Shown here piece after piece: positions 1 through 64,000 of a stretch of DNA of 64,000 nucleotides (within the stretch, counting starts at the first letter, position 1; the number at the start of each line of letters is the position of its first letter). The notes beneath the pieces are model-generated. The model made no database searches. It had not been told where the DNA came from and saw only the letters and a program-made list of their open reading frames with translations. Where the stretch lies: contig NZ_CP035806.1 of NCBI RefSeq assembly GCF_004208635.1, forward strand, positions 1,364,001 through 1,428,000. Direction: 5' to 3'. The DNA is from Leucobacter triazinivorans (lineage in GTDB: Bacteria; Actinomycetota; Actinomycetes; Actinomycetales; Microbacteriaceae). The translations under genes were made by a program, and so were the position numbers.

Positions 1-1437
1 GTAGGTCAGCTGATGCTGGTGCGGCCGGGCGAGCGGATCGCGACCGACGGGATCGTCCGCACGGGGCGCTCCAGCCTGGACACCTCCGCGATCACCGGGG
101 AGTCGATCCCGGTCGAGGTCGAGCCCGGCGACGCCGTGTCGGCGGGTGCCATCAACACCGCCGGGGCGCTGGAGGTCGAGACGACCGCGGCGGGCACCGA
201 CAACTCGCTGACCACGATCGTCGAGCTCGTGGAGCAGGCGCAGGCCGAGAAGGGCGACCGCGCCCGCCTCGCCGACCGCATCGCCCGGCCATTGGTGCCC
301 GGCGTGCTGATCCTCGCCGCGCTCGTGGCAACCCTCGGGTCGCTGCTCGGCGACCCGGAGCTGTGGATCACCCGCGCCCTCGTGGTGCTGGTGGCGGCGT
401 CGCCCTGCGCGCTGGCGATCTCCGTGCCACTGACAGTGGTCGCCGCGATCGGGTCGGCGAGCAAGTTCGGCGTGATCATCAAGTCCGGGGCCGTGTTCGA
501 ACGATTCGGCGTGATCCGCCACGTCGCCGTCGACAAGACCGGCACCCTGACCCGCAACGAGCCCGCCGTCACCGCCGTCCTCACCGCCGACGGGATCACC
601 GATGCGCGGGCGCTTGCCTGGGCGGCCGCGCTGGAGCAGCACAGCACCCACCCGCTCGCGGCCGCGATTACCGCGGCCGCTCCAGATGCCCCTGCGGCCG
701 AGGGCGTGGCGGAGCAGGCCGGGCACGGCATCGAGGGCAAGCTCGACGGCGCGCGGATCACGGTCGGCAGCCCCCGCTGGCTGGACGCCGGGTCGCTCGG
801 CGACCAGGTGGCAGGCCTGGAAGAGCAGGGCATGACGGTCGTGATCGTCCACCGCGACGACGTCCCGGTTGCCGCGATCGGCGTCCGCGACGAGCTGCGC
901 CCCGAGGTCCCCGAGGTCGTGCGCACCCTCGCGACCCAGGGCATCGGGATGACGATGCTCACCGGCGACAACGCCCGCACCGCACGTGCCCTCGCTGCGG
1001 AGGCCGGGATCGAGGACGTCCGCGCCGAGCTGCGCCCCGAGGACAAGGCCACCGCGATCAGCGAACTCGGTAAGAAGAACGGCTCGGTCGCGATGATCGG
1101 CGACGGCATCAACGACGCACCCGCCCTGGCCGCCGCAGACATCGGCATCGCGATGGGCGCGACCGGCTCCGATGCCGCGATCGAGTCGGCCGACGTGGCG
1201 TTCACCGGCCATGACCTGCGGCTGCTGCCGCGCGCGTTCGACCACGCCCGTCGGGGGCGGCACATCATCAACCAGAACATCATCCTGTCGCTGCTGATCA
1301 TCACCGCCCTGCTCCCGCTCGCCCTGTTCGGCGTCCTGGGGCTCGCAGCGGTGGTCCTGGTGCACGAGATCGCCGAGGTCGTCGTCATCCTCAACGGCCT
1401 GCGCGCCGCCCGGACTCGGAAGGAGCCGACCGCATGA
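1..1437 (+). CDS. Heavy-metal P-type ATPase, C-terminal part (5' end outside window)
   Basis: The frame is open from base 1, so the N-terminal metal-binding and first membrane segments lie upstream. In order are an actuator domain with ITGESIPVE (near 90-115), a membrane segment with SPCALAISVP (near 400) marking a P1B metal transporter, the phosphorylation motif DKTGTLT (near 530), a THPLA motif (near 645), TGDN (near 960) and GDGINDAPAL (near 1100), then two C-terminal membrane helices. The SPC metal site fits Zn/Cd/Pb/Co exporters of the ZntA/CadA group; the metal cannot be decided here. It expels metal ions at the cell membrane using ATP. The stop overlaps the start of the next gene, and metal cargo neighbours support a resistance role. 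Confidence 0.93.
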   Translation, partial: VGQLMLVRPGERIATDGIVRTGRSSLDTSAITGESIPVEVEPGDAVSAGAINTAGALEVETTAAGTDNSLTTIVELVEQAQAEKGDRARLADRIARPLVPGVLILAALVATLGSLLGDPELWITRALVVLVAASPCALAISVPLTVVAAIGSASKFGVIIKSGAVFERFGVIRHVAVDKTGTLTRNEPAVTAVLTADGITDARALAWAAALEQHSTHPLAAAITAAAPDAPAAEGVAEQAGHGIEGKLDGARITVGSPRWLDAGSLGDQVAGLEEQGMTVVIVHRDDVPVAAIGVRDELRPEVPEVVRTLATQGIGMTMLTGDNARTARALAAEAGIEDVRAELRPEDKATAISELGKKNGSVAMIGDGINDAPALAAADIGIAMGATGSDAAIESADVAFTGHDLRLLPRAFDHARRGRHIINQNIILSLLIITALLPLALFGVLGLAAVVLVHEIAEVVVILNGLRAARTRKEPTA

Positions 1438-1742
1438 AGGTCGAACTGCTGCACATCGTCGACTGCCCGAACACAGCTGTCGCTGAGGAGCACGCGCGCG
1501 CCGCCCTGGACGCTCTCGGGCTCGCGGACGTGCCCGTCGAGCTGGTGACGATTCGAACCGAGGCCGAGGCGGCGGATGCTCCGTTCGGAGGCTCGCCCAC
1601 GATCCTCGTCGACGGCGTCGACCTGTTCCCCACGGCCCCGGTTCGCTCGCTCGCGTGCCGGGTCTACGCGACAGGAAGCGGGTACGCCGGAGCGCCCACG
1701 CAGGAGCAGATCGAAGCAGCGCTGCGAGGCGCATCCCGGTAG
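1434..1742 (+). CDS. Small thioredoxin-fold protein next to metal ATPase
   Basis: 102 residues. The start ATG overlaps the TGA of the ATPase gene, so the two are probably co-translated. It begins with a beta strand followed by HIVDCPN, with a single Cys where thioredoxins carry CxxC, and later has GGSPTILVDGVDLFP, the cis-proline strand-turn typical of the thioredoxin fold, then a second Cys in LACRVY. Similar small proteins accompany mercury and other metal resistance genes in actinobacteria (recalled family knowledge). A redox or metal-delivery role is inferred; no enzymatic activity can be assigned. Confidence 0.7.
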   Translation: MKVELLHIVDCPNTAVAEEHARAALDALGLADVPVELVTIRTEAEAADAPFGGSPTILVDGVDLFPTAPVRSLACRVYATGSGYAGAPTQEQIEAALRGASR

Positions 1743-1827
1743 AGCGAGAACGACCGGTGACGCGATCACTGGGTCACACCTCACGGCAAAGCGGTGTTCG
1801 CCGCGTGGATCGAGAACCCGGAAACAA

Positions 1828-1867
1828 AGCGGAGGGGGTAGGGCCGCTGGCCTCTACCCCCTCCGCT
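1828..1867. terminator. Bidirectional hairpin between convergent genes
   Basis: A perfect 14-bp stem (1828-1841 and 1854-1867) with a 12-nt loop lies between the rightward ATPase/thioredoxin-like genes and the leftward arsC. GC-rich stems between convergent genes are typical of actinobacterial terminators. It can serve both directions; there is no strong U-tract. Confidence 0.75.
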
Positions 1868-1879
1868 GCTCGCAGTCCC

Positions 1880-2284
1880 TCAGACGAGCAGTTCGGCGAG
1901 GAGGGTTTCGACGCGGCCCTTGATGTCGTCGCGGATCGGCCGCACCGACTCGATGCCCTGACCGGCGGGATCGTCGAGCTTCCAGTCTTCGTACCGCTTG
2001 CCCGGGAAGAACGGGCAGGCATCGCCGCAGCCCATCGTGATCACCACGTCGGAGTCCTGCACCGCTTCGGTGGTGAGCACCTTGGGCTGTTCGGCGGTGA
2101 TGTCGATGCCCTCTTCGCGCATCGCCTCGACCGCGACGGGGTTGATCTGGTCGGCGGGCATGGATCCGGCGGAGCGGACCTCGACGCGGTCGCCCGCGAG
2201 CTCGCGGAGCCAGCCTGCGGCCATCTGGGAGCGGCCGGCGTTGTGGACGCAGACGAAGAGGACGGAGGGCTTCTGGTCGGTCAT
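1880..2284 (-). CDS. arsC: Arsenate reductase, thioredoxin-coupled LMW-phosphatase type
   Basis: 134 residues. The N-terminal loop FVCVHNAGRS is the CX5R phosphate-binding loop (C12, R18), and C86 and C90 in TMGCGDACPFFPG supply the cysteine relay of the pI258-type ArsC family. It reduces arsenate to arsenite in the cytoplasm, using a thioredoxin system to recycle the disulfide; trxA and trxB in the same leftward gene set fit this. The start ATG at 2284 was chosen because the reading frame upstream runs antisense into the fusion gene and lacks family similarity. It lies 14 bp downstream of the arsR-arsC stop. Confidence 0.92.
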   Translation of the reverse strand: MTDQKPSVLFVCVHNAGRSQMAAGWLRELAGDRVEVRSAGSMPADQINPVAVEAMREEGIDITAEQPKVLTTEAVQDSDVVITMGCGDACPFFPGKRYEDWKLDDPAGQGIESVRPIRDDIKGRVETLLAELLV

Positions 2285-2298
2285 GGTTTTCGCATCTT

Positions 2299-3303
2299 TC
2301 AGTCGGTGAGGGTGGCGAGGAGGCCGCGGACGCGGCCCTCGATGTCGTGGCGTATCGCTTCGACCCCCTCGGGCGAGGCCAGCGCAGGGTCGCCCACGGC
2401 CCAGTCCTCGTAGCGGACGCCGGGGATGATCGGGCAGACGTCGCCGCAGCCCATGGTGACCACCACGTCGGCCGCGCGTACGGCGTCGTCGGTGAGGGGC
2501 TTCGGGAACGCCGTCTCGGCCTCCTGCTCGCCTTCGATCTCGGTGAGCAGGGAGCGCACGTGCGGGTGCACATCCGAGGCAGGGGTGGAGCCCGCGGAGC
2601 GCGCGATCACGCGGCCGTCGGCGAGCTGGTTGACGATCGCGGCGGCGAGTTGGGAGCGGCCCGCGTTCTGCACGCACACGAACAACACCCGCGGCACCCC
2701 GGCCGAGCGGTCCCGCGTCAGGTCGGTGAGGCGCTGCCGGGCGAACCGTTCGGTCAGCGGGATCATGTGCGCCGTCAGTTTGGCCGAACGGACCAGGCCG
2801 GCGTAGGACTCGCGGACGATCGCGATCACGAGTTCTCGGTTCAGCCCGGTCAGCTCGTCGGCGAGCTCTTCGGCGAGCCGCGTCACGCGGGCGTCCATCT
2901 GCTGCAGGGCCGCGACCCGTGCTGCGGTGTCCTCGGGCTCGTCCGTTGTGGCCGCGGCGGGGGCGAACGCGTCGAGGAGGGCCGCGACGGCGCGCTGCTT
3001 GCCCGGCGCGATGCGGTAGTACACCCAGGTGCCGCGCCGCTCGGACAGCAGCATCCCGGTCTCTTTCAGCACCTTCAGGTGGTGGGAGACGGTCGGCTGG
3101 GACACGTCGGCGAGCTCGGCGAGGTCGCATACGCAGGACTCGCCGCGCGGGTCGGTCGCGATCGCGGAGAGCATCCGCAGCCGCAGCGGGTCAGCGAGCG
3201 CCTTCAGCGCCCCGGCCACGGTCGTGGCGGCCTCGGTGCCGATGGCGTGCGCCGTGGACGGCGCGCACGCGTCGGCGTCAGAGATGACGGTCGTGTCGGT
3301 CAT
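2299..3303 (-). CDS. ArsR repressor fused to arsenate reductase
   Basis: 334 residues in three parts. Residues 25-110 are an ArsR winged helix with the CVCDL arsenic-sensing motif (57-61) and the recognition helix SQPTVSHHLKVL. Residues 125-195 are a helical segment like the three-helix dimerization domain found before some actinobacterial ArsC proteins. Residues 205-334 are an LMW-phosphatase ArsC with FVCVQNAGRS and TMGCGDVC, all redox cysteines kept. It should both repress the operon and reduce arsenate. Its ATG originally overlapped the acr3 stop (ATGA), but an IS3 element now separates them, so its transcription may have changed. ArsR-ArsC fusions are known in actinobacteria. Confidence 0.9.
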   Translation of the reverse strand: MTDTTVISDADACAPSTAHAIGTEAATTVAGALKALADPLRLRMLSAIATDPRGESCVCDLAELADVSQPTVSHHLKVLKETGMLLSERRGTWVYYRIAPGKQRAVAALLDAFAPAAATTDEPEDTAARVAALQQMDARVTRLAEELADELTGLNRELVIAIVRESYAGLVRSAKLTAHMIPLTERFARQRLTDLTRDRSAGVPRVLFVCVQNAGRSQLAAAIVNQLADGRVIARSAGSTPASDVHPHVRSLLTEIEGEQEAETAFPKPLTDDAVRAADVVVTMGCGDVCPIIPGVRYEDWAVGDPALASPEGVEAIRHDIEGRVRGLLATLTD

Positions 3304-3352
3304 GACGTCCTCGATTCGGTGGCGTAGGGGTCGGTGTGGAACCAGGCCTTCG
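3300..3352 (-). pseudogene. Orphaned 3' end of acr3
   Basis: Joining base 4635 to base 3352 and reading leftward (removing the IS and one target repeat) continues the acr3 frame with KAWFHTDPYATESRTS and a TGA at 3302-3300 that overlaps the ATG of the ArsR-ArsC gene. These 16 codons are therefore the original C-terminus of the arsenite pump, cut off by the IS insertion. The fragment has no start of its own. Confidence 0.85.
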
Positions 3353-3378
3353 GGGTCTGATGTCGGTTATGTTGACTC
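3353..3378 (+). repeat. IS3 left terminal inverted repeat
   Basis: Starts GGGTCTGATGTCGGTT and continues with GTTGACTC after two mismatched bases; mirrors 4606-4631. Confidence 0.85.
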
Positions 3379-3388
3379 GGGTTTCTCT

Positions 3389-4270
3389 TCACGCCGCGAG
3401 TGCGACGCTGCCTACATTAACAACTTCAAACTCCACTGGGGTAAGTCTCCCTAGCCTGCGCTGGCGACGCTTCCGGTGATACTTCCCCTCAACCCAAGAA
3501 ACAATCGCCAAACGAAGCTCTTCCCGGGTCTCCCACACCTTCCGATCTAGAACATTCTTCTGCAAAAGCGAGAAGAAACTTTCCATCGCCGCGTTATCCC
3601 CAGCAGCACCCACGCGCCCCATCGAGCCCTGCAACTGGTGCCGACGTAACGCCGATTGGAAGCTCTGGGAACGAAATTGACCGCCTCTGTCTGAGTGCAC
3701 CACCGTCCCGACCGGACGACCGCGCTGCATGACCGCGTTCTCAAGCGCCCCCACCGCAAGCGATGCCTGCATGCGTGGCCCGATTGAGTAGCCGACGACT
3801 TTGTTAGACCAGACGTCTTTCACCGCGCACATGTACAGGCGACCCTCGTTCGTCCATTGCTCTGTAATGTCGGTCAACCACAACCGGTTCGGGCCCTGGG
3901 CGGTGAACTGGCGCTCGACGAGATCGTCACCCACCGGAGCACCAGCACGACTGGCACGGCCCTTCCGCTTCGTGATCACTGATCGAATGCCTGCCTGTTT
4001 GCACAGCCGCCACACACGCCGTTCAGTGACGGCATAGCCGAGGCCCTGCATCTCGTCAGCGAGGAACCGGTACCCAAACTCGGGATCTTCAGCATGAAGC
4101 GTACGCAGCACCCCGATGAGATGCCGATCATCAGCTTCGCGTTTCGAAACTGGCTGCTTTACCCACTGGTAGTACGCCTGTTTCGAAAACCCGAGTACCC
4201 GACACGCCACCACGACAGGCACCCGGATCGGGGCGTCCTTCGCGGCCAGTTCTTGGACGAGCGGGAACAC
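3389..4270 (-). CDS. IS3 transposase OrfB (DDE integrase core)
   Basis: 293 residues from a GTG that overlaps the orfA TAG (TAGTG). An N-terminal HTH_21-like region contains YGYRF-type residues (FGYRFLADEMQG); the rve integrase core follows with WLTDITEQW (first Asp), VHSDRGGQFRS (second Asp) and DNAAMESFFSLLQKN (Glu), and KRRQRRLGRLTPVEFE near the end. It catalyses strand transfer of the element, normally as an OrfAB frameshift product. The frame is intact, so the element may be active. Confidence 0.93.
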   Translation of the reverse strand: MFPLVQELAAKDAPIRVPVVVACRVLGFSKQAYYQWVKQPVSKREADDRHLIGVLRTLHAEDPEFGYRFLADEMQGLGYAVTERRVWRLCKQAGIRSVITKRKGRASRAGAPVGDDLVERQFTAQGPNRLWLTDITEQWTNEGRLYMCAVKDVWSNKVVGYSIGPRMQASLAVGALENAVMQRGRPVGTVVHSDRGGQFRSQSFQSALRRHQLQGSMGRVGAAGDNAAMESFFSLLQKNVLDRKVWETREELRLAIVSWVEGKYHRKRRQRRLGRLTPVEFEVVNVGSVALAA

Positions 4271-4563
4271 TATTTTGGGGGCGTGATATGAATCTGCGAC
4301 AAATACGCTGCTGCCCGCCTAAGCACTTCGTTCTCCTGCTCGAGGAGCCTATTGCGGCGTATCAACTCACGAATCTGCGCATCCTCCGCCGCGGTCACGT
4401 CTTTCGTCACGGGTAGGCCAGCATCACGCCGTTCAGCATCAGCCACCCATTTCGACAGCGCCGACTTTGAGACTCCAAGATCTCGTCCGACTTCTCGTTG
4501 TGTCGCACCCTGCCGCACTAACGCGACCGCGTCTTTTTTGAACTCCTCCGAGTATTTCGCCAT
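4270..4563 (-). CDS. IS3 transposase OrfA (HTH and leucine zipper)
   Basis: 97 residues from MAKYSEEFKKDAV. An HTH_Tnp_1 domain (VRQGATQREVGRDLGVSKSA) is followed by a coiled coil with leucine spacing (RNRLLEQENEVLRRAAAYL). It ends ITPPK then TAG. The last codons contain the heptamer C-CCA-AAA in the correct phase for -1 ribosomal slippage, which would join OrfA to OrfB. The longer frame from 4605 was not used because the family start is MAKYS or similar. Confidence 0.9.
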   Translation of the reverse strand: MAKYSEEFKKDAVALVRQGATQREVGRDLGVSKSALSKWVADAERRDAGLPVTKDVTAAEDAQIRELIRRNRLLEQENEVLRRAAAYLSQIHITPPK

Positions 4564-4605
4564 GGTTCTATCCTCCCAGCCAGCACGTTCAGAACTGGCG
4601 GACAA

Positions 4606-4631
4606 GAGTCAACCAAACCGACATCAGACCC
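4606..4631 (-). repeat. IS3 right terminal inverted repeat
   Basis: Reverse complement of the left end with two mismatches. It supplies the premature TGA (4626-4624) that now ends acr3. Confidence 0.85.
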
Positions 4632-5670
4632 TCGCGGCCCAGAGCGAGACGTAGACCAGGCCCACGAGCACCGGCACCTCGATGAGCGGGCCGACGACCC
4701 CGGCCAAGGCCTGGCCGGATGCCGCGCCGAAGGTGCCGATCGCGACCGCGATCGCGAGCTCGAAGTTGTTGCCCGCCGCAGTGAACGCGAGCGTCGTCGA
4801 CCGTGCATACCCCAGGCCGAGCCCCTTGCCGAGCAGGATGCCGGCGAACCACATCAGTGCGAAGTAGACCAGCAGCGGCAGCGCGATCCTGGCGACGTCC
4901 ATCGGGCGCGAGGTGACCTGCTCGCCCTGCAGCGCGAACAGCAGCACGATCGTGAACAGCAGCCCGTACAACGCCCACGGCCCGATCACGGGGAGGAACT
5001 TCTCCTCGTACCAGTCGCGCCCCTTGCGCTTCTCGCCGACGAAACGGGACGCGAAGCCCGCGGCGAGCGGAATACCGAGGAACACGAGCACATTCAGCGC
5101 GATCTGCCAGACCGAGACATCCAGACCCTGCGCGTCCAGTCCCAGCCAGCCCGGCAGCACGGTCAGGTAGAACCAGCCCAGCACCGAGAACATCACGACC
5201 TGGAAGACGGAGTTGATCGCGACCAGCACCGCGGTCGCTTCCCGGTCACCGCACGCGAGGTCGTTCCAGATCACGACCATCGCGATGCAGCGGGCGAGTC
5301 CGACGATGATCAGCCCGGTCCGGTACTCCGGCAGGTCCGGCAGGAAGATCCAGGCGAGCGCGAACATCACCGCGGGCCCCACGAGCCAGTTCAGCACGAG
5401 CGAGGAGAGGAGCAGCTTCTTGTCCCCGGTGACGGCGGCGACCCTGTCGTAGCGGACCTTCGCGAGCACCGGGTACATCATCACCAGCAGGCCCAGCCCG
5501 ATGGGGATCGAGATTCCGCCGACCTCCATCGCGGAGAGCGCGTCCGAGAGCGCGGGCACGAAGCGTCCGAGCAGGAGGCCCGCGACCATGGCGAGGCCGA
5601 TCCAAAGCGGCAGCCACTTGTCGAGAGTGGAGAGCCGCTTCGGGGCGGTGCGGGTCAGGGTGTCGGTCAT
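4624..5670 (-). CDS. acr3: Arsenite efflux pump ACR3, C-terminus truncated by IS
   Basis: 348 residues with about ten membrane segments. The family motifs LARCIAMVVIWNDLACGD (essential Cys of transmembrane helix 4) and GNNFELAIAVAIG (conserved Glu) are present. It exports As(III) across the cell membrane using the proton gradient. Its ATG overlaps the trxA stop. The natural C-terminal 16 residues were replaced by Arg-Val and a stop supplied by the IS inverted repeat; the lost part follows the last membrane helix and is cytoplasmic, so the pump may still work (inference). Original length would have been 362. Confidence 0.93.
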   Translation of the reverse strand: MTDTLTRTAPKRLSTLDKWLPLWIGLAMVAGLLLGRFVPALSDALSAMEVGGISIPIGLGLLVMMYPVLAKVRYDRVAAVTGDKKLLLSSLVLNWLVGPAVMFALAWIFLPDLPEYRTGLIIVGLARCIAMVVIWNDLACGDREATAVLVAINSVFQVVMFSVLGWFYLTVLPGWLGLDAQGLDVSVWQIALNVLVFLGIPLAAGFASRFVGEKRKGRDWYEEKFLPVIGPWALYGLLFTIVLLFALQGEQVTSRPMDVARIALPLLVYFALMWFAGILLGKGLGLGYARSTTLAFTAAGNNFELAIAVAIGTFGAASGQALAGVVGPLIEVPVLVGLVYVSLWAARV

Positions 5671-5993
5671 GCGAGCAGCTCCTCGATCTTCGCGGCGTAG
5701 ACGGGCTTCGGGTGCGCGCCGATCAGCACGTCCACGCGCTCCCCGTTCCGGTAGAAGCCGAGGGTCGGGATCGAGGTCACCCCGGCCGCGGTCACGGTCT
5801 CGGGGTTCTGGTCGGCGTCGACCTTCACGATCCTCACCCGGCCCGCGTACTCGCCGGCGAGCTGGTCCAGGATCGGGGCGATCGCCCTGCACGGGCCGCA
5901 CCAGGTCGCCCAAATGTCGACCACGACAGGCAGCTCGGACTCGAGCACCTCCGCCCGGAAAGTAGCGTCGGTGACAGGGATGACGGTGCTCAT
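5667..5993 (-). CDS. trxA: Thioredoxin in arsenic operon
   Basis: 108 residues, full length. The active site [13 protein letters not shown] lies at about 28-40, and the cis-proline is in [12 protein letters not shown]. It reduces protein disulfides and here most likely recycles the ArsC domains encoded downstream. ATGA overlaps on both sides link it to trxB and acr3. Confidence 0.95.
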
Positions 5994-6964
5994 GCGGAGA
6001 CCTCCAAAGCAAGCTCGGAAACGGTGGCGGGTGCGAGGTTCGACAGGTAGTGCTGGGCGTCCTGCGCGGCCGCGCAGCCGGTGCCCGCGGCGGTGATCGC
6101 CTGCCGGTACGTGTGATCGACGAGATCCCCGGCCGCGAACACCCCGGCCAGGTTCGTCCGCGTCGACGGGTGCGCGACCCGCACGTACCCGTCCGCGTCG
6201 GTGTCGACCTGCCCGGTCACGAGCTCGGAGCGCGGGTCGTGCCCGATCGCGACGAACACCCCCGTCGCGTCGAGCGTGCGCTCGGCCCCGGTGACGGTGT
6301 CGCGCAGCGTGAGCCCGGTGACCTGCTCGTCGCCGAGGATCGCGGCGACCTCGCTGTTCCAGGCGACCTCGATCTTCGGGTCGTCGAGCACGCGCTGCGC
6401 CATGATCCTCGACGCGCGGAACTCGTCCCGGCGGTGCACCACGGTCACCTTCGATGCGAACCGGGTGAGGAACAGGGCCTCCTCCATCGCGGAGTCCCCG
6501 CCGCCGACCACGACGATCTCCTGCTCCCGGAAGAAGAACCCGTCGCAGGTCGCGCACCACGACACACCGTGCCCGGACAGGCGCTCCTCCTCGGGAAGGC
6601 CGAGCTTGCGGTACGCGGAACCCATCGTCAGGATCACCGCCCGCGCCCGATACGTCGCCCCGGCACCGGTCTCGATGGTCTTCACGTCGCCGTCGAGTTC
6701 GAGGCGGACCGCGTCGTCGTAGACGATCTCGGCGCCGAACCGCTCGGCCTGTGCCCGCATCGACTCCATCAGCTCCGGGCCCTGCACGCCGTCGACGAAG
6801 CCCGGGAAGTTCTCCACCTCGGTCGTCGTCATCAGCGCACCGCCCGCGGTCACCGAGCCCGCGATCACGACCGGCGCGAGGCCCGCACGGGCGGCGTAGA
6901 CCGCCGCGGTGTACCCCGCAGGACCGGACCCGACGATGAGTAGTTCGACCTCTTTAATAGACAT
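5990..6964 (-). CDS. trxB: Thioredoxin reductase in arsenic operon
   Basis: 324 residues from MSIKEVELL. The FAD motif [17 protein letters not shown], the redox pair CATCDGFFF, the NADPH motif [14 protein letters not shown] and the C-terminal FAD contact AAGDLVD are all present. It transfers electrons from NADPH to TrxA. First gene of the leftward operon trxB-trxA-acr3-(IS)-arsR/C-arsC. An ATG six codons earlier (6982) is in frame, but 6964 fits the family N-terminus and lies just after a possible -10 element, suggesting leaderless translation. Confidence 0.93.
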
Positions 6965-6984
6965 GCATCTATATTGACGCATGT
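6957..6984 (-). promoter_or_regulatory. Candidate ars operon promoter/operator
   Basis: AT-rich patch in GC-rich surroundings at the trxB start. It contains an inverted repeat ACATGC-N12-GCATGT (6961-6984) and an overlapping near-palindrome ATAGACATGCATCTAT (6957-6972). Leftward it reads TATAGAT a few bases before the trxB ATG, usable as a -10. The ArsR-ArsC fusion would be the natural ligand. No clear -35 was found. Confidence 0.5.
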
Positions 6985-7053
6985 CGAAGCAAGCGGCAAG
7001 TCTGCGCAGCGCATCTGGGCGGGTGTTTGCCGAAGATTCATCTCCCGCGGCGC

Positions 7054-8808
7054 CTACGCACTGTCGGCCATGATGTTCTGTGGTCCCGTGCTGGTGTGGG
7101 AGTAGCCAAGTGCGGTCTCGACGCTGATGCCGAAGAGGTCACAGATGCGCCTGACGTCGCCGCCGGTCTGCTCGACTTCGTAGAGAATCCGGTCGGTGCG
7201 GAGTGCTTGCGCGGTCACGCCGGCTTTCTTCCAGGGGAAGTTCCGGCTGGGCGGTGAGAGACGGGGTGCGGTCTGGGTGGTGACGAGCATGTAGGGGTTC
7301 TTCGTCTCGGGCCAGCGTTTGGCTCGGTGATCGAGCCAGGCGGCCAGGCGGACAAGAACGGGCTTGGCGAGCGGGATGAAGCGGCCATCGGGCATCCGCA
7401 GACGTCCGTCGATGATGTCGGTGAGCTTGATGTGCTGCACTTGCGAAGTCATCAGAGCGTGGAAGGCGACGAGGGAGACGGCCAGCGCGATCGCGGGGTC
7501 GGGATTGGTGAGCGCGTCGCGGATCGCGGTGGGTTCCATCGGCAGCGGGAGGTTGCGTCTGGGGCCGCGCAGCGGAATCGCTTTCGTCGGGACGGTGAAG
7601 ACCAGCTTGCGACCGTGCAGGATCGTGAACAGGCTGCGGAAGCCGAGCATCATGGCGTGACGGCGCGAGGGGTCGTCAGGAAGGGCGGCGAGGATGTCTT
7701 CGGTGCTGATCCCGGCGAGGCTGGTGCGGCCTTCTTCGACCCAGCGAGTGATCGCGGGGAGGATGCCGTACATCTGGCCCTTGACGGTCATCGTGTCGCG
7801 GGGCTGACGGCGCGGCGGAGTCTTGGAACCGTCGACCATGATGTCTCGCCAGAGCTCGAGCTGGGATCGCATCGGCTCGGGCAGTGCGTGGGTCTTGCGT
7901 TCGAAGAGCTTGGTGAACGAGGGCACCCGGTCGTCAGTGAGGAGCCCGGCGTCTTCGAGGACTTCGATGGTGGAGCGGATGTTGCTGCCGTCGTCGTAGC
8001 GGCGCATCGAGAGGATGTCGGAGGCGCGGAAGCGCAGATTCGCGCCGGGGAACACGAGTTGCAGGACTTTCAGGGTGCGCCTGACCTGGTTGGTCTGGCG
8101 CTTGCTCCATGCGTACTCTCGGGCTCGGGGGTAGAGGAAGTGGTCGGTGCGGCTGGTGATGTCGCGCAGCCTGATCTCGTTGGAGCGCTGCCGGAGACGT
8201 TCGGGGTCGGGGTCGATATGGAACAGCACCGGTTGGTGGCTGGCCGGTTCCGGCGGCGGGGTGCTGATGACCTTGAGCGCTTCGCGGATGCTCATCGCCA
8301 TCGGCAGGTGGAGTTCCGCGGGCTGACGGGAGTCGTTCACCGAGGCGAGGAAGAGCTGCTGGCCGTACTTGCGTGCCGTGTCGAGGTCGAGCGGTTCGCC
8401 GAGTCTCTGGTGGTAGCGGGCGGTTTCCAGGCAGAGCCGGCAGTAGCCCTGTTCACCGATAGTGACCTCGCGGTGGCAGGAGATGCACTCACCTTGCGGG
8501 TAGTGGGTGAACCACCAGCGGCACTTCCAGCACCGCCAGTTGTGCCTGCGGTAGACGCCCCAGGCGAGGCAGTCGCGGCAGGAGCCGATGAAGCCGGGGC
8601 TGCCGGGGTGGCAGTGAGCGCAGAGGCCTTGGCTGTAATACTCGGCCGATCCGCACTTGCTACAGGCCGGCGGTGTGAACGGGCCGCCGGGGATGCAGTC
8701 GTAGCAGAAGTCGATTCGGGGTGTGAGCCACGCGGCCGGCTTGACCCCGCACGCGGTGCAGGGCAGCGGCGGACTCAGGGGTCCGTTCGGGCCGCGTGCC
8801 GGGCTCAT
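7054..8808 (-). CDS. Zinc-ribbon protein with degenerate tyrosine-recombinase-like C-terminus
   Basis: 584 residues. The first 150 hold repeated CxxC pairs (CTACG, CYDC, CSKCG, CAHC, CRDC, CWKC, CISC, CRLC), which look like consecutive zinc ribbons. The last 170 (from [16 protein letters not shown]) resemble a phage-integrase catalytic fold, ending in ALGYSHT, but the usual Arg and His-x-x-Arg residues are not apparent. It is the third gene of a trio, its ATG overlapping the stop of the XRE gene. A role as accessory DNA-binding subunit in transposition is inferred. I do not recognise a named family. Confidence 0.6.
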
Positions 8809-9134
8809 AGCGGCGGGGCGGGCCGATCGTTCTTCGGGCCGAACCGGGGCGTGACGATGCTCGTGTTCCCGTTAGCTTCTTCCCGTTCGCGGGCGCCGGG
8901 CTTGCGGGCGCGGACCTTCTCGGGTTCGGGTACGAGGAGATCGGTCGGCTCGCAGCCGAGGACATGGCAGATGACGTCGAGGTCGTCCAGCCGGATCGTG
9001 GTTGGGGTGCCCGTCCACAGCCCCGACATCTTGCCCTGGCTGATCTCTAGCCCGGCGTCGGCGAGCATCCGCCGTAGCTCCGTCGACTTCCAGATGCCGC
9101 GCTCGGCGGCCTGGACTCGCAAGTTCCATTTCAT
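8805..9134 (-). CDS. XRE-family HTH protein of recombinase trio
   Basis: 109 residues. A Cro/C1-type helix-turn-helix spans about 15-70 (LRRMLADAGLEISQGKMSGL; DDLDVICHVLGCEPTDLL), with a basic, disordered tail. The start at 9134 is fixed by the ATGA overlap with the recombinase stop. Overlaps on both sides mean the trio is translated as a unit. Possible roles are autoregulation of the element or directing the recombinase; neither is shown. Confidence 0.8.
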   Translation of the reverse strand: MKWNLRVQAAERGIWKSTELRRMLADAGLEISQGKMSGLWTGTPTTIRLDDLDVICHVLGCEPTDLLVPEPEKVRARKPGAREREEANGNTSIVTPRFGPKNDRPAPPL

Positions 9135-10219
9135 CGCGCGGTCATCCCTTCGAATCGGTCTTCCAGCCGTTGGTTCGCTTGCATCCACGAGTTCTCTACG
9201 TGCTCGCCCGGGACGTGGATGTACTGCGTCGTGGTCGAGAGCCACTGATGGCCCAGCAGCTCTTGCAGCGCCTTCAGATCCATACCCGCCAGATACAGAG
9301 AAGACGCGCAGTAGTGCCGGAGCACATGCGGCGTCATTCGCCCGTCGGCCCAGGCAGGCAGGAACCGCTCAGTGGCTCGGGCCAGGCCTCGTCGGAGCAC
9401 GTCATCGCTGGCCCGCCAGGAACGGCCGAGTTCGTGATCGAACCGTTCCGACGGGATCATCGGGGCATCCGGGTTGTCCCAATCGGGTCCGAACCGGTGT
9501 CGCACATCGCCGAGCCACCAGTCGATGAGCTTGTCCGCCCCGTTGATCGCGGGCACCAGGCGCTGCTTCGACCCGCGTCCGCGCGAGCCTTTGCCGAACC
9601 GGACATGCAGCTTGCCCAGCGCCCCGAGATCGGGCCGCCAATCACGGAGGTCGAGCTTCGTGCCCTCGGTGATGCGCACCCCGACCCTGCGCCAGAGCGA
9701 CGCAGCGAAGTAGTTCCGGGCAGCGGGCAGGTAGCGTCGCTCGTCTTGAAGTGAGGCCGCCCAGCCGCCGAACAGCCGCTCAATCTCCGCGTCCGAGGGC
9801 GGCACCCTGACCTTGCCGAGCGACGACCCGGACTGCCGGTTGTACTCGTCGACGGGCTGCTCGATCACCCACTCGGTGAGCGCATGGATGTCGCCTTGAT
9901 AGCGGGCGATAGCGAAGTCGTAGAACTGCGCGATCGCGCCCGCCTTGCCGGCTCTGGTCGTGACGGCCAGCCCTGCTCGACGTAGCCCGGCCAGGAAAGC
10001 GTCCGCGTCAGAAGGCTTGGCCTGCCAGACCGGGGCGTCGAGATGGTGACGGAACTCAAAGACGACCGCCCTGGACTGCGCGATGTACCCGTCACTGAGT
10101 CCAGCGGCAGCCATCGCGAGAGCGTGCTGATCGATGATCTCCTGCTCGAAGTCCGCAGCATCTTCCTCGGACCGCCAACCCCTGGCAGTTCCGATGCTCC
10201 GCACCGCGGCGAGCTTCAT
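9131..10219 (-). CDS. Tyrosine recombinase of recombinase trio
   Basis: 362 residues. An N-terminal SAM-like core-binding domain covers about 30-115. The catalytic domain has RRVGVRITEG (first Arg), HVLRHYCASSLY (His-x-x-Arg), LGHQWLSTTTQYIHV (His/Trp and the Tyr nucleophile). The active site looks complete. It probably moves the 7,054-10,219 segment or a larger unit. It is distinct in sequence and position from the island integrase at 19,220. Confidence 0.88.
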   Translation of the reverse strand: MKLAAVRSIGTARGWRSEEDAADFEQEIIDQHALAMAAAGLSDGYIAQSRAVVFEFRHHLDAPVWQAKPSDADAFLAGLRRAGLAVTTRAGKAGAIAQFYDFAIARYQGDIHALTEWVIEQPVDEYNRQSGSSLGKVRVPPSDAEIERLFGGWAASLQDERRYLPAARNYFAASLWRRVGVRITEGTKLDLRDWRPDLGALGKLHVRFGKGSRGRGSKQRLVPAINGADKLIDWWLGDVRHRFGPDWDNPDAPMIPSERFDHELGRSWRASDDVLRRGLARATERFLPAWADGRMTPHVLRHYCASSLYLAGMDLKALQELLGHQWLSTTTQYIHVPGEHVENSWMQANQRLEDRFEGMTAR

Positions 10220-10409
10220 CGCCCCGCAGCTTCACGAATCGTGACCATGCATCAAGAATACAGCGAATTCGTCAGGATTTTGTGATGGATTGTCGAGAAT
10301 CGTGACGGCTGTGGAGTCCAGCCTGGGGGCTGGGAAGACGCACCTGGCGGGCATGAAACTCAGTCAAGAAGATGCGGGTCTAGAGACAGAAAGTTGAGGT
10401 CAGGTGCGG

Positions 10410-11180
10410 TTAGCGTGAGTCGCAGCCAGGAAGTGCGCGAACAGGGATGGCGTCCTCGGGCAGTGCGTCGGCGCCCATGACCTTCCAATCCTCGCCGAGC
10501 ACACCGTGGAAGCCAAAGAGGCAGACGATCGCGATCCATCGTTTGATGGCATCGGCCACGGTGTGACGGAGTGCCTTTTCGAAGGGTGCGAACTCTGCAC
10601 CATTCTGTGTTCGTAGATAGTGGTCAGTCAGCGCGGCGTCGCCGTCGATAGCGGCGCGTTCGACTTCCTCCCACATCTCCCAAGAGGAACGGGAATGAAC
10701 ATCACCGCCCCTGATCTGATCGAGGTGGTGGTAACGACCCGCATCCGCATAGTTTCGGAGAGCTTTGATCGTTGCAGCCCAAACCGGGTCGTTATCGAGC
10801 GTGCAGACCCAGCTGTCCAGGAGCTTCTGGTGGTCCCAGCCTCCTACCATCACGGCTTCTCTTATCGTCTTGCGTAGGCGCTCGTCCATTTCGTCCAAGG
10901 CGTGGCCCCACCCCTGGCGAGTGGAGCCCATGTTCCTTGGCCAGCCTTCGCCGCGGGAGACTGCGGCGGTACCGAGTGCGAGCTTCATGAGCCTTTCGAC
11001 GCCGATCGAGTACGTCGCGAGTACGGCGTCGATGTCTCTTTCCAGCGTCCCATCCTGCCTGAGGAGGCGATCGGCAGAAGCAAGAACTCTGCGCGCCGAT
11101 GTGATTTCAGGCAGGAGGCCGTTCAGCCATTGTTGGCTGCTGAACTCCGACCCTTGCGCCATAGCAACCAGCCTACGCAT
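10410..11180 (-). CDS. Hypothetical protein, possibly HEPN-like
   Basis: 256 residues from MRRLVAMAQGSEF; the start follows AGAAG at suitable spacing. Mostly alpha-helical. The segment IGVERLMKLALG...GWP...GHALDEMDERL followed by ALRNYADAGRYHHLDQI recalls helical HEPN-type proteins, which include toxin and abortive-infection RNases, but a canonical R-x4-6-H motif is not clear. It is divergent from the DprA-like gene, with a 93-bp gap. No function can be assigned; HEPN is a low-confidence suggestion. Confidence 0.55.
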   Translation of the reverse strand: MRRLVAMAQGSEFSSQQWLNGLLPEITSARRVLASADRLLRQDGTLERDIDAVLATYSIGVERLMKLALGTAAVSRGEGWPRNMGSTRQGWGHALDEMDERLRKTIREAVMVGGWDHQKLLDSWVCTLDNDPVWAATIKALRNYADAGRYHHLDQIRGGDVHSRSSWEMWEEVERAAIDGDAALTDHYLRTQNGAEFAPFEKALRHTVADAIKRWIAIVCLFGFHGVLGEDWKVMGADALPEDAIPVRALPGCDSR

Positions 11181-11225
11181 CCGACACTTCTCGCCCGAGG
11201 CACCGGACCGGATGCAATGTCGGGC

Positions 11226-11273
11226 GCGCACCTATTCCTCGACTAATTCGTCACGACCGAGGGAGCAGAACCG
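11226..11273 (+). promoter_or_regulatory. Possible degenerate copy of island leader element
   Basis: GCGCACCT at 11226 followed by CGAC...GTC about 14 bases on, then GAGGGAG before the dprA-like ATG. Layout resembles the GTGCACCTG leaders at 12296, 15498 and 17926, but the match is weak. Confidence 0.3.
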
Positions 11274-12287
11274 ATGGGCACGATCAACGAGTTGGCTGCG
11301 GATGAGCGCACGGCGAGGATCATCCTCGCCATTGCCTCCGAGCCAGGAGACGCCGTCACGGGGCGGATGATCCGCACCGTCGGCGCCACCGAAACTGTCG
11401 CGCGAGCCATCGGAGCGGAGGTTCCGGTGGGGCCGGATGGTGATACTTGGCAGCGGCGTCTCGCACCACGTATCGACGCTGCACAGACTGAGCGGGTGAT
11501 CGCGGATGCTGAGCGTCACGGGATGCGGGTGCTGATCCCTGGCGATGCGCACTGGCCGTCCGGGATCGACGCGCTCGGAGATCGTGCACCGTTCGCACTG
11601 TGGGCGAGAGGCGACACCGAACTGCTGACGGAACCCGTCTGGGAACGGCTCACGATCACTGGGGCGCGAGCCTCGACCGGGTACGGGGAGCACGTCACGG
11701 CGGAGCTGGTGCAGTCCGCGGTGGACGAGGGCCATCGGGTGTTCTCCGGTGGCGCGTACGGGATCGACGGGGCCGCGCACCGTGCCGCACTCGCGTCCGG
11801 CGGCCCGACGGTCGCGGTGCTGGCTGGCGGGCTCGACCGGCTCTACCCGGCCGGGCACACCGATCTGCTCACTCGCGTCAGCAAGCAGGGGCTGTTGTTG
11901 TCGGAGTTGCCGCCGGGGGCGGCGCCGACGAAGTGGCGGTTTCTGCAACGCGGCCGCCTCCTCGCCGCCCTTTCCGGCACCGTGATCGTCGCGGAGGCGG
12001 GATACCGTTCGGGCACTCTGCATACCGCCGCCCGGGCGGTCGAGATCGGCCGCCCGGTGGGTGCGGTGCCGGGGCCGGTGACGAGTGCGGCATCGGCGGG
12101 GTGTCACCGGCTCCTGCGCGATGGTCTCGCCACGGTGATTACCGGTTACGACGACATTCGCGAACTGCTGTCCACGGTTCGTGACGGGGCGCATCGTCGG
12201 GTGCGTGAGCGGGCGGGGCTCGAGAACGATCCCCTCGACACCGACCCGCCCGGTGCCCGGCGGAACGGGCGCGGTATGGGGTTGTGA
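11274..12287 (+). CDS. DprA/Smf-like DNA-processing protein
   Basis: 337 residues. The Rossmann-like DprA core is clear: GARASTGYGEH, SGGAYGIDGAAHRAAL, VLAGGLDRLYPAGH, TKWRFLQRGRLLAALSG, VVEAGYRSGTLHTA-like VAEAGYRSGTLHTAARA, and VPGPVTSAASAGCHRLL. DprA binds single-stranded DNA and loads RecA during natural transformation. As an island-borne second copy it may protect incoming element DNA, or belong to a defence function; both are inference. RBS GAGGGAG precedes the ATG. Confidence 0.87.
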   Translation: MGTINELAADERTARIILAIASEPGDAVTGRMIRTVGATETVARAIGAEVPVGPDGDTWQRRLAPRIDAAQTERVIADAERHGMRVLIPGDAHWPSGIDALGDRAPFALWARGDTELLTEPVWERLTITGARASTGYGEHVTAELVQSAVDEGHRVFSGGAYGIDGAAHRAALASGGPTVAVLAGGLDRLYPAGHTDLLTRVSKQGLLLSELPPGAAPTKWRFLQRGRLLAALSGTVIVAEAGYRSGTLHTAARAVEIGRPVGAVPGPVTSAASAGCHRLLRDGLATVITGYDDIRELLSTVRDGAHRRVRERAGLENDPLDTDPPGARRNGRGMGL

Positions 12288-12295
12288 GGGCAGTG

Positions 12296-12359
12296 GTGCA
12301 CCTGGTGTGAAGGCGACCGGATTCCCGGGTCGCTGTTCGCAAATGTCAGGAGGCCTCTC
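12296..12359 (+). promoter_or_regulatory. Leader element with GTGCACCTG motif before surface-protein gene
   Basis: GTGCACCTG at 12296, then a CGACC...GGTCG stem (12314-12318 with 12328-12332), then the RBS AGGAGG at 12348. The same motif order recurs at 15498 and 17926. Confidence 0.5.
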
Positions 12360-15300
12360 GTGTCAGGATCACTCGCCCATATCTCGCAGCCACCTGCTGC
12401 TCAACCGCGAACGAGGGTGCGTCGATGGTTGTCCGTCCTGTTGGCGCTGTTCCTTCTCGCTGGTTCGTTCGCGCTGAACACTCCGGCGGCTCAGGCGGGC
12501 AGTCTCGGTGTCGGCTACGACATCGGGATGGGGTTCCTCGGCGCGTACAACACGGATGTGGACGGCCGGCAAGCGTATTGCGCGGACCTCGACGCCAACT
12601 CTCCGTTCTCACAGACCTACGGCCCCGAAACCGTCACGTCGTTGGATTCGCTGTCGCGGCAGCAGCTCGCAGAACTGAACTACGTCCTGGACAGGTGGGG
12701 GCAGTCGGGTGATCCGAACATCACCGCGGCCGTCGCCCTGCATGTGTGGTCGGTCACGAGCGCTGGCACCTACAACTCGCATGGCATGTCCGGTGACGAC
12801 TACTACGTCGCCCGGGCGCCTGCGTCGGAACGGGCGACAATTCTCGCGAACCTCGCCACGATGCGGCAGGAAGCCGCGAGCTACGCGGTGACCGACCCGT
12901 CGTTGACGTTGAGCCTGGACATGGCGGACCAGTACGCCGGCACGCTCACCGTCGCCACCCACCCCGCAGGCCTCACAGGCACCGCGACGCTGTCGGATGC
13001 GGTGTTTGCCGATGGGTCGTCGTCTCGGACGATTGGCGCGGGTGTGCATCCGATCATGGGCACCCCCGCGGACGGGGTCCCGTCGTACCGGATCGGTGCG
13101 TCGATGAGCATCGCTGCCGCCGGTTACGGGGCAGCACTCGATCTGTATGTGACACCGGGCGCGCAGCGTCTGATCGCCGCGGTCGCAGGTTCCTCCACCG
13201 GGCTGTCGGCGTCGGCGGAGTCGCCGGTAATCGAGCTGGATTTCCAGCCGGAGATCACCACCCAGGTCGCCTCCCGCTACGTCGCTGAGGGTGACGCGTT
13301 CGTTGACGGGCTCACGGTGTCGGTGTCGAAGGGCACATGGATTCACCTGGACGGAGCCCCGGTCGAGGTGACCGCGACCGGCACCCTGTACGGGCCGTTC
13401 GATGAGCAGCCCACAGAAGCCGACACCCCACCCGCCGGCGCACCTATCGCGGGCACGGAGACCGTGACGCTCACCGGTGCCGGCTCGTACACCTCGCCCG
13501 GCACGATCATCGCGCCGGAGTCAGGGTTCTACACCTGGGTGTGGGCGATCGATAAGGACGCCCACGGAGATCATGCGAAGTACCTCACCGATTCCTTCAC
13601 CGACCGCTACGGGCAAGTGACGGAGACGTCGGTGGTGCCATTCCAGCCGGTCGCGGTGTCGGAGGCGGATCAGCGCCTCGCCGTCCCCGGCGACGCCCTC
13701 ACGGACACCATCACCGTGTCCAGCTCGAACGGGGCCTGGCTGAAGAAGGACGGCGCACCGATTCCGGTGGTCTTCGAGGGCACCGCCTACCAAGTCCCCG
13801 GCACCCTCCCTCCCACGCAGAACCGGGTGATTAATGTGGCGGCGGTGCCGCTCGGCACGGTCACCGTCACAGCTGATGGGCCTGGCGTGTATACGTCGCC
13901 GTCGGTGGTGGCGCCGTCGGGTGGGTTCGTGACCTGGGTGTGGGAGGTGCGGAAGTCGTCGCAGCCGGAATGGGTGCGCGACTACCTCGCAAACGATTGG
14001 CAGGACGACTACGGCATCAACGTGGAGACGACCTCGGTCCGGTGGCCGATCACGGTGACGTCGCTGATGCGGGAGTACAACGTGCACCCCGGCGGACGCG
14101 CATTCGATGTCGTGACCGTGTCCGGGTTCCCCGCAAACCACGGTGACTTCACCGGTGACGGGTACTGGGGTGCGGATGTCGATGAGCTCCGCCACACCGT
14201 CTACGGCCCCTTCACCACCGACACGGAACTCACTGACGATCTCGACCTCACCACCGCACCCGTGCTGGCGGAGCTGATGACGCCGGCTCGGAATGGGGTC
14301 TACAAGCTCGGGTACACGGATGAGGACCAGATCGTGCCGACCGAGCCCGGCTTCTACGTCCTCGTGACGACGTTCACTGGTGATGATCGGGTGCAGCCGT
14401 ACCAGTCGTCCCCGGCGGATGTCCTGGAACGCTTCTACGTCCCACCCACCGGCACCGAGGTACCCGTGTCGGTGATCACCCAGGCAACCCCGGAAGCGCT
14501 CGTCGGTGAACCCTTCTCGGATACCGCACTCGTGCAGGGCACGAAGATTCCCGACGGCGCGTACCTGGTGTTCCGCGCGTACGGGCCGCACCCGGCAGAC
14601 GCCGACCCGGTGTGCGAGGTGCCGTTCTTCGAGAGCGACGAGATCCCTGTCGCCCAGGCAGGTGTCTATCGTTCCGGCACCACCAGCGTCGATGCGGCGG
14701 GGAACGTGTACTGGATCGAAACGCTCTACGACAGCGATGGCGGGATCATCGCTGAGGGTGAGTGCGGGGCGCCGGGTGAGACGACGGTCGTCAAAGAGCA
14801 GCCCGAAGAGCTGATCGTGAAGACGAACGCGGTGCCGACCGTCACGCTGGGTGATCCGGCGCATGATGTCGCGACCGTCACCGGCACTGTCCCCGACGGC
14901 GCGCAACTCTGGTTCGAGGCGTACCGGCAGGATGGCGAAACCGCCACCTGTACCCCGGAGGAACTGGTGTTCACCTCGACAGTGATCGAGTTGGACGGAC
15001 CGGGCGAGTATCGCTCCGACGAGGTGATCTTCGACCGGACTGGCGTCTACTACTGGGTGGAGACCGTCACCGACGCCGAGGGCACGAGCCTGCACCGCGG
15101 CGTCTGCGGCGCACCGGACGAAACCACCACCGTCACCGACTCACCAGACGAGCCCGACAAGCCCGGGACACCGGGTGAGCTCGCACAGACCGGCGGTGGT
15201 GACTGGTGGCCGCTCGGCCTCGCAGGCGGCCTGATCGCAGCGGCGACGGGTGGGGTGCTGCTGTTCGGGCGTCGCCTCGCGATCGCCCGCGAACGCAACG

Positions 15301-15371
15301 GCCATGTCCGTGAAGAGGACATGGGGTTCGAGGAGTTCAAGGCCCAGTTCGAGGGAGCAAAGGAGGACTAA
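12360..15371 (+). CDS. Cell-wall anchored repeat surface protein (LAQTG)
   Basis: 1,003 residues from GTG after a strong AGGAGG. A signal peptide ends near NTPAAQA (residue 40). The first domain (45-150, with AYCADLDAN and VALHVWSVTS) resembles thioester-type adhesin domains, but the usual Gln partner is not evident. About five beta-rich repeats of 100-130 residues follow, each with YTSP- or YRS-like and FYTWVW- or VYYWVET-like strands. The C-terminus has LAQTG near residue 941, a hydrophobic helix and basic residues: a sorting signal of the LAxTG (class E sortase) kind. Probably exposed on the surface, possibly promoting cell contact for transfer (inference). Confidence 0.87.
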   Translation: MSGSLAHISQPPAAQPRTRVRRWLSVLLALFLLAGSFALNTPAAQAGSLGVGYDIGMGFLGAYNTDVDGRQAYCADLDANSPFSQTYGPETVTSLDSLSRQQLAELNYVLDRWGQSGDPNITAAVALHVWSVTSAGTYNSHGMSGDDYYVARAPASERATILANLATMRQEAASYAVTDPSLTLSLDMADQYAGTLTVATHPAGLTGTATLSDAVFADGSSSRTIGAGVHPIMGTPADGVPSYRIGASMSIAAAGYGAALDLYVTPGAQRLIAAVAGSSTGLSASAESPVIELDFQPEITTQVASRYVAEGDAFVDGLTVSVSKGTWIHLDGAPVEVTATGTLYGPFDEQPTEADTPPAGAPIAGTETVTLTGAGSYTSPGTIIAPESGFYTWVWAIDKDAHGDHAKYLTDSFTDRYGQVTETSVVPFQPVAVSEADQRLAVPGDALTDTITVSSSNGAWLKKDGAPIPVVFEGTAYQVPGTLPPTQNRVINVAAVPLGTVTVTADGPGVYTSPSVVAPSGGFVTWVWEVRKSSQPEWVRDYLANDWQDDYGINVETTSVRWPITVTSLMREYNVHPGGRAFDVVTVSGFPANHGDFTGDGYWGADVDELRHTVYGPFTTDTELTDDLDLTTAPVLAELMTPARNGVYKLGYTDEDQIVPTEPGFYVLVTTFTGDDRVQPYQSSPADVLERFYVPPTGTEVPVSVITQATPEALVGEPFSDTALVQGTKIPDGAYLVFRAYGPHPADADPVCEVPFFESDEIPVAQAGVYRSGTTSVDAAGNVYWIETLYDSDGGIIAEGECGAPGETTVVKEQPEELIVKTNAVPTVTLGDPAHDVATVTGTVPDGAQLWFEAYRQDGETATCTPEELVFTSTVIELDGPGEYRSDEVIFDRTGVYYWVETVTDAEGTSLHRGVCGAPDETTTVTDSPDEPDKPGTPGELAQTGGGDWWPLGLAGGLIAAATGGVLLFGRRLAIARERNGHVREEDMGFEEFKAQFEGAKED

Positions 15372-15416
15372 CGAAGCTGCTGATCCGCTGGCACCCCCAA
15401 CACTGCGGGTCAGCAC

Positions 15417-15453
15417 GGGAGGGCACGAACCACCCCCAGGTTCGTGCCCTCCC
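15417..15453 (+). terminator. Strong hairpin after surface-protein gene
   Basis: Perfect 15-bp stem (15417-15431 with 15439-15453) with a 7-nt loop, 46 bp after the stop. It separates the surface protein gene from the coupling-protein operon. Confidence 0.85.
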
Positions 15454-15497
15454 ACCTTTCCGCGCCAAAGCGTCTCGCGGCGCTTGGGGCGGTGCGG

Positions 15498-15544
15498 GTG
15501 CACCTGCATGGCGACACCCCTGCACCCGTTTGGAAGGACCCTCT
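15498..15544 (+). promoter_or_regulatory. Leader element with GTGCACCTG motif before transfer operon
   Basis: GTGCACCTG at 15498 and GGCGAC at 15510, then GGAAGGA as RBS for the GTG at 15545. Lies directly after the terminator, so a promoter is expected here. Confidence 0.5.
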
Positions 15545-16129
15545 GTGACGCCGAAGCCGCGCGACCGCCGCACCCACCCCGACCACCAGCCCCCACGCAT
15601 GGCAAAGTCGCCGAAGTCTGAATCGGGCGGGCCAGTGGTCGTGCCGGTCGTGGAGTTCACCATCGACGGCGACGCGTCGATGACGGTCACGGTGGATGGG
15701 GTGCCGTATCTGCCGGAGCCGTTCGCGCCCGGCTGGCGGCGCGAGTCGTTCCCGACGATCCTCGACACCCTCACCGCCCGCTACCGGACGCCGCTGCGCG
15801 TGCAGGTGCGGGAAGCAGACGGGTCGACGTTCACCGACATCATCACCCCACCCCGCGAACGCCCCGCCCCGAAGGCCTGGGAAACACCACCGTCAGCTCC
15901 GACTCCGCCGATTAAGTCGGTGCCACCGGTGCTGCATCAGGTCATGGGCTCGGGATTCGTGCCGGGCGAGGATGTCGCGGTCGCGATCATCCACGCCCAC
16001 AGCGACGCCAGCGGTGACGGTATTGCTCGCGCCGTCCTCACCACCGAACAGGCCGCAGCCGCGGTGACAGGTGAAGTGATCCTCCTCGGTCGCGTCTCCG
16101 GCACCCTCACCATCGGCAGAATCCAATGA
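15545..16129 (+). CDS. Hypothetical protein upstream of coupling protein
   Basis: 194 residues from GTG, placed after GGAAGGA (the in-frame TTG at 15530 would put the RBS inside the gene). The N-terminus is basic and proline-rich. Residues 40-95 form a small beta-rich region (VEFTIDGDASMTVTVDGVPYLPE), followed by a proline linker and a second beta-rich part with GSGFVPGEDVAVAIIHAH. No membrane helix. Its stop overlaps the coupling-protein ATG, so it probably acts in the same transfer function. Family not recognised. Confidence 0.7.
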   Translation: MTPKPRDRRTHPDHQPPRMAKSPKSESGGPVVVPVVEFTIDGDASMTVTVDGVPYLPEPFAPGWRRESFPTILDTLTARYRTPLRVQVREADGSTFTDIITPPRERPAPKAWETPPSAPTPPIKSVPPVLHQVMGSGFVPGEDVAVAIIHAHSDASGDGIARAVLTTEQAAAAVTGEVILLGRVSGTLTIGRIQ

Positions 16130-17901
16130 GCACCCCAAGACAGAGCGGGGCGCTCGGTGATGAGCTGGCGAACCTCGGCATCATCGCCCTCATCGCCGGA
16201 GCCTGCCTCGCCGTCATCCTCCGTATCGCCGGCAGCATCACCGCCTGGGCTACCGGGGTCACCCAACCGTCGGGCGGGATCGAAGCCGGCCTCGGCGTGC
16301 TCCTGCGCCCCGGTGATCCGGGTGCCGCGCTCGGCGCCGACGGTCTCAACGCCGTCGTCTACTGGGTCGTCGCCGGCGCCCTGATCACCGCGGTCGGGGC
16401 GGCGGGTTGGTGGGCGGGGCGGACGTTCCGGGAACAGGCACGGCGCACGAAGGTCGACCCATACCGGATCGCCGGGATCGCCACTCGCACTGACGTGGCC
16501 ACGGCTGCATCGGAGAAGTCACTGCTGCGTCGCGCCGGGCAGCTCCGCCCGTCGATCCAGAGCCCGGCGGTCGGAGATGTGGGCTATCTCCTGGGTGCGT
16601 CGCGGGGCGTGAACGTGTGGGCGAGTGTGGAGGACTCGATCCTGCTGATCGGGCCACCACGCTCGGGGAAGGGCCTGCATGTGGTGATCAACGCGATCCT
16701 CGACGCACCTGGCGCGGTCGTTACCACCTCCACCCGCCCCGACAACCTCACCGCCACCCTCAACGCCCGAAGCACCGACGACCGCCCTGTCGCGGTGTTC
16801 GACCCGCAACACCTCGCAGAAGGCGTCCCGGCAGGACTCCGATGGTCGCCGATCCGGGGGTGCGAGGACCCGTTGACCGCGATGATCCGCGCCACCGGAC
16901 TTGCCGCCGGCACCGGCCTCTCCGCCGGCGGCGTCGAAGGCGGCGACTTCTGGGAAGGGAAAACCCGCACCGCCCTCCAAGCCCTACTCCATGCCGCCGC
17001 GTTGGATCACCGTTCACCTGCCGAGTTGTTCCGGTGGACACTTGACCCGGCTGCGGCGTCGGATGCGGTCGCGATCCTCACCGCGAACCCGAACGCCGCA
17101 ACAGGGTGGGCGGACTCGTTGCAAGCCATGATCGACGCAGACCCGAGAACCCGCGACTCCATCTGGCAAGGCGTCTCGCTGTCCTTGGCGGCACTCGCTG
17201 ACCCGAGAGTGCTCGACGCGGTCAGCCCCGGCCCGGATGAACGGTTCAATCCCGAAGAGTTCCTCCGCAAGCGCGGCACCGTCTACCTCCTCGCAACGGG
17301 CACGGGGGCGAACAACAGTGCCGCGCTGGTGTCGGCGTTCGTGGAAGACCTCGTGGAAGCCGCCCGACGCCTCGCCGCCCGATCACCCGCCGCCCGCCTC
17401 GACCCACCCCTCTTGCTCGCTTTGGATGAGATCGGGAACCTTGCCCCGCTCCCGTCTTTGCCGACGTTGATGGCGGAAGGCGGCGGGACGGGGATCACGA
17501 CGATGCCGGTGTTGCAGTCTCTCGCCCAGGCGCGGGAGAAGTGGTCGGACAACGCGGCCGGCGCGATCTGGGACGCCAGCATTGTGAAGATCATCCTCGG
17601 CGGAGCCTCCAACTCCCGCGACCTTCAAGACCTGACGACGCTCGTCGGGGAGCGTGACGAGATCACCGACTCCACCACGGTGGGGGACCACGGGTCCCGC
17701 ACCGCGCAACGCTCCATCCGACGCGTGCCGATCATGCCACCCGACGTGATCCGCACCCTCCCATTCGGCACCGGCCTCATCCTCCTCCGCGCCGCACCAC
17801 CGATCATCGCGCGCCTACGTGAGTGGACTTCCCGACGAGACGCGGCCGATCTTCAGTCGCATCGTTCGGAGATTGAGCAGTTGCTGCAACAGCGCCCATG
17901 A
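16126..17901 (+). CDS. Type IV coupling protein (VirD4/TraG/TraD-like ATPase)
   Basis: 591 residues. Two N-terminal membrane helices (about 18-40 and 75-95) are followed by a cytoplasmic ATPase domain with Walker A IGPPRSGKG (about 183), Walker B LLLALDEIGNLAPLPSLP (about 430) and a TraG C-terminal region (LQDLTTLVGERDEI). It links the relaxosome to the secretion channel and pumps DNA during conjugation. This is the best evidence that the island is conjugative or mobilizable. No relaxase or VirB4 is in the window. Confidence 0.88.
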   Translation: MSTPRQSGALGDELANLGIIALIAGACLAVILRIAGSITAWATGVTQPSGGIEAGLGVLLRPGDPGAALGADGLNAVVYWVVAGALITAVGAAGWWAGRTFREQARRTKVDPYRIAGIATRTDVATAASEKSLLRRAGQLRPSIQSPAVGDVGYLLGASRGVNVWASVEDSILLIGPPRSGKGLHVVINAILDAPGAVVTTSTRPDNLTATLNARSTDDRPVAVFDPQHLAEGVPAGLRWSPIRGCEDPLTAMIRATGLAAGTGLSAGGVEGGDFWEGKTRTALQALLHAAALDHRSPAELFRWTLDPAAASDAVAILTANPNAATGWADSLQAMIDADPRTRDSIWQGVSLSLAALADPRVLDAVSPGPDERFNPEEFLRKRGTVYLLATGTGANNSAALVSAFVEDLVEAARRLAARSPAARLDPPLLLALDEIGNLAPLPSLPTLMAEGGGTGITTMPVLQSLAQAREKWSDNAAGAIWDASIVKIILGGASNSRDLQDLTTLVGERDEITDSTTVGDHGSRTAQRSIRRVPIMPPDVIRTLPFGTGLILLRAAPPIIARLREWTSRRDAADLQSHRSEIEQLLQQRP

Positions 17902-17925
17902 CCCGGTCAACTGCGGGAGCTGGGT

Positions 17926-17985
17926 GTGCACCTGTCAGGTGAGCGGCGACGAGGGGTCGTTGCACGATCTGACAGGAGTATTCGG
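17926..17985 (+). promoter_or_regulatory. Leader element with GTGCACCTG motif before ssb-like gene
   Basis: GTGCACCTG at 17926, GGCGAC at 17945, and a CGAC...GTCG stem (17947-17950 with 17956-17959), then ACAGGAG as RBS. Third clear copy in the island. Confidence 0.5.
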
Positions 17986-18444
17986 ATGGCCATTCAGACG
18001 CAGCAGTCCATCTCGGGGTTCATCGCCACGCAGCCGCAGCTGACCGTGAGCGAGCACGGGATCTCACGGTTTCACGCTCGTATCGGGATTGAGCATTCTC
18101 GGCAGGAACCGGATGGGTCGTTCACGCAACTCGAGCCGACGTTCCATGGCCTCGCGATCTTCCGCAAGACGGCAGAGGAAGCAGCGGCGCGGTTCAGGAA
18201 AGGTGACCGGTTCGTCGCTTCCGGTCGCGTTCATGAGTACAACTACGACAAGGACGGAGAGACAGTAGCCGCGGAGGAGTTCATTGCCTCGCGTATCGGC
18301 CACGACCTTGCCCGCACTCGTTACGAGGTCGATCGGTCGCCCCGTCGTGAAGCCATCGCGCACGAACATGACGCGCTCGGTGACTCCGCGGTCGCGTCTG
18401 CCACCTCGCCGCAGCCCAAGGTGGCATCGCGTGCGAGTCTCTGA
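17986..18444 (+). CDS. Single-stranded DNA-binding-like protein (OB fold)
   Basis: 152 residues; the ATG follows ACAGGAG. MAIQTQQSISGFIATQPQLT, the central strand pair TFHGLAIFRKTAEEAAARF and KGDRFVASGRVHEYNY match the SSB OB-fold layout. The C-terminus lacks the acidic DDDIPF tip of host SSB. Element-borne SSBs protect transferred single strands; this fits its place after the coupling protein. Confidence 0.8.
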   Translation: MAIQTQQSISGFIATQPQLTVSEHGISRFHARIGIEHSRQEPDGSFTQLEPTFHGLAIFRKTAEEAAARFRKGDRFVASGRVHEYNYDKDGETVAAEEFIASRIGHDLARTRYEVDRSPRREAIAHEHDALGDSAVASATSPQPKVASRASL

Positions 18445-18457
18445 GACGGGGCGCGCG

Positions 18458-19024
18458 ATGGATGAGAACACGGTTGAGGCGGAAGAGTTCAACGAAGACG
18501 ACTTCGAGACAGAGTTCGAGGGGCCGCTGTTGGTCGAGCCGCCGCACCCCATCAACTGGAACCTGCTGGGCCCGGAAGACCTTGAAGCGGAATGGCTAGA
18601 GCTCAACCGCTGGGTGCACTGGCTGCGCCGAACCTATGGACTCCCAGCTTCCGTCGTTCCGCCGTTCTGGCATCACCACCCCGAACTGCTGTGGGAGCTC
18701 TCCGCCCTCCACCTGCACTGGCTCTGCTCATACGACTCAGAAAAGACCGGGTCAGCACCGTTCGCATGGCATCGAGACTTCGCCGACGCACGCCTACGGC
18801 TTCGCGACTGGGTCACAGGAATCGGCACACGCCTCGACCGCGACCGCCCCACCAGGCAGACCGCCTGGCCGGGCGAACCGCCAGCTCCACCCGTCGATGA
18901 CACCGTGATCGAGGACCGGGAGACCGAATTCGTCGAGTTCGTCTATGCCGAAGTCGCAAAGCGACGGGAAGAGGAAGACGCCTTCTACCAGTCACTCGAT
19001 CCCCGAACGGGGGAAGTCTCATGA
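18458..19024 (+). CDS. DUF4913-family protein
   Basis: 188 residues. Acidic N-terminus, then a tryptophan-rich core (WLELNRWVHWLRRTYG, PFWHHHPELLWELSALHLHW, RLRLRDWVTGI) typical of DUF4913, a family common on actinobacterial plasmids and ICEs with no known function. A GTG at 18431 is a possible alternative start. Its stop overlaps the next ATG. Confidence 0.75.
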   Translation: MDENTVEAEEFNEDDFETEFEGPLLVEPPHPINWNLLGPEDLEAEWLELNRWVHWLRRTYGLPASVVPPFWHHHPELLWELSALHLHWLCSYDSEKTGSAPFAWHRDFADARLRLRDWVTGIGTRLDRDRPTRQTAWPGEPPAPPVDDTVIEDRETEFVEFVYAEVAKRREEEDAFYQSLDPRTGEVS

Positions 19025-19236
19025 CCGACACCTCCGTCGCAGGAATCACCTCGCCGCTGCTCCACAGCCGCGATGTCGCGACCTATCTGAAGGTGTCAGA
19101 GTCCACCCTGTCCCGATGGCGGTCGGCGGGAACGGGGCCACCGTTCATCCGAATGAGTGGCATCGCCAGGTACCGACTCGAAGCTGTCGATGCTTGGCTG
19201 GCAGAGTTGGAACACGACCATGCCACGCGGGGGTGA
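19021..19236 (+). CDS. Excisionase-like HTH protein
   Basis: 71 residues with a MerR/HTH_17 winged helix: LLHSRDVATYLKVSESTLSRW...IRYR-like IARYRLEAVDAWLAE. Such proteins sit beside integrases and control the direction of recombination. It overlaps both the DUF4913 stop and the integrase start. Confidence 0.85.
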   Translation: MTDTSVAGITSPLLHSRDVATYLKVSESTLSRWRSAGTGPPFIRMSGIARYRLEAVDAWLAELEHDHATRG

Positions 19237-20449
19237 GCCGTTCCCCAAGGCTGAGCCAAAGCCAGTGCCACCGGTCGGGGTGAAGATCTCTACCGACATG
19301 GAGCGCCGTACCTACGGCATCCGCGCCCGAGCCCGCTGGACCGACCCGATCACCAAACGACGAGTCATTCGCACCGAGATCGTCCCCGACGAAGCCGCAG
19401 CCCACAGCTTCTTCGACCAACTGCGGAACTCGTCCGTCAAAGGCATGGATACGGCAATGACGCTGACGGAGTTCGTCACCTCCATCGGGGAGCGGTGGGC
19501 GCGCGGGCTCGACCCGACATCGACGGGCGAAACCTACGGGTTCGGGTTGAAGCTACGGGTGCTGCCCGCGCTCGGGCACCTGCCCGTCACACAGATCACC
19601 GCCGGCATTATCGACCGCACCATCGACGGGTGGGAGCAACGCTACGGCGCCTCCACCATCAAGAACTCCATCGCACCACTCGTGCGGGTGCTCGACGAGG
19701 CAGTGCGTGACGGGCTGATCACGATCAACCCCGCGAAGAATCGCGCCAAGCGCAGCCTCAACCGGAACGCGTTCAGGAACCAGTCTGCCGAGCAAGCGTC
19801 ACCGCGGGCGCACGCGATCCCGGATATGAAGACGCTCAACAAGCTCGCGAAAGCCTGCGAGAAGGTCGGCCAGTCCTACAGCGACTTCGTCATGCTCGCT
19901 GCACTCCTCGCTGCGCGCTCCTCCGAAGTGTCGGGGCTGCAGGTCGGGGATGTCCGGTTCGACAAGAACCTCGTCGTGATCTCCCGGCAGGTATTCCCCG
20001 GCAAGGGCGGCCTCATCACCAAACCAACCAAGAGCCGGAAAGAACGGCGCGTGCCGATCCTCGAACCCCTCCGCCCAGTGCTCGAACGACTCACTGCGGG
20101 CAAGGAGCCCGAAGACTCGCTCCTCGTCGGCCCGAAGGGTGGATATCTCACGACCGCGACGGTGCGCGACGCCACGGACTGGGACGCGATCGTTGCGAAG
20201 CTCGGACTGCCCAACCTCACTCGTCATGGGCTCCGCCACACTGGAGCGACGTGGATGGCCGACGCGGGCGTGCCACTGCATGTGCTCCAAGAGATCCTCG
20301 GACACGCCTCGATGGAGACCACCAGAGGATACTTGCACCCCGACGACCGACATCTCGCTTCGGCTGCCGAGCAGGCCAACGCGTTCCTCTCACCCTCCGG
20401 GCAGAAGCGTCACAGCTCACGCACCAGCCCGTCAACGCGAGGGCTCTGA
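19220..20449 (+). CDS. int: Tyrosine integrase of the genomic island
   Basis: 409 residues from MPRGGEPFPK, overlapping the excisionase gene by 17 bp; an in-frame ATG at 19157 would overlap it further. An N-terminal arm-binding region and a core-binding domain (105-185) precede the catalytic domain with AARSSEVSGLQ (Arg), HGLRHTGATWMADAG (His-x-x-Arg), LGHASMETTRGYLHP (His, Tyr). The gene ends 210 bp from the 3' end of tRNA-Pro, the usual arrangement for an element integrated at a tRNA. Confidence 0.93.
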   Translation: MPRGGEPFPKAEPKPVPPVGVKISTDMERRTYGIRARARWTDPITKRRVIRTEIVPDEAAAHSFFDQLRNSSVKGMDTAMTLTEFVTSIGERWARGLDPTSTGETYGFGLKLRVLPALGHLPVTQITAGIIDRTIDGWEQRYGASTIKNSIAPLVRVLDEAVRDGLITINPAKNRAKRSLNRNAFRNQSAEQASPRAHAIPDMKTLNKLAKACEKVGQSYSDFVMLAALLAARSSEVSGLQVGDVRFDKNLVVISRQVFPGKGGLITKPTKSRKERRVPILEPLRPVLERLTAGKEPEDSLLVGPKGGYLTTATVRDATDWDAIVAKLGLPNLTRHGLRHTGATWMADAGVPLHVLQEILGHASMETTRGYLHPDDRHLASAAEQANAFLSPSGQKRHSSRTSPSTRGL

Positions 20450-20623
20450 TGACCGCAGACGTAGCGCGAAGACGGCCTCGAAGAGCTCCTGGTCCCCTTT
20501 TGGTCCCCTTATCCACAGGCGAGCGTCTTCGAAGGGCTCTGGCCCGTCTCGGAAGCTAGGCCGTGAAGAGCGGAGGGGACCAGAAGGGGACCAACAAAAA
20601 CCTGTCGCAAGACATGACAAAGC

Positions 20624-20649
20624 CCTGATGAAAACTACGTCTCATCAGG
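20624..20649 (-). terminator. Terminator of tRNA-Pro
   Basis: 7-bp stem CCTGATG/CATCAGG just beyond the tRNA 3' end in the leftward direction, followed by GCTTTGTC. It may belong to the element side of the attachment site. Confidence 0.6.
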
Positions 20650-20658
20650 ACTTTTCTG

Positions 20659-20732
20659 TCGGGCTGACAGGATTTGAACCTGCGACCCCCTGACCCCCAG
20701 TCAGGTGCGCTACCAAGCTGCGCCACAGCCCG
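20659..20732 (-). tRNA. tRNA-Pro (anticodon GGG)
   Basis: 74-nt cloverleaf: acceptor CGGGCTG/CAGCCCG, D arm GCGCAGCTTGGTAGCGC, anticodon stem CCTGA/TCAGG with loop CTGGGGG (anticodon GGG), and T arm with GGTTCAAATCC. No encoded CCA. The 3' half faces the integrase gene and is the likely attachment site of the island. Confidence 0.95.
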
Positions 20733-20783
20733 TGGCATCATTTTTCAGTTGTTTCGGGCCGTCCGGGAAGGGTAAACCCCTTA

Positions 20784-20824
<41 letters not shown>

Positions 20825-20955
20825 TGCCACCACGCCTTCGCGAAGCAACCCCTCTATCTTACCCATACTCCGGGCACGCGAATGACCACGGAGGAACTCA
20901 CTACGGAGCTAACGGCGAAACTCGCGCCGGATCCGCCGCCGGATCCGGCGCCGGC

Positions 20956-22248
20956 TCACCCGCCGGCCCCGCCGATCCCCTCCAGCGACGCCATGAGCAG
21001 CCCATCCTCCGCCTCGTTGCCCGGCAGCTCCAGGGCGCGCCGGTACGCCGCGGCGGCCCCCGCGAACTCCCCGAGCTCCTCGAACGTCACGGCCCGCGCC
21101 ACGTGGAACGGACGAAACCGCTGCAGCGCGGCGTCGGCGGCGAGCGCGTCGAGCAGACGCATTCCCACGGCCGGCCCGCGCGCCCGGCCCAGCGCCACCG
21201 CGCGCCCCAGCCGCACCACCGGCCCCGGCTCGTACGCCTCGAGCATCCCGTAGAGCACCGCGATTTGATCCCAGTCGGTCTGCGCGAACGACGTCGCCTC
21301 CGCGTGCACGGCCGCGATCGCCGCCTGGATCGCATACGCGCCCGCCCCCGGCGCACCCGCGGCGGCCTCTGCCAGCGCGAGGCCCTCTCCGATCAGCTCC
21401 CGGTCCCAGAGCCCGCGATCCTGCTCGGCGAGCGGCACCGGCCGCCCGTCCACCGCTCCCACCCGCGCGGGCCGCCGAGCCTCCGTGAGCAGCAGCAGCG
21501 CCAGCAGCCCGGTGGTCTCGGCCGACGCGCCGTCGACCGCGAGCCCCCGCAGCACCCGCGCCAGCCGGATCGCCTCGGCGGTCAGGTCGTCGCGCACGTG
21601 CCCGGGTCCGTGCGACCGCGCGAAGCCCTCCGCGTACATCAGGTAGATCACCTTCTGCACCCCCGCCATCCGCGCCGCGAGTTCCGCGCGCGGCGGCTCG
21701 CCGAACGGCACCCCGAGCGTGCGGATCCGCTGCTTCGCCCGCACGATCCGCTGCTGCATCGTGGCCACGGGCACGAGCAGCGCGTGCGCCACCTCGGCGG
21801 TGCTGAGCCCGCCGACGAAGCGCAGCGTGAGCGCCACGCGATCCTCGGGCCGCATCACGGGGTGGCAGCACGCGAAGAACAGCCCGAGGCGGTCATCGGG
21901 CACGGGATCGCGAACCTGCGCACCCGCGACGACCGCGGGATCCCCGAGCCCTGCGGGCACCGGCCCCCGCTCCTCCTCGATGCGCACCCGCGCCAGCTTC
22001 TGCGCCAGCACGCTCTCGCGCCGCACGTGGTCGAGCGCCTTGCGCCTGGCCGTCGTCTGCAGCCACGCCTCGGGCGACTCGGGCACGCCGGTGCGCGGCC
22101 AGGTCTGCAGCGCCTGCGTCAGCGCCTCCTGGGTGGCGTCCTCGGCGAGATCGAGGTCGCCGAAGCGCCGGGCGAGGGTGGCGAGAATGCGGGCGCGGGC
22201 GTCGCGGTCGATCGCCGCGAGCGCCTCGCGCACCGCATCACCCGTCAT
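20956..22248 (-). CDS. ECF42-type RNA polymerase sigma factor with C-terminal extension
   Basis: 430 residues. Sigma70 region 2 (LARRFGDLDLAEDATQEALTQAL) and region 4 (LTLRFVGGLSTAEVAHALLVPVATMQQRI) are followed by a helical extension of over 200 residues (DUF6596, TPR-like) with AVALGRARGPAVGMRLLDAL. In place of an anti-sigma factor, this group is linked to DGPF/YCII proteins, and one is encoded just upstream. The target promoters are unknown. Confidence 0.92.
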   Translation of the reverse strand: MTGDAVREALAAIDRDARARILATLARRFGDLDLAEDATQEALTQALQTWPRTGVPESPEAWLQTTARRKALDHVRRESVLAQKLARVRIEEERGPVPAGLGDPAVVAGAQVRDPVPDDRLGLFFACCHPVMRPEDRVALTLRFVGGLSTAEVAHALLVPVATMQQRIVRAKQRIRTLGVPFGEPPRAELAARMAGVQKVIYLMYAEGFARSHGPGHVRDDLTAEAIRLARVLRGLAVDGASAETTGLLALLLLTEARRPARVGAVDGRPVPLAEQDRGLWDRELIGEGLALAEAAAGAPGAGAYAIQAAIAAVHAEATSFAQTDWDQIAVLYGMLEAYEPGPVVRLGRAVALGRARGPAVGMRLLDALAADAALQRFRPFHVARAVTFEELGEFAGAAAAYRRALELPGNEAEDGLLMASLEGIGGAGG

Positions 22249-22288
22249 CTCGCACCGCCGAGATCGACGACCGGCCGAGCATCCCGGA

Positions 22289-22636
22289 TCAATACGGGGC
22301 GAGCGGGCGGATCTCCACGTGCCCGCCCGGCGCCGAGGCCGGGCTCTTGCGCGCCCACGCGACGGCCTCGTCGATGTCGGCCACCTCGATGATGTAGCCG
22401 CCGCCCACGAACTCCCGGACCTCGGCGAACGGACCGGAGGAGACGACGCGCTCGCCCTGGGCGTCGCTGCCGACGCTCACCCCCTGATCGGGATCCTCGA
22501 GCGCGAACGAGGTCACCACGACCCCCGCCTCGGTGATCTCGCGATCGAAGGCGAAGAACTCCTCGGGGCTCGCGCCCCCGTCTTCACCGCACGCCGGGTC
22601 GTCGACGTGTCCCATGAGCAGAAGTGCGTACTTCAT
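22289..22636 (-). CDS. YCII/DGPF-domain protein, sigma-factor partner
   Basis: 115 residues: MKYALLLMGHVDDPACGEDGG, SSGPFAEVREFVGGGYIIEV and DEAVAWARKSP are standard DGPF/YCII features. GAGGAGG precedes the ATG. Co-directional with the ECF42 sigma gene (40-bp gap). Homologues are co-conserved with ECF42 and are thought to be part of its output or control. Confidence 0.9.
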   Translation of the reverse strand: MKYALLLMGHVDDPACGEDGGASPEEFFAFDREITEAGVVVTSFALEDPDQGVSVGSDAQGERVVSSGPFAEVREFVGGGYIIEVADIDEAVAWARKSPASAPGGHVEIRPLAPY

Positions 22637-22776
22637 GATGCCTCCTCGGTGGTGCTGCGCCGGCTGCGCGGTGCAGATCCGGCGGGATCGGATCGCCGAG
22701 CCGAGCGGCCCGACACCAGAATGACGAACGGGATCGGCCGAGATCGACAGCTCGCCGAAAAAATCTCTCGGGCGGG

Positions 22777-22827
22777 ATGCATGCGTTGCGCACGACGCAG
22801 GAGAATGCATGCGTTGCGCACGACGCA
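22777..22827. repeat. Two direct copies of a palindromic 23-mer
   Basis: A 23-bp sequence starting ATGCATGCGTTGCGC occurs at 22777-22799 and 22805-22827, identical, at 28-bp period. Each copy contains TGCGT...ACGCA as an inverted repeat. Lies 141 bp upstream of the YCII gene, where a promoter or regulator site would be expected. Confidence 0.7.
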
Positions 22828-22910
22828 TGAGAGGGACGAAACCTCTGAGACGCACGGGGCGCGTGGGATCGACTGCACCCGCCCGCCGGGCGGTGGCCGC
22901 CGCGCACCCG

Positions 22911-23348
22911 CTACCCCTCCTGCTGGTCCTCGCGTCGCGGCTCGGGGCCGAAGCGGTAGGCGCGGCCCTTCAGCTCGTCGATGTCGATGCGCACGAAGGT
23001 CGGCTTGAGCGTGGGCACGAACGGACGCAGCGGCAGCTGCTCGGCGGCGAGGATCTCGTCCTCCTGCTCGAGCGCCCGGGCGCGGCCGCGCACCACCACG
23101 CTCCACCCCTCGGTCTCGCCGACCTCGTCGACCTCGAAGAGCACCGCGTTGTTGATCGTGAGCTCCACCAGCTTGCTGCCGGCGGCCGTGCGGAACACGA
23201 TGGAGCGATCGTCGAGCACGAAGTTGATCGGCACGATGTCGATCACCTCGCCCACGCTCGTCACGAGGCGCCCCACCTTCTGGGTGCCGAGACGCGCCCG
23301 GCACTCGCTCTCCGACAGCACGGCGCTCGAATTCTCGTTCTCGCTCAT
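22911..23348 (-). CDS. Pyridoxamine 5'-phosphate oxidase-like FMN-binding protein
   Basis: 145 residues with a split-barrel flavin fold: LGTQKVGRLVTSVGEVIDIVPINFVLDDRSIVFRT at residues 20-55 and VVVRGRARALEQEDEI in the second half. Family members bind FMN or F420 and reduce small molecules; the substrate is unknown. An in-frame ATG three codons upstream is possible. Confidence 0.87.
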   Translation of the reverse strand: MSENENSSAVLSESECRARLGTQKVGRLVTSVGEVIDIVPINFVLDDRSIVFRTAAGSKLVELTINNAVLFEVDEVGETEGWSVVVRGRARALEQEDEILAAEQLPLRPFVPTLKPTFVRIDIDELKGRAYRFGPEPRREDQQEG

Positions 23349-23423
23349 GCCTTCATTCTTGCGCGATCGCGCGATTGAGGGAAGAGCGCGGGATCGGGGG
23401 GCGGATCCCGAGCAGCGGCGGGG

Positions 23424-23497
23424 TTCGACTCCTGCGTCGCCCACCCGGCGAGTCCCGCGGGTTTCGACTCCTGCGTCGCTCACCCGGCGAGTCCCGC
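23424..23497. repeat. Tandem 35-bp repeat between divergent genes
   Basis: Two copies (23424-23458, 23463-23497) starting TTCGACTCCTGCGTCGC with one mismatch, period 39. A related TTTCGACTC...TGCGT...CCGGCG string occurs near 37657-37690, suggesting a dispersed family. Confidence 0.6.
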
Positions 23498-23509
23498 TAC
23501 GCTGAAACC

Positions 23510-24400
23510 ATGAGCGACCTCCGCAACTCAGGCGACGCCTGGGTCACCGCAGCCGACGGCGGGCGCTACTGGGGGCGCTTCGGCGCGGCCGGGCTGCTGG
23601 CGCACGATCGCGCACTCGACGCGATCCTGCTGCAGCACCGCGTCACCTGGAGCGACCACGGCGACACCTGGGGCATTCCCGGCGGAGCCCGCCACGAGGG
23701 CGAGGCCGCGATCGACGGCGCGATCCGCGAGTCGCAGGAGGAGGCCGGCGTTCCCGATCACGCGGTGACGCCCCGCTACACCCACGTGCTCGATCGCGGC
23801 GGCTGGAGCTACACCACGCTCATCGCCGAGGTCGCCGCGCCCTTCACGCCGAGGATCACCGACCCCGAGAGCCACGCCCTCGAGTGGGTGCACGTCGACG
23901 AGGTCGAGGGCCGCCCGCTGCACCCCGCCTTCGCGGCGAGCTGGACCCTGCTGCGCCCGCTCCTCGACGCGTCGCCCGTCGTGGTCGTCGACGCGGCCAA
24001 CGTGATCGGTAGCGTGCCCGACGGCTGGTGGAAGGATCGCCGCGGCGCCGCCGAGCGCCTGCGCGACCGGCTCGAGCGGCTGGCCGTGCAGGAGCACGGG
24101 ATCCGCGCCGGCTTTCTCGACCTGCCCGAGACCCGCGTCGCCGGCCTCGACCGCGCATTCCCGGAGTGGGTGATGGTGGCCGAGGGGGTCGCGCGCGGGA
24201 TCGGCAGCAGCCCGCACGTGCGCGTGGTCGACGCGCCCGAACTGGGCGACGACGCCATCGTCTCCGAAACCGCGAACGCGGCCGCGGCCGGCCGAGCCGT
24301 CGCCGTGGTGACGAGCGACGCCGAGCTCAAGACGCGCGCCCGCGCGGCGGGGGCCACGACGCGCGGCGTCAGGAAGCTGCTGCGGCTGCTGCCGGAGTAG
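23510..24400 (+). CDS. NUDIX hydrolase fused to NYN/PIN-like domain
   Basis: 296 residues. Residues 1-150 are NUDIX, with the box GARHEGEAAIDGAIRESQEEAGV matching GX5EX7REx2EEXGU. Residues 158-296 start VVVVDAANVIGSVPDGWW and contain AVAVVTSDAELKTRARAAG, the layout of NYN/PIN-like (YacP-type) nucleases with conserved Asp. The NUDIX part would hydrolyse a nucleoside-diphosphate compound; the second part may act on RNA. The 3' end overlaps yhhN by 32 bp, convergent. Confidence 0.85.
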   Translation: MSDLRNSGDAWVTAADGGRYWGRFGAAGLLAHDRALDAILLQHRVTWSDHGDTWGIPGGARHEGEAAIDGAIRESQEEAGVPDHAVTPRYTHVLDRGGWSYTTLIAEVAAPFTPRITDPESHALEWVHVDEVEGRPLHPAFAASWTLLRPLLDASPVVVVDAANVIGSVPDGWWKDRRGAAERLRDRLERLAVQEHGIRAGFLDLPETRVAGLDRAFPEWVMVAEGVARGIGSSPHVRVVDAPELGDDAIVSETANAAAAGRAVAVVTSDAELKTRARAAGATTRGVRKLLRLLPE

Positions 24401-25115
24401 CCGCGACCGACCGCCGGCGCCGCAGGGCCGCGACGACGCCGGCCGCGATGAGCCCCTGGCCCAGCGTGTACGTGAGCATCACCGCGCCGCCCGTCCACGC
24501 CGGCATCGCGTCGGGCACGAAGATGCGGAAGGCGAGTATCGCGTCCGACACCAGGAACCAGGCCCCGCCCCAGGCGATCACGGCGCCGCAGCGCGACGCC
24601 ATCGCCGCAGTGGCCACGAGCAGCAGGCCGTAGATCATCACGGGCACCGTGAGCGCTCCGGTGTGGGGCACGAGCAGCGCCATCAGCGCCGCGTAGGCCG
24701 CGATGTAGACGAGCGACCACACGGGGAAGCGCCGCACGGCCACCCCGCGGGCCCGCCACATCAGCAGCACGTAGCCCACGTGCGCCAGCCCGAAGCAGAG
24801 CAGCATCATGGGCAGCTCGTCGTCGAACATGGGGAAGAACGTGGCGGCGCCGTCGCCGAGCCACGAGAATCCCACCGCGATGACGAGCAGCACGATGGCG
24901 CCCCGCGCCCCGCCCGCGCCGCCCGCGCCGCCCGCTCCGAGCAGGCCGGGCGACGGCGTCGCCGCGGCCCAGATCACGCCGAGCGCCAGCGCCGGCATCA
25001 GCAGCAGCTTGGTGGGCGCGTGGATCGGCAGCCCCAGGAAGAGCGCGAGCACGTGCACGACCGACACCGCCGCATAGGGCGCGAACGGCAGCAGCGCACG
25101 GGCTCGGGACGTCAT
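24369..25115 (-). CDS. YhhN/TMEM86-family membrane protein (lysoplasmalogenase-like)
   Basis: 248 residues with seven or eight hydrophobic helices. GDGAATFFP and FLVSDAILAFRIFV carry the acidic residues conserved in the YhhN family, whose animal members cleave the vinyl-ether bond of lysoplasmalogens. An alanine/glycine-rich loop lies near residue 60. Bacterial substrate unknown. Confidence 0.87.
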   Translation of the reverse strand: MTSRARALLPFAPYAAVSVVHVLALFLGLPIHAPTKLLLMPALALGVIWAAATPSPGLLGAGGAGGAGGARGAIVLLVIAVGFSWLGDGAATFFPMFDDELPMMLLCFGLAHVGYVLLMWRARGVAVRRFPVWSLVYIAAYAALMALLVPHTGALTVPVMIYGLLLVATAAMASRCGAVIAWGGAWFLVSDAILAFRIFVPDAMPAWTGGAVMLTYTLGQGLIAAGVVAALRRRRSVAATPAAAAAAS

Positions 25116-25125
25116 GGGGAGCTCG

Positions 25126-25596
25126 TCAGGGTTCGACGAGGATCCCGTCGTCGTCGCACCACACCGCGGCACCGGGCCGGAACACCACGCCGCCGATCTC
25201 GACGTCGACGTCGACCTCGCCCGCGCCGGTCTTGGTCGACTTGGCCGGGTTCGACCCCAGGGCCTTCACGCCGAAGGGCAGGGTGCCGAGGGCCACGCGG
25301 TCGCGGATCGCGCCGTGGACGATGAGCCCCGCCCAGCCGTTGTCGACCGCGAGGCTCGCGATCACGTCGCCGACCAGCGCCGTCTCGAGCGATCCCCCGC
25401 CGTCGATCACCAGCACGGCGCCGTCGCCGGGGCCGCTGAGCAGCTCCTTGAGCAGCGCGTTGTCCTGAAAGCAGCGCACCGTGCGCACGGGGCCGCTGAA
25501 GCCGCTCATACCGCCGATGTTCTGAAACTGCAGCGACACCGAGCGCAGCCTCTCCCCCCGCTCGTCGTACAGGTCTGCAGTACTGATCTGCGACAT
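25126..25596 (-). CDS. rraA: RraA-family protein
   Basis: 156 residues, the usual length. [40 protein letters not shown] and [15 protein letters not shown] match RraA. Members either inhibit RNase E or are metal-dependent 4-hydroxy-4-methyl-2-oxoglutarate/oxaloacetate aldolases; GDxxA and GAIRD residues fit the latter fold. GGAG precedes the ATG. Divergent from the tetR gene. Confidence 0.88.
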
Positions 25597-25713
25597 CGTC
25601 GATTCTCCCTCCGAACCGGGCACTGGGGCCCTGGTGGGGATAACGCTACCCGGATCCTCCGACAAACGGGGCAGGCGGGCCACGGGACGCAAACTTGCGC
25701 CGGCCGCACAGTT

Positions 25714-25745
25714 AATGTACAAATGTACATGTACAGATGTACATT
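25714..25745. promoter_or_regulatory. Palindromic TetR operator
   Basis: A 32-bp imperfect palindrome made of repeated TGTACA blocks, beginning AATGTACAAATGTACA and mirrored to the right with mismatches only at the central A/G positions of each arm. Lies 30 bp upstream of the tetR ATG in otherwise GC-rich DNA, typical of a QacR/TetR autoregulated operator. Confidence 0.85.
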
Positions 25746-25774
25746 CGGGATCGAGCCGCAGACGGGAGGGCGCC

Positions 25775-26530
25775 ATGACGGATTCGAGCACGCCTGCGTC
25801 GCAGGGCGCCGAGTCGAGCGGCACCCGCCGACGCCGCGACCCGGAGGGCCGGCGCCGCGCGATCCTCGCCGCCGCCGCCGAGCTGATCGTCGAGCACGGC
25901 GCGGCCGCGCTCACCCACCGCGCCGTCGCCGCGCGGGCGAACGTGCCCCTGGGGTCGACCACCCAGTACTTCGGGTCGATCGACGAGCTGCGCGAGACGG
26001 CCCTGCAGCGGCTCTCCGACGAGATCGACGACGAGCTGGCCCTCATGGAACCGCACCTCGCGGAGTTCGTCACGAGCCCGGATCGCGCCGTCGATCAGCT
26101 GCTCGAGTACCTGCGCGACACGCGCGTGCTGCACGCCGACATCGCGCTCATGACCACAGGCGTCACCGATCCCCGGCTGCGCCCGCTGGCGCTGCGGTGG
26201 ACCGACCGCCTGACCGACATGCTCACCCGGCACATCGGCCACGAGCGGGCCGCCGCGATCGCTGTCTACCTCGACGGCGTCACGATGCACGCGGGCCTGC
26301 ACGAGCAGCCGCTCGCGCACCACGAGATCACGCGCGTGCTGCGCGCCCTCGCCGTGATGCCGCTCGGGCAGCGGCCGGGAGCGGATCCGGCGCAGGATCC
26401 CGACCCCGCGGCCGCGCAGGATCCCGATCCCGCAGCCGCGCAGGATCCCGACCCCGGCCCGGACCACCCGGCTCCCGCCCCCCGACCCGAACCACCCCGC
26501 ACCACCGACCACGCACAGGACCGATCATGA
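25775..26530 (+). CDS. TetR-family repressor of adjacent MFS pump
   Basis: 251 residues. The HTH spans about 25-70 ([41 protein letters not shown]). The ligand domain is helical. The last 50 residues are Pro/Asp/Ala-rich with DPDPAAAQ repeated from a 24-bp DNA repeat, unusual for TetR proteins and probably disordered. RBS GGGAGG. The stop overlaps the MFS ATG, so both are under the palindromic operator. Confidence 0.93.
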
Positions 26531-28080
26531 CCACCCCCATCGACACCGCAGCCACCCCGGCCGGCACGACGCTCAGTCGCGCCCGTCGCTGGGCCGCCGT
26601 GGCAGTGCTCACCGCGAGCCTGCTCGTCATCACGATGGACATGACGATCCTCAACATCGCGCTGCCCGAGATGGCCGCCGAACTCCACCCCACCTCCGAT
26701 CAGCAGCTGTGGATCATCGACGTGTACTCGCTCGTGCTCGCGGGCCTGCTCGTCTCCTTCGCGGCGATCGCCGACCGCTGGGGCCGCAAGCGCATGCTGC
26801 TGCTCGGCTACTCGATCTTCGGCGCCGCGTCGCTGCTCGTGCTGTTCGCGAACAGCGCCGAGGGCGTCATCGCCATCCGGGCCCTGCTGGGCGTCGGCGG
26901 CGCCATGATCATGCCGATCACGCTGTCGCTGATCCGCGTCATCTTCACCGACCCGAAGGAGCGCGCCACCGCCCTCAGCATCTGGGCCGCGGTGTCGGGT
27001 CTCGGCGCCGCCGTGGGCCCGCTCATCGGCGGGCTGCTGCTCGAGCACTTCTCCTGGCACGCCGCGTTCCTCATCAACGTGCCCCTGATGGTGGCCGGAG
27101 TGATCGCCGGGATCGTCATCCTGCCCGAGTCGCGGGTGGCGAAGCCGGGCCGCTGGGACGCGCTGGCCGCGCTGCTCTCGCTCGTCGGCATGACCCTGCT
27201 CGTGTGGGCGATCAAGACGTTCGGCAAGGAGTCCAGCTTCCTCGTGCCCGAGGCGCTCGCCGCCTTCGCCGCCGGAGCCGCGCTGCTCGCGTGGTTCATC
27301 GTGCGCTGCATGCGCAGCAGCTCGCCCCTGCTCGAGCTGCGGCTCTTCCGCAACCGCGAGTTCTCGGCGGGGATCGTCGCGGCGCTCGGGTCGATGTTCG
27401 CCATGGCCGCCGCCCTCCTGCTCATCGCCCAGTGGATGCAGCTCGTCGACGGCGCCTCGCCCGTCGAGGCCGGCGTGCGCCTCTTCCCGATCGCCATCGC
27501 GGGCGCGGTGGCGTCGCTCTCGGCTCCCCCGCTCGCTCGACTCATCGGCGCGCGCGCCGTGCTGGCCGGCGGTGTGGGTCTCGCCGGCGTCGGCATGCTC
27601 ATCATCGCGCTGCAGCCGGGCACGCTGAGCACGCTGACCGTGCTCATCGCGCTCACGCTCGTGGGCGCGGGAACGGGATCGCTGGCCATCGGCTCGGCCA
27701 TGATCATGCACGGCTCCCCCGAGGAGAAGGCGGGTAACGCGGGCGCCCTCGAAGAGACGTCGTACGAACTGGGAGCCGTGCTCGGCGTCGCGATCCTCGG
27801 CAGCATCTCGGCGCTCATCTACCGCGCCGAGCTGATCGCCTCGGGTGCGCTCACCGGGCTCGACGCCACGCTCGCCGCGCAGGCGGAGGCGTCGCTGGGC
27901 GCCGCCGTCGCCATCTCGGCCGAGGCGCAGGCGCCCGCGCTCGCCCACGAGGCCGGCGTGGCCTTCACGCACTCGCTGCAGGCGACGGGGATCGCGGGCG
28001 GCGTCATCATGCTCGCGGTCGCGGCGCTCGTGTTCGTCATGACGCCCCGCGGCACCGACGTGTCGGGCGTCTCGCACTAG
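26527..28080 (+). CDS. MFS drug exporter, DHA2 family (14 TM)
   Basis: 517 residues, about 14 membrane helices. Motifs include MDMTILNIALPEMA in helix 1 (motif D1), ADRWGRKRMLL after helix 2 (motif A) and SGLGAAVGPLIGGLL in helix 5 (motif C of antiporters). Closest in plan to QacA/SmvA-type proton-coupled exporters of cationic drugs and biocides. Coupled to tetR by ATGA overlap. Confidence 0.93.
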   Translation: MTTPIDTAATPAGTTLSRARRWAAVAVLTASLLVITMDMTILNIALPEMAAELHPTSDQQLWIIDVYSLVLAGLLVSFAAIADRWGRKRMLLLGYSIFGAASLLVLFANSAEGVIAIRALLGVGGAMIMPITLSLIRVIFTDPKERATALSIWAAVSGLGAAVGPLIGGLLLEHFSWHAAFLINVPLMVAGVIAGIVILPESRVAKPGRWDALAALLSLVGMTLLVWAIKTFGKESSFLVPEALAAFAAGAALLAWFIVRCMRSSSPLLELRLFRNREFSAGIVAALGSMFAMAAALLLIAQWMQLVDGASPVEAGVRLFPIAIAGAVASLSAPPLARLIGARAVLAGGVGLAGVGMLIIALQPGTLSTLTVLIALTLVGAGTGSLAIGSAMIMHGSPEEKAGNAGALEETSYELGAVLGVAILGSISALIYRAELIASGALTGLDATLAAQAEASLGAAVAISAEAQAPALAHEAGVAFTHSLQATGIAGGVIMLAVAALVFVMTPRGTDVSGVSH

Positions 28081-28352
28081 GTGCGGGGTCCGCGAGCCCT
28101 CACGGGCGTCGCCGGCATCGCGGCCCTCGCAGCCCTCGCGGGCATCGCGGGCGTCGGCGGCCCCGTCCGGTGCGAGGAGCCCGCGGCCGGAGGCGGGCCG
28201 GCCGGGCGCGGCGCGCCTCGAAGGGTGGTACCCCGGTACGAGCATCGCGATACCGGGGCAGGACGCGCACGATGCCGCGGCGCACGTAGCGTGGAGGCAT
28301 CACGCAGCACCACTCCGATCCGCAGCGATCCCCAGCCGAAAGGACACCGCCC

Positions 28353-28673
28353 ATGACCGCCGCAGCCCTCACCCCCGAGACCACAACAACCACCACCACC
28401 GAGACCCGGCCCGCCGCCGAGGACGCCCGCGGCTTCGCCATCACGAGCTTCGTGCTCGGGATCGCGTCGGTGGTGAGCGGCTGGACCTTCGTCGCACCCA
28501 TCACCGGCCTGATCCTCGGCGTCATCGCCCTGCGCCGCGACACCACCGAGCGCACCCTCGCACTCTGGGGGGTCTGGCTCAACGGCGTCATGCTGGCCTT
28601 CACGGTGCTCGCGGCACTCGTGCTGCTCGCTCTCGTGGCCTTCGGCCTCTTCACGGTGCCGTTCTGGTCCTGA
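28353..28673 (+). CDS. DUF4190-type small membrane protein
   Basis: 106 residues; GAAAGGA precedes the ATG. A Thr-rich N-terminus (PETTTTTTTETRP) is followed by two membrane helices with GFAITSFVLGIASVV...LGVIALRR, the DUF4190 pattern. Function unknown. Confidence 0.8.
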   Translation: MTAAALTPETTTTTTTETRPAAEDARGFAITSFVLGIASVVSGWTFVAPITGLILGVIALRRDTTERTLALWGVWLNGVMLAFTVLAALVLLALVAFGLFTVPFWS

Positions 28674-28852
28674 TCCCGGCTGCCGCACCGCACCGGTCCT
28701 CCTGGCTCCCGCGCCGACCGCGGCCGCACCGGCGATCCCGGCGGCCGATCCCGCCCCGCCCGCCGCGCCAGCCGTGGCCGCACCGATCCTCGCGGCAACC
28801 GCACCAGGCACCCCCGCACAGGTGATCCCGGCGGCCGACCCCGCTCCGCCCG

Positions 28853-29764
28853 TTAGCCCCGCTCCGCCCGCTCCGCGGATCCCTCTCGGATCTCGGGCGG
28901 GCGCGGCGGGTAGACCCAGGTCACCATGACCACCGAGATGATCATCAGCAGGAACCAGGCGATCATCTTCTGCGGCGACACCGGCTCCCAGCCGCCCTCC
29001 TGGTGCGGGTAGAGCCATGCTCCGGCCCAGGTGCCGATATTCTCGGCGAGCCAGATGAACAGCGCCACCCCGACGAACACCAGCAGCAGCGGCACCCGCA
29101 GGGTCACCCGCCACACCCGGAAGTGCATGACGGTGCGCCACCACAGCAGCACGACGAGCACGAGCAGCACCCAGCGCAGATCCCAGATGAAGTGGTGGCT
29201 GAAGAAGTTCACGTAGATGCCCACCGCCACGAGGGTCGTGGCCCAAACGCGCGGGTACCGGTCGAAGCGCAGGCCGTGCAGCCGGTAGACGCGCACCATG
29301 TACGATCCCACGGCCGCGTACATGAATCCGCTGAAGAGCGGCACCGCGCCGATCCGCAGCACCCCCTCGGCCTCGTAGGCCCAGGATCCCACGTCGGTCT
29401 TGAAGAGCTCCATCGCCGTTCCCGTGATGTGGAACAGCACGATCACCCACAGCTCCCGTCCGCTCTCCAGCCGAAACGCGAGCATGCCGACCTGGATCAG
29501 GATCGCCGCGATGGTCAGCGCGTCGTTACGGGCGAGCGGGGCGTCGTCGGGGTACCAGAGCCGCGCCGCCACGAGCACGGCGAGCAGCAGCGCGCCGAAC
29601 ACGCACGCCCACGCCTGCTTGAGCACGAAGACCACGCACTCGATGAGCATGTGCCGCGGCCCCCTGGCCGGCTTGTCGGCGAGGATCCGGTTCGCCGCAC
29701 GGTCGATCGCGGCCTCGAGCCGCGTGAAGTCGCGACCGGGGTCGGAGGTCTCAGGAGTCACCAC
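28853..29764 (-). CDS. DUF817-family integral membrane protein
   Basis: 303 residues, about eight membrane helices. ELWVIVLFHITGTAMELFKTDVGSWAY, FSHHFIWDLRW and WLAENIGTWAGAWLYP are DUF817 signatures. No known function. Isolated; the start is set by the first ATG. Confidence 0.85.
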   Translation of the reverse strand: MVTPETSDPGRDFTRLEAAIDRAANRILADKPARGPRHMLIECVVFVLKQAWACVFGALLLAVLVAARLWYPDDAPLARNDALTIAAILIQVGMLAFRLESGRELWVIVLFHITGTAMELFKTDVGSWAYEAEGVLRIGAVPLFSGFMYAAVGSYMVRVYRLHGLRFDRYPRVWATTLVAVGIYVNFFSHHFIWDLRWVLLVLVVLLWWRTVMHFRVWRVTLRVPLLLVFVGVALFIWLAENIGTWAGAWLYPHQEGGWEPVSPQKMIAWFLLMIISVVMVTWVYPPRPPEIREGSAERAERG

Positions 29765-29812
29765 ACACCGAGGCTAGCGCGCCGCGGTTGAGCGCCCGCA
29801 CCAGCCCCCAGG

Positions 29813-29840
29813 CACCAGGCACCAGGCACCAGGCACCAGC
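29813..29840. repeat. Short tandem repeat (CACCAGG x4)
   Basis: Four 7-bp units, the last with one change, in the gap between the DUF817 gene start and the hairpin repeat. Confidence 0.85.
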
Positions 29841-29861
29841 CCGACGCTCACCGCCACCCGT

Positions 29862-29928
29862 GCAGGAGAAAACCACTCACGCAGGAGGGAAGCGGCGAAG
29901 CCGCCCTGCATGAGTGGTTTTCTCCTGC
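29862..29928. repeat. Long inverted repeat with nested hairpin
   Basis: Arms of 24 bp (29862-29885 and 29905-29928) match with one mismatch, beginning GCAGGAGAAAACCACTCAC. The 19-nt loop holds a second stem GCGGC-GAA-GCCGC. Lies 73 bp past the der stop in the direction of its transcription, so it may end der transcripts, but its length also suits a palindromic mobile repeat. Confidence 0.8.
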
Positions 29929-30000
29929 GCGAGCGCCCGGAACGGCAGCACCACGGCGAAACAGCCAGAAATGGCTGTTTCGGAGCGACGACCCCAGCTC

Positions 30001-31629
30001 CTAACGTCGCTGTCGTCGCTCACGGATGCGCATGTTGAGCACGATGGGGCTGCCCTCGAAGCCGTAGCGCTCGCGCAGGCGGCGCTGGATGAAGCGGCGG
30101 TACTGCGGGTCGAGGAAGCCCGAGGTGAAGAGCACGAACGTCGGCGGGCGGTTCTGCACCTGGGTGCCGAACAGGATGCGGGGCTGCTTGCCGCCGCGCA
30201 GCGGGTGCGGGTGCTCCTGCACGAGTTCGGCGACGAAGGCGTTGAACTTCGCCGTGGGAATGCGGGTGTCCCACGACTCGAGCGCCGTCTCGAGGGCGGG
30301 GACGAGCTTCTCGAGGTGGCGGCCCGTGCGCGCCGAGATGTTGACACGCGGCGCCCAGTCGACATGCGCGAGATCCTGGTCGATCTCCCGCTCCAGGTAC
30401 CGGCGACGGTCGTCGTCGAGCAGATCCCACTTGTTGAACGCGAGCACGAGGGCCCGGCCCGACTCGAGCACCAGGTCGATGATGCGCAGATCCTGATCGC
30501 TGATCTCCTGCGTCACGTCGATGAGCACGACCGCTACTTCGGCCTTCTCGAGCGCGGCAGCAGTGCGCAGGGACGCGTAGAAGTCGGCGCCCTTCTGCAG
30601 GTGCACGCGGCGGCGGATGCCGGCGGTGTCGACGAACGTCCACACGCGGCCGGCGATCTCGACCTGCTCGTCCACCGGGTCGCGCGTGGTGCCCGAGAGC
30701 TCGTTGACCACCACGCGCTCCTCGCCCGCGGCCTTGTTGAGCAGGCTCGACTTGCCCACGTTGGGGCGCCCGAGCAGCGCAACGCGGCGGGGGCCGAGCA
30801 GCTTGGGCTGCGCCACCGCCGACTCCTCGGGCAGCGCCTCGATCACCTGGTCGAGCAGGTCGGCCACACCCCTGCCGTGCAGCGCCGAGACGGTGTGGGG
30901 CTCGCCGAGCCCGAGCGACCACAGCTGCGCGGCCTCGGCCTCGAGCACCGCGTCGTCCACCTTGTTGGCGACGAGGAAGACCGGCTTCTTCGTGCGCCGC
31001 AGCAACTGCACCACCCGCTCGTCGGTCGCGGTGGGCCCGACGCGCGAGTCGACGACGAACATGACGACGTCGCACAGCTCGATCGCCACCTCGGCCTGCA
31101 GGGCCACCGAGGCGTCGATGCCCTTGGCATCGGGCTCCCAGCCGCCGGTGTCGACCAGGCTGAACCGGGTGCCGTTCCACTCGGCCGAGTAGGTCACCCG
31201 GTCGCGGGTGACGCCGGGCACATCCTCCACCACGGCCTCGCGGCGGCCCAGGATGCGGTTGACGAGCGCCGACTTGCCGACGTTGGGCCGGCCGACGATC
31301 GCGACTACCGGCAGCGTCTCGGCGACGGGCTCCCGGAAGCCGAGGAACTCCCCGTCCTCGCCGATGATCGCGAGGTCATCGTCCTCCAGATCGAAGGCGT
31401 CGAGGTTCGAGCGCATGGCGCGCAGGCGCTCCTCGTCGGTGACCTCGTCGCCCGCGGCGAAGTCGCCCCCCGCTGCGTCGAAGGCCGCGTCGAAGCCCTC
31501 GCCGGCCCCCGCGTCGAGGCCCGCGCCGAAGCCCTCGCCGACGATGATCTGCTCCTCGGGGACCGCCCCCGCGTCGAATACCTCCGGTCCGTCCTGTTCG
31601 GCGCCCGCGCCCGGATTCTGCTCGCTCAT
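30001..31629 (-). CDS. der: Ribosome assembly GTPase Der (EngA)
   Basis: 542 residues. Two tandem GTPase domains: first with [36 protein letters not shown]; second with [35 protein letters not shown]; then a KH-like C-terminal domain. An acidic, alanine-rich N-terminal extension of about 95 residues is typical of actinobacteria. It acts in 50S subunit maturation. ATG 31629 overlaps the cmk TGA. Confidence 0.96.
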
Positions 31630-32363
31630 CACTTGCCCTCTTCCGCGGCGCCCTGCACCGCTCGTACGATGTCGACCACAGCCTGCACCGACTGCTCGAA
31701 GTCCAGTTCGCTCGTGTCGACGAGCGTCACCCCGGGGGCCGGGGTCATGAAATCCACCACGAGCGCGTCCTTCGCGTCGCGCGCGGCGATGTCGGCGAGC
31801 ACCTGCTCGTGCGAGAGCCCCTCGAGCTCGCCGGCCCGGCGCTGCGCGCGCACCTCGGGCGAGGCCGTCATGAGGATGCGCACCGGCGCGTCGGGAGCGA
31901 CCACGGTGGTGATGTCGCGCCCCTCGATCACCACTCCGGGCAGCCCCGAGTCGGCGACGATCTCGCGGAACATCCGGTTGAGACGCTCGCGCACCCCGGG
32001 GTGCTTCGAGACACGGCTCACCTGCCCGCTCACCGCGTGGTCGCGGATCGCGGCGGTCACGTCGTACGTCCGGTAGCTCTGGCCGTCGTGCAGCAGCACA
32101 CCGATCCGCTGATCCCCGATCAGCGTCGAGGAGTACCGCCAGGAGTCCAGCAGCGCGAGCACCGCGGCCTCGTCGTCGAGATCGCTGCCCGTCTCGCGTG
32201 CGGCCCAGGCCAGCGCGCGGTAGGCGGCTCCCGTGTCGAGGATCCCGAAGCCGAGCCGCGCGGCCGACGCGCGCGACACACTCGACTTGCCGCTGCCCGC
32301 GGGGCCGTCGATCGCCACGAGGATCGGCGCGGCCGCGACGGTCGGCGCGTCCATCACGCGCAC
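31629..32363 (-). CDS. cmk: Cytidylate kinase
   Basis: 244 residues from a GTG preceded by AGGA at 7-nt spacing. The P-loop [13 protein letters not shown] (about residue 20), [12 protein letters not shown] and [18 protein letters not shown] match CMP/dCMP kinases. It makes CDP and dCDP for nucleic acid synthesis. The frame stays open to 32567 through a 30-bp repeat array that would add about 68 residues of [14 protein letters not shown] repeats; I regard that as non-native sequence, but translation from 32567, overlapping tyrA, is not excluded. Confidence 0.92.
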
Positions 32364-32390
32364 GTCTGGATCCTGCGACTCGCGAGCTCG

Positions 32391-32540
32391 CGCAGGATGA
32401 CGGGAGGATTCGTCCTGCCGCGCAGGATGACGGGAGGATTTGTCCTGCCGCGCAGGATGACGGGAGGATTCGTCCTGCCCCGCAGGATGACGGGAGGATT
32501 CGTCCTGCCGCGCAGGAAGACGGGTGGGATCGCTCTGCCG
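32391..32540. repeat. Five-unit 30-bp tandem repeat (CGCAGGATGACGG family)
   Basis: Units begin at 32391, 32421, 32451, 32481 and 32511 with CGCAGGATGACGGGAGGAT; the fifth is degenerate. Each unit contains GCAGGA...TCCTGC as a hairpin. The array sits between tyrA and cmk and is in frame with cmk. It is preceded by GGATCCTGCGACTC, a flank shared with the array near 41,512. Confidence 0.9.
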
Positions 32541-32551
32541 AGCAGCTTCGT

Positions 32552-33694
32552 TCACAGCGTCCTCCATCCGCGTTCGACGAGATCGGAGACCGCGCGCTCG
32601 GCCACCTCCGGCAGCACCGCGATCTCCGCGAAACCGATCTGCGCGCCCGGCGAGTGCTCGAGGCGCAAGTCTTCCATATTAATGCCCAGTTCTCCGAGTT
32701 CGGTGAGCAGTCGCGCGAGCTCGCCCGGCCGGTCGTCGACGAGCACGTTGATCTTCGCGAAGCGCTCGGACGAGCCGTGCTTTCCCGGGATGCGCGCGAC
32801 GCCTCGATTGCCCGCGGCGAGCAGGTCGGCGATGCGCCGCTTGGCGCCCGCGTGCTCGGGATCGCGGAGCGCGTCGGCGAACGCGGCGAGGTCGGCTCCG
32901 AAGGCGTCGAGCATCTCGACCACCGGCTCCCGGTTGGCGCCGAGGATCTGCACCCACAGCTCGGGATCGCTCTCGGCGATGCGCGTCGTGTCGCGCAGTC
33001 CGGCGCCCGCCAGGCCGATCGCCTGTTCCGCGGCCGGGACCAGCCGGGCGGCGAGCAGGGACGAGACGACCTGCGGCAGGTGCGAGACGAGCCCCACCGA
33101 GCGATCGTGCTCCTCGGGGGTCATCTCCATGAGCACGCCGCCGAGGTCGAGCGCCACGGCCTCGACGAGCGAGAGCGCATCGGCGGGCGTCTCCTCGTCG
33201 CGGCAGACGATCCAGGGGCGCGCCTTGAAGAGGTCCGCCCGCGCCATGATGGCGCCGCCGCGCTCCCGACCCGCCATGGGGTGGGAGCCGACGTAGTTGG
33301 TGAGGTCGACGCCCCGCCGGGTGAGCTCGGCGAAGGGCGCGAGCTTCACACTGGCGACGTCGGTGACCACGGCGTCGGGGTAGGTGGCGAGCGCGCGCTC
33401 GATCACGTCGGCGACGACATCGGGCGGGGTGGCGACGACGACGAGCGCGGGTGCGGGGTCGTCGGCCGCACGCACCCGCCCCGCGCCGTAGTCGGCGGCG
33501 AGCGCGACGGTGGTCGGCGAGAGATCCTCGAGCGTCACCTCGACGCCCCGGCCCCGCAGGCCGAGCCCCACGCTCGCCCCGAGCAGGCCGGCGCCGATGA
33601 CGTGCACGGCCCCTCGGGTGCGTGCGGCGAGCGCGCCGCGACCGGCCTCGTTCCTGCGGGCGATCCCCGGGGTCGAGATCCTCTGCTCGTTCAT
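32552..33694 (-). CDS. tyrA: Prephenate dehydrogenase with ACT domain
   Basis: 380 residues. NAD-binding [20 protein letters not shown] (about 30-50), the catalytic-region [15 protein letters not shown] with conserved His/Arg, and a C-terminal ACT domain ([28 protein letters not shown], 308-380) for feedback by tyrosine. It converts prephenate to 4-hydroxyphenylpyruvate in tyrosine synthesis. ATG overlaps the rluB stop (ATGA). Confidence 0.94.
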
Positions 33695-34986
33695 CTACCG
33701 TTCCGTTTCCGTCCGTCGGCGCCGGGCTTGCGCGGCCCGCGCGATTCCTGCGATCGCCGTTGCTGCGACCCCCGCGACTCCTGCGATCCCCGTTGCTGCG
33801 ACCCCCTCGACTCCTGCGATCCACGGCCGGCATCCGCGCGGCCGGGCGCGCCAGCCCCGCCAGCCCCGCCGGGCCCGCCGCGACCGTGCGGATTGCCCTT
33901 GGCCGCCACGCCGCGCATGCCGCGCGCGCCCGTCCCGTCGCCAGGGCGCCCGGCGGTCACCGCTCCGCGGCCCGCCGCGCCGGTGCGCTTCGCGGCGCCT
34001 CCCGCGCGGCTCGACCCGGATCCCGCTCCAGCCCCGGATCCCGCTCCAGCTCCGGATCCCGATCCCGATCCGCGAGCCCCGCGCGAGCCCCCGCCGCGCC
34101 GACCGGACCCGCGACCGGCATCGCCGTCCTCGGCCGCCGACAGCAGCGCCCCGCGCTCGGGCGCCGACAGCTCCCGCATCTCGCCGCTGCGCAGCGTGCC
34201 GAGGTGCAGCGGACCGAACTGGCGCCGCACCAGCTCCTCGACCGGGTGCCCCACCTCGGCGAGCATGCGCCGCACGATGCGGTTGCGGCCCGAGTGCAGC
34301 GTGAGCTCGACGAGGGAGTGCGAGCTGCCCGACCCGCCCGGCAGCAGCTTTGCGCGATCGGCGTGGATCGGCCCGTCGCTCAGTTCGACGCCGTCTCTGA
34401 GGCGCTGGATCACGGCGGGCGTCACCCGGCCGCGCACCTTCGCGATGTACGTCTTGCTCACGCCGAAGCTCGGGTGCGCGAGCTTGTGCGCGAGCTCGCC
34501 GTCGTTCGTGAGGATGAGCAGCCCGCTCGTGTCGGTGTCGAGGCGGCCCACGTTGTAGAGGCGGTCGTCGATCCGGTCGGTGAACTCGCGCAGATCCGGG
34601 CGGCCGTTCTCGTCGCGCATCGTGGAGACGACGCCGCGCGGCTTGTTCAGCACGAAGTAGCGCTTCGAAACGTCCAGCTGCACCACGACGCCGTCGACGC
34701 GCACATCGTCGCGCTCGGGATCGATGCGGGATCCGAGCTCGCGCTGCACCCGGCCGTTCACGGTGACGCGGCCGCCCGCGATGAGCGCCTCGCATGCGCG
34801 GCGCGACGCGACACCGGCGTGCGCGAGCGCCTTCTGCAAGCGCACGCGACCGTCGTCCTCGGACGCGGGATCCTGCTCCCCGCGCCCCGCGGCGCCCCCC
34901 GCGGGCCACCCGAACTCGGCGAGATCGACCTCGACGTCCTCGCCGTCGACGGAGAAGGACCCGCCGAGATCATTCCCGCCGCTCAC
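33691..34986 (-). CDS. rluB: 23S rRNA pseudouridine synthase (RluB/RsuA family)
   Basis: 431 residues from GTG. S4 RNA-binding domain at 48-95 (VRLQKALAHAGVASRRACEALI), catalytic motif NVGRLDTDTSGLLILTNDG with the nucleophilic Asp, and GRNRIVRRMLAEVGHPVEEL. Residues 285-431 are low-complexity Gly/Ser/Arg/Gln (GSQESRGSQQR units), a common actinobacterial tail. Start chosen by position just after the non-coding gap to scpB. Confidence 0.93.
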   Translation of the reverse strand: MSGGNDLGGSFSVDGEDVEVDLAEFGWPAGGAAGRGEQDPASEDDGRVRLQKALAHAGVASRRACEALIAGGRVTVNGRVQRELGSRIDPERDDVRVDGVVVQLDVSKRYFVLNKPRGVVSTMRDENGRPDLREFTDRIDDRLYNVGRLDTDTSGLLILTNDGELAHKLAHPSFGVSKTYIAKVRGRVTPAVIQRLRDGVELSDGPIHADRAKLLPGGSGSSHSLVELTLHSGRNRIVRRMLAEVGHPVEELVRRQFGPLHLGTLRSGEMRELSAPERGALLSAAEDGDAGRGSGRRGGGSRGARGSGSGSGAGAGSGAGAGSGSSRAGGAAKRTGAAGRGAVTAGRPGDGTGARGMRGVAAKGNPHGRGGPGGAGGAGAPGRADAGRGSQESRGSQQRGSQESRGSQQRRSQESRGPRKPGADGRKRNGR

Positions 34987-35074
34987 GAAACGCTCCTCTC
35001 ATCGGCGCGGATACGCCTGCGCCCAGCATGCACCGCACCCCTGACACCGCCGACACGTCCGACACCGCCGCGGA

Positions 35075-35749
35075 TCACTCGTCGAATCCTTCCGTCGGCT
35101 CGTCGAGCAGCGGCGCGATCGGCGGCAGCTCCGAGACGTCGCCGATGCCGAGGTGCCCGAGCAGCGCCTCCGTCGTGCCGTAGAGGGTGGCGGTGGTCTC
35201 GGGATCCTGCCCCACCTCGGTGATGAGGCCGCGGGCCAGCAGCGTGCGCACCACGGAGTCGACGTTGACCGCGCGGATCGACGCGATCGCTCCGCGCGAG
35301 ATCGGCTGGCGGTAGGCCACCACGGCGAGCGTCTCGAGCGCCGCCTGCGACAGCTTGGCCGGCGTCTGCTGCTGCACGAAGTCGGCCACCACCGGGTCGA
35401 GGCTCTCGCGCACGTAGAAGCGGTATCCGCCCGCGACCTCGCGCAGCTCGAAGCCGCGCGGCGATCCCGCCCCCTCCGCGCCGCCCGCCGCCTCGCCGTC
35501 GAACTCGGCGACGAGATCGCCGAGCACCGCGCGCACCTCCCGCACCGGCCGATCGGTCGCGGTGGCGAGCGCCATGGCGCTGAGCGGCTCGTCGGCCACG
35601 ATCAGCAGCGCCTCGAGCTGCTGCGCGAGCGAGTGCGCCGCGCGGGCGCGGGCCAGCTCACTCTCGGTCTCGGCCTCCGGCGCGCCGGTCTCGGCCGTCA
35701 CTGCTTCCGGCGTCTGCGTCATGTACTCCGTCGATTCAGTCATAGTCAT
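35075..35749 (-). CDS. scpB: Segregation and condensation protein B
   Basis: 224 residues with two winged helices (QQLEALLIVADEPLSAMALA and ALETLAVVAYRQPISRGAIASIRAVNVDSVVRTLLARGLI). It binds ScpA in the SMC condensin complex. The start overlaps the scpA 3' end by 14 bp; a second in-frame ATG at 35743 is equally possible. Confidence 0.94.
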   Translation of the reverse strand: MTMTESTEYMTQTPEAVTAETGAPEAETESELARARAAHSLAQQLEALLIVADEPLSAMALATATDRPVREVRAVLGDLVAEFDGEAAGGAEGAGSPRGFELREVAGGYRFYVRESLDPVVADFVQQQTPAKLSQAALETLAVVAYRQPISRGAIASIRAVNVDSVVRTLLARGLITEVGQDPETTATLYGTTEALLGHLGIGDVSELPPIAPLLDEPTEGFDE

Positions 35750-36668
35750 TGCCCAGCGTCGAGAGCTCCTCGTCCGACCAGCTCTCGCCCGTCCACTGCA
35801 CGTGCAGCTCGCCGAGGGGCTCCGCCTGCTCGAACGTCACGGCGGCCCGCCGGTAGAGCTCGAGGATCGCGAGGAACCGGGCCACGATCACGCCGCGCTC
35901 CGCGACACCCGCGATCAGCTCGCGGAAGCTGTGCGCGCCCCCGCGCCCGTCAACAGGGCGCAGCAGCGACACGACCACGGCCGCCTGCTCGCGGATCGAC
36001 ACGAGCGGGGCGTGCAGATGATCGAGCCCCACGGTGGGGATCTCCCGGGGCGCGAAGGCGAGCATCGCGATGGCGGCGAAGTCCTCGGCCGACAGCTGCC
36101 ACACGAGCTCGGGGGTGCGCTCGCGGTACCTCGCGTCGAGCGGCACCAGGCGGGGGTGCCGCGCCTCCTCCGCGGCGAGCCGCGCCTGGAACCAGGCGCT
36201 CGCCTGCTTGAACGCCCGGTACTGCAGCAGGCGGGCGAAGAGCAGGTCGCGGGCCTCGAGCAGCGCGATGTCCTCGGCGTCGACCGCTTCGCCCTGCGGC
36301 AGCAGACTGGCGATCTTGAGGTCGAGCAGCGTCGCCGCCACCACCAGGAACTCCGAGGCGCGGTCGAGCTCGACGAGACCCTGCCCCTCGAGGGAGGCGA
36401 GGTAGGCGATGAACTCATCGGTGACCAGGCTGAGGGAGACCTCGGTGATATCGAGCTCGTGCTTGCCGATGAGGCTCAGCAGCAGGTCGAAGGGCCCGTC
36501 GAACACCTCGAGCGTCACGCGGAAGTCGGACGTGCCCGTGTCGCCGGACGTGCCCGCATTGCCGGACGTGCCCGCAGCGCCGGGCCCGCCCGCAGCGCCG
36601 GGCGCACCGGAATCGCCGGAGGCGCCTGCAGCGCCCGGCTCCGTGTGCTGCGTGTCGAGCGCGACCAT
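35736..36668 (-). CDS. scpA: Segregation and condensation protein A
   Basis: 310 residues. FRVTLEVFDGPFDLLLSLIGKHELDITEVSLSLVTDEF is the SMC-neck-binding N-terminal domain; the C-terminal winged helix ends in VTFEQAEPLGELHVQW. It bridges SMC heads in chromosome condensation. The first 45 residues are Gly/Ala/Ser repeats (GTSGNAGTSGDTGTS) from a short DNA repeat. Confidence 0.94.
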   Translation of the reverse strand: MVALDTQHTEPGAAGASGDSGAPGAAGGPGAAGTSGNAGTSGDTGTSDFRVTLEVFDGPFDLLLSLIGKHELDITEVSLSLVTDEFIAYLASLEGQGLVELDRASEFLVVAATLLDLKIASLLPQGEAVDAEDIALLEARDLLFARLLQYRAFKQASAWFQARLAAEEARHPRLVPLDARYRERTPELVWQLSAEDFAAIAMLAFAPREIPTVGLDHLHAPLVSIREQAAVVVSLLRPVDGRGGAHSFRELIAGVAERGVIVARFLAILELYRRAAVTFEQAEPLGELHVQWTGESWSDEELSTLGNDYD

Positions 36669-36682
36669 GACGGTGTCGATCC

Positions 36683-37537
36683 CTAGGCGACCACGCCGCG
36701 CTGCACGAGCTCGCGCGCGAGCTTCAGATACGCCTCGGAAGCCGCGTTCGAGGGCGCGTAGTCGAGGATCGGCTTCGCCGCGATCTGCGCGTCGGGCAGC
36801 TTCACCGTGCGGCCGATCACGGTGTCGAAGACCGTGTCGCCGAAGGTGTCGACGACGCGCTCGAGCACCTCCCGCGCGTGCAGCGTGCGGGGGTCGTACA
36901 TGGTGGCGAGGATGCCGTCGAGCTCGAGGGCCGGGTTGAGCCGATCCCGCACCTTGTCGATCGTCTCGACGAGCAGCGCCACGCCGCGCAGCGCGAAGTA
37001 CTCGCAGGCAAGCGGGATCAGCACGCCGTGGCTCGCCGTGAGCGCGTTCACCGTGAGCAGGCCGAGCGAGGGCTGGCAGTCGATGAGGATCACGTCGTAG
37101 TCATCGGCGACCTTGCGCAGCACGCCGGCGAGGATCTGCTCGCGCGCCACCTCGGTGACGAGGTGCACCTCGGCGGCCGAGAGATCGATGTTGGCCGGGA
37201 TCACGTCGAGCCCGGCGGTCTCGGTGCGCTGGATCGCGTCGCGCGGATCCTTCACCTTGCTCAGCATGAGGTCGTAGATCGTGGGCACATCGTGCGCGGG
37301 CACGCCGAGGCCGGCCGAGAGGGCGCCCTGCGGATCGAAGTCGACCGCGAGCACCCTGCGGCCGTAGCGCGCGAGCGCCGCCGCGAGGTTGATGGTGCTC
37401 GTCGTCTTGCCGACGCCGCCCTTCTGGTTGCACATCGCGATGATGCGCGCGGGGCCGTGCCGGTCGAGCTTCCGGGGAGCAGGGATGACGCGGTCGGGAC
37501 GGCCGGTGGGCCCCAGCTCGACCTTCTGCTTCGCCAT
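36683..37537 (-). CDS. parA: ParA/Soj-family ATPase
   Basis: 284 residues. Deviant Walker A CNQKGGVGKTTSTINLA (about 36-52), VLAVDFDPQGALSAGLG, and DVILIDCQPSLGLLTVNAL. A second chromosomal ParA is conserved next to scpA in actinobacteria; no parB is adjacent, so it probably assists SMC loading or another positioning task rather than the main ori system. Confidence 0.92.
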   Translation of the reverse strand: MAKQKVELGPTGRPDRVIPAPRKLDRHGPARIIAMCNQKGGVGKTTSTINLAAALARYGRRVLAVDFDPQGALSAGLGVPAHDVPTIYDLMLSKVKDPRDAIQRTETAGLDVIPANIDLSAAEVHLVTEVAREQILAGVLRKVADDYDVILIDCQPSLGLLTVNALTASHGVLIPLACEYFALRGVALLVETIDKVRDRLNPALELDGILATMYDPRTLHAREVLERVVDTFGDTVFDTVIGRTVKLPDAQIAAKPILDYAPSNAASEAYLKLARELVQRGVVA

Positions 37538-37710
37538 GCCCGGTCCTCCTCTCGCTCGCTAACGCTCCATCCTATCGCGCGGCGGACTGGAGCGGCGCAG
37601 CCCCGGGCGAGGCGCCGGTCGCGCGAGCGGAGCGAGTCGACTCCCGGGGCGCCCGGGTTTCGACTCGTCACTGCGTTCCTCGTTCAACCGGCGCGGCCCG
37701 GCGCACGCGG

Positions 37711-38748
37711 TTATCGCGCGCGCGGGTGCGCCAGCAGGTAGTGCTCGCGCAGCGTGTCGGCCGTCACCTGGGTGTAGATCTGCGTCGTCGTCACCGAGGC
37801 GTGGCCCAGCAGCTCCTGCACGGTGCGCACATCGGCGCCTCCCGCCAGCAGGTGCGTGGCGAAGGAGTGGCGCAGCGTATGGGGCGACACCTCGCTCGTG
37901 ATGCCGGCGCGCTCGGCGGCCGCGCGGATCACCAGCCAGGCGCTCTGGCGCGACAGTCGGCCCCCGCGGGGGCCGACGAAGAGCGCCGGAGTGCCCCGCC
38001 CGCGCTCCGCCATCGGCGGCCGCGCGCGCACGAGATAGGCGGCGAGCGCACGCCCGGCGTAGCTCCCGTAGGGCACGATCCGCTGCTTGGACCCCTTGCC
38101 GGTGACCCGCAGCAGCCCGCCCTCGCCGAGCGCGCGCAGCGGATCGCCCCACACGTCTCCCCGGCCCGCGCCCGTGAGCAGGTCGTCGACGTCGAGCGCG
38201 GTGACCTCGCTGACGCGGGCCCCGGTCGCGTAGAGCAGTTCGAGCAGCGCCCGGTCGCGCAGCCCGACCGGATCGTCGCCGCCGGGCGCGCCGTCCTCCG
38301 GCGCTCCGCCTGCCGCGGCGAGCAGCGCCTCCACGTCCTCGACGGCGAGCGCCTTCGGCAGCCGTTGCGCGCGCTTCGGCGTGCGCACCCCGCTGCCTGC
38401 GTGGCTCTCGAGCAGCCCCTCCTCGAACAGGAAGCGGTGCATGCCGCGCACGGTGGAGAGGCGCCGGGTGATGGAGGCCGGGGCCAGCGGAGGCCGCGCG
38501 GCCTCGGCTGCGGGATCCGCGGGCCGCCCCAGATCCACCACGTACTCCGAGAGCGTCTCGGGGGTGACGGCGGAGAGATCCCGGACTCCCCGCGCCTCGA
38601 GCCACGCCGCATAGGCCTCGAGATCGCGACGATAGGCCGCCTGGCTGTTGGCCGAGAGCCCCCGCTCCAGGGCGACGTGGCGCAGATAGCGCTCGATGCC
38701 CTGAGCCGCGCTCGGCGCACCCCGACGCGGTGCGGTCCGCTCACTCAT
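37711..38748 (-). CDS. xerD: Site-specific tyrosine recombinase XerD
   Basis: 345 residues. Core-binding domain 15-115, catalytic domain with [12 protein letters not shown] (Arg), [10 protein letters not shown] (Lys), [12 protein letters not shown] (His-x-x-Arg), [15 protein letters not shown] (His, Tyr). Resolves chromosome dimers at dif with XerC. Position between parA and the nudix gene is the standard actinobacterial one. Confidence 0.94.
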
Positions 38749-38821
38749 CCGGCCGCGACCCGTCGCTCGATCACGCCTCGCACGACCGCGTCCCGCCGCT
38801 CACATCCACCGTCGTCCGCAC

Positions 38822-39469
38822 TCAGCTCGAGCGCTCGCCCCGCGACGCCTCGCGGGCGGTCCAGGGCAGCTCGGGATCGCGCAGCGTCTCCCAGCCGCGC
38901 GCGCGGGCGGCCCAGGCGGCCAGCACCGCGCTCGCGGTGACGGCGTTCTGCACGCGCCCGTCGAGCGCGGCAGCGACCACCTCGTCGAGCGACACCCAGC
39001 GCGGCACCAGTTCGGCCTCCTCGTCGGCGCGCACGTAGTCGTGGTCGACGCGGTGCAGATCCCGCGCGAGAAAGATGCGCATGGCCTCGCTCGTGCCCCC
39101 GGGCGACAGGAACAGATCCAGCAGCAGATCCCAGCGCTCGGCGCGCAGATCGGCCTCCTCGGCCAGCTCCCGCTGCGCCGCGCTCAGGCCGGGCTCCCCC
39201 GGCGCGTCCATGAGCCCCGCCGGGATCTCCCAGTCGCGGTGCCCGATCGCGTGGCGGTACTGGCGGATCAGCAGCACCCGGTCGTCGGCGTCGATCGCCA
39301 GCACGGCGACCGCCCCCGGGTGGTCCAGGTAGTCGCGCACCAGCTCGGAGCCGCCGAACTCGAAGCGGTCCCGACGCACGTCCCAGACCCGACCGCGCAC
39401 GAGCAGCTCGCTGTCGAGCACGCGCACCTCGGCGCGCGCGTCGGCGAGGCCGTCGGGCTGATCCGCCAC
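38822..39469 (-). CDS. ADP-ribose pyrophosphatase (NUDIX)
   Basis: 215 residues from GTG. RQYRHAIGHRDWEIPAGLMD and AAQRELAEEADL form the NUDIX region, with the final Gly of the classical box replaced, as in other actinobacterial ADPRases. It hydrolyses ADP-ribose to AMP and ribose-5-phosphate. Lies 9 bp after pyrG. Confidence 0.9.
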   Translation of the reverse strand: MADQPDGLADARAEVRVLDSELLVRGRVWDVRRDRFEFGGSELVRDYLDHPGAVAVLAIDADDRVLLIRQYRHAIGHRDWEIPAGLMDAPGEPGLSAAQRELAEEADLRAERWDLLLDLFLSPGGTSEAMRIFLARDLHRVDHDYVRADEEAELVPRWVSLDEVVAAALDGRVQNAVTASAVLAAWAARARGWETLRDPELPWTAREASRGERSS

Positions 39470-39478
39470 GGTCGCCGC

Positions 39479-41245
39479 CTACTCGCCGGCGCCGGTGACG
39501 GAGCCGGCCTCGGCACCGGTCCCGGAGCCGTCGCCGGAGCCGGCCTCGGCATCCGCCTCTCCGTCGACCTCGAAGAGCAGGGCCGCCTCGCGGCGGTCGA
39601 TCGCGGCGCCGGCGAGACCCGCGAAGAGCGGGTGCGGGATCCCGGGACGCGAGCGCAGCTCGGGGTGCGCCTGGGTCGCGATGTAGAAGGGGTGCTGCGC
39701 GGCGGGCAGCTCCACGTACTCGACCAGCCGGCCGTCGGGGCTCGTGCCCGAGAACGACAGCCCCGCCGCAGCGATCTGCTCGCGGTAGCGGTTGTTGACC
39801 TCGTAGCGGTGACGGTGGCGTTCGCTCGCCACGGGCGCCCCGTAGAGCTCTGCGGCGAGCGAGCCCTCGGCGAGTGCCGCCTCGTACAGCCCCAGTCGCA
39901 TGGTGCCGCCGAGATCACCGCCGTCGATGATGTCGACCTGCTCGGCCATCGTGGCGATCACCGGCACGGGCGTCTCGGGGTCGAACTCGGTCGACGAGGC
40001 GCCCTCGAGGCCGGCCACGTTGCGCGCGTACTCGATCACCATGCACTGCAGGCCCAGGCAGAGGCCCAGCGTCGGGATGCCGTTCTCGCGGGCGAAGCGC
40101 AGCGCTCCGAGCTTGCCCTCGATGCCGCGGATGCCGAAGCCGCCGGGCACGCAGATGCCGTGGACATCGCCGAGCGCCTCGAGCGCCCCCTCGGGCGTCT
40201 CGCAGTCGTCCGACGGCACCCACTTGATGTTGACCTTGGTGGAGTGCGCGAAGCCGCCGGCCCGCAGGGCCTCGGTGACCGAGAGGTAGGCGTCGGGCAG
40301 GTCGATGTACTTGCCGACGAGCGCGAGGGTGATCTCGCCCTTCGGGTGGTGCACCGCGTCGAGCACGGGCTGCCAGCCGGTCCAGTCGACGTCTCGAGCC
40401 CGCTCGCCGAGCCCGAGGTTCTCGACAATGATCCGATCGAGGCCCTGGTCGTTGAGCAAGCGCGGCAGGTCGTAGATGCTCGGCACGTCGACCGCGTTGA
40501 CCACCGCGTTCTCGTCGACGTCGCACATGAGGGCGATCTTGCGCAGGTTGTCGTCGGTGACGGGACGATCGCTGCGCAGCACGAGCGCGTCGGGCTGAAT
40601 GCCGATGGAGCGCAGCGCCGCGACGGAGTGCTGGGTCGGCTTGGTCTTCTGCTCGCCGGAGGCGCCCATGAACGGCACGAGCGACACGTGCACGAAGAAC
40701 ACGTTGTTGCGTCCGAGCTCGTGGCGCACCTGGCGCGCCGACTCGAGGAACGGCTGCGACTCGATATCGCCCACCGTGCCGCCCACCTCGGTGATGATGA
40801 CGTCGGGGCGCGGATCCTCCTCGGCCTGCAGGCGCATTCGGCGCTTGATCTCGTTGGTGATGTGCGGGATCACCTGCACGGTGTCGCCGAGGTACTCGCC
40901 GCGGCGCTCCTTCGCGATGACCGTCGAGTAGACCTGGCCGGTCGTGACGTTCGCGGCCTGCGAGAGGTCGATGCCGAGGAAGCGCTCGTAGTGCCCGATG
41001 TCGAGATCGGTCTCGGCCCCGTCATCGGTCACGAAGACCTCGCCGTGCTGGAACGGGTTCATCGTGCCGGGATCGACATTGAGGTAGGGATCCAGCTTCT
41101 GCATGACCACGCGCAGACCGCGAGCGGTCAGGAGATTGCCGAGGCTCGCGGCGGTGAGGCCCTTGCCGAGAGAGGAGACGACACCCCCGGTGACGAAGAT
41201 GTGCTTGGTGATGCCTGTCTGGTCCGCGCGCTGCTGTATTCCCAC
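39479..41245 (-). CDS. pyrG: CTP synthase
   Basis: 588 residues from GTG 41245; a GTG at 41263 with GAAGG upstream is an alternative. The amidoligase domain begins [20 protein letters not shown]; the C-terminal glutaminase domain has [16 protein letters not shown] (Cys nucleophile) and a His/Glu pair later. It makes CTP from UTP, ATP and glutamine. The C-terminus has an acidic Gly/Ser/Glu tail ([17 protein letters not shown]), longer than usual. Confidence 0.95.
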
Positions 41246-41263
41246 GGGCTTCGATCCTATCAC

Positions 41264-41766
41264 TTGAGGGGCCTTCCCGGGCAGCGGTCGTCACCTGCCC
41301 GTTCGGATCGCGCCCTCCCGCTCGCGCGGGATCCGCTCACCCCTGCCAGAATACGCGTCGGCGCGGGTGCAGCGCACCGCACCGCCGTCATCCTGCGCGG
41401 AGGCGAGCACAGCGCCCCCACCGTCATCCTGCGCGGAGGCGAGCACAGCGCCCCCACCGTCATCCTGCGCGGAGGCGAGGAACGAGCCGCAGTCGCTGGA
41501 TCCACAGACGTGGATCCTGCGACTCACTCCGTTCGCGCAGGACGACGGAGCGGGAAGGCTTCGCGACTCCGCGCAGGACGACGGCGCGAGCGCACTCACA
41601 GAGCAGCGGCGCCTAGGCTGGGGTGGGCGATCGGAGCGCCCACACGCACGGGAGACGGGAAGCACGGATGCAGCGGACGAGCGCAAAGGCGTAGACGACT
41701 CCCTCTGAGGGAGCTCCGACGGGGATCGCCGCAGCGGTCGAGGGATCGGCCGCCGCACAGGGCATC
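41264..41766. other. Intergenic region with repeat arrays
   Basis: 500 bp between the leftward pyrG and the rightward zapE-like gene. Most of 41385-41590 is repeat. No convincing gene; the pyrG promoter should lie near 41270-41340 (ATACG at 41351 is one AT-rich point). Reading frames inside are repeat-derived. Confidence 0.6.
41385..41590. repeat. 36-bp tandem array and hairpins of the CCGTCATCCTGCG family
   Basis: Units start at 41385, 41421 and 41457 with CCGTCATCCTGCGCGGAGGC (reverse of CGCAGGATGACGG). After them are GGATCCTGCGACTC at about 41512 and CGCAGGACGACGG twice (near 41536 and 41572). The core and the GGATCCTGCGACTC flank also occur at 32,369-32,540. Confidence 0.88.
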
Positions 41767-42584
41767 GTGCTCGATCCGGCGCAGCGCGCGATGCTCGCAG
41801 AGATCGCCACCGTTCTGGAGCGCACCCTCGAGACAGAGCCGGATCCCGCCCCGGATCGCGATCCCGTGCCGGAGCGCGATTCCGACGCGAATCCCTCGGG
41901 GTTCTACGTGCACGGCCCGGCCGGGCGCGGCAAGACGCGGCTGATGGAGGAGATCTTCCAGGCCGCCCCGATCCCCGAGTCCCAGAAGCGTCGCGTGCAC
42001 TTCCACACGTTCTTCCAGGAGCTGCAGAGCCGCTTCGGGGCGCAGCTCAGCGCGCGAGCGGCGATCGAGGCGACCGTGGAAGATCTGCTCGACAGGGTGC
42101 GGCTGTTCTTCTTCGACGAGCTGCACGTGCACGACCCCGGCGGCGCAAGCCTGCTGAACCGGCTGCTCGACGCGCTCGCCCGCAGGAGCATCGCGACGCT
42201 GATCACCTCGAACTCCGAGCCCGAGGGGCTGCTGCCCGATCCCGTCACCCACCACGTCTTCGTTCCCGGCATCCGCGTGCTCCGCCAGCGCTTCGCGGTG
42301 CGCGTGCTCGACGGGGGCGCGGACTACCGGCGCGAGGGCGGCCCCCGCAGCACAACCGGGTTCGGCTCGGGCCGCTGGATCCTTGCCTCCGACGTCGATG
42401 CCGTCGCCGGCCTCGTCCTCCCCGATGCGGACGAGCGGACGACGGTGCTCCACGGCCACCGCGCACCGACCGCGCCGGGCTCGTCGACATCGAGGATCCC
42501 CCGGCGGACCTCTTCCGCGCCGAGAGCAGGCTCGCGCTGCTGCGGGGCGTCGATCGCCTGTCCGGGTCCCGGCGATTGCTCTAG
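41767..42584 (+). pseudogene. Degenerate ZapE/AFG1-like ATPase gene
   Basis: The GTG start gives a protein with Walker A YVHGPAGRGKTRLMEEI, VHFHTFFQEL, Walker B FFFDELHVHDPGGASLL, ATLITSNSEPEGLLPD and RVLDGGADYRR, all ZapE/AFG1 features. After about residue 232 (VLHGHR) the frame becomes Ser/Arg/Cys-rich and uses poor third positions, while the -1 frame reads VDIEDPPADLFRAESRLALL and stops at 42584, beside the next gene's stop. Compared with the family about 90 residues are missing at this junction. An out-of-frame internal deletion is the simplest explanation. The uninterrupted frame runs to 42618 and could still be expressed. Confidence 0.7.
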
Positions 42585-43840
42585 CGCAGTTCCTGCCGGG
42601 GCACCCACACCTGCTTGATGATCATCAGCACCATCGCGGTGACCGGGATCGAGATGAGGGCGCCGAGCAGGCCGAGCAGCGTGCCGCCGGCGAGCGCGCC
42701 GATCACCACGAGCGATCCGGGCACCGAGACGACGCGGTTCATCACTCTCGGGGTGAGCAGGTACGACTCGATCTGCATGTAGATGAGGTAGTAGGCGGCC
42801 GCGATGATCGCGGTGGTGGGCGAGTTGAAGAGCGCCACGATCGAGACGAGCACCGTCGCCGCCACCGAGCCGATGAGCGGGATCAGCGCCAGCAGGAAGA
42901 CGCCGACCGCGACCAGCCCGGCGAAGGGCACGCCCACGATCGTCATCATGATGAAGCCGAGCACCGAGTTGATGAAGGCGAGCACCACCATGCCGTTGAC
43001 GTAGCCGCCGACCGACTTGGTGACCTGCTCGGTGATGTCCATCACCTTCGCGCGTCCCGAGCGGGGCACGAGCGAGTAGAAGGCCCGCTTGATGGTGCGC
43101 AGCGAGGCCAGGAAGTAGAGGGTGAGGATCAGCACGATGAGGGCGGCGGTCAGGCCGTTCGCGATGCCGATGCCGGCCTGCCACACCCCTCCGGCGACCT
43201 GCGCCCAGTTCTCCGGCTTGCTCACGAGGTCCTGCCCCATCTGCAGCAGGCCGTCGAAGTCGATGAAGCGCCCGAACCGGTCCTGCAGGTCGAGGAACCA
43301 GGGCTGCTGCGTGACGTCGCGGAAGAGGGTGGGGGCGCTGCGCACGAGCAGCGTGATCTGGTTGGCGATCATCGGGATGATGATCGCCAAGAGGCCCGCG
43401 ATCACCAGCACGAAGCCGCCGAACACCACAGCGATGCCGAGCGGACGGTTGAGGCCCTTCCGTTCGAGCCGCCGCACGACCGGGTCGAGCCCCAGCGCCA
43501 CGAAGAGCGCCGCCGCCACGTACATGATGATCGTGCTGAGCTGCTCCACCATGGCGCCGAACAGCAGCGCGACGAGCACCCCGAGCGTGACCGTGAAGCC
43601 CAGCTGGAACGGGCCGCGCACCACGTACTCCCGCGCCGTCGTCCTCGCGCGCTCCTCACGGGCGTCGACCGCCGCCTCGCGCGCGTCGCGGTACATCTCG
43701 CGCGTGTCCGAATCCATCTGCTCGATGTCGGCGTGCACCACGTCGGGGTGGCTGTCCATGTACGCCGCCTTCGTCGCCGCATCGTCGCCGATGCCAGGCT
43801 TCTCGTCATGCCGCCTGTTGCGCCCGAACCACTTGACCAT
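42581..43840 (-). CDS. AI-2E family transporter-like membrane protein
   Basis: 419 residues from MVKWFGRNRRH. About eight membrane helices; FINSVLGFIMMTIVGVPFAGLVAVGVFLLALIPLIGS and ESYLLTPRVMNRVVSVPG are family signatures (PF01594). Members include the TqsA AI-2 exporter and Na+/H+ antiporters; substrate unknown. An ATG at 43870, directly after the recN stop, is an alternative start adding ten residues. Confidence 0.9.
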   Translation of the reverse strand: MVKWFGRNRRHDEKPGIGDDAATKAAYMDSHPDVVHADIEQMDSDTREMYRDAREAAVDAREERARTTAREYVVRGPFQLGFTVTLGVLVALLFGAMVEQLSTIIMYVAAALFVALGLDPVVRRLERKGLNRPLGIAVVFGGFVLVIAGLLAIIIPMIANQITLLVRSAPTLFRDVTQQPWFLDLQDRFGRFIDFDGLLQMGQDLVSKPENWAQVAGGVWQAGIGIANGLTAALIVLILTLYFLASLRTIKRAFYSLVPRSGRAKVMDITEQVTKSVGGYVNGMVVLAFINSVLGFIMMTIVGVPFAGLVAVGVFLLALIPLIGSVAATVLVSIVALFNSPTTAIIAAAYYLIYMQIESYLLTPRVMNRVVSVPGSLVVIGALAGGTLLGLLGALISIPVTAMVLMIIKQVWVPRQELR

Positions 43841-43870
43841 GCTGGCGAGCGTAGCACTCGCCGGAGACAT

Positions 43871-45559
43871 TCACGCGTCGCGCAGCGCCAGCAGCTCTGC
43901 GGCGTGTTCGAGCGCGCTCCCCGAGTCGCTCAGGCCGGAGAGCAGCCGGGCCATCTCGGCCAGACGTTCTTCGCCGTCGAGGCGGCGGCAGCTGCTCTCG
44001 GTGAACCCCCCCGAGGAGTCCTTGACCACCTGCAGGTGGTTGTTGGCGAAGGCCGCCACCTGCGCGAGGTGGGTGACCACGATCACCTGCGAGGTGCGCG
44101 CGAGGCGCGCGAGCCGACGGCCGATCTCGATCGCGGCGGCTCCGCCCACGCCCGCGTCGACCTCGTCGAACACGAAGGTGGGCACCGGGTCCGCCCCGGC
44201 CAGCACCACCTCGAGCGCCAGCATGACGCGGGACAGCTCGCCGCCCGAGGCACTCTTGGCGATGGGGCGCGGCGACGCGCCGGGATGCGGGCTCAGCAGC
44301 AGCTGCACCTCGTCCCCGCCCGACGCGCCGAGCGTCTCGAGCGGCGCCACGCGCGCGACGAACTCCGCATCCGGCAGGGCGAGCTGACGCAGCTCGACCG
44401 TGACGAGCTCGGAGAGCCTCGTCGCCGCCTCGCCGCGCAGCTCCGTGAGCCGGTCCGCGAGCGCGCGCTCGCGCGCCCCGGTCGACTCCAGGCGCTCGGT
44501 CAGCTCGTCGATGCGGCCGTCATCGCCGTCGATCTCGGCGAGGCGCCGCGAGGCGCCGGCCGCGTACTCGACCACCTCGCCCGAATCGGCGCCGTACACC
44601 CGGAACAGCGCGTTCAGCGCCGCGAGCCGCTCGTTCGCGCTCACGAGCTCGCCGGGCCCCTCCTGGTCGAGGTCGGAGGCATAGGCTGCGAGTTCGCGCG
44701 CCGCGTCGGCCACCTGGAAGCTCACACCGCGCAGTGTCTCGAGCACGGCGGCGAGGCGCCGGTCGTGATCGGCCACCCGCTCGATCTCTCGCACGGCCTC
44801 GTCGACGAGGCCGCCGGCGTCTCGGGCCATCGGATCGTCCGAGTCGCTCGCGAGCGCCTCGTGCGCGGTCTGGGTCGCCGAGCGCAGCGCCTCGACGTTG
44901 CTCAGCAGCTCGATGCGCTGGGCGAGATCCGCCTCCTCGCCCGGCTGCGGATCGACCCCGGAGATCTCCTCCAGCTCCCCGCGCAGTCGCGCGGCCTCCG
45001 CCGCCCGCTCGTCGCGCGCGCCCGACAGCTCCGAGACCCGCTCGGTCAGCTCCTGCCGCTCGCGATGCGCAGCGCGGTACTCGCGCAGCACTTCCGCGAG
45101 CGCTTCCCCGCCGAAGCGATCGATCGTGTCGCGCTGCGCCGCGAGCGACTTCAGCCGCAGCTGCTCCGACTGCCCGTGCACCGCGAACAGCCGCTCGGCG
45201 AGACGCCCGAGCGATCCGACGGGCGCACCGGCGCCGCCCACGCTCGCCCGGCTGCGCCCCTCGGCGCTGACCGTGCGGCTCAGCACCAGCTCGCCCTCCT
45301 CGACGTCGCCGCCGAGATCGTCGACCAGCTCCGCAACGGCCGGGTCGTCGACCCGCACCACCCCGCCCACGCGCGCCTGCCCGGCACCTGCGCGCACGGC
45401 CCCGGCGTCGCTGCGCTCTCCCATGAGCAGGCCGAGCGCGCTCACGACCATGGTCTTGCCCGCGCCGGTCTCACCGGTGATCGCGGTGAACCCCGGGCCG
45501 AGCGGCAGCGTCGCGTCGGCGATGACCCCGAGATCCCGGATCCGCAGCTCCTCGATCAC
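43871..45559 (-). CDS. recN: DNA repair protein RecN
   Basis: 562 residues from a GTG overlapping the nadK stop (GTGA). Walker A ITGETGAGKTMVV (about 28-40), long coiled coils (150-370), ABC signature SASGGELSRVMLALE and Walker B FVFDEVDAGVGG. An SMC-like ATPase that acts in double-strand break repair. Confidence 0.95.
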   Translation of the reverse strand: MIEELRIRDLGVIADATLPLGPGFTAITGETGAGKTMVVSALGLLMGERSDAGAVRAGAGQARVGGVVRVDDPAVAELVDDLGGDVEEGELVLSRTVSAEGRSRASVGGAGAPVGSLGRLAERLFAVHGQSEQLRLKSLAAQRDTIDRFGGEALAEVLREYRAAHRERQELTERVSELSGARDERAAEAARLRGELEEISGVDPQPGEEADLAQRIELLSNVEALRSATQTAHEALASDSDDPMARDAGGLVDEAVREIERVADHDRRLAAVLETLRGVSFQVADAARELAAYASDLDQEGPGELVSANERLAALNALFRVYGADSGEVVEYAAGASRRLAEIDGDDGRIDELTERLESTGARERALADRLTELRGEAATRLSELVTVELRQLALPDAEFVARVAPLETLGASGGDEVQLLLSPHPGASPRPIAKSASGGELSRVMLALEVVLAGADPVPTFVFDEVDAGVGGAAAIEIGRRLARLARTSQVIVVTHLAQVAAFANNHLQVVKDSSGGFTESSCRRLDGEERLAEMARLLSGLSDSGSALEHAAELLALRDA

Positions 45560-46488
45560 GCGTGCTCCTCCCCCTCGCGCCGCGGACCGCGCCACCCGGA
45601 GACGGGAAGATGGAACTTGCGCACGAGACGGTCGGAGAAGACGCCCTCGTTGAGTCGCGCCAGTCGCACCGAGTGCTCGGATCGGCACACCTCCACGACC
45701 GAACCGGCCGGCAGCTCGGTGCGGCGGCGCCCGTCGCACCACATCACACCCGGACCGATGTTCTCGGGGAGGATGCGCACGCTGAGCACCGAGTCGGTCC
45801 CGGTCACCAGCGGACGGTCGAACAGCGCGTGCGCCGCGATCGGCACCACCAGCATCGCCTGCACGCTCGGCCACACGACGGGACCGCCGGCGGAGAAGGC
45901 GTACGCCGTCGACCCCGTGGGGGTGGCGAGCACCACTCCGTCGCAGGCGAAGGCCGAGACCGGCAGGCCGTCGACGCCGATCTCGACCTCGAGCATGCGC
46001 CGGCGCTTCTCGACACTCGCCTCGTTGAGCGCCCAGGTGTCGGCGATCACCTCTCCGTCGCAGGTGGCGCGCACATCGAGCGTCAGGCGCTCCTCGACGG
46101 TGTAGTCGCGCCGCAGCACCCGATCGATCGTGGACGCGAGGTCGTAGCTCTCCATCTCGGCGAGGAAGCCGACGTGGCCCAGGTTGACTCCGACGATGGG
46201 GCACTCGGAACCGCGCAGCAGTTCCGCGGCGCGCAGGATCGTCCCGTCACCGCCGAGCACGATGGCGACCTCGAGCTGATCGACCCGCACATCGCGTCCG
46301 AGCTGCGCGATCTGCTCGATCTCGATGTGCGGGGCGAACTCCTCGCGATCCTGCGCGTCGAGCACCGGAACCACCCCGGCCCGATGCAGGGCCGACACCG
46401 CCTCGACCGTGGCCGAGACCGCCTCGTCGCGGTGCGTGTGCGAGACGATCAGGATGCGGCGCACGGCGCCGTCCTGCGTGGTGGTCAT
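45556..46488 (-). CDS. nadK: NAD kinase
   Basis: 310 residues; GGAGGGAG precedes the ATG. VLGGDGTILRAAELL, VNLGHVGFLAEME and VLATPTGSTAYAFSAGGP are the family motifs. It phosphorylates NAD to NADP. Overlaps tlyA and recN by 4 bp at either end, so tlyA-nadK-recN is one operon. Confidence 0.95.
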   Translation of the reverse strand: MTTTQDGAVRRILIVSHTHRDEAVSATVEAVSALHRAGVVPVLDAQDREEFAPHIEIEQIAQLGRDVRVDQLEVAIVLGGDGTILRAAELLRGSECPIVGVNLGHVGFLAEMESYDLASTIDRVLRRDYTVEERLTLDVRATCDGEVIADTWALNEASVEKRRRMLEVEIGVDGLPVSAFACDGVVLATPTGSTAYAFSAGGPVVWPSVQAMLVVPIAAHALFDRPLVTGTDSVLSVRILPENIGPGVMWCDGRRRTELPAGSVVEVCRSEHSVRLARLNEGVFSDRLVRKFHLPVSGWRGPRREGEEHA

Positions 46489-47411
46489 GCTGCTCCCTCC
46501 GTCCGTGCACCCGACCGGGCGGGCAGTTTGCGGGGCGCGCAGAGGCGCGCGATCCGATCCTCCCATTCTGTCGGATCGGGCGCCGCCCCGCCCGCGCGTT
46601 CTCCCCGCGCGAAGTGGGCGAGAAACTCCCGGTTGCCGCTGCCTCCGGTGATGGGCGACGCGGCGAGTCCGTGCGCGGCGAACCCGTGCTCGCGCGCGGA
46701 GCGCAGCACGATGCGGATCGCCTCGGCCCACTGGGCGGGATCGGTCACCACTCCGTCGCGCACACGGCCCACCTCGAACTGCGGTTTGACGAGCAGCACG
46801 AGCTCGGCGTCGGGCGCCGCGGTGCGCGCGATGGCCGGCAGCACAAGCGAGAGCGAGATGAACGAGAGATCCGCGACGACCAGGTCGGGCCGCTCGACGA
46901 TTCCGGTCTCGGATGCGAGGCCCTCGGGAGTCAGATCCCGCGCATTGCACCCCTCGACGAGGCGCACGCGCGGGTCGTCGCGCAGCTCGACGGCGAACTG
47001 GTCGCGACCCACATCGATCGCCAGCACGGCGGACGCGCCGCGCTCGAGCAGCACCTGGGTGAAGCCGCCCGTCGACGCACCGACGTCGAGGGCGATCCTG
47101 CCGGCCGGGTCGACCCCGAAGCGGTCGAGACCCTCGAGCAACTTCGCGGCGGCGCGGCTGACGTAGTGATCGGCCGCGGTGACCTCGATGCGGGATCCCG
47201 GCTCCACGCGCATCCCGGCCTTCGCCGCGGGAGCGCCGTCGAGCCGCACCCCGCCGCTCGCGATGAGCTCGGCGGCGCGGCTGCGGGATCGGGCCAGGCC
47301 GAGCTGCGGGAGAACGCGGTCGAGGCGTTCGGCCGCTCCCGTCCAGACGGATGCGCGGAGCCCGTCCGCCTGCGCGGATTCCGCGGAGCCGCTGCGCGCG
47401 TCAGACGCCAC
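46485..47411 (-). CDS. tlyA: rRNA 2'-O-ribose methyltransferase TlyA
   Basis: 308 residues from GTG 47411, after GGAG; the longer upstream frame is low-complexity. An S4 domain (RLDRVLPQLGLARSRSRAAELI) precedes an FtsJ-like methyltransferase domain with DVGASTGGFTQVLLERGA and VADLSFISLSLVLPA. In mycobacteria TlyA methylates 16S and 23S rRNA cytidines and gives capreomycin sensitivity. Confidence 0.93.
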   Translation of the reverse strand: MASDARSGSAESAQADGLRASVWTGAAERLDRVLPQLGLARSRSRAAELIASGGVRLDGAPAAKAGMRVEPGSRIEVTAADHYVSRAAAKLLEGLDRFGVDPAGRIALDVGASTGGFTQVLLERGASAVLAIDVGRDQFAVELRDDPRVRLVEGCNARDLTPEGLASETGIVERPDLVVADLSFISLSLVLPAIARTAAPDAELVLLVKPQFEVGRVRDGVVTDPAQWAEAIRIVLRSAREHGFAAHGLAASPITGGSGNREFLAHFARGERAGGAAPDPTEWEDRIARLCAPRKLPARSGARTEGAA

Positions 47412-47727
47412 CGTGGTCGCTCCGCTGCAGCTCTGCCAAGAGCTCGTCGTGCACCTGCTCGAAGCCGGCCGCGCGCTGCGGCAGGGGCTGCGCCTCGATG
47501 AGCCCGATCCGGTCGAGCAGGCCGTCCTCGTCGCCGCGCGCGTGAGACGTGGCGGTGGTCTCGGACCCTCCGCTCGGAACCGGCACGACCGCCTCCGGGG
47601 CGGTCGCCGCCGGTGCTGCAGCCGGCTGAGCAGCCGACTCAGCAGCCGGCTCAACAGCCGGCTCAGCCGCCAACTCAGCAGCCGGCTGAGCAGCCGGCTC
47701 AGCCGCGCGATCCTCGATTCCGCTCAT
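47401..47727 (-). CDS. Small conserved protein between HAD gene and tlyA
   Basis: 108 residues. The first 50 are Ala/Pro/Glu repeats (EPAAQPAAELAAEP) from a GCCGGCTGAGCAGCC-type DNA repeat. The last 35 (LLDRIGLIEAQPLPQRAAGF) are the conserved part recalled from proteins at this locus in other actinobacteria. Ends inside the tlyA start. Function unknown. Confidence 0.75.
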   Translation of the reverse strand: MSGIEDRAAEPAAQPAAELAAEPAVEPAAESAAQPAAAPAATAPEAVVPVPSGGSETTATSHARGDEDGLLDRIGLIEAQPLPQRAAGFEQVHDELLAELQRSDHGGV

Positions 47728-47764
47728 GGGACCAGCCTATCCGGCGCCCCCGACACCGGGCGGC

Positions 47765-48808
47765 TCAGAAGCGCCAGTGATCCTCGTACAGGATCTCGGG
47801 CACCCGCAGCCCATAGATCGCCAGCCCCGAGGCCCAGATCGCCGCGCACCCGGCGCGCAGCAGGTCGAGCGGCGAGTCCCCCTCCGCGACCACCCGGGCG
47901 ATGTGCCCGTCCATGCGCACCCGTGCGGTCCCGACCCGCATCGTCCCGTCCTTCAGCTGCTCCGTCACGGGATACGGTTCGTGCAGTTCCGCGAGCGACG
48001 CGACGATGTAGTCCGGGCGCATGTCCTGCGACGCGGCGACGAGCTGCTTGGGCCGATCGACGCCCGTGAGCACGTGCAGCGACGGGATCGCCGCGGCCCG
48101 AGCGCCCTTGATGTCGGTGTCGAGCCGATCGCCGATCATGAGCGCGTTTCTCGTGCCGAAGCGCTCGAACGCGGCGTCGAAGATGGGCGTCTCCGGTTTG
48201 CCGGCGAAGACGGGCAGTCGCTGCACCGCGGTGTGGACCGCGGAGACGAGCGTCCCGTTGCCCGGGGCGAGCCCCCGTTCGACGGGAATCGTCCAGTCGG
48301 TGTTCGTGGCGATCCAGGGCAGCGGATCGCGCCCCGGCTGCTCGGCGAGCGCGAACGCCGCCTCGGCGAGGTGCTCCCAGCCCACGTGCGGAGCGAAGCC
48401 CTGCACCACCGCGGCGGGATCGTCGGAGGCGCTGCGCGTCACCGCGAAGCCTGCCTTGCCGAGTTCGTCGACCAGCCCGTCGCCGCCCACCACGAGCACG
48501 CGGGATCCCGCCGGTACCGTGCGCGCGAGCAGCGCGACCGCCGCCTGCGGGGAGGTCACGACGTCGCTCGGGCGCGCCCGCAGACCGAGCTCCCGCAGAT
48601 GCTCCGCGACGGCCGTGTCGGTGCGCGAGGCGTTGTTGGTGACGTAGGCGAGCTGCGCCGACTCGCTCGCGCGGTTCAGCTGCTCGATCGCGCCCGGGAT
48701 CGCCCCCGGCCCGCGATAGACGACGCCGTCGAGATCCGCGAGCAGCAGCTCGCGCCCTGAGACGGGGGCGGGACCGAGTTCCGAGGCTCTCCTGCCGAAC
48801 AGGCCCAT
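47765..48808 (-). CDS. HAD-superfamily IIA phosphatase (NagD-like)
   Basis: 347 residues. Nucleophile motif LLADLDGVVYRGP (about 22-34), TNNASRT, GKPETPIFDAAFERFG and MIGDRLDTDIKGARAA. A C-terminal extension of about 80 residues is usual in the actinobacterial form. Probable p-nitrophenyl-/glycerol-phosphate-type phosphatase; substrate unknown. Start overlaps the upstream TAA (TAATG). Confidence 0.9.
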   Translation of the reverse strand: MGLFGRRASELGPAPVSGRELLLADLDGVVYRGPGAIPGAIEQLNRASESAQLAYVTNNASRTDTAVAEHLRELGLRARPSDVVTSPQAAVALLARTVPAGSRVLVVGGDGLVDELGKAGFAVTRSASDDPAAVVQGFAPHVGWEHLAEAAFALAEQPGRDPLPWIATNTDWTIPVERGLAPGNGTLVSAVHTAVQRLPVFAGKPETPIFDAAFERFGTRNALMIGDRLDTDIKGARAAAIPSLHVLTGVDRPKQLVAASQDMRPDYIVASLAELHEPYPVTEQLKDGTMRVGTARVRMDGHIARVVAEGDSPLDLLRAGCAAIWASGLAIYGLRVPEILYEDHWRF

Positions 48809-50421
48809 TAGGCGCCCGCTCCGGTGCCGCGATTCTCGGGATCGTCGACGATACCTGCTTCCGCCAGCAGCTCGTCGACCTCCGCCGCGATCTCGTCCTC
48901 GATGCCGGGCGCCTCGACCGTCCGGTCCGATCCGACCGCTGACGCCGTCTGATCGCCTGCTCCTGCGAGGGTATCCTGCTCGGAGTGCTCCGGCTCTGCG
49001 CTCTCCTGCTCGTCGGAGAGCTCCGCACCAGAGGACGCGTCGTCGGCCGGGTCCTCGTGGGCGGGCTCCTCGTGCGATTCGTGGATCTCGAAGACCTCGA
49101 GCTCGTCGAGCGCACCGAGATGCGCCTGCAGCGCAGACGCCGCGCGGTCGGCGTGCTGCAGCCACGTCCGAGCCTCGGCATCCCGGCCGAGATCCTCGAG
49201 CACTGTGGCGTACGCCGCGAAGAGATCCGGGCTCCAGGAGAACGCCTTCCGAGGGTTCAGTTCCGGGATCTCGAGCTCGTAGAGCGCCTGCTGCGTCTGC
49301 CCGAGGTCGAGACGAGCGCCCGACATCGCGATGGCGAGGTGCACCCGCTGCTCCGCATCCAGCCGGCTCGTGTCGACGCCGAGACCGGTCTCGATCGCCT
49401 TCTCCGGGCGGCCGAGGCCGCGCTCGCAATCCACCATGAGGGCGACGTGCCCGTCCTGTCCGCTCAAGCGGCGGTAGGTGCGCAGTTCGCGCAGCGCGAG
49501 TGCGAAGTCGCCCGAACGATACGCCGTGATCGCCAGGGTCTCGCGCGTCACGGGAATGCGGCCGGCCCGCCGGCTGGCGGAGAGGGCGTGCTGGTGCGCG
49601 AGGTTCACGTCGTCGTCGATCAGCAGCGCGACCATCGCCAGGTGCCGCGCTACGCGATCCTGGATGTCAGCCTGCAGCGTTTTCAGCTCGTTGCGCGCAG
49701 CGGGGTGGAGGTCCTTCGCCTGCACGTCGTCGGGAATCACCGGATCCTGATGATCCGCGCGAACGGGACGCAGCTCGTGCTGCAGGCGCTCGGCCTCCGT
49801 GTACTGACGCTCGCGTCCGCCGCGATCGCTGCGCCCTCCGCCGCGCGTACCGCCCCGACCGTACGATTGCCGGTCGTCGCGGCGAGGGCGGTCGAACCCG
49901 CGCTCGCCCCCATGGCGCTCGCCTTCGCGGCGCGGGCGACGGTCATCGCGGTCACCGGCATCGCGGCGCGGGCGGCGATCGTCCCGGCTCCCGTAGTCGC
50001 GACGCGAGGCGCGGTCATCGCCCGCGCGGCGGGGACGACTATTATCCCGGTCCCCGTACTCACGACGCGGGCCTCGCTCGTCGCGGTCGCCGTACTCGCG
50101 ACGCGGACGGCGATCATCGCCCTCGCGACGCGGACGGCGATCATCGCGGTCGCCGTACTCACGGCGCGGCTTCCGCTCGTCGCGGTCGCCGTACTCACGG
50201 CGCGGCTTCCGCTCGTCGCGCCCACCCGTGCCGCGGTAGCCACCCTCGGCTCCTCGCCGGTTGTGATCGCCCTGCTGGCGGGGCCGGCCCGTTGCGCCGT
50301 CCCGGCGCTCGTCGCGCCCCCGGTCGCCCTGCGGCCGTGATGATCCGGAGCGACGCGAACCGTCGTGCTTCTTCCGAGGACCGCGATCCGCGGATTCGTC
50401 CCGCTGGGGTCGATCGTTCAT
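48808..50421 (-). CDS. Tetratricopeptide protein with Arg/Asp-rich N-terminus
   Basis: 537 residues. Residues 1-210 are charged repeats (RDERKPRREYGDRDERKPR) with GDRD units, probably disordered and RNA-binding in character. Residues 235-430 are TPR-like helices (RNELKTLQADIQDRVARHLAMVALLID...FALALRELRTYRRLSG). An acidic tail follows. Homologues head this operon in many actinobacteria; no function is known. It lies just downstream of the rRNA terminator. Confidence 0.8.
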   Translation of the reverse strand: MNDRPQRDESADRGPRKKHDGSRRSGSSRPQGDRGRDERRDGATGRPRQQGDHNRRGAEGGYRGTGGRDERKPRREYGDRDERKPRREYGDRDDRRPRREGDDRRPRREYGDRDERGPRREYGDRDNSRPRRAGDDRASRRDYGSRDDRRPRRDAGDRDDRRPRREGERHGGERGFDRPRRDDRQSYGRGGTRGGGRSDRGGRERQYTEAERLQHELRPVRADHQDPVIPDDVQAKDLHPAARNELKTLQADIQDRVARHLAMVALLIDDDVNLAHQHALSASRRAGRIPVTRETLAITAYRSGDFALALRELRTYRRLSGQDGHVALMVDCERGLGRPEKAIETGLGVDTSRLDAEQRVHLAIAMSGARLDLGQTQQALYELEIPELNPRKAFSWSPDLFAAYATVLEDLGRDAEARTWLQHADRAASALQAHLGALDELEVFEIHESHEEPAHEDPADDASSGAELSDEQESAEPEHSEQDTLAGAGDQTASAVGSDRTVEAPGIEDEIAAEVDELLAEAGIVDDPENRGTGAGA

Positions 50422-50470
50422 GGGTCCTCCCGGAGTACGCTATTGAGCTATTCGAGTCTACAAACGAGAA

Positions 50471-50519
50471 GAGGGCCGTACGGTGAGCGCCAGCTCTGGC
50501 GTTCACTGTACGGCCCTCT
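50471..50519 (-). terminator. rRNA operon terminator
   Basis: Near-perfect 23-bp stem, arms GAGGGCCGTAC...GTACGGCCCTC with small internal mismatches, starting 7 bp past the 5S end and followed leftward by TTCTCGTTTG. Confidence 0.9.
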
Positions 50520-50525
50520 GAAAGG

Positions 50526-50646
50526 GTGTCCGGCGGTGTCCTACTCTCCCACGAGGTCCCCCTCGCAGTACCATTGGCGCTGTCAGTCTTAGCTTCCGGG
50601 TTCGGAATGTGTCCGGGCGTTTCCCTGACGCTATGGCCGCCGTAAC
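50526..50646 (-). rRNA. rrf: 5S rRNA
   Basis: About 120 nt. Reads leftward from GTTACGGCGGCCATAGCG, through CGAACCCGGAAGCTAAG, to GCCGGACAC. Ends approximate to a few bases. Confidence 0.95.
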
Positions 50647-50814
50647 TCTATCAACATGTGGCACACCGTCCCCTGGGGGTGTTGCGTGTTCAGGGGGTGG
50701 GTGTGGGCCGTCTGTTGGGAACCACAAAGTGGACGCGATACATCGTTACGATTTGCTTTGGTGCTTATTTCTCACGCACACACGCGACCGGGGTCGTGGT
50801 GTGGTGGGATGTAA

Positions 50815-55916
<5,102 letters not shown>

Positions 55917-56190
55917 AACAAAAGCGAACACAACCCGGGAAAAACGGGCCATGACGCGAGTTTGACCTGACAACAAAAACCAACCAGACAACCCCAAAAA
56001 AGGAGCCGCGCTGACGATTCTTCGTTATCCAAAAAGGAATCACCAACACCAACCAGAAAACCAGTCGATGCCGGGGATTAAATAAATTGGCATATGACAA
56101 TCAAGTGCACACTATTGAGTTCTCAAAGACCAGACACCACCCGTCACCCCCACCAACCGGCAAGAAAGCTCCGAACAGCAACCTGTCTAG
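55917..56190 (-). promoter_or_regulatory. rRNA operon leader
   Basis: AT-richer region upstream of 16S. Contains leftward CTTTGAGAACTCAATAGTG (near 56112-56130), resembling the box in the 16S-23S spacer, probably for antitermination or processing. The promoter should be near 56190-56230; no clear -35/-10 pair was identified. Confidence 0.6.
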
Positions 56191-56989
56191 CTTAGCACAT
56201 GTTCTGTGCTCGCTGCGCATTCAAAAGAACCGGACCGCTTCTGCTGCCCGGCTTCGTTGCGCTGACAAGGGAATACATTACGCGGAACCAGGGGGTGCCG
56301 CAATACGGGGCGGGATCCCGGGCGTGTCTCCGCATGATTCCGCCGATTCACCCTCCGGACACCCGTCGGCCATCCGGCCTCCGACCGCGGCGAAACGGCC
56401 CGGAATCGGGGGCTCTGGTTCGAAAACGTGGAATCCCGGGCGCGCCGTGCGCGCCCCAGAGGACCGGCGGATGCCCCCGCTCGCCGGCGTCCGACGATCT
56501 CCGCCGGCCGGGCCGTTGACCAGGCCGCCGCACGCTCACGCCGCGCCGTGCTCAGTGACAATGCGACGGAGATCCCGATTTCGGTCGCTAGCTCCTCCAG
56601 AGAGCGGCAGAAATCGGGATCTCGGTCTCGACGCGATGTGCTGTGATCCTCACGTGCCCGGTGCCCCCACTGCAGACCAGCCCGTCCCGCACCCTTGACG
56701 ACCGGTAGCCCGCCGGCGCACCACGCCGCCACCCCGCCACCCCTCCACGCCGCCACCCCTCCACTCTGCCGGCCCACCACGCCGCCAGCCCTCCACCCGG
56801 CATCCCTCCACCCGGCATCCCTCCACCCGGCATCCCTCCAGCGCGCCACCCCGCCATCCATCACCCCGCTCTCCACCCCGGCAGCGCGCCCACGCCCCGA
56901 ATAGCAGCGCCGCCCCGGCTCCTCCTGTGCGGGAGGAACCGGGGCGGCGAAGCGACTCGAAACGCCGGGTCGAGCCGAACGGAGGACGA
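56191..56989. other. Intergenic region, no convincing gene
   Basis: 800 bp between the rRNA promoter area and the NCS1 permease stop. Frames here have poor codon patterns and are rich in Arg/Pro. The part 56700-56870 is CTCCACC/CGCCACC-type low-complexity sequence, with a CCCGGCATCCCTCCA unit repeated three times near 56800-56840. One inverted repeat is listed separately. Confidence 0.6.
56569..56623. repeat. Inverted repeat with 14-bp perfect arms
   Basis: GAGATCCCGATTTC (56569-56582) and its complement (56610-56623); the stem can extend inward by GGTCGCT/AGAGCGGC-like pairing. Isolated in gene-free DNA, so either a terminator or a remnant of a small mobile element. Confidence 0.7.
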
Positions 56990-58414
56990 TCAGCCGCCCA
57001 CGCGCAGCGCCGAGGTAGTGTCGGCACCATCGAGGAGGTGGCCCACCGGCTGGGCGTCGCGCGGATCGCGCAAGCCGAGCGCCCCGTTGCGACCGAGCAG
57101 CAGCATCAGCCCGAGGTAGAGCAGGAAGCTCACCGCGAATGCGGGGATGTTGGCGCCCACCGGGCTCGGCAGGACGTACGCGAGGACGTATGAGAGGACG
57201 GCGCCGAGGATCCACACGAAGACCGCTACCCAGTTGAAGCCGCCCGCGTACCAGTACCGGCTCTCGGACCGCTCGTGCAGGATCTGCCTGGAGTAGCCGC
57301 GACGCTTCAGGAGGTAGTAGTCGGCGATCATGATCGCGAACACCGGCACGAAGAACGCGCTGATCACGAAGAGGAAGTCGGTGAACTGGTTCAGCAGCCC
57401 GAGGAAGGTGGAGCCGATCACCGAGATCACGCCGAGCACGAGGGCAGTCGGCAAGAACCTGAGGTGCCACCTCGACTGGGCATTGACCACGGAGGTGACC
57501 ATGCCGAAGACGACCATCGTGTTCGTCGCCATCACCGACAGGAAGATCGCGATGCCCAGCGGCCAGCCGAACTCGGCGACGATGACCGACGGGTCGAACG
57601 GTACGGCCTCGTGCCCCCGCAGCAGCACGACGCTGAAGGCGACGAGGCCGAGGAACATCGAGATGCAGGTCGACAGCGTGTACCCGATGCCGGCGCCGAC
57701 GATGCCGGCAGTGCTGCTCTTCGCGTGCCGGTTCATGTCGGCCGAGAGCACCGTCCAGGAGATAGCGGTGGCGATCACCATGTCGAGCGTGATGAACGGG
57801 GTGCCGCCCAGCGTCGGGTCCACCGGGATCGCCGCAAAGTCCGCCGGGCTGAACGCCCCGAACGCCGCAGCGAAGACGAAGCCCATGACGACGAGGATCA
57901 CGAGCGCGAGCCACGGCTCGACCCGGGAGATGCCGGTGTGACCGAAGATTGCGAGCACCACCACGATCGCCTGGCAGAGCGCGGAGAAGAGCATCGGATT
58001 CGAGAAGCCCGTGGCCTGCGCGACCAGGTAGTTGATCGTCACTCCGGCGAGCATCGCCTGCACCCAGCTCCACCCCATGAGGATGATGAGGTTCGCGGCC
58101 GCTGGGATCAGGCTGCCCCGGATGCCGAAGGATCCGCGTGTCAGCGCCATCGTCGGCAGACCCGTGCGAGTGCCCATGTTGCCGACCAGGACGAGCACGA
58201 TGACACCGACGACGGTGCCGAGCACGATCATCACGGTGGCGGTGCCGAAGGAGACTCCGGGCGTGAAGAGCGTACCGGTCAGGAGCGTCGTGACGACGAG
58301 GTTGGCGGCCAACCAGATCATGCCGATGCGCAGCAGCGACTGGGTGCCGCGGACCGGACCGGCGGAGTCGTCGTGACCGTCGAGGTTGACGGCCATGGTT
58401 TCGGGACTGCTCAT
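56990..58414 (-). CDS. NCS1-family permease (purine/cytosine/related)
   Basis: 474 residues, 12 membrane helices. GLPTMALTRGSFGIRGSLIPA, a version of the NCS1 helix 3 region, and NTMVVFGMVTSVVNAQSRW, ADYYLLKRRGYSRQIL support the family. It imports a nitrogen compound by cation symport. Coupled to the NTF2-like gene (ATGA) and downstream of a ureohydrolase gene, so guanidine-type or related nitrogen compounds are candidate substrates (inference). Confidence 0.88.
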   Translation of the reverse strand: MSSPETMAVNLDGHDDSAGPVRGTQSLLRIGMIWLAANLVVTTLLTGTLFTPGVSFGTATVMIVLGTVVGVIVLVLVGNMGTRTGLPTMALTRGSFGIRGSLIPAAANLIILMGWSWVQAMLAGVTINYLVAQATGFSNPMLFSALCQAIVVVLAIFGHTGISRVEPWLALVILVVMGFVFAAAFGAFSPADFAAIPVDPTLGGTPFITLDMVIATAISWTVLSADMNRHAKSSTAGIVGAGIGYTLSTCISMFLGLVAFSVVLLRGHEAVPFDPSVIVAEFGWPLGIAIFLSVMATNTMVVFGMVTSVVNAQSRWHLRFLPTALVLGVISVIGSTFLGLLNQFTDFLFVISAFFVPVFAIMIADYYLLKRRGYSRQILHERSESRYWYAGGFNWVAVFVWILGAVLSYVLAYVLPSPVGANIPAFAVSFLLYLGLMLLLGRNGALGLRDPRDAQPVGHLLDGADTTSALRVGG

Positions 58415-58920
58415 GATGCATCCTCCGATTCAGCGGGCGCGGGCGCGGCGGCAGCGGGCGCGGCGGCAGCGGGCGCGGCGGCAGCAGGCGCGGCGGCAGC
58501 AGGCGCGGCGGCAGCAGGCGCAACAGGATCCGGGACCGGCGAGAGGTGCTCGTGGATCGCGACGAGGCGGCCCGACTCGTCGACGCTGAACACGATGCTC
58601 TCGCGCTCGACGTAGGAGTCCGGCCCCGCCGCGGAGTCGATGCTCGTGGCGACGGTGTGGCTGAACACCGCGCCACCCGGGAAGACCTGGACCAGACGAT
58701 CGCTCGATTCGCAGGACGTCACCCGCCAGCCGGCTCCGAGCCAGTCGGCCCAGAGGGCCTCGTAGTCGGCGCGGGAGTTCAGGCGTGCTGCTTCGGGGTG
58801 GAACACGAACGCGGCGTCGTCGGAGAAGCCCGCGAAGTAGGCCTCCGTGTCGGTCGCCGCGAAGGCTTGGATGATGGCGTCGGCCGCGGCGAGAACCGCG
58901 CCCTCGTTCGGGGTGTGCAT
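58411..58920 (-). CDS. NTF2/SnoaL-like protein with alanine-proline repeat tail
   Basis: 169 residues; AAGGAAG precedes the ATG. Residues 8-130 have the cone-shaped NTF2 layout (ADAIIQAFAATDTEAYFAGFSDDAAFVFHPEA; VFSHTVATSIDSAAGPDSYVERESIVFS). The tail is five AAAAP-like repeats. Similar proteins occur beside ureohydrolase and permease genes; role unknown. Confidence 0.8.
   Translation of the reverse strand: MHTPNEGAVLAAADAIIQAFAATDTEAYFAGFSDDAAFVFHPEAARLNSRADYEALWADWLGAGWRVTSCESSDRLVQVFPGGAVFSHTVATSIDSAAGPDSYVERESIVFSVDESGRLVAIHEHLSPVPDPVAPAAAAPAAAAPAAAAPAAAAPAAAAPAPAESEDAS
58437..58521. repeat. 15-bp tandem repeat (GCGGCAGCGGGCGCG type)
   Basis: Five to six units encode the AAAAP tail of the NTF2-like protein; unit number is likely to vary between strains. 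Confidence 0.85.
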
Positions 58921-59047
58921 AAGAACACTTCCTTGGATTCGTGGGGCGGGTGTTCGAAGGCGGGCCGGATCGAGCCGCGACGGGTGTCGAACCCGCTGCG
59001 CTCTACTCGACCGGCGGCCGCTCGGCCGCCGGTCGAGCGGCCCTGAC

Positions 59048-59995
59048 TCAGTCCCGCGCGGCCATCGCGGTGATCAGCTCGTACACGACGTGGCTCGCGG
59101 CCACCGCGGTGATCTGCGCGTGATCGTAGGCCGGGGCGACCTCGACCACATCGGCGCCGACGATGTTGAGATCGGCGAGGCCGCGCAGGATTCGCAGCAG
59201 CTCGCGGCTCGTGAGCCCGCCCGCCTCCGGCGTACCCGTTCCCGGCGCGTGCGAGGGATCGAGCACATCGATGTCGATCGAGATGTAGAGCGGCTTGTCG
59301 CCGACGCGGGCGCGGATGCGATCGAGCGCGGCCGGCACGCCGTGCTCCTCCACGAACTCGGTCGTCACGATCTGGAAGCCGAGCATGGCGTCGTCCTCGA
59401 GATCCTGCTTGCCGTACAGCGGGCCGCGGATGCCGCCGTGCATCGACGCGGTCATGTCGATGAGCCCCTCTTCGGATGCCCGGCGGAACGGGGTGCCGTG
59501 CGTGGTGGGCGCGCCGAAGTAGGTATCCCACGTGTCGAGATGCGCGTCGAAGTGCAGCACCGCAACGGGGCCGTGCTTCTTGTTGATGGCACGCAGCAAC
59601 GGCAGCGCGATGGTGTGGTCGCCGCCGATCGTCACGATCTTGTCGACTTTCTCGCCCAGCTCGGTCGCCGCGTCCTCCACGGCCTTCACCGCTTCGTCGA
59701 GGCTGAAGGGGTTGGCCGAGACGTCGCCGGCGTCGACGACCTGCTTGAGCGCGAACGGCGATGCGTCCTGGGCCGGGTTGTAGGGGCGCAGCAGGCGCGA
59801 CGCCTCGCGCACGTGGGCGGGGCCGAAGCGGGCGCCGGGCCGGAAGCTCACCCCGCTGTCGAACGGGACACCGACGACCGCGATATCGGCCTCCGGGACG
59901 TCCTCGATCCTGGGCAGCTTGGCGAAGGTCGCGATCCCCGCGTACCGAGGCGTGAGGCTCGCATCGACCGGGCCCTGCGGAGTGTGAGAAGTCAC
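59048..59995 (-). CDS. Ureohydrolase: agmatinase, guanidinase or relative
   Basis: 315 residues from GTG 59995, after AAAGGA. The two-metal centre is complete: GGDHT (124-128), DAHLD (150-154) and DIDVLDP (241-247). THGTPFRRA at 165-173 forms part of the substrate pocket. Family members cleave guanidino groups to urea. Agmatinase is the default call, but guanidinobutyrase or a nickel guanidine hydrolase cannot be excluded, and the neighbouring NCS1 permease suggests an imported substrate. Longer frame to 60088 lacks an RBS. Confidence 0.87.
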
Positions 59996-60144
59996 GGTCC
60001 CATCCTTTCTAGGTTGCCTTATAGTAAACAAGTGAGCTCTAAGAGTGAACTCGCACACACTATAGGCTGGATCCCGCATCGCGGTCAACGCCGCCGCGGC
60101 GCGATCTGCGACTCCCGCGCCCCGCGCGGAGAAAGGCGGCGAAC
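59996..60144. promoter_or_regulatory. Divergent promoter region
   Basis: AT-rich island (60010-60065) between ureohydrolase and XRE-cupin genes. Leftward, TTCACT and TACTAT about 18 bp apart are a possible -35/-10 pair. Two similar GTGA(G/A)C-type strings (near 60031 and 60045) could be regulator half-sites. Confidence 0.4.
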
Positions 60145-60726
60145 GTGCGGCCCGTCCACCCCACCGCCGGCGGCGAACCGGTGCGGATCGGCGCTCAGCT
60201 GCGCTCGTCCCGCCTCGCCCAGGGCCTCACGCTCGAACAGCTCGCGGGGGCGACCGGTCTCACCAAAGGCTTTCTGAGCCGCATCGAGCGCGACGAGACC
60301 ATGCCAAGCGTGCCGACCCTCGTGCAGATCTGCCAGTCCCTGTCGCTCGCCATCGGCAGCCTCTTCGCCGAGCCCGACATCCAGCGAATCGCGCTGCCCG
60401 AGGCGCCCCGCATCAACATGGGCGGCACCGGCGCCGACGAGCGTCTCATCACGCCCCGCACGGAGGACCGCGTGCAGGTGCTGCGATCCTCGCTCGCCCC
60501 GCACGCGGACGGCGGCAGCGCGCTCTACACCGTGAACTGCAGCGTGGAGTCGCTGCACGTGATATCGGGCGAGCTCGAGCTGGTGTTCGCGGACCGCCGG
60601 ATGGCGCTCGGCGAGGGCGACACCGTCACCTTCCCCGGCCGCACGCCGCACACCTGGCACACCGGCGCCGCCGGCGCCGAGGCCGTGTGGGTGCTCGTCC
60701 CTGCGGCCTGGAGCGGATCCAACTGA
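60145..60726 (+). CDS. XRE-cupin transcriptional regulator
   Basis: 193 residues from GTG. HTH at 15-68 ([31 protein letters not shown]) and a cupin domain at 115-190 ([19 protein letters not shown]...[17 protein letters not shown]). The PuuR-like architecture often controls polyamine or amino acid catabolism, in keeping with the divergent ureohydrolase operon. Confidence 0.9.
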
Positions 60727-60870
60727 CGCACTCGCGGGCGAGCCCGCACCGTCGCACTTGAGGGCGACCGCCCGTACCGTCGCACACGGCGGACGGCGCG
60801 CACCGTCGCGCGCGGCGGAGTCCCCGCGCACCCCGGGGGCGACGAGGCCAGGCACCCGCCGCCTCCGCGG

Positions 60871-62025
60871 CTACGGCGTGCCGTGCACCTCGGCGTTCGC
60901 GGGCAGATCCTCCGCGCCGAACACGATGACGCTGCGCGTGCGCTCGCCCCGGCGCATCGCATCGAACGCCTCGTTCACCTCGTCGAGCGGCACCCGCGCG
61001 CTGATCAGCCCGTCGAGCGGCAGCGCGCCGGAGAGGTAGGCTTGCGCGATCCGCGGGAAGTCGCGCGCCGGCACCAGCCCGCCGTAGTTCGAGCCGATGA
61101 TCGTCTTGCCCTCGTAGGCGAGCAGGAGCCCGTCGATCTCCAGCTTCCGGCCCTCAGGGGGCAGACCCACGAAGACGGCGCGCCCGCCGGGCCGGATGAG
61201 CGATGGGAGCTGCTCCATCGTCTCCACGCGCCCGATCGCCTCGAACGCCGCGTCGGCGCCGCCGCCGGTCAGTTCCGCGACCCGCACGGCGAGATCCTCC
61301 CCGCCCGGGATCGCGTGCGTGGCCCCCGCGAGCTCGGCCTCGGCGAGCCGCGCCTCGGAGACGTCGACCGCGATGATCGGCGTCGCACCGGCGAGTCGGA
61401 GCGCGGCGATGATCGAGAGCCCGACACCGCCGGCGCCCACCACGACCGCCGACTCTCCCGCGACGACCCGGGCGTTGTTGACCACGGCGCCGTAGCCGGT
61501 GCCGACCGAGCACCCGATCAGGCTGGCGACGGCGAAGGGCACGCGCGGATCGATGCGGATCGCCGCGGACTCCGGCACCACGACGGCCTCGCTCATGGCG
61601 CCGACGGCGAGGTAGGGATAGGCCGCCTCGTCGGCGGCGTCGCGCCACCGGGTCGTGCCGTCGGGCAGCAGTGAGTCGTTGGATCGGGCGTGCCGGCACG
61701 CCCAGGGCTTGCCGCTCGTGCACTCGCCGCAGCGCTGGCAGGCCTGGTGCCACGCGATGATCACGTGGTCGCCGATCCCGAGCCCGCGCACCCCGGGGCC
61801 GACGGCGTCGACCACCCCGGCGGCCTCGTGCCCCATCACGGCGGGCAGCGGCACGTGCCACTCCCCCTCGAGCACGTGCCGGTCAGAGCCGCAGACCCCC
61901 GCGGCCCGCACCCGCACCCGCACCTCGCCGTGCGCGGGCGCGTCGAGCCGCAGCGTCTCGACACCCAGCCGGTTTCCGTCGTCGCCGCGGAAGACCGCGG
62001 CACGCACCTCGATGGACTGCTGCAT
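60871..62025 (-). CDS. Zinc-dependent alcohol dehydrogenase
   Basis: 384 residues. Catalytic zinc ligands C45 (GVCGSDRH) and GHE (65-67); structural zinc cysteines C96, C99, C102, C110; Rossmann motif VVGAGGVGLSIIAA. Oxidises an alcohol or aldehyde with NAD(P) or a bound cofactor. Three bases separate it from the NCS1 permease, so the substrate is probably made from the imported compound. Confidence 0.9.
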   Translation of the reverse strand: MQQSIEVRAAVFRGDDGNRLGVETLRLDAPAHGEVRVRVRAAGVCGSDRHVLEGEWHVPLPAVMGHEAAGVVDAVGPGVRGLGIGDHVIIAWHQACQRCGECTSGKPWACRHARSNDSLLPDGTTRWRDAADEAAYPYLAVGAMSEAVVVPESAAIRIDPRVPFAVASLIGCSVGTGYGAVVNNARVVAGESAVVVGAGGVGLSIIAALRLAGATPIIAVDVSEARLAEAELAGATHAIPGGEDLAVRVAELTGGGADAAFEAIGRVETMEQLPSLIRPGGRAVFVGLPPEGRKLEIDGLLLAYEGKTIIGSNYGGLVPARDFPRIAQAYLSGALPLDGLISARVPLDEVNEAFDAMRRGERTRSVIVFGAEDLPANAEVHGTP

Positions 62026-62027
62026 GA

Positions 62028-63512
62028 TCAGCGCCTCCCGGCGGCCGCGAAGGTATCCGGCGCTCCGTACCCGCCGCGGCCGCGGCGCACGTACAGCAGG
62101 TGGTTCAGCACGAGATAGCAGACGATCGCGATCGCGACCGTCGGCACGGATGCGGTGCCGTACTGGAAGAACGGCTGCGTCTCGAGCGTGATCGGGTTGT
62201 ACGCCCAGAGGTAGAAGACGGACGCGACGGCCACCGCGACGAGGGCTGCGATGTTCACCCCTCCCGTGAAGCGCAGCGGATCCTGCGCGCCCGTGGCGTA
62301 GAGCGCGCGCAGCGGCAGACGCTGCCGGCGCACGATGAAGTAGTCGGCGATGATGACCCCGCAGATCGCGGCGATGAACGCGCCCGAGACCACCACGAAG
62401 GTCATGAACTTCTCGTACATGAACCCGGGGAAGAAGCTCAGCACGGCCGGCAGCACGAGGAACGCCCCGCACAGCACGGGCCACCGCAACCGGGCGAGCG
62501 CACGGCCGCTCGACTGCTTCAGCGCCAGGACCGTCGAGTAGGCGATGGACGCCATGCTCGTCACGTTCGCGAATCCGACGAAGAGCAGCGTGAGCACGCC
62601 GAGGATCGGCCCACCGAGCGGCACCATCCAGGCGGTCGGATCCGCCTCGCCGATCATGAGCGCAGCCGCCATGCCGACGATCTGCGCGACCACCGTGCCG
62701 ACGAAGATTCCGCCGTAGGCCGGCCACAGCGCGGCCTTCGGCCTGCGCGTGAGCCGCGACAGCGTACCCATCACCGGCCACCAGGAGAGCCCCGCCCCGA
62801 GGTTGAACTCGACCGCCATCATGAAGTTGAGCTGTTCGTTCTCGAACGGCGCCATCGCCGGCGCATCGAGCAGGTCGGCCCAGGAGTGCTGCGACATGAG
62901 CAGCACCATCATCAGCACCACGATCACGAGGAGGCCGGGTGCGACGAAGCGGTTGAGCCGGCTGATCGTCACGGGGCCGCGCGAGAGCACGACCCAGCCG
63001 CCCACGATGGCGACGAGCGCGAACACGGTCACGAGCGGCCCGAAGGAATCGAGCCCGGTCCCGAACGCCTGGTTCGAGATCTCGGTGAAGGCCCGCCCGA
63101 ACATCACGCCCAGCAGCGACGTCCAGCCCATCTCGACGAGGAGCACGACCGTGAAGACGATGATCCCGACGCCCACCACACCGAAGACCGACTTCAGCGC
63201 GCGATACTGTTCCACCCCGAGCCGCTGGCTCAGCACGACGCTGCCGAGCGCCATGATCGCGAGACCGATGCTGTTGCCGATGAGCATGGCGGCGATGCCC
63301 TCGACGAAGCCGACGAGCAGCACGGTTGCACCACCGGTGAGAAATGCCCATGTCGCGATCGCGAGGCTGATCGTGACCCAGCTGAAGTCGCCCGCTCCCC
63401 ACACCCGCTCGCGCTTCAGCAGCGGCAGGGCGCCGTAGGTGGCCTCTGCAGCAACGGCCTGCTCGACGCGGAGCGCCTGGGTCTCGGTGAGCTCCCGCTC
63501 CGTCCCGTTCAC
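62028..63512 (-). CDS. NCS1-family permease, second locus
   Basis: 494 residues from a GTG overlapping the small gene stop (GTGA). Twelve membrane helices; WGAGDFSWVTISLAIATWAFLTGG, SSGRALARLRWP and GVIIADYFIVRRQRLPLRALY match NCS1. Only distantly similar to the permease at 56,990. Substrate may be a nucleobase, allantoin or hydantoin-like compound. Confidence 0.88.
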   Translation of the reverse strand: MNGTERELTETQALRVEQAVAAEATYGALPLLKRERVWGAGDFSWVTISLAIATWAFLTGGATVLLVGFVEGIAAMLIGNSIGLAIMALGSVVLSQRLGVEQYRALKSVFGVVGVGIIVFTVVLLVEMGWTSLLGVMFGRAFTEISNQAFGTGLDSFGPLVTVFALVAIVGGWVVLSRGPVTISRLNRFVAPGLLVIVVLMMVLLMSQHSWADLLDAPAMAPFENEQLNFMMAVEFNLGAGLSWWPVMGTLSRLTRRPKAALWPAYGGIFVGTVVAQIVGMAAALMIGEADPTAWMVPLGGPILGVLTLLFVGFANVTSMASIAYSTVLALKQSSGRALARLRWPVLCGAFLVLPAVLSFFPGFMYEKFMTFVVVSGAFIAAICGVIIADYFIVRRQRLPLRALYATGAQDPLRFTGGVNIAALVAVAVASVFYLWAYNPITLETQPFFQYGTASVPTVAIAIVCYLVLNHLLYVRRGRGGYGAPDTFAAAGRR

Positions 63513-63679
63513 AGCAGCACCCCGAGCCATGCCACGAGAGCGATTCCCACGACCACCGACAGGAACGCGGCGAGGCTGCGGCCGCTCAGTGCGGCGTGCG
63601 CCGGATCCGAGGCTTCGACGCTCTCGATCTCGGACAGGCGCCGCTCGAGCTCGTCCTCGAGTGAAGTATGGGTAGTCAT
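63509..63679 (-). CDS. Small single-TM protein coupled to NCS1 permease
   Basis: 56 residues: charged N-terminus (EDELERRLSEIESVEASDP) and one C-terminal helix (SLAAFLSVVVGIALVAWLGVLL). AAGGAGG lies 11-12 nt before the ATG, supporting 63679 rather than the longer frame at 63715. The stop overlaps the permease start, suggesting a small accessory subunit. Not a family I recognise. Confidence 0.8.
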   Translation of the reverse strand: MTTHTSLEDELERRLSEIESVEASDPAHAALSGRSLAAFLSVVVGIALVAWLGVLL

Positions 63680-63896
63680 GTGCGGACAAACCTCCTTGTG
63701 CATCCGATCCGCCACTGCGAACCAGGTGCCAGCCTAGGTCGAGATGCGCGGAACGGCAAAGCAAATCTTCACCATGCAGGCAATGATTCTGCGGATTCGT
63801 ACCGCACGTGCCCGAAACAAGATACACAGTGGCGAAATGCACGTTCAACGGTGCATAATCGTCATTACTACACCGAGGAGTTTCCGGAGGCGACTG

Positions 63897-64000
63897 GTGG
63901 ATCAGCACGACGACTCGGCGGAGATCCGATCACGCATTCTCGACGCGCTGCGCAGCAACGGCCGCGAGAGCTACTCTCGCATCGCCGCGCGACTCGGCAC
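63897..64000 (+). CDS. Lrp/AsnC-family regulator, N-terminal part (runs off window)
   Basis: 34 codons from a GTG preceded by GGAGG. SRILDALRSNGRESYSRIAA is the start of the Lrp/AsnC winged helix. Divergent from the small-TM/NCS1/ADH operon, which it probably controls; the 217-bp gap between them is AT-richer. Confidence 0.8.
   Translation, partial: MDQHDDSAEIRSRILDALRSNGRESYSRIAARLG

What the first reader, a model, noticed from the sequence alone, without database searches (positions are those of the whole stretch)
11226..17985. Shared intergenic leader (GTGCACCTG, then GGCGAC hairpin) before three island genes
GTGCACCTG occurs at 12296, 15498 and 17926, each followed after 12-19 bases by GGCGAC (in two cases a CGAC...GTCG stem) and then the RBS 47-64 bases from the motif. 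A weaker version precedes the dprA-like gene at 11226. The arrangement links the surface-protein, coupling-protein and ssb genes and could be an island regulon operator or a structured RNA leader. No annotated family explains it.
Basis: seen in the sequence. Interest (0 to 1): 0.72.

Follow-up and report, generated by a model that had tools for sequence, protein, structure and literature searches.

The report
Mobile element's promoter-in-hairpin gene switch
The repeated sequence in front of three genes belongs to a control signal shared by many genes of one family of bacterial mobile elements; it looks like a start site for making RNA, buried in an RNA hairpin that hides the ribosome-binding site of any longer message, and the elements carry a previously unrecognised protein shaped like the factor that would read it.

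Summary
The repeats are real and not chance. GTGCACCTG lies before the surface-protein, orf2 and ssb genes, a weaker copy before dprA. In 42 loci of related integrative elements the core (mostly GCACCT) precedes Shine-Dalgarno(SD)-plus-start sites 124 times in sense and 18 in antisense; in 59 held-out loci, 191 against 38. Two signals are superimposed. (1) A fixed-spacing element: G at -12, GYACCT at 0 to +5, pyrimidine-purine at +12/+13; it is specific to this element clade and is kept in leaders with little hairpin. (2) An RNA hairpin pairing CCT and the bases after it with the SD; complementarity to the SD stops near +13. My best explanation is a promoter starting RNA at +13 inside the 5' arm of an SD-hiding hairpin, as at phage T4 late genes: read-through messages are silent, promoter messages translatable. 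The strongest match in the host genome precedes a 288-aa gene of unknown family whose predicted structure resembles sigma-70 factors; in 14 of 20 such leaders the SD begins exactly at +13. No transcript start was measured; promoter and sigma role are inferred.

The parts
11216..11242 (+). Leader element before dprA: GCACCT at 11228-11233, C/G at 11240/11241 (putative transcript start G11241). The base at -12 (11216) is A, not G. Little pairing with the SD.
   Evidence: P(CCT pairs SD) 0.34, 0.28
11274..12287 (+). dprA-like gene (DNA_processg_A)
   Evidence: Pfam PF02481, E 4.4e-60
12286..12311 (+). Leader element before the surface-protein gene: G at -12 (12286), GCACCT 12298-12303. +12/+13 are A/A here, so the start, if it is one, could be 1-2 bases earlier.
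12301..12353 (+). SD-hiding hairpin: CCTG 12301-12304 with CAGG 12347-12350, inner stem GCGACC 12313-12318 with GGTCGC 12328-12333; SD AGGAGG 12348-12353
   Evidence: P = 1.00 against 0.20 in shuffles, 0.58 against 0.07 with longer flanks
12360..15371 (+). Large surface-protein-like gene, 1003 aa, no Pfam or NCBIfam family
15417..15453 (+). GGGAGGGCACGAAC...GTTCGTGCCCTCCC hairpin between the surface gene and the next leader; terminator-like (inferred)
   Evidence: the same stretch in L011
15488..15514 (+). Leader element before orf2: G at -12 (15488), GCACCT 15500-15505, C/G 15512/15513 (putative start G15513). No SD pairing.
   Evidence: P 0.00
15545..16129 (+). orf2, 194 aa, unknown; its end overlaps the coupling-protein start (ATGA)
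16126..17901 (+). VirD4/TraG-type coupling protein
   Evidence: Pfam PF12696 E 1.6e-26, PF02534; NF045973 below its cut-off
17898..17942 (+). Mini-ORF ATG ACC CGG TCA ACT GCG GGA GCT GGG TGT GCA CCT GTC AGG TGA: overlaps the traG stop (ATGA) and ends inside the ssb leader's 5' arm; possible translational coupling
17916..17942 (+). Leader element before ssb: G at -12 (17916), GCACCT 17928-17933, T/G 17940/17941 (putative start G17941)
17931..17976 (+). SD-hiding hairpin: CCTGTCAG 17931-17938 with CTGACAGG 17969-17976; inner stem GCGGCGAC 17943-17950 with GTCGTTGC 17956-17963; SD within AGGAGT 17974-17979
   Evidence: P = 1.00 against 0.37, z -4.3; 0.99 against 0.13; SD unpaired 0.21 in the long RNA, 0.61 if RNA starts at +13
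17986..18444 (+). ssb-like gene
   Evidence: Pfam PF00436, E 2.7e-8
18458..20449 (+). 188-aa ORF (18458-19024), HTH_17 excisionase-like (19021-19236) and tyrosine integrase (19157-20449); no leader element seen before these

Best explanation
The repeated leader is a promoter embedded in the 5' arm of a Shine-Dalgarno (SD)-hiding RNA hairpin, used by many genes of one clade of actinobacterial integrative conjugative elements. RNA started further upstream (read-through from the host or from the gene before) contains the whole hairpin: CCT and the following bases pair with the SD, so the gene is not translated. When the element's own transcription factor recognises G(-12)...[CT]GYACCT, RNA starts at the purine at +13, the 5' arm is missing, the SD is free and the gene is translated. 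The likely factor is a 288-aa protein encoded about 14 kb left of this window (genome C1:1349896-1350762), whose predicted fold resembles sigma-70 factors and whose own gene carries the same leader, giving positive feedback. SHOWN by computation: the motif, its fixed spacing, the SD complementarity, its fall-off near +13, clade specificity, co-occurrence of the sigma-like gene. INFERRED: that the motif is a promoter, that RNA starts at +13, that the sigma-like protein reads it, and that transfer genes are thereby held off until activation.
For: Fixed spacing. In 80 leaders kept after removing near-duplicates (94 before) G at -12 is in 64, Y at +12 in 66, R at +13 in 72; G at -12 is 31% and 28% in controls. 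Held-out loci (59 of 80 fetched; 10 duplicates of the first set and 11 near-duplicates among themselves dropped): G 81% near starts against 31-35% elsewhere, YR 77% against 26-34%. Hairpin. P(CCT pairs SD) 0.67 against 0.33 with the interior shuffled, n = 77 (3 of 80 had no SD by my rule), p = 4e-11; 161 leaders of both sets, p = 1.7e-9. Boundary. The arm -4..+12 matches its own SD region better than others' (-13.0 against -10.8 kcal/mol, z -7.7, 0 of 5000 permutations); -30..-14 shows nothing (z -0.5); +13..+29 avoids it (z +3.1); n = 89 selected for G and YR out of 161. In 73 leaders with P > 0.5 the arm ends at median +13 and the inner stem starts at median +15. Separable from the hairpin: dprA and orf2 leaders (G at -12 in 6 of 7 each) pair little with the SD on average. 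Clade specificity: of the 30 best own-genome matches 15 are leaders, all in island regions and on the + strand; the other 15 lie inside long open frames; 20 loci of distant elements lack it. Sigma-like protein: it lies behind the best own-genome match; 49 of the 50 structure rows shown come from entries on sigma factors or RNA polymerase initiation complexes, and the top rows likewise for a first model; present in 27 of 34 genomes with the clade's coupling protein and 3 of 165 without; its leader has the motif in 20 of 27 loci, G in 19 and YR in 18 of the 20, and the SD starts exactly at +13 in 14 of the 20. The GTACCT variant goes with a divergent sigma-like group: 6 of 10 leaders against 4 of 70, p = 1.2e-4. 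Precedent: T4 genes e, soc, 49, I-TevI (passages of PMC3014915 and PMC2988022).
Confidence: 0.57

Rival explanations
1. RNA only: an SD-sequestering hairpin that couples translation of each gene to the gene before it (or answers to an RNA-binding factor), with no promoter in it.
For: Hairpin and SD complementarity are strong. In several elements the traG reading frame itself ends inside the 5' arm (GCA CCT xxx TGA; L049, L050, L052, L054, L056, L061; L011), and here ATGA- and GTGA-overlap mini-ORFs run into the ssb and surface leaders. In 47 of 73 leaders the arm reaches +13 or beyond, which a pure hairpin tolerates.
Against: G at -12 lies outside the hairpin and is fixed in spacing across most gene families. 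dprA and orf2 leaders keep the motif with little SD pairing on average, and dprA here has a divergent neighbour, so no upstream ribosome. Complementarity falls off near +13 and is avoided beyond. 14 of 20 sigma-like leaders put the SD exactly at +13.
Confidence: 0.23
2. DNA operator: a binding site for an element-encoded repressor or activator (for example the ParB-like or the DUF2637-HTH protein), with the host's ordinary sigma factor making the RNA from elsewhere; the hairpin is a separate layer.
For: Fixed spacing over 26 bp and clade specificity fit any DNA-binding protein; the element encodes a ParB_N-like protein (just under Pfam's cut-off) and a membrane protein with an HTH.
Against: The site is not an evident dyad, and it sits at a fixed place relative to the SD-pairing boundary. 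The pyrimidine-purine step and the SD-pairing boundary both fall at about +13. The best own-genome match precedes the sigma-like gene, not the ParB-like one.
Confidence: 0.15
3. Single-stranded DNA element (Frpo-type promoter or STAXI-like motif) working on the transferred strand.
For: Leaders precede ssb, dprA and, in the larger element, a methyltransferase-like gene: possible early-recipient functions; leaders lie on the strand of the transfer genes.
Against: The stems end in the SD and are short. Structural genes (pilin-like, coupling, surface protein) carry it too, and the complementarity is tied to the SD, a translation signal.
Confidence: 0.04
4. Chance recurrence in GC-rich DNA.
For: 15 of the 30 best genome matches lie inside long open frames and look like chance.
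Against: 124 against 18 and 191 against 38 sense/antisense near starts; distant elements of the same host family do not show it.
Confidence: 0.01

Closest known systems
Phage T4 late genes e, soc, 49 and I-TevI (late promoter inside the 5' strand of an RBS-sequestering hairpin; sigma factor gp55)
   Same: SD paired in the longer read-through RNA; a dedicated promoter in the 5' arm would give RNA without it; an element-encoded sigma factor; several genes under one signal.
   Different: A conjugative element, not a phage; GC-rich bipartite signal (G-N11-GYACCT), not TATAAATA; many leaders per element, including the regulator's own gene; nothing shown at the bench yet.
Sigma-70 family factors (nearest folds: SigW, AlgU, SigI1, sigma-B, sigma-S)
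   Same: Predicted fold of residues about 10-110 resembles region 2; the C-terminal helical domain aligns with the later part of sigma in many rows.
   Different: No detectable sequence similarity; 1703 homologues at E <= 0.001, none of the 120 listed named as a sigma factor; RNA polymerase binding untested.
Sigma-54 promoters (-24/-12)
   Same: If +13 is the start, GG and GC fall at about -25/-24 and -13/-12 with 10 bases between.
   Different: No sigma-54 gene in the host; the ACCT that follows is not part of that consensus (recalled).
STAXI motif (Weinberg 2010)
   Same: A repeated structured motif near ssb and other DNA-handling genes.
   Different: STAXI is tandem pseudoknots; this is one SD-pairing hairpin per leader. 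Passage read only.
SetCD regulon of SXT/R391 ICEs
   Same: Element-wide activation of transfer genes by an element-encoded factor (title and start of abstract in search listing; that it activates is recalled).
   Different: An activator, not a sigma-like factor; no SD-hiding hairpin known to me (recalled).

Membership tests
Sigma-70 family (the element's 288-aa protein) | Region-2 fold | tested here: inconclusive
Sigma-70 family (the element's 288-aa protein) | Detectable sequence similarity to sigma domains | tested here: not met
   No Pfam sigma domain in any of 60 members, no NCBIfam or PHROG match worth naming, no PDB profile hit, no hhalign hit. So it is called sigma-like, not filed as a member.
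Sigma-70 family (the element's 288-aa protein) | Binds RNA polymerase core and starts RNA at specific promoters | not testable with these tools
   needs biochemistry
T4-type promoter-in-hairpin gate | SD paired in the longer RNA | tested here: met
   predicted; weak for orf2 and dprA leaders
T4-type promoter-in-hairpin gate | Promoter within the 5' arm, start beyond it | tested here: inconclusive
   fixed element and +13 boundary, but the arm passes +13 in 47 of 73 folds and no start is mapped
T4-type promoter-in-hairpin gate | Short RNA translated, long RNA not | not testable with these tools
   -
Sigma-54 promoter | RpoN present in the host | tested here: not met
   PF04552: 0 matches; 4 of 14 control genomes ring
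Known RNA family (Rfam 15) | Gathering-score match in a leader | tested here: not met
   this window only:
Integrative conjugative element | Integrase, coupling protein and other transfer genes at a tRNA gene | tested here: met
   integrase and coupling protein in the window, next to tRNA-Pro; M23 peptidase and a block of transfer-type genes upstream, shared with the second island (the VirB names are inferred)
Integrative conjugative element | Excision and transfer | not testable with these tools
   -

The most novel reading that the evidence does not exclude
A widespread clade of actinobacterial conjugative elements carries its own highly divergent sigma factor, unrecognised by any family library searched here. 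It autoactivates and reads a GC-rich promoter (G-N11-GYACCT-N7-start) that is typically placed inside the 5' arm of an SD-hiding hairpin, so that the transfer genes are locked against read-through from the host and open together only when the element switches itself on.
Probability: 0.5. Interest if true: 0.9.

Novelty: new variant of a known kind. Interest (0 to 1): 0.82.

Why it matters
How conjugative elements of Actinobacteria stay silent and then switch on is poorly known (my own knowledge). If right, one element-encoded sigma-like factor and one signal explain it for this clade. The signal lets the regulon be read from sequence (at least 547 related loci), gives a family of 1703 mostly unnamed proteins a testable function, and shows the T4 late-gene trick used by a conjugative element. 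I found no report of either part in the searches (open-licence full text only).

Tried and rejected
Rfam on the window and leaders: nothing in the leaders. Sigma-54: geometry fits, but no RpoN. Element-encoded sigma-70 by Pfam region 2: six genes in the host; the only one near this window (C1:1386012, about 1.3 kb beyond the tRNA-Pro end of the element) is chromosomal. Region-4 hits in two islands turned out to be DUF2637 membrane proteins with an HTH. RNAalifold on a MAFFT alignment of 36 ssb leaders gave no consensus; I think this is because the CCT arm pairs with either AGG of the SD, so the register shifts; permutation tests were used instead. A gapless-arm permutation test (62 of 80 leaders) gave z 4.6 overall, driven by ssb, with little for the VirB2-like group and nothing for orf2, dprA or traG. 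'Tight' against 'not tight' upstream context is only a modest discriminator. k-mer search in distant elements found no clear substitute signal. Viral structure library: a few phage sigma factors in the list, no significant match. Plasmids: one record holds the sigma-like protein. In one search the minus-strand matches were read on the wrong strand; one search repeats them on the right one: 13 of the 15 non-leader matches have no SD-plus-start, two (L212, L219) pass the loose rule but lie inside long open frames.
Full report
OBSERVATION. GTGCACCTG lies at 12296, 15498 and 17926, followed by GGCGAC 16, 12 and 19 bases on, and by start codons at 12360, 15545 and 17986. A copy with the core GCACCT at 11228 precedes dprA (11274). 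Exact copies in the window number 5 against 0.57 expected. In the whole host genome GTGCACCTG-N0-20-GGCGAC occurs 8 times; 5 are leaders of mobile-element genes: three here, one before the surface gene of a paralogous island at 2.94 Mb, one before a small VirB2-like gene of a third island at 0.365 Mb; the other three lie in coding-like stretches.

SETTING. The stretch is the right end of an integrative element: DprA, a 1003-aa surface-like protein, orf2, a VirD4/TraG-type coupling protein, SSB, a 188-aa ORF, an excisionase-like HTH and a tyrosine integrase next to tRNA-Pro. The left part continues outside the window: ArdC-like antirestriction protein, Prim-Pol, DUF2637-HTH protein, ParB-like protein, M23 peptidase and transfer-type genes, shared with the second island. 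The genome has four such coupling proteins.

CONSERVATION. Coupling-protein homologues were found in 59 of 199 genomes of the family; 40 loci were fetched and oriented together with the window and L011. In all 37 loci whose ssb match began at residue 1, one of GCACCT, GTACCT, GCTCCT or GCACACCT lies 55-69 bases before the ssb start (loci with a later match start, at least L045 and L076, were set aside). A scan for [CT]GCACCT, CGTACCT or CGCTCCT gave 443 sense and 231 antisense matches in the 42 loci, and 124 against 18 at 40-75 bases from an SD-plus-start ORF of 60 aa or more. Behind these leaders are ssb (35), small VirB2-like proteins (15), orf2 (10), dprA (8), the surface protein (8), a 260-aa family (8), an ATPase-like group (5) and the coupling protein itself in five elements (5); the rest are pairs and singletons, many probably chance (gene names inferred by protein similarity). 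A second collection gave at least 547 related loci, by the titles of the 80 that the tool kept mainly Micrococcales and Propionibacteriales. After dropping 10 duplicates of the first set and 11 near-duplicates among the rest, 59 held-out loci gave 661/367 in total and 191/38 near starts.

TWO SUPERIMPOSED SIGNALS. (a) Fixed-spacing element. Anchored on the G of GCACCT, 80 non-redundant leaders show G at -12 in 64, Y at +12 in 66 and R at +13 in 72; G at -12 is 31% at other sense and 28% at antisense motif copies; it is weak in two families (4 of 8 for the 260-aa family, 1 of 5 for traG). The held-out set repeats it: 81% against 31-35%, and YR 77% against 26-34%. (b) RNA hairpin. With motif and SD held fixed and the interior shuffled, the chance that CCT pairs with the SD falls from 0.67 to 0.33 (77 leaders; 3 of 80 had no SD by my rule; p = 4e-11): ssb 0.81 to 0.35, surface 0.88 to 0.33, but orf2 only 0.39 to 0.30 and dprA 0.32 to 0.15. 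In 161 non-redundant leaders of both sets p = 1.7e-9. Examples of changed but still paired arms: CCTGTTC/GAACAGG (L058), CCTCCAA/TTGGAGG (L063), CCTGTCAG/CTGACAGG (window).

THE BOUNDARY NEAR +13. For the 89 of 161 leaders with both G and YR, the arm -4..+12 binds its own SD region better than those of other leaders (-13.0 against -10.8 kcal/mol, z -7.7, 0 of 5000 permutations); the stretch -30..-14 shows no effect (z -0.5) and +13..+29 avoids the SD (z +3.1). In the 73 leaders with P > 0.5 for which a structure could be read, the arm ends at median +13 and the inner stem starts at median +15; the arm ends before +13 in only 26 of the 73. The element survives where the hairpin is weak (dprA, orf2), and G(-12) lies outside the hairpin. 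So the element is not merely the hairpin's sequence.

CLADE SPECIFICITY. A sequence-only model of 59 leaders (R1) was run over the host genome. Of the 30 best matches, 15 sit before an SD and start: 12 found by script, 3 (L194, L197, L207) read by eye because the start is closer than the script allowed. All 15 are on the + strand in island regions (1.34-1.38, 2.93-2.95, 0.33-0.38 Mb; the one at 0.328 Mb, L209, lies 30 kb from the third island's sigma-like gene and beside a fifth sigma-like gene on the other strand, so it may belong to another element). The other 15 lie inside long open frames; 13 have no SD-plus-start behind them and two pass the loose rule (which corrects the strand used for minus-strand matches). 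Several leaders were not in the training set, among them those of a methyltransferase-like gene (1340913) and of the gene described next. Twenty loci of more distant elements (coupling protein 30-43% identical, some in genomes that also hold the clade) show no excess (6 against 6 and 9 against 6 near starts), and 1 of those 15 sense copies has both G and YR. The reader of the signal is therefore probably encoded by the element.

MECHANISM. Best explanation: an element-encoded sigma-like factor starts RNA at +13 from a promoter inside the 5' arm of an SD-hiding hairpin. Read-through RNA is translationally silent; dedicated RNA is not. The sigma-like gene shares the signal, so the switch would be self-reinforcing. 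T4 late genes e, soc, 49 and I-TevI work this way with sigma gp55 (passages read in PMC3014915 and PMC2988022). Not shown: any transcript start, any binding, any translation effect. Contrary points: GC-rich -10 region; arms that pass +13 in 47 of 73 folds; incomplete motif at dprA and at the surface gene of this window; only partial SD release in the folding model, and none for the surface and orf2 leaders here; 7 of 34 genomes without the sigma-like gene; negative sequence searches.

RIVALS. Pure translational coupling keeps some force: the traG frame ends inside the ssb arm in several elements, and mini-ORFs overlapping the upstream stop codon (ATGA at 17898, GTGA at 12284) run into the ssb and surface leaders here. 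It can coexist with the promoter, but alone it does not explain G(-12), YR, or the dprA leader, which has no upstream gene on its strand. A DNA operator for another element protein is possible; the ParB-like and DUF2637-HTH proteins are candidates.

LITERATURE. Searches (listings and starts of abstracts seen; passages read in five papers) showed no report of this motif or of a sigma factor carried by a conjugative element. The library is open-licence papers only.

ODDS.

Noticed in passing
window 13-7000: Cargo of the same island region: heavy-metal P-type ATPase (E1-E2_ATPase), an LMWPc (arsenate-reductase-like) gene region 1880-3130, an IS3-type transposase (rve, 3389-4270), SBF-family (arsenite-type) transporter 4624-6012 and a pyridine-nucleotide reductase 5990-6982 (arsenic and metal roles inferred).
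   Followed up: no
window 7054-10219 (-): Three-gene module: 584-aa protein with no Pfam family, an HTH_26 protein and a second tyrosine recombinase; possibly a separate recombinase-bearing element inside the island.
   Followed up: no
window 20683-20824: tRNA-Pro 3' part is repeated about 100 bases further on (CCCCCAGTCA[G/A]GTGCGCTACCAAGCTGCGCCACAGCCCGT): likely attachment-site remnant (seen).
   Followed up: no
window 12284-12310 and 17898-17942: Mini-ORFs whose start overlaps the stop of the gene before (GTGA, ATGA) and which end inside the leader hairpins; in other elements traG itself extends there.
   Followed up: partly
L009:8709-9395 (and the equivalent in L013/L091): DUF2637 membrane protein with a C-terminal HTH that passes Pfam's Sigma70_r4_2 cut-off: a membrane-bound DNA-binding protein of the element.
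   Followed up: partly
L145, L164, L170: The element appears in contigs labelled Trueperaceae, Acidobacteria and Planctomycetota; more likely binning contamination than transfer outside Actinobacteria.
   Followed up: no
L078-L082: In these elements the coupling-protein gene itself has the leader; in four of them (L078-L081) the SD AAGGTG pairs GTACCT or GCACCT directly.
   Followed up: partly
genome C1:324975-325781 (-) and C1:1090798-1091658 (+): Fourth and fifth sigma-like genes in the host genome; the first lies on the opposite strand next to leader L209.
   Followed up: no
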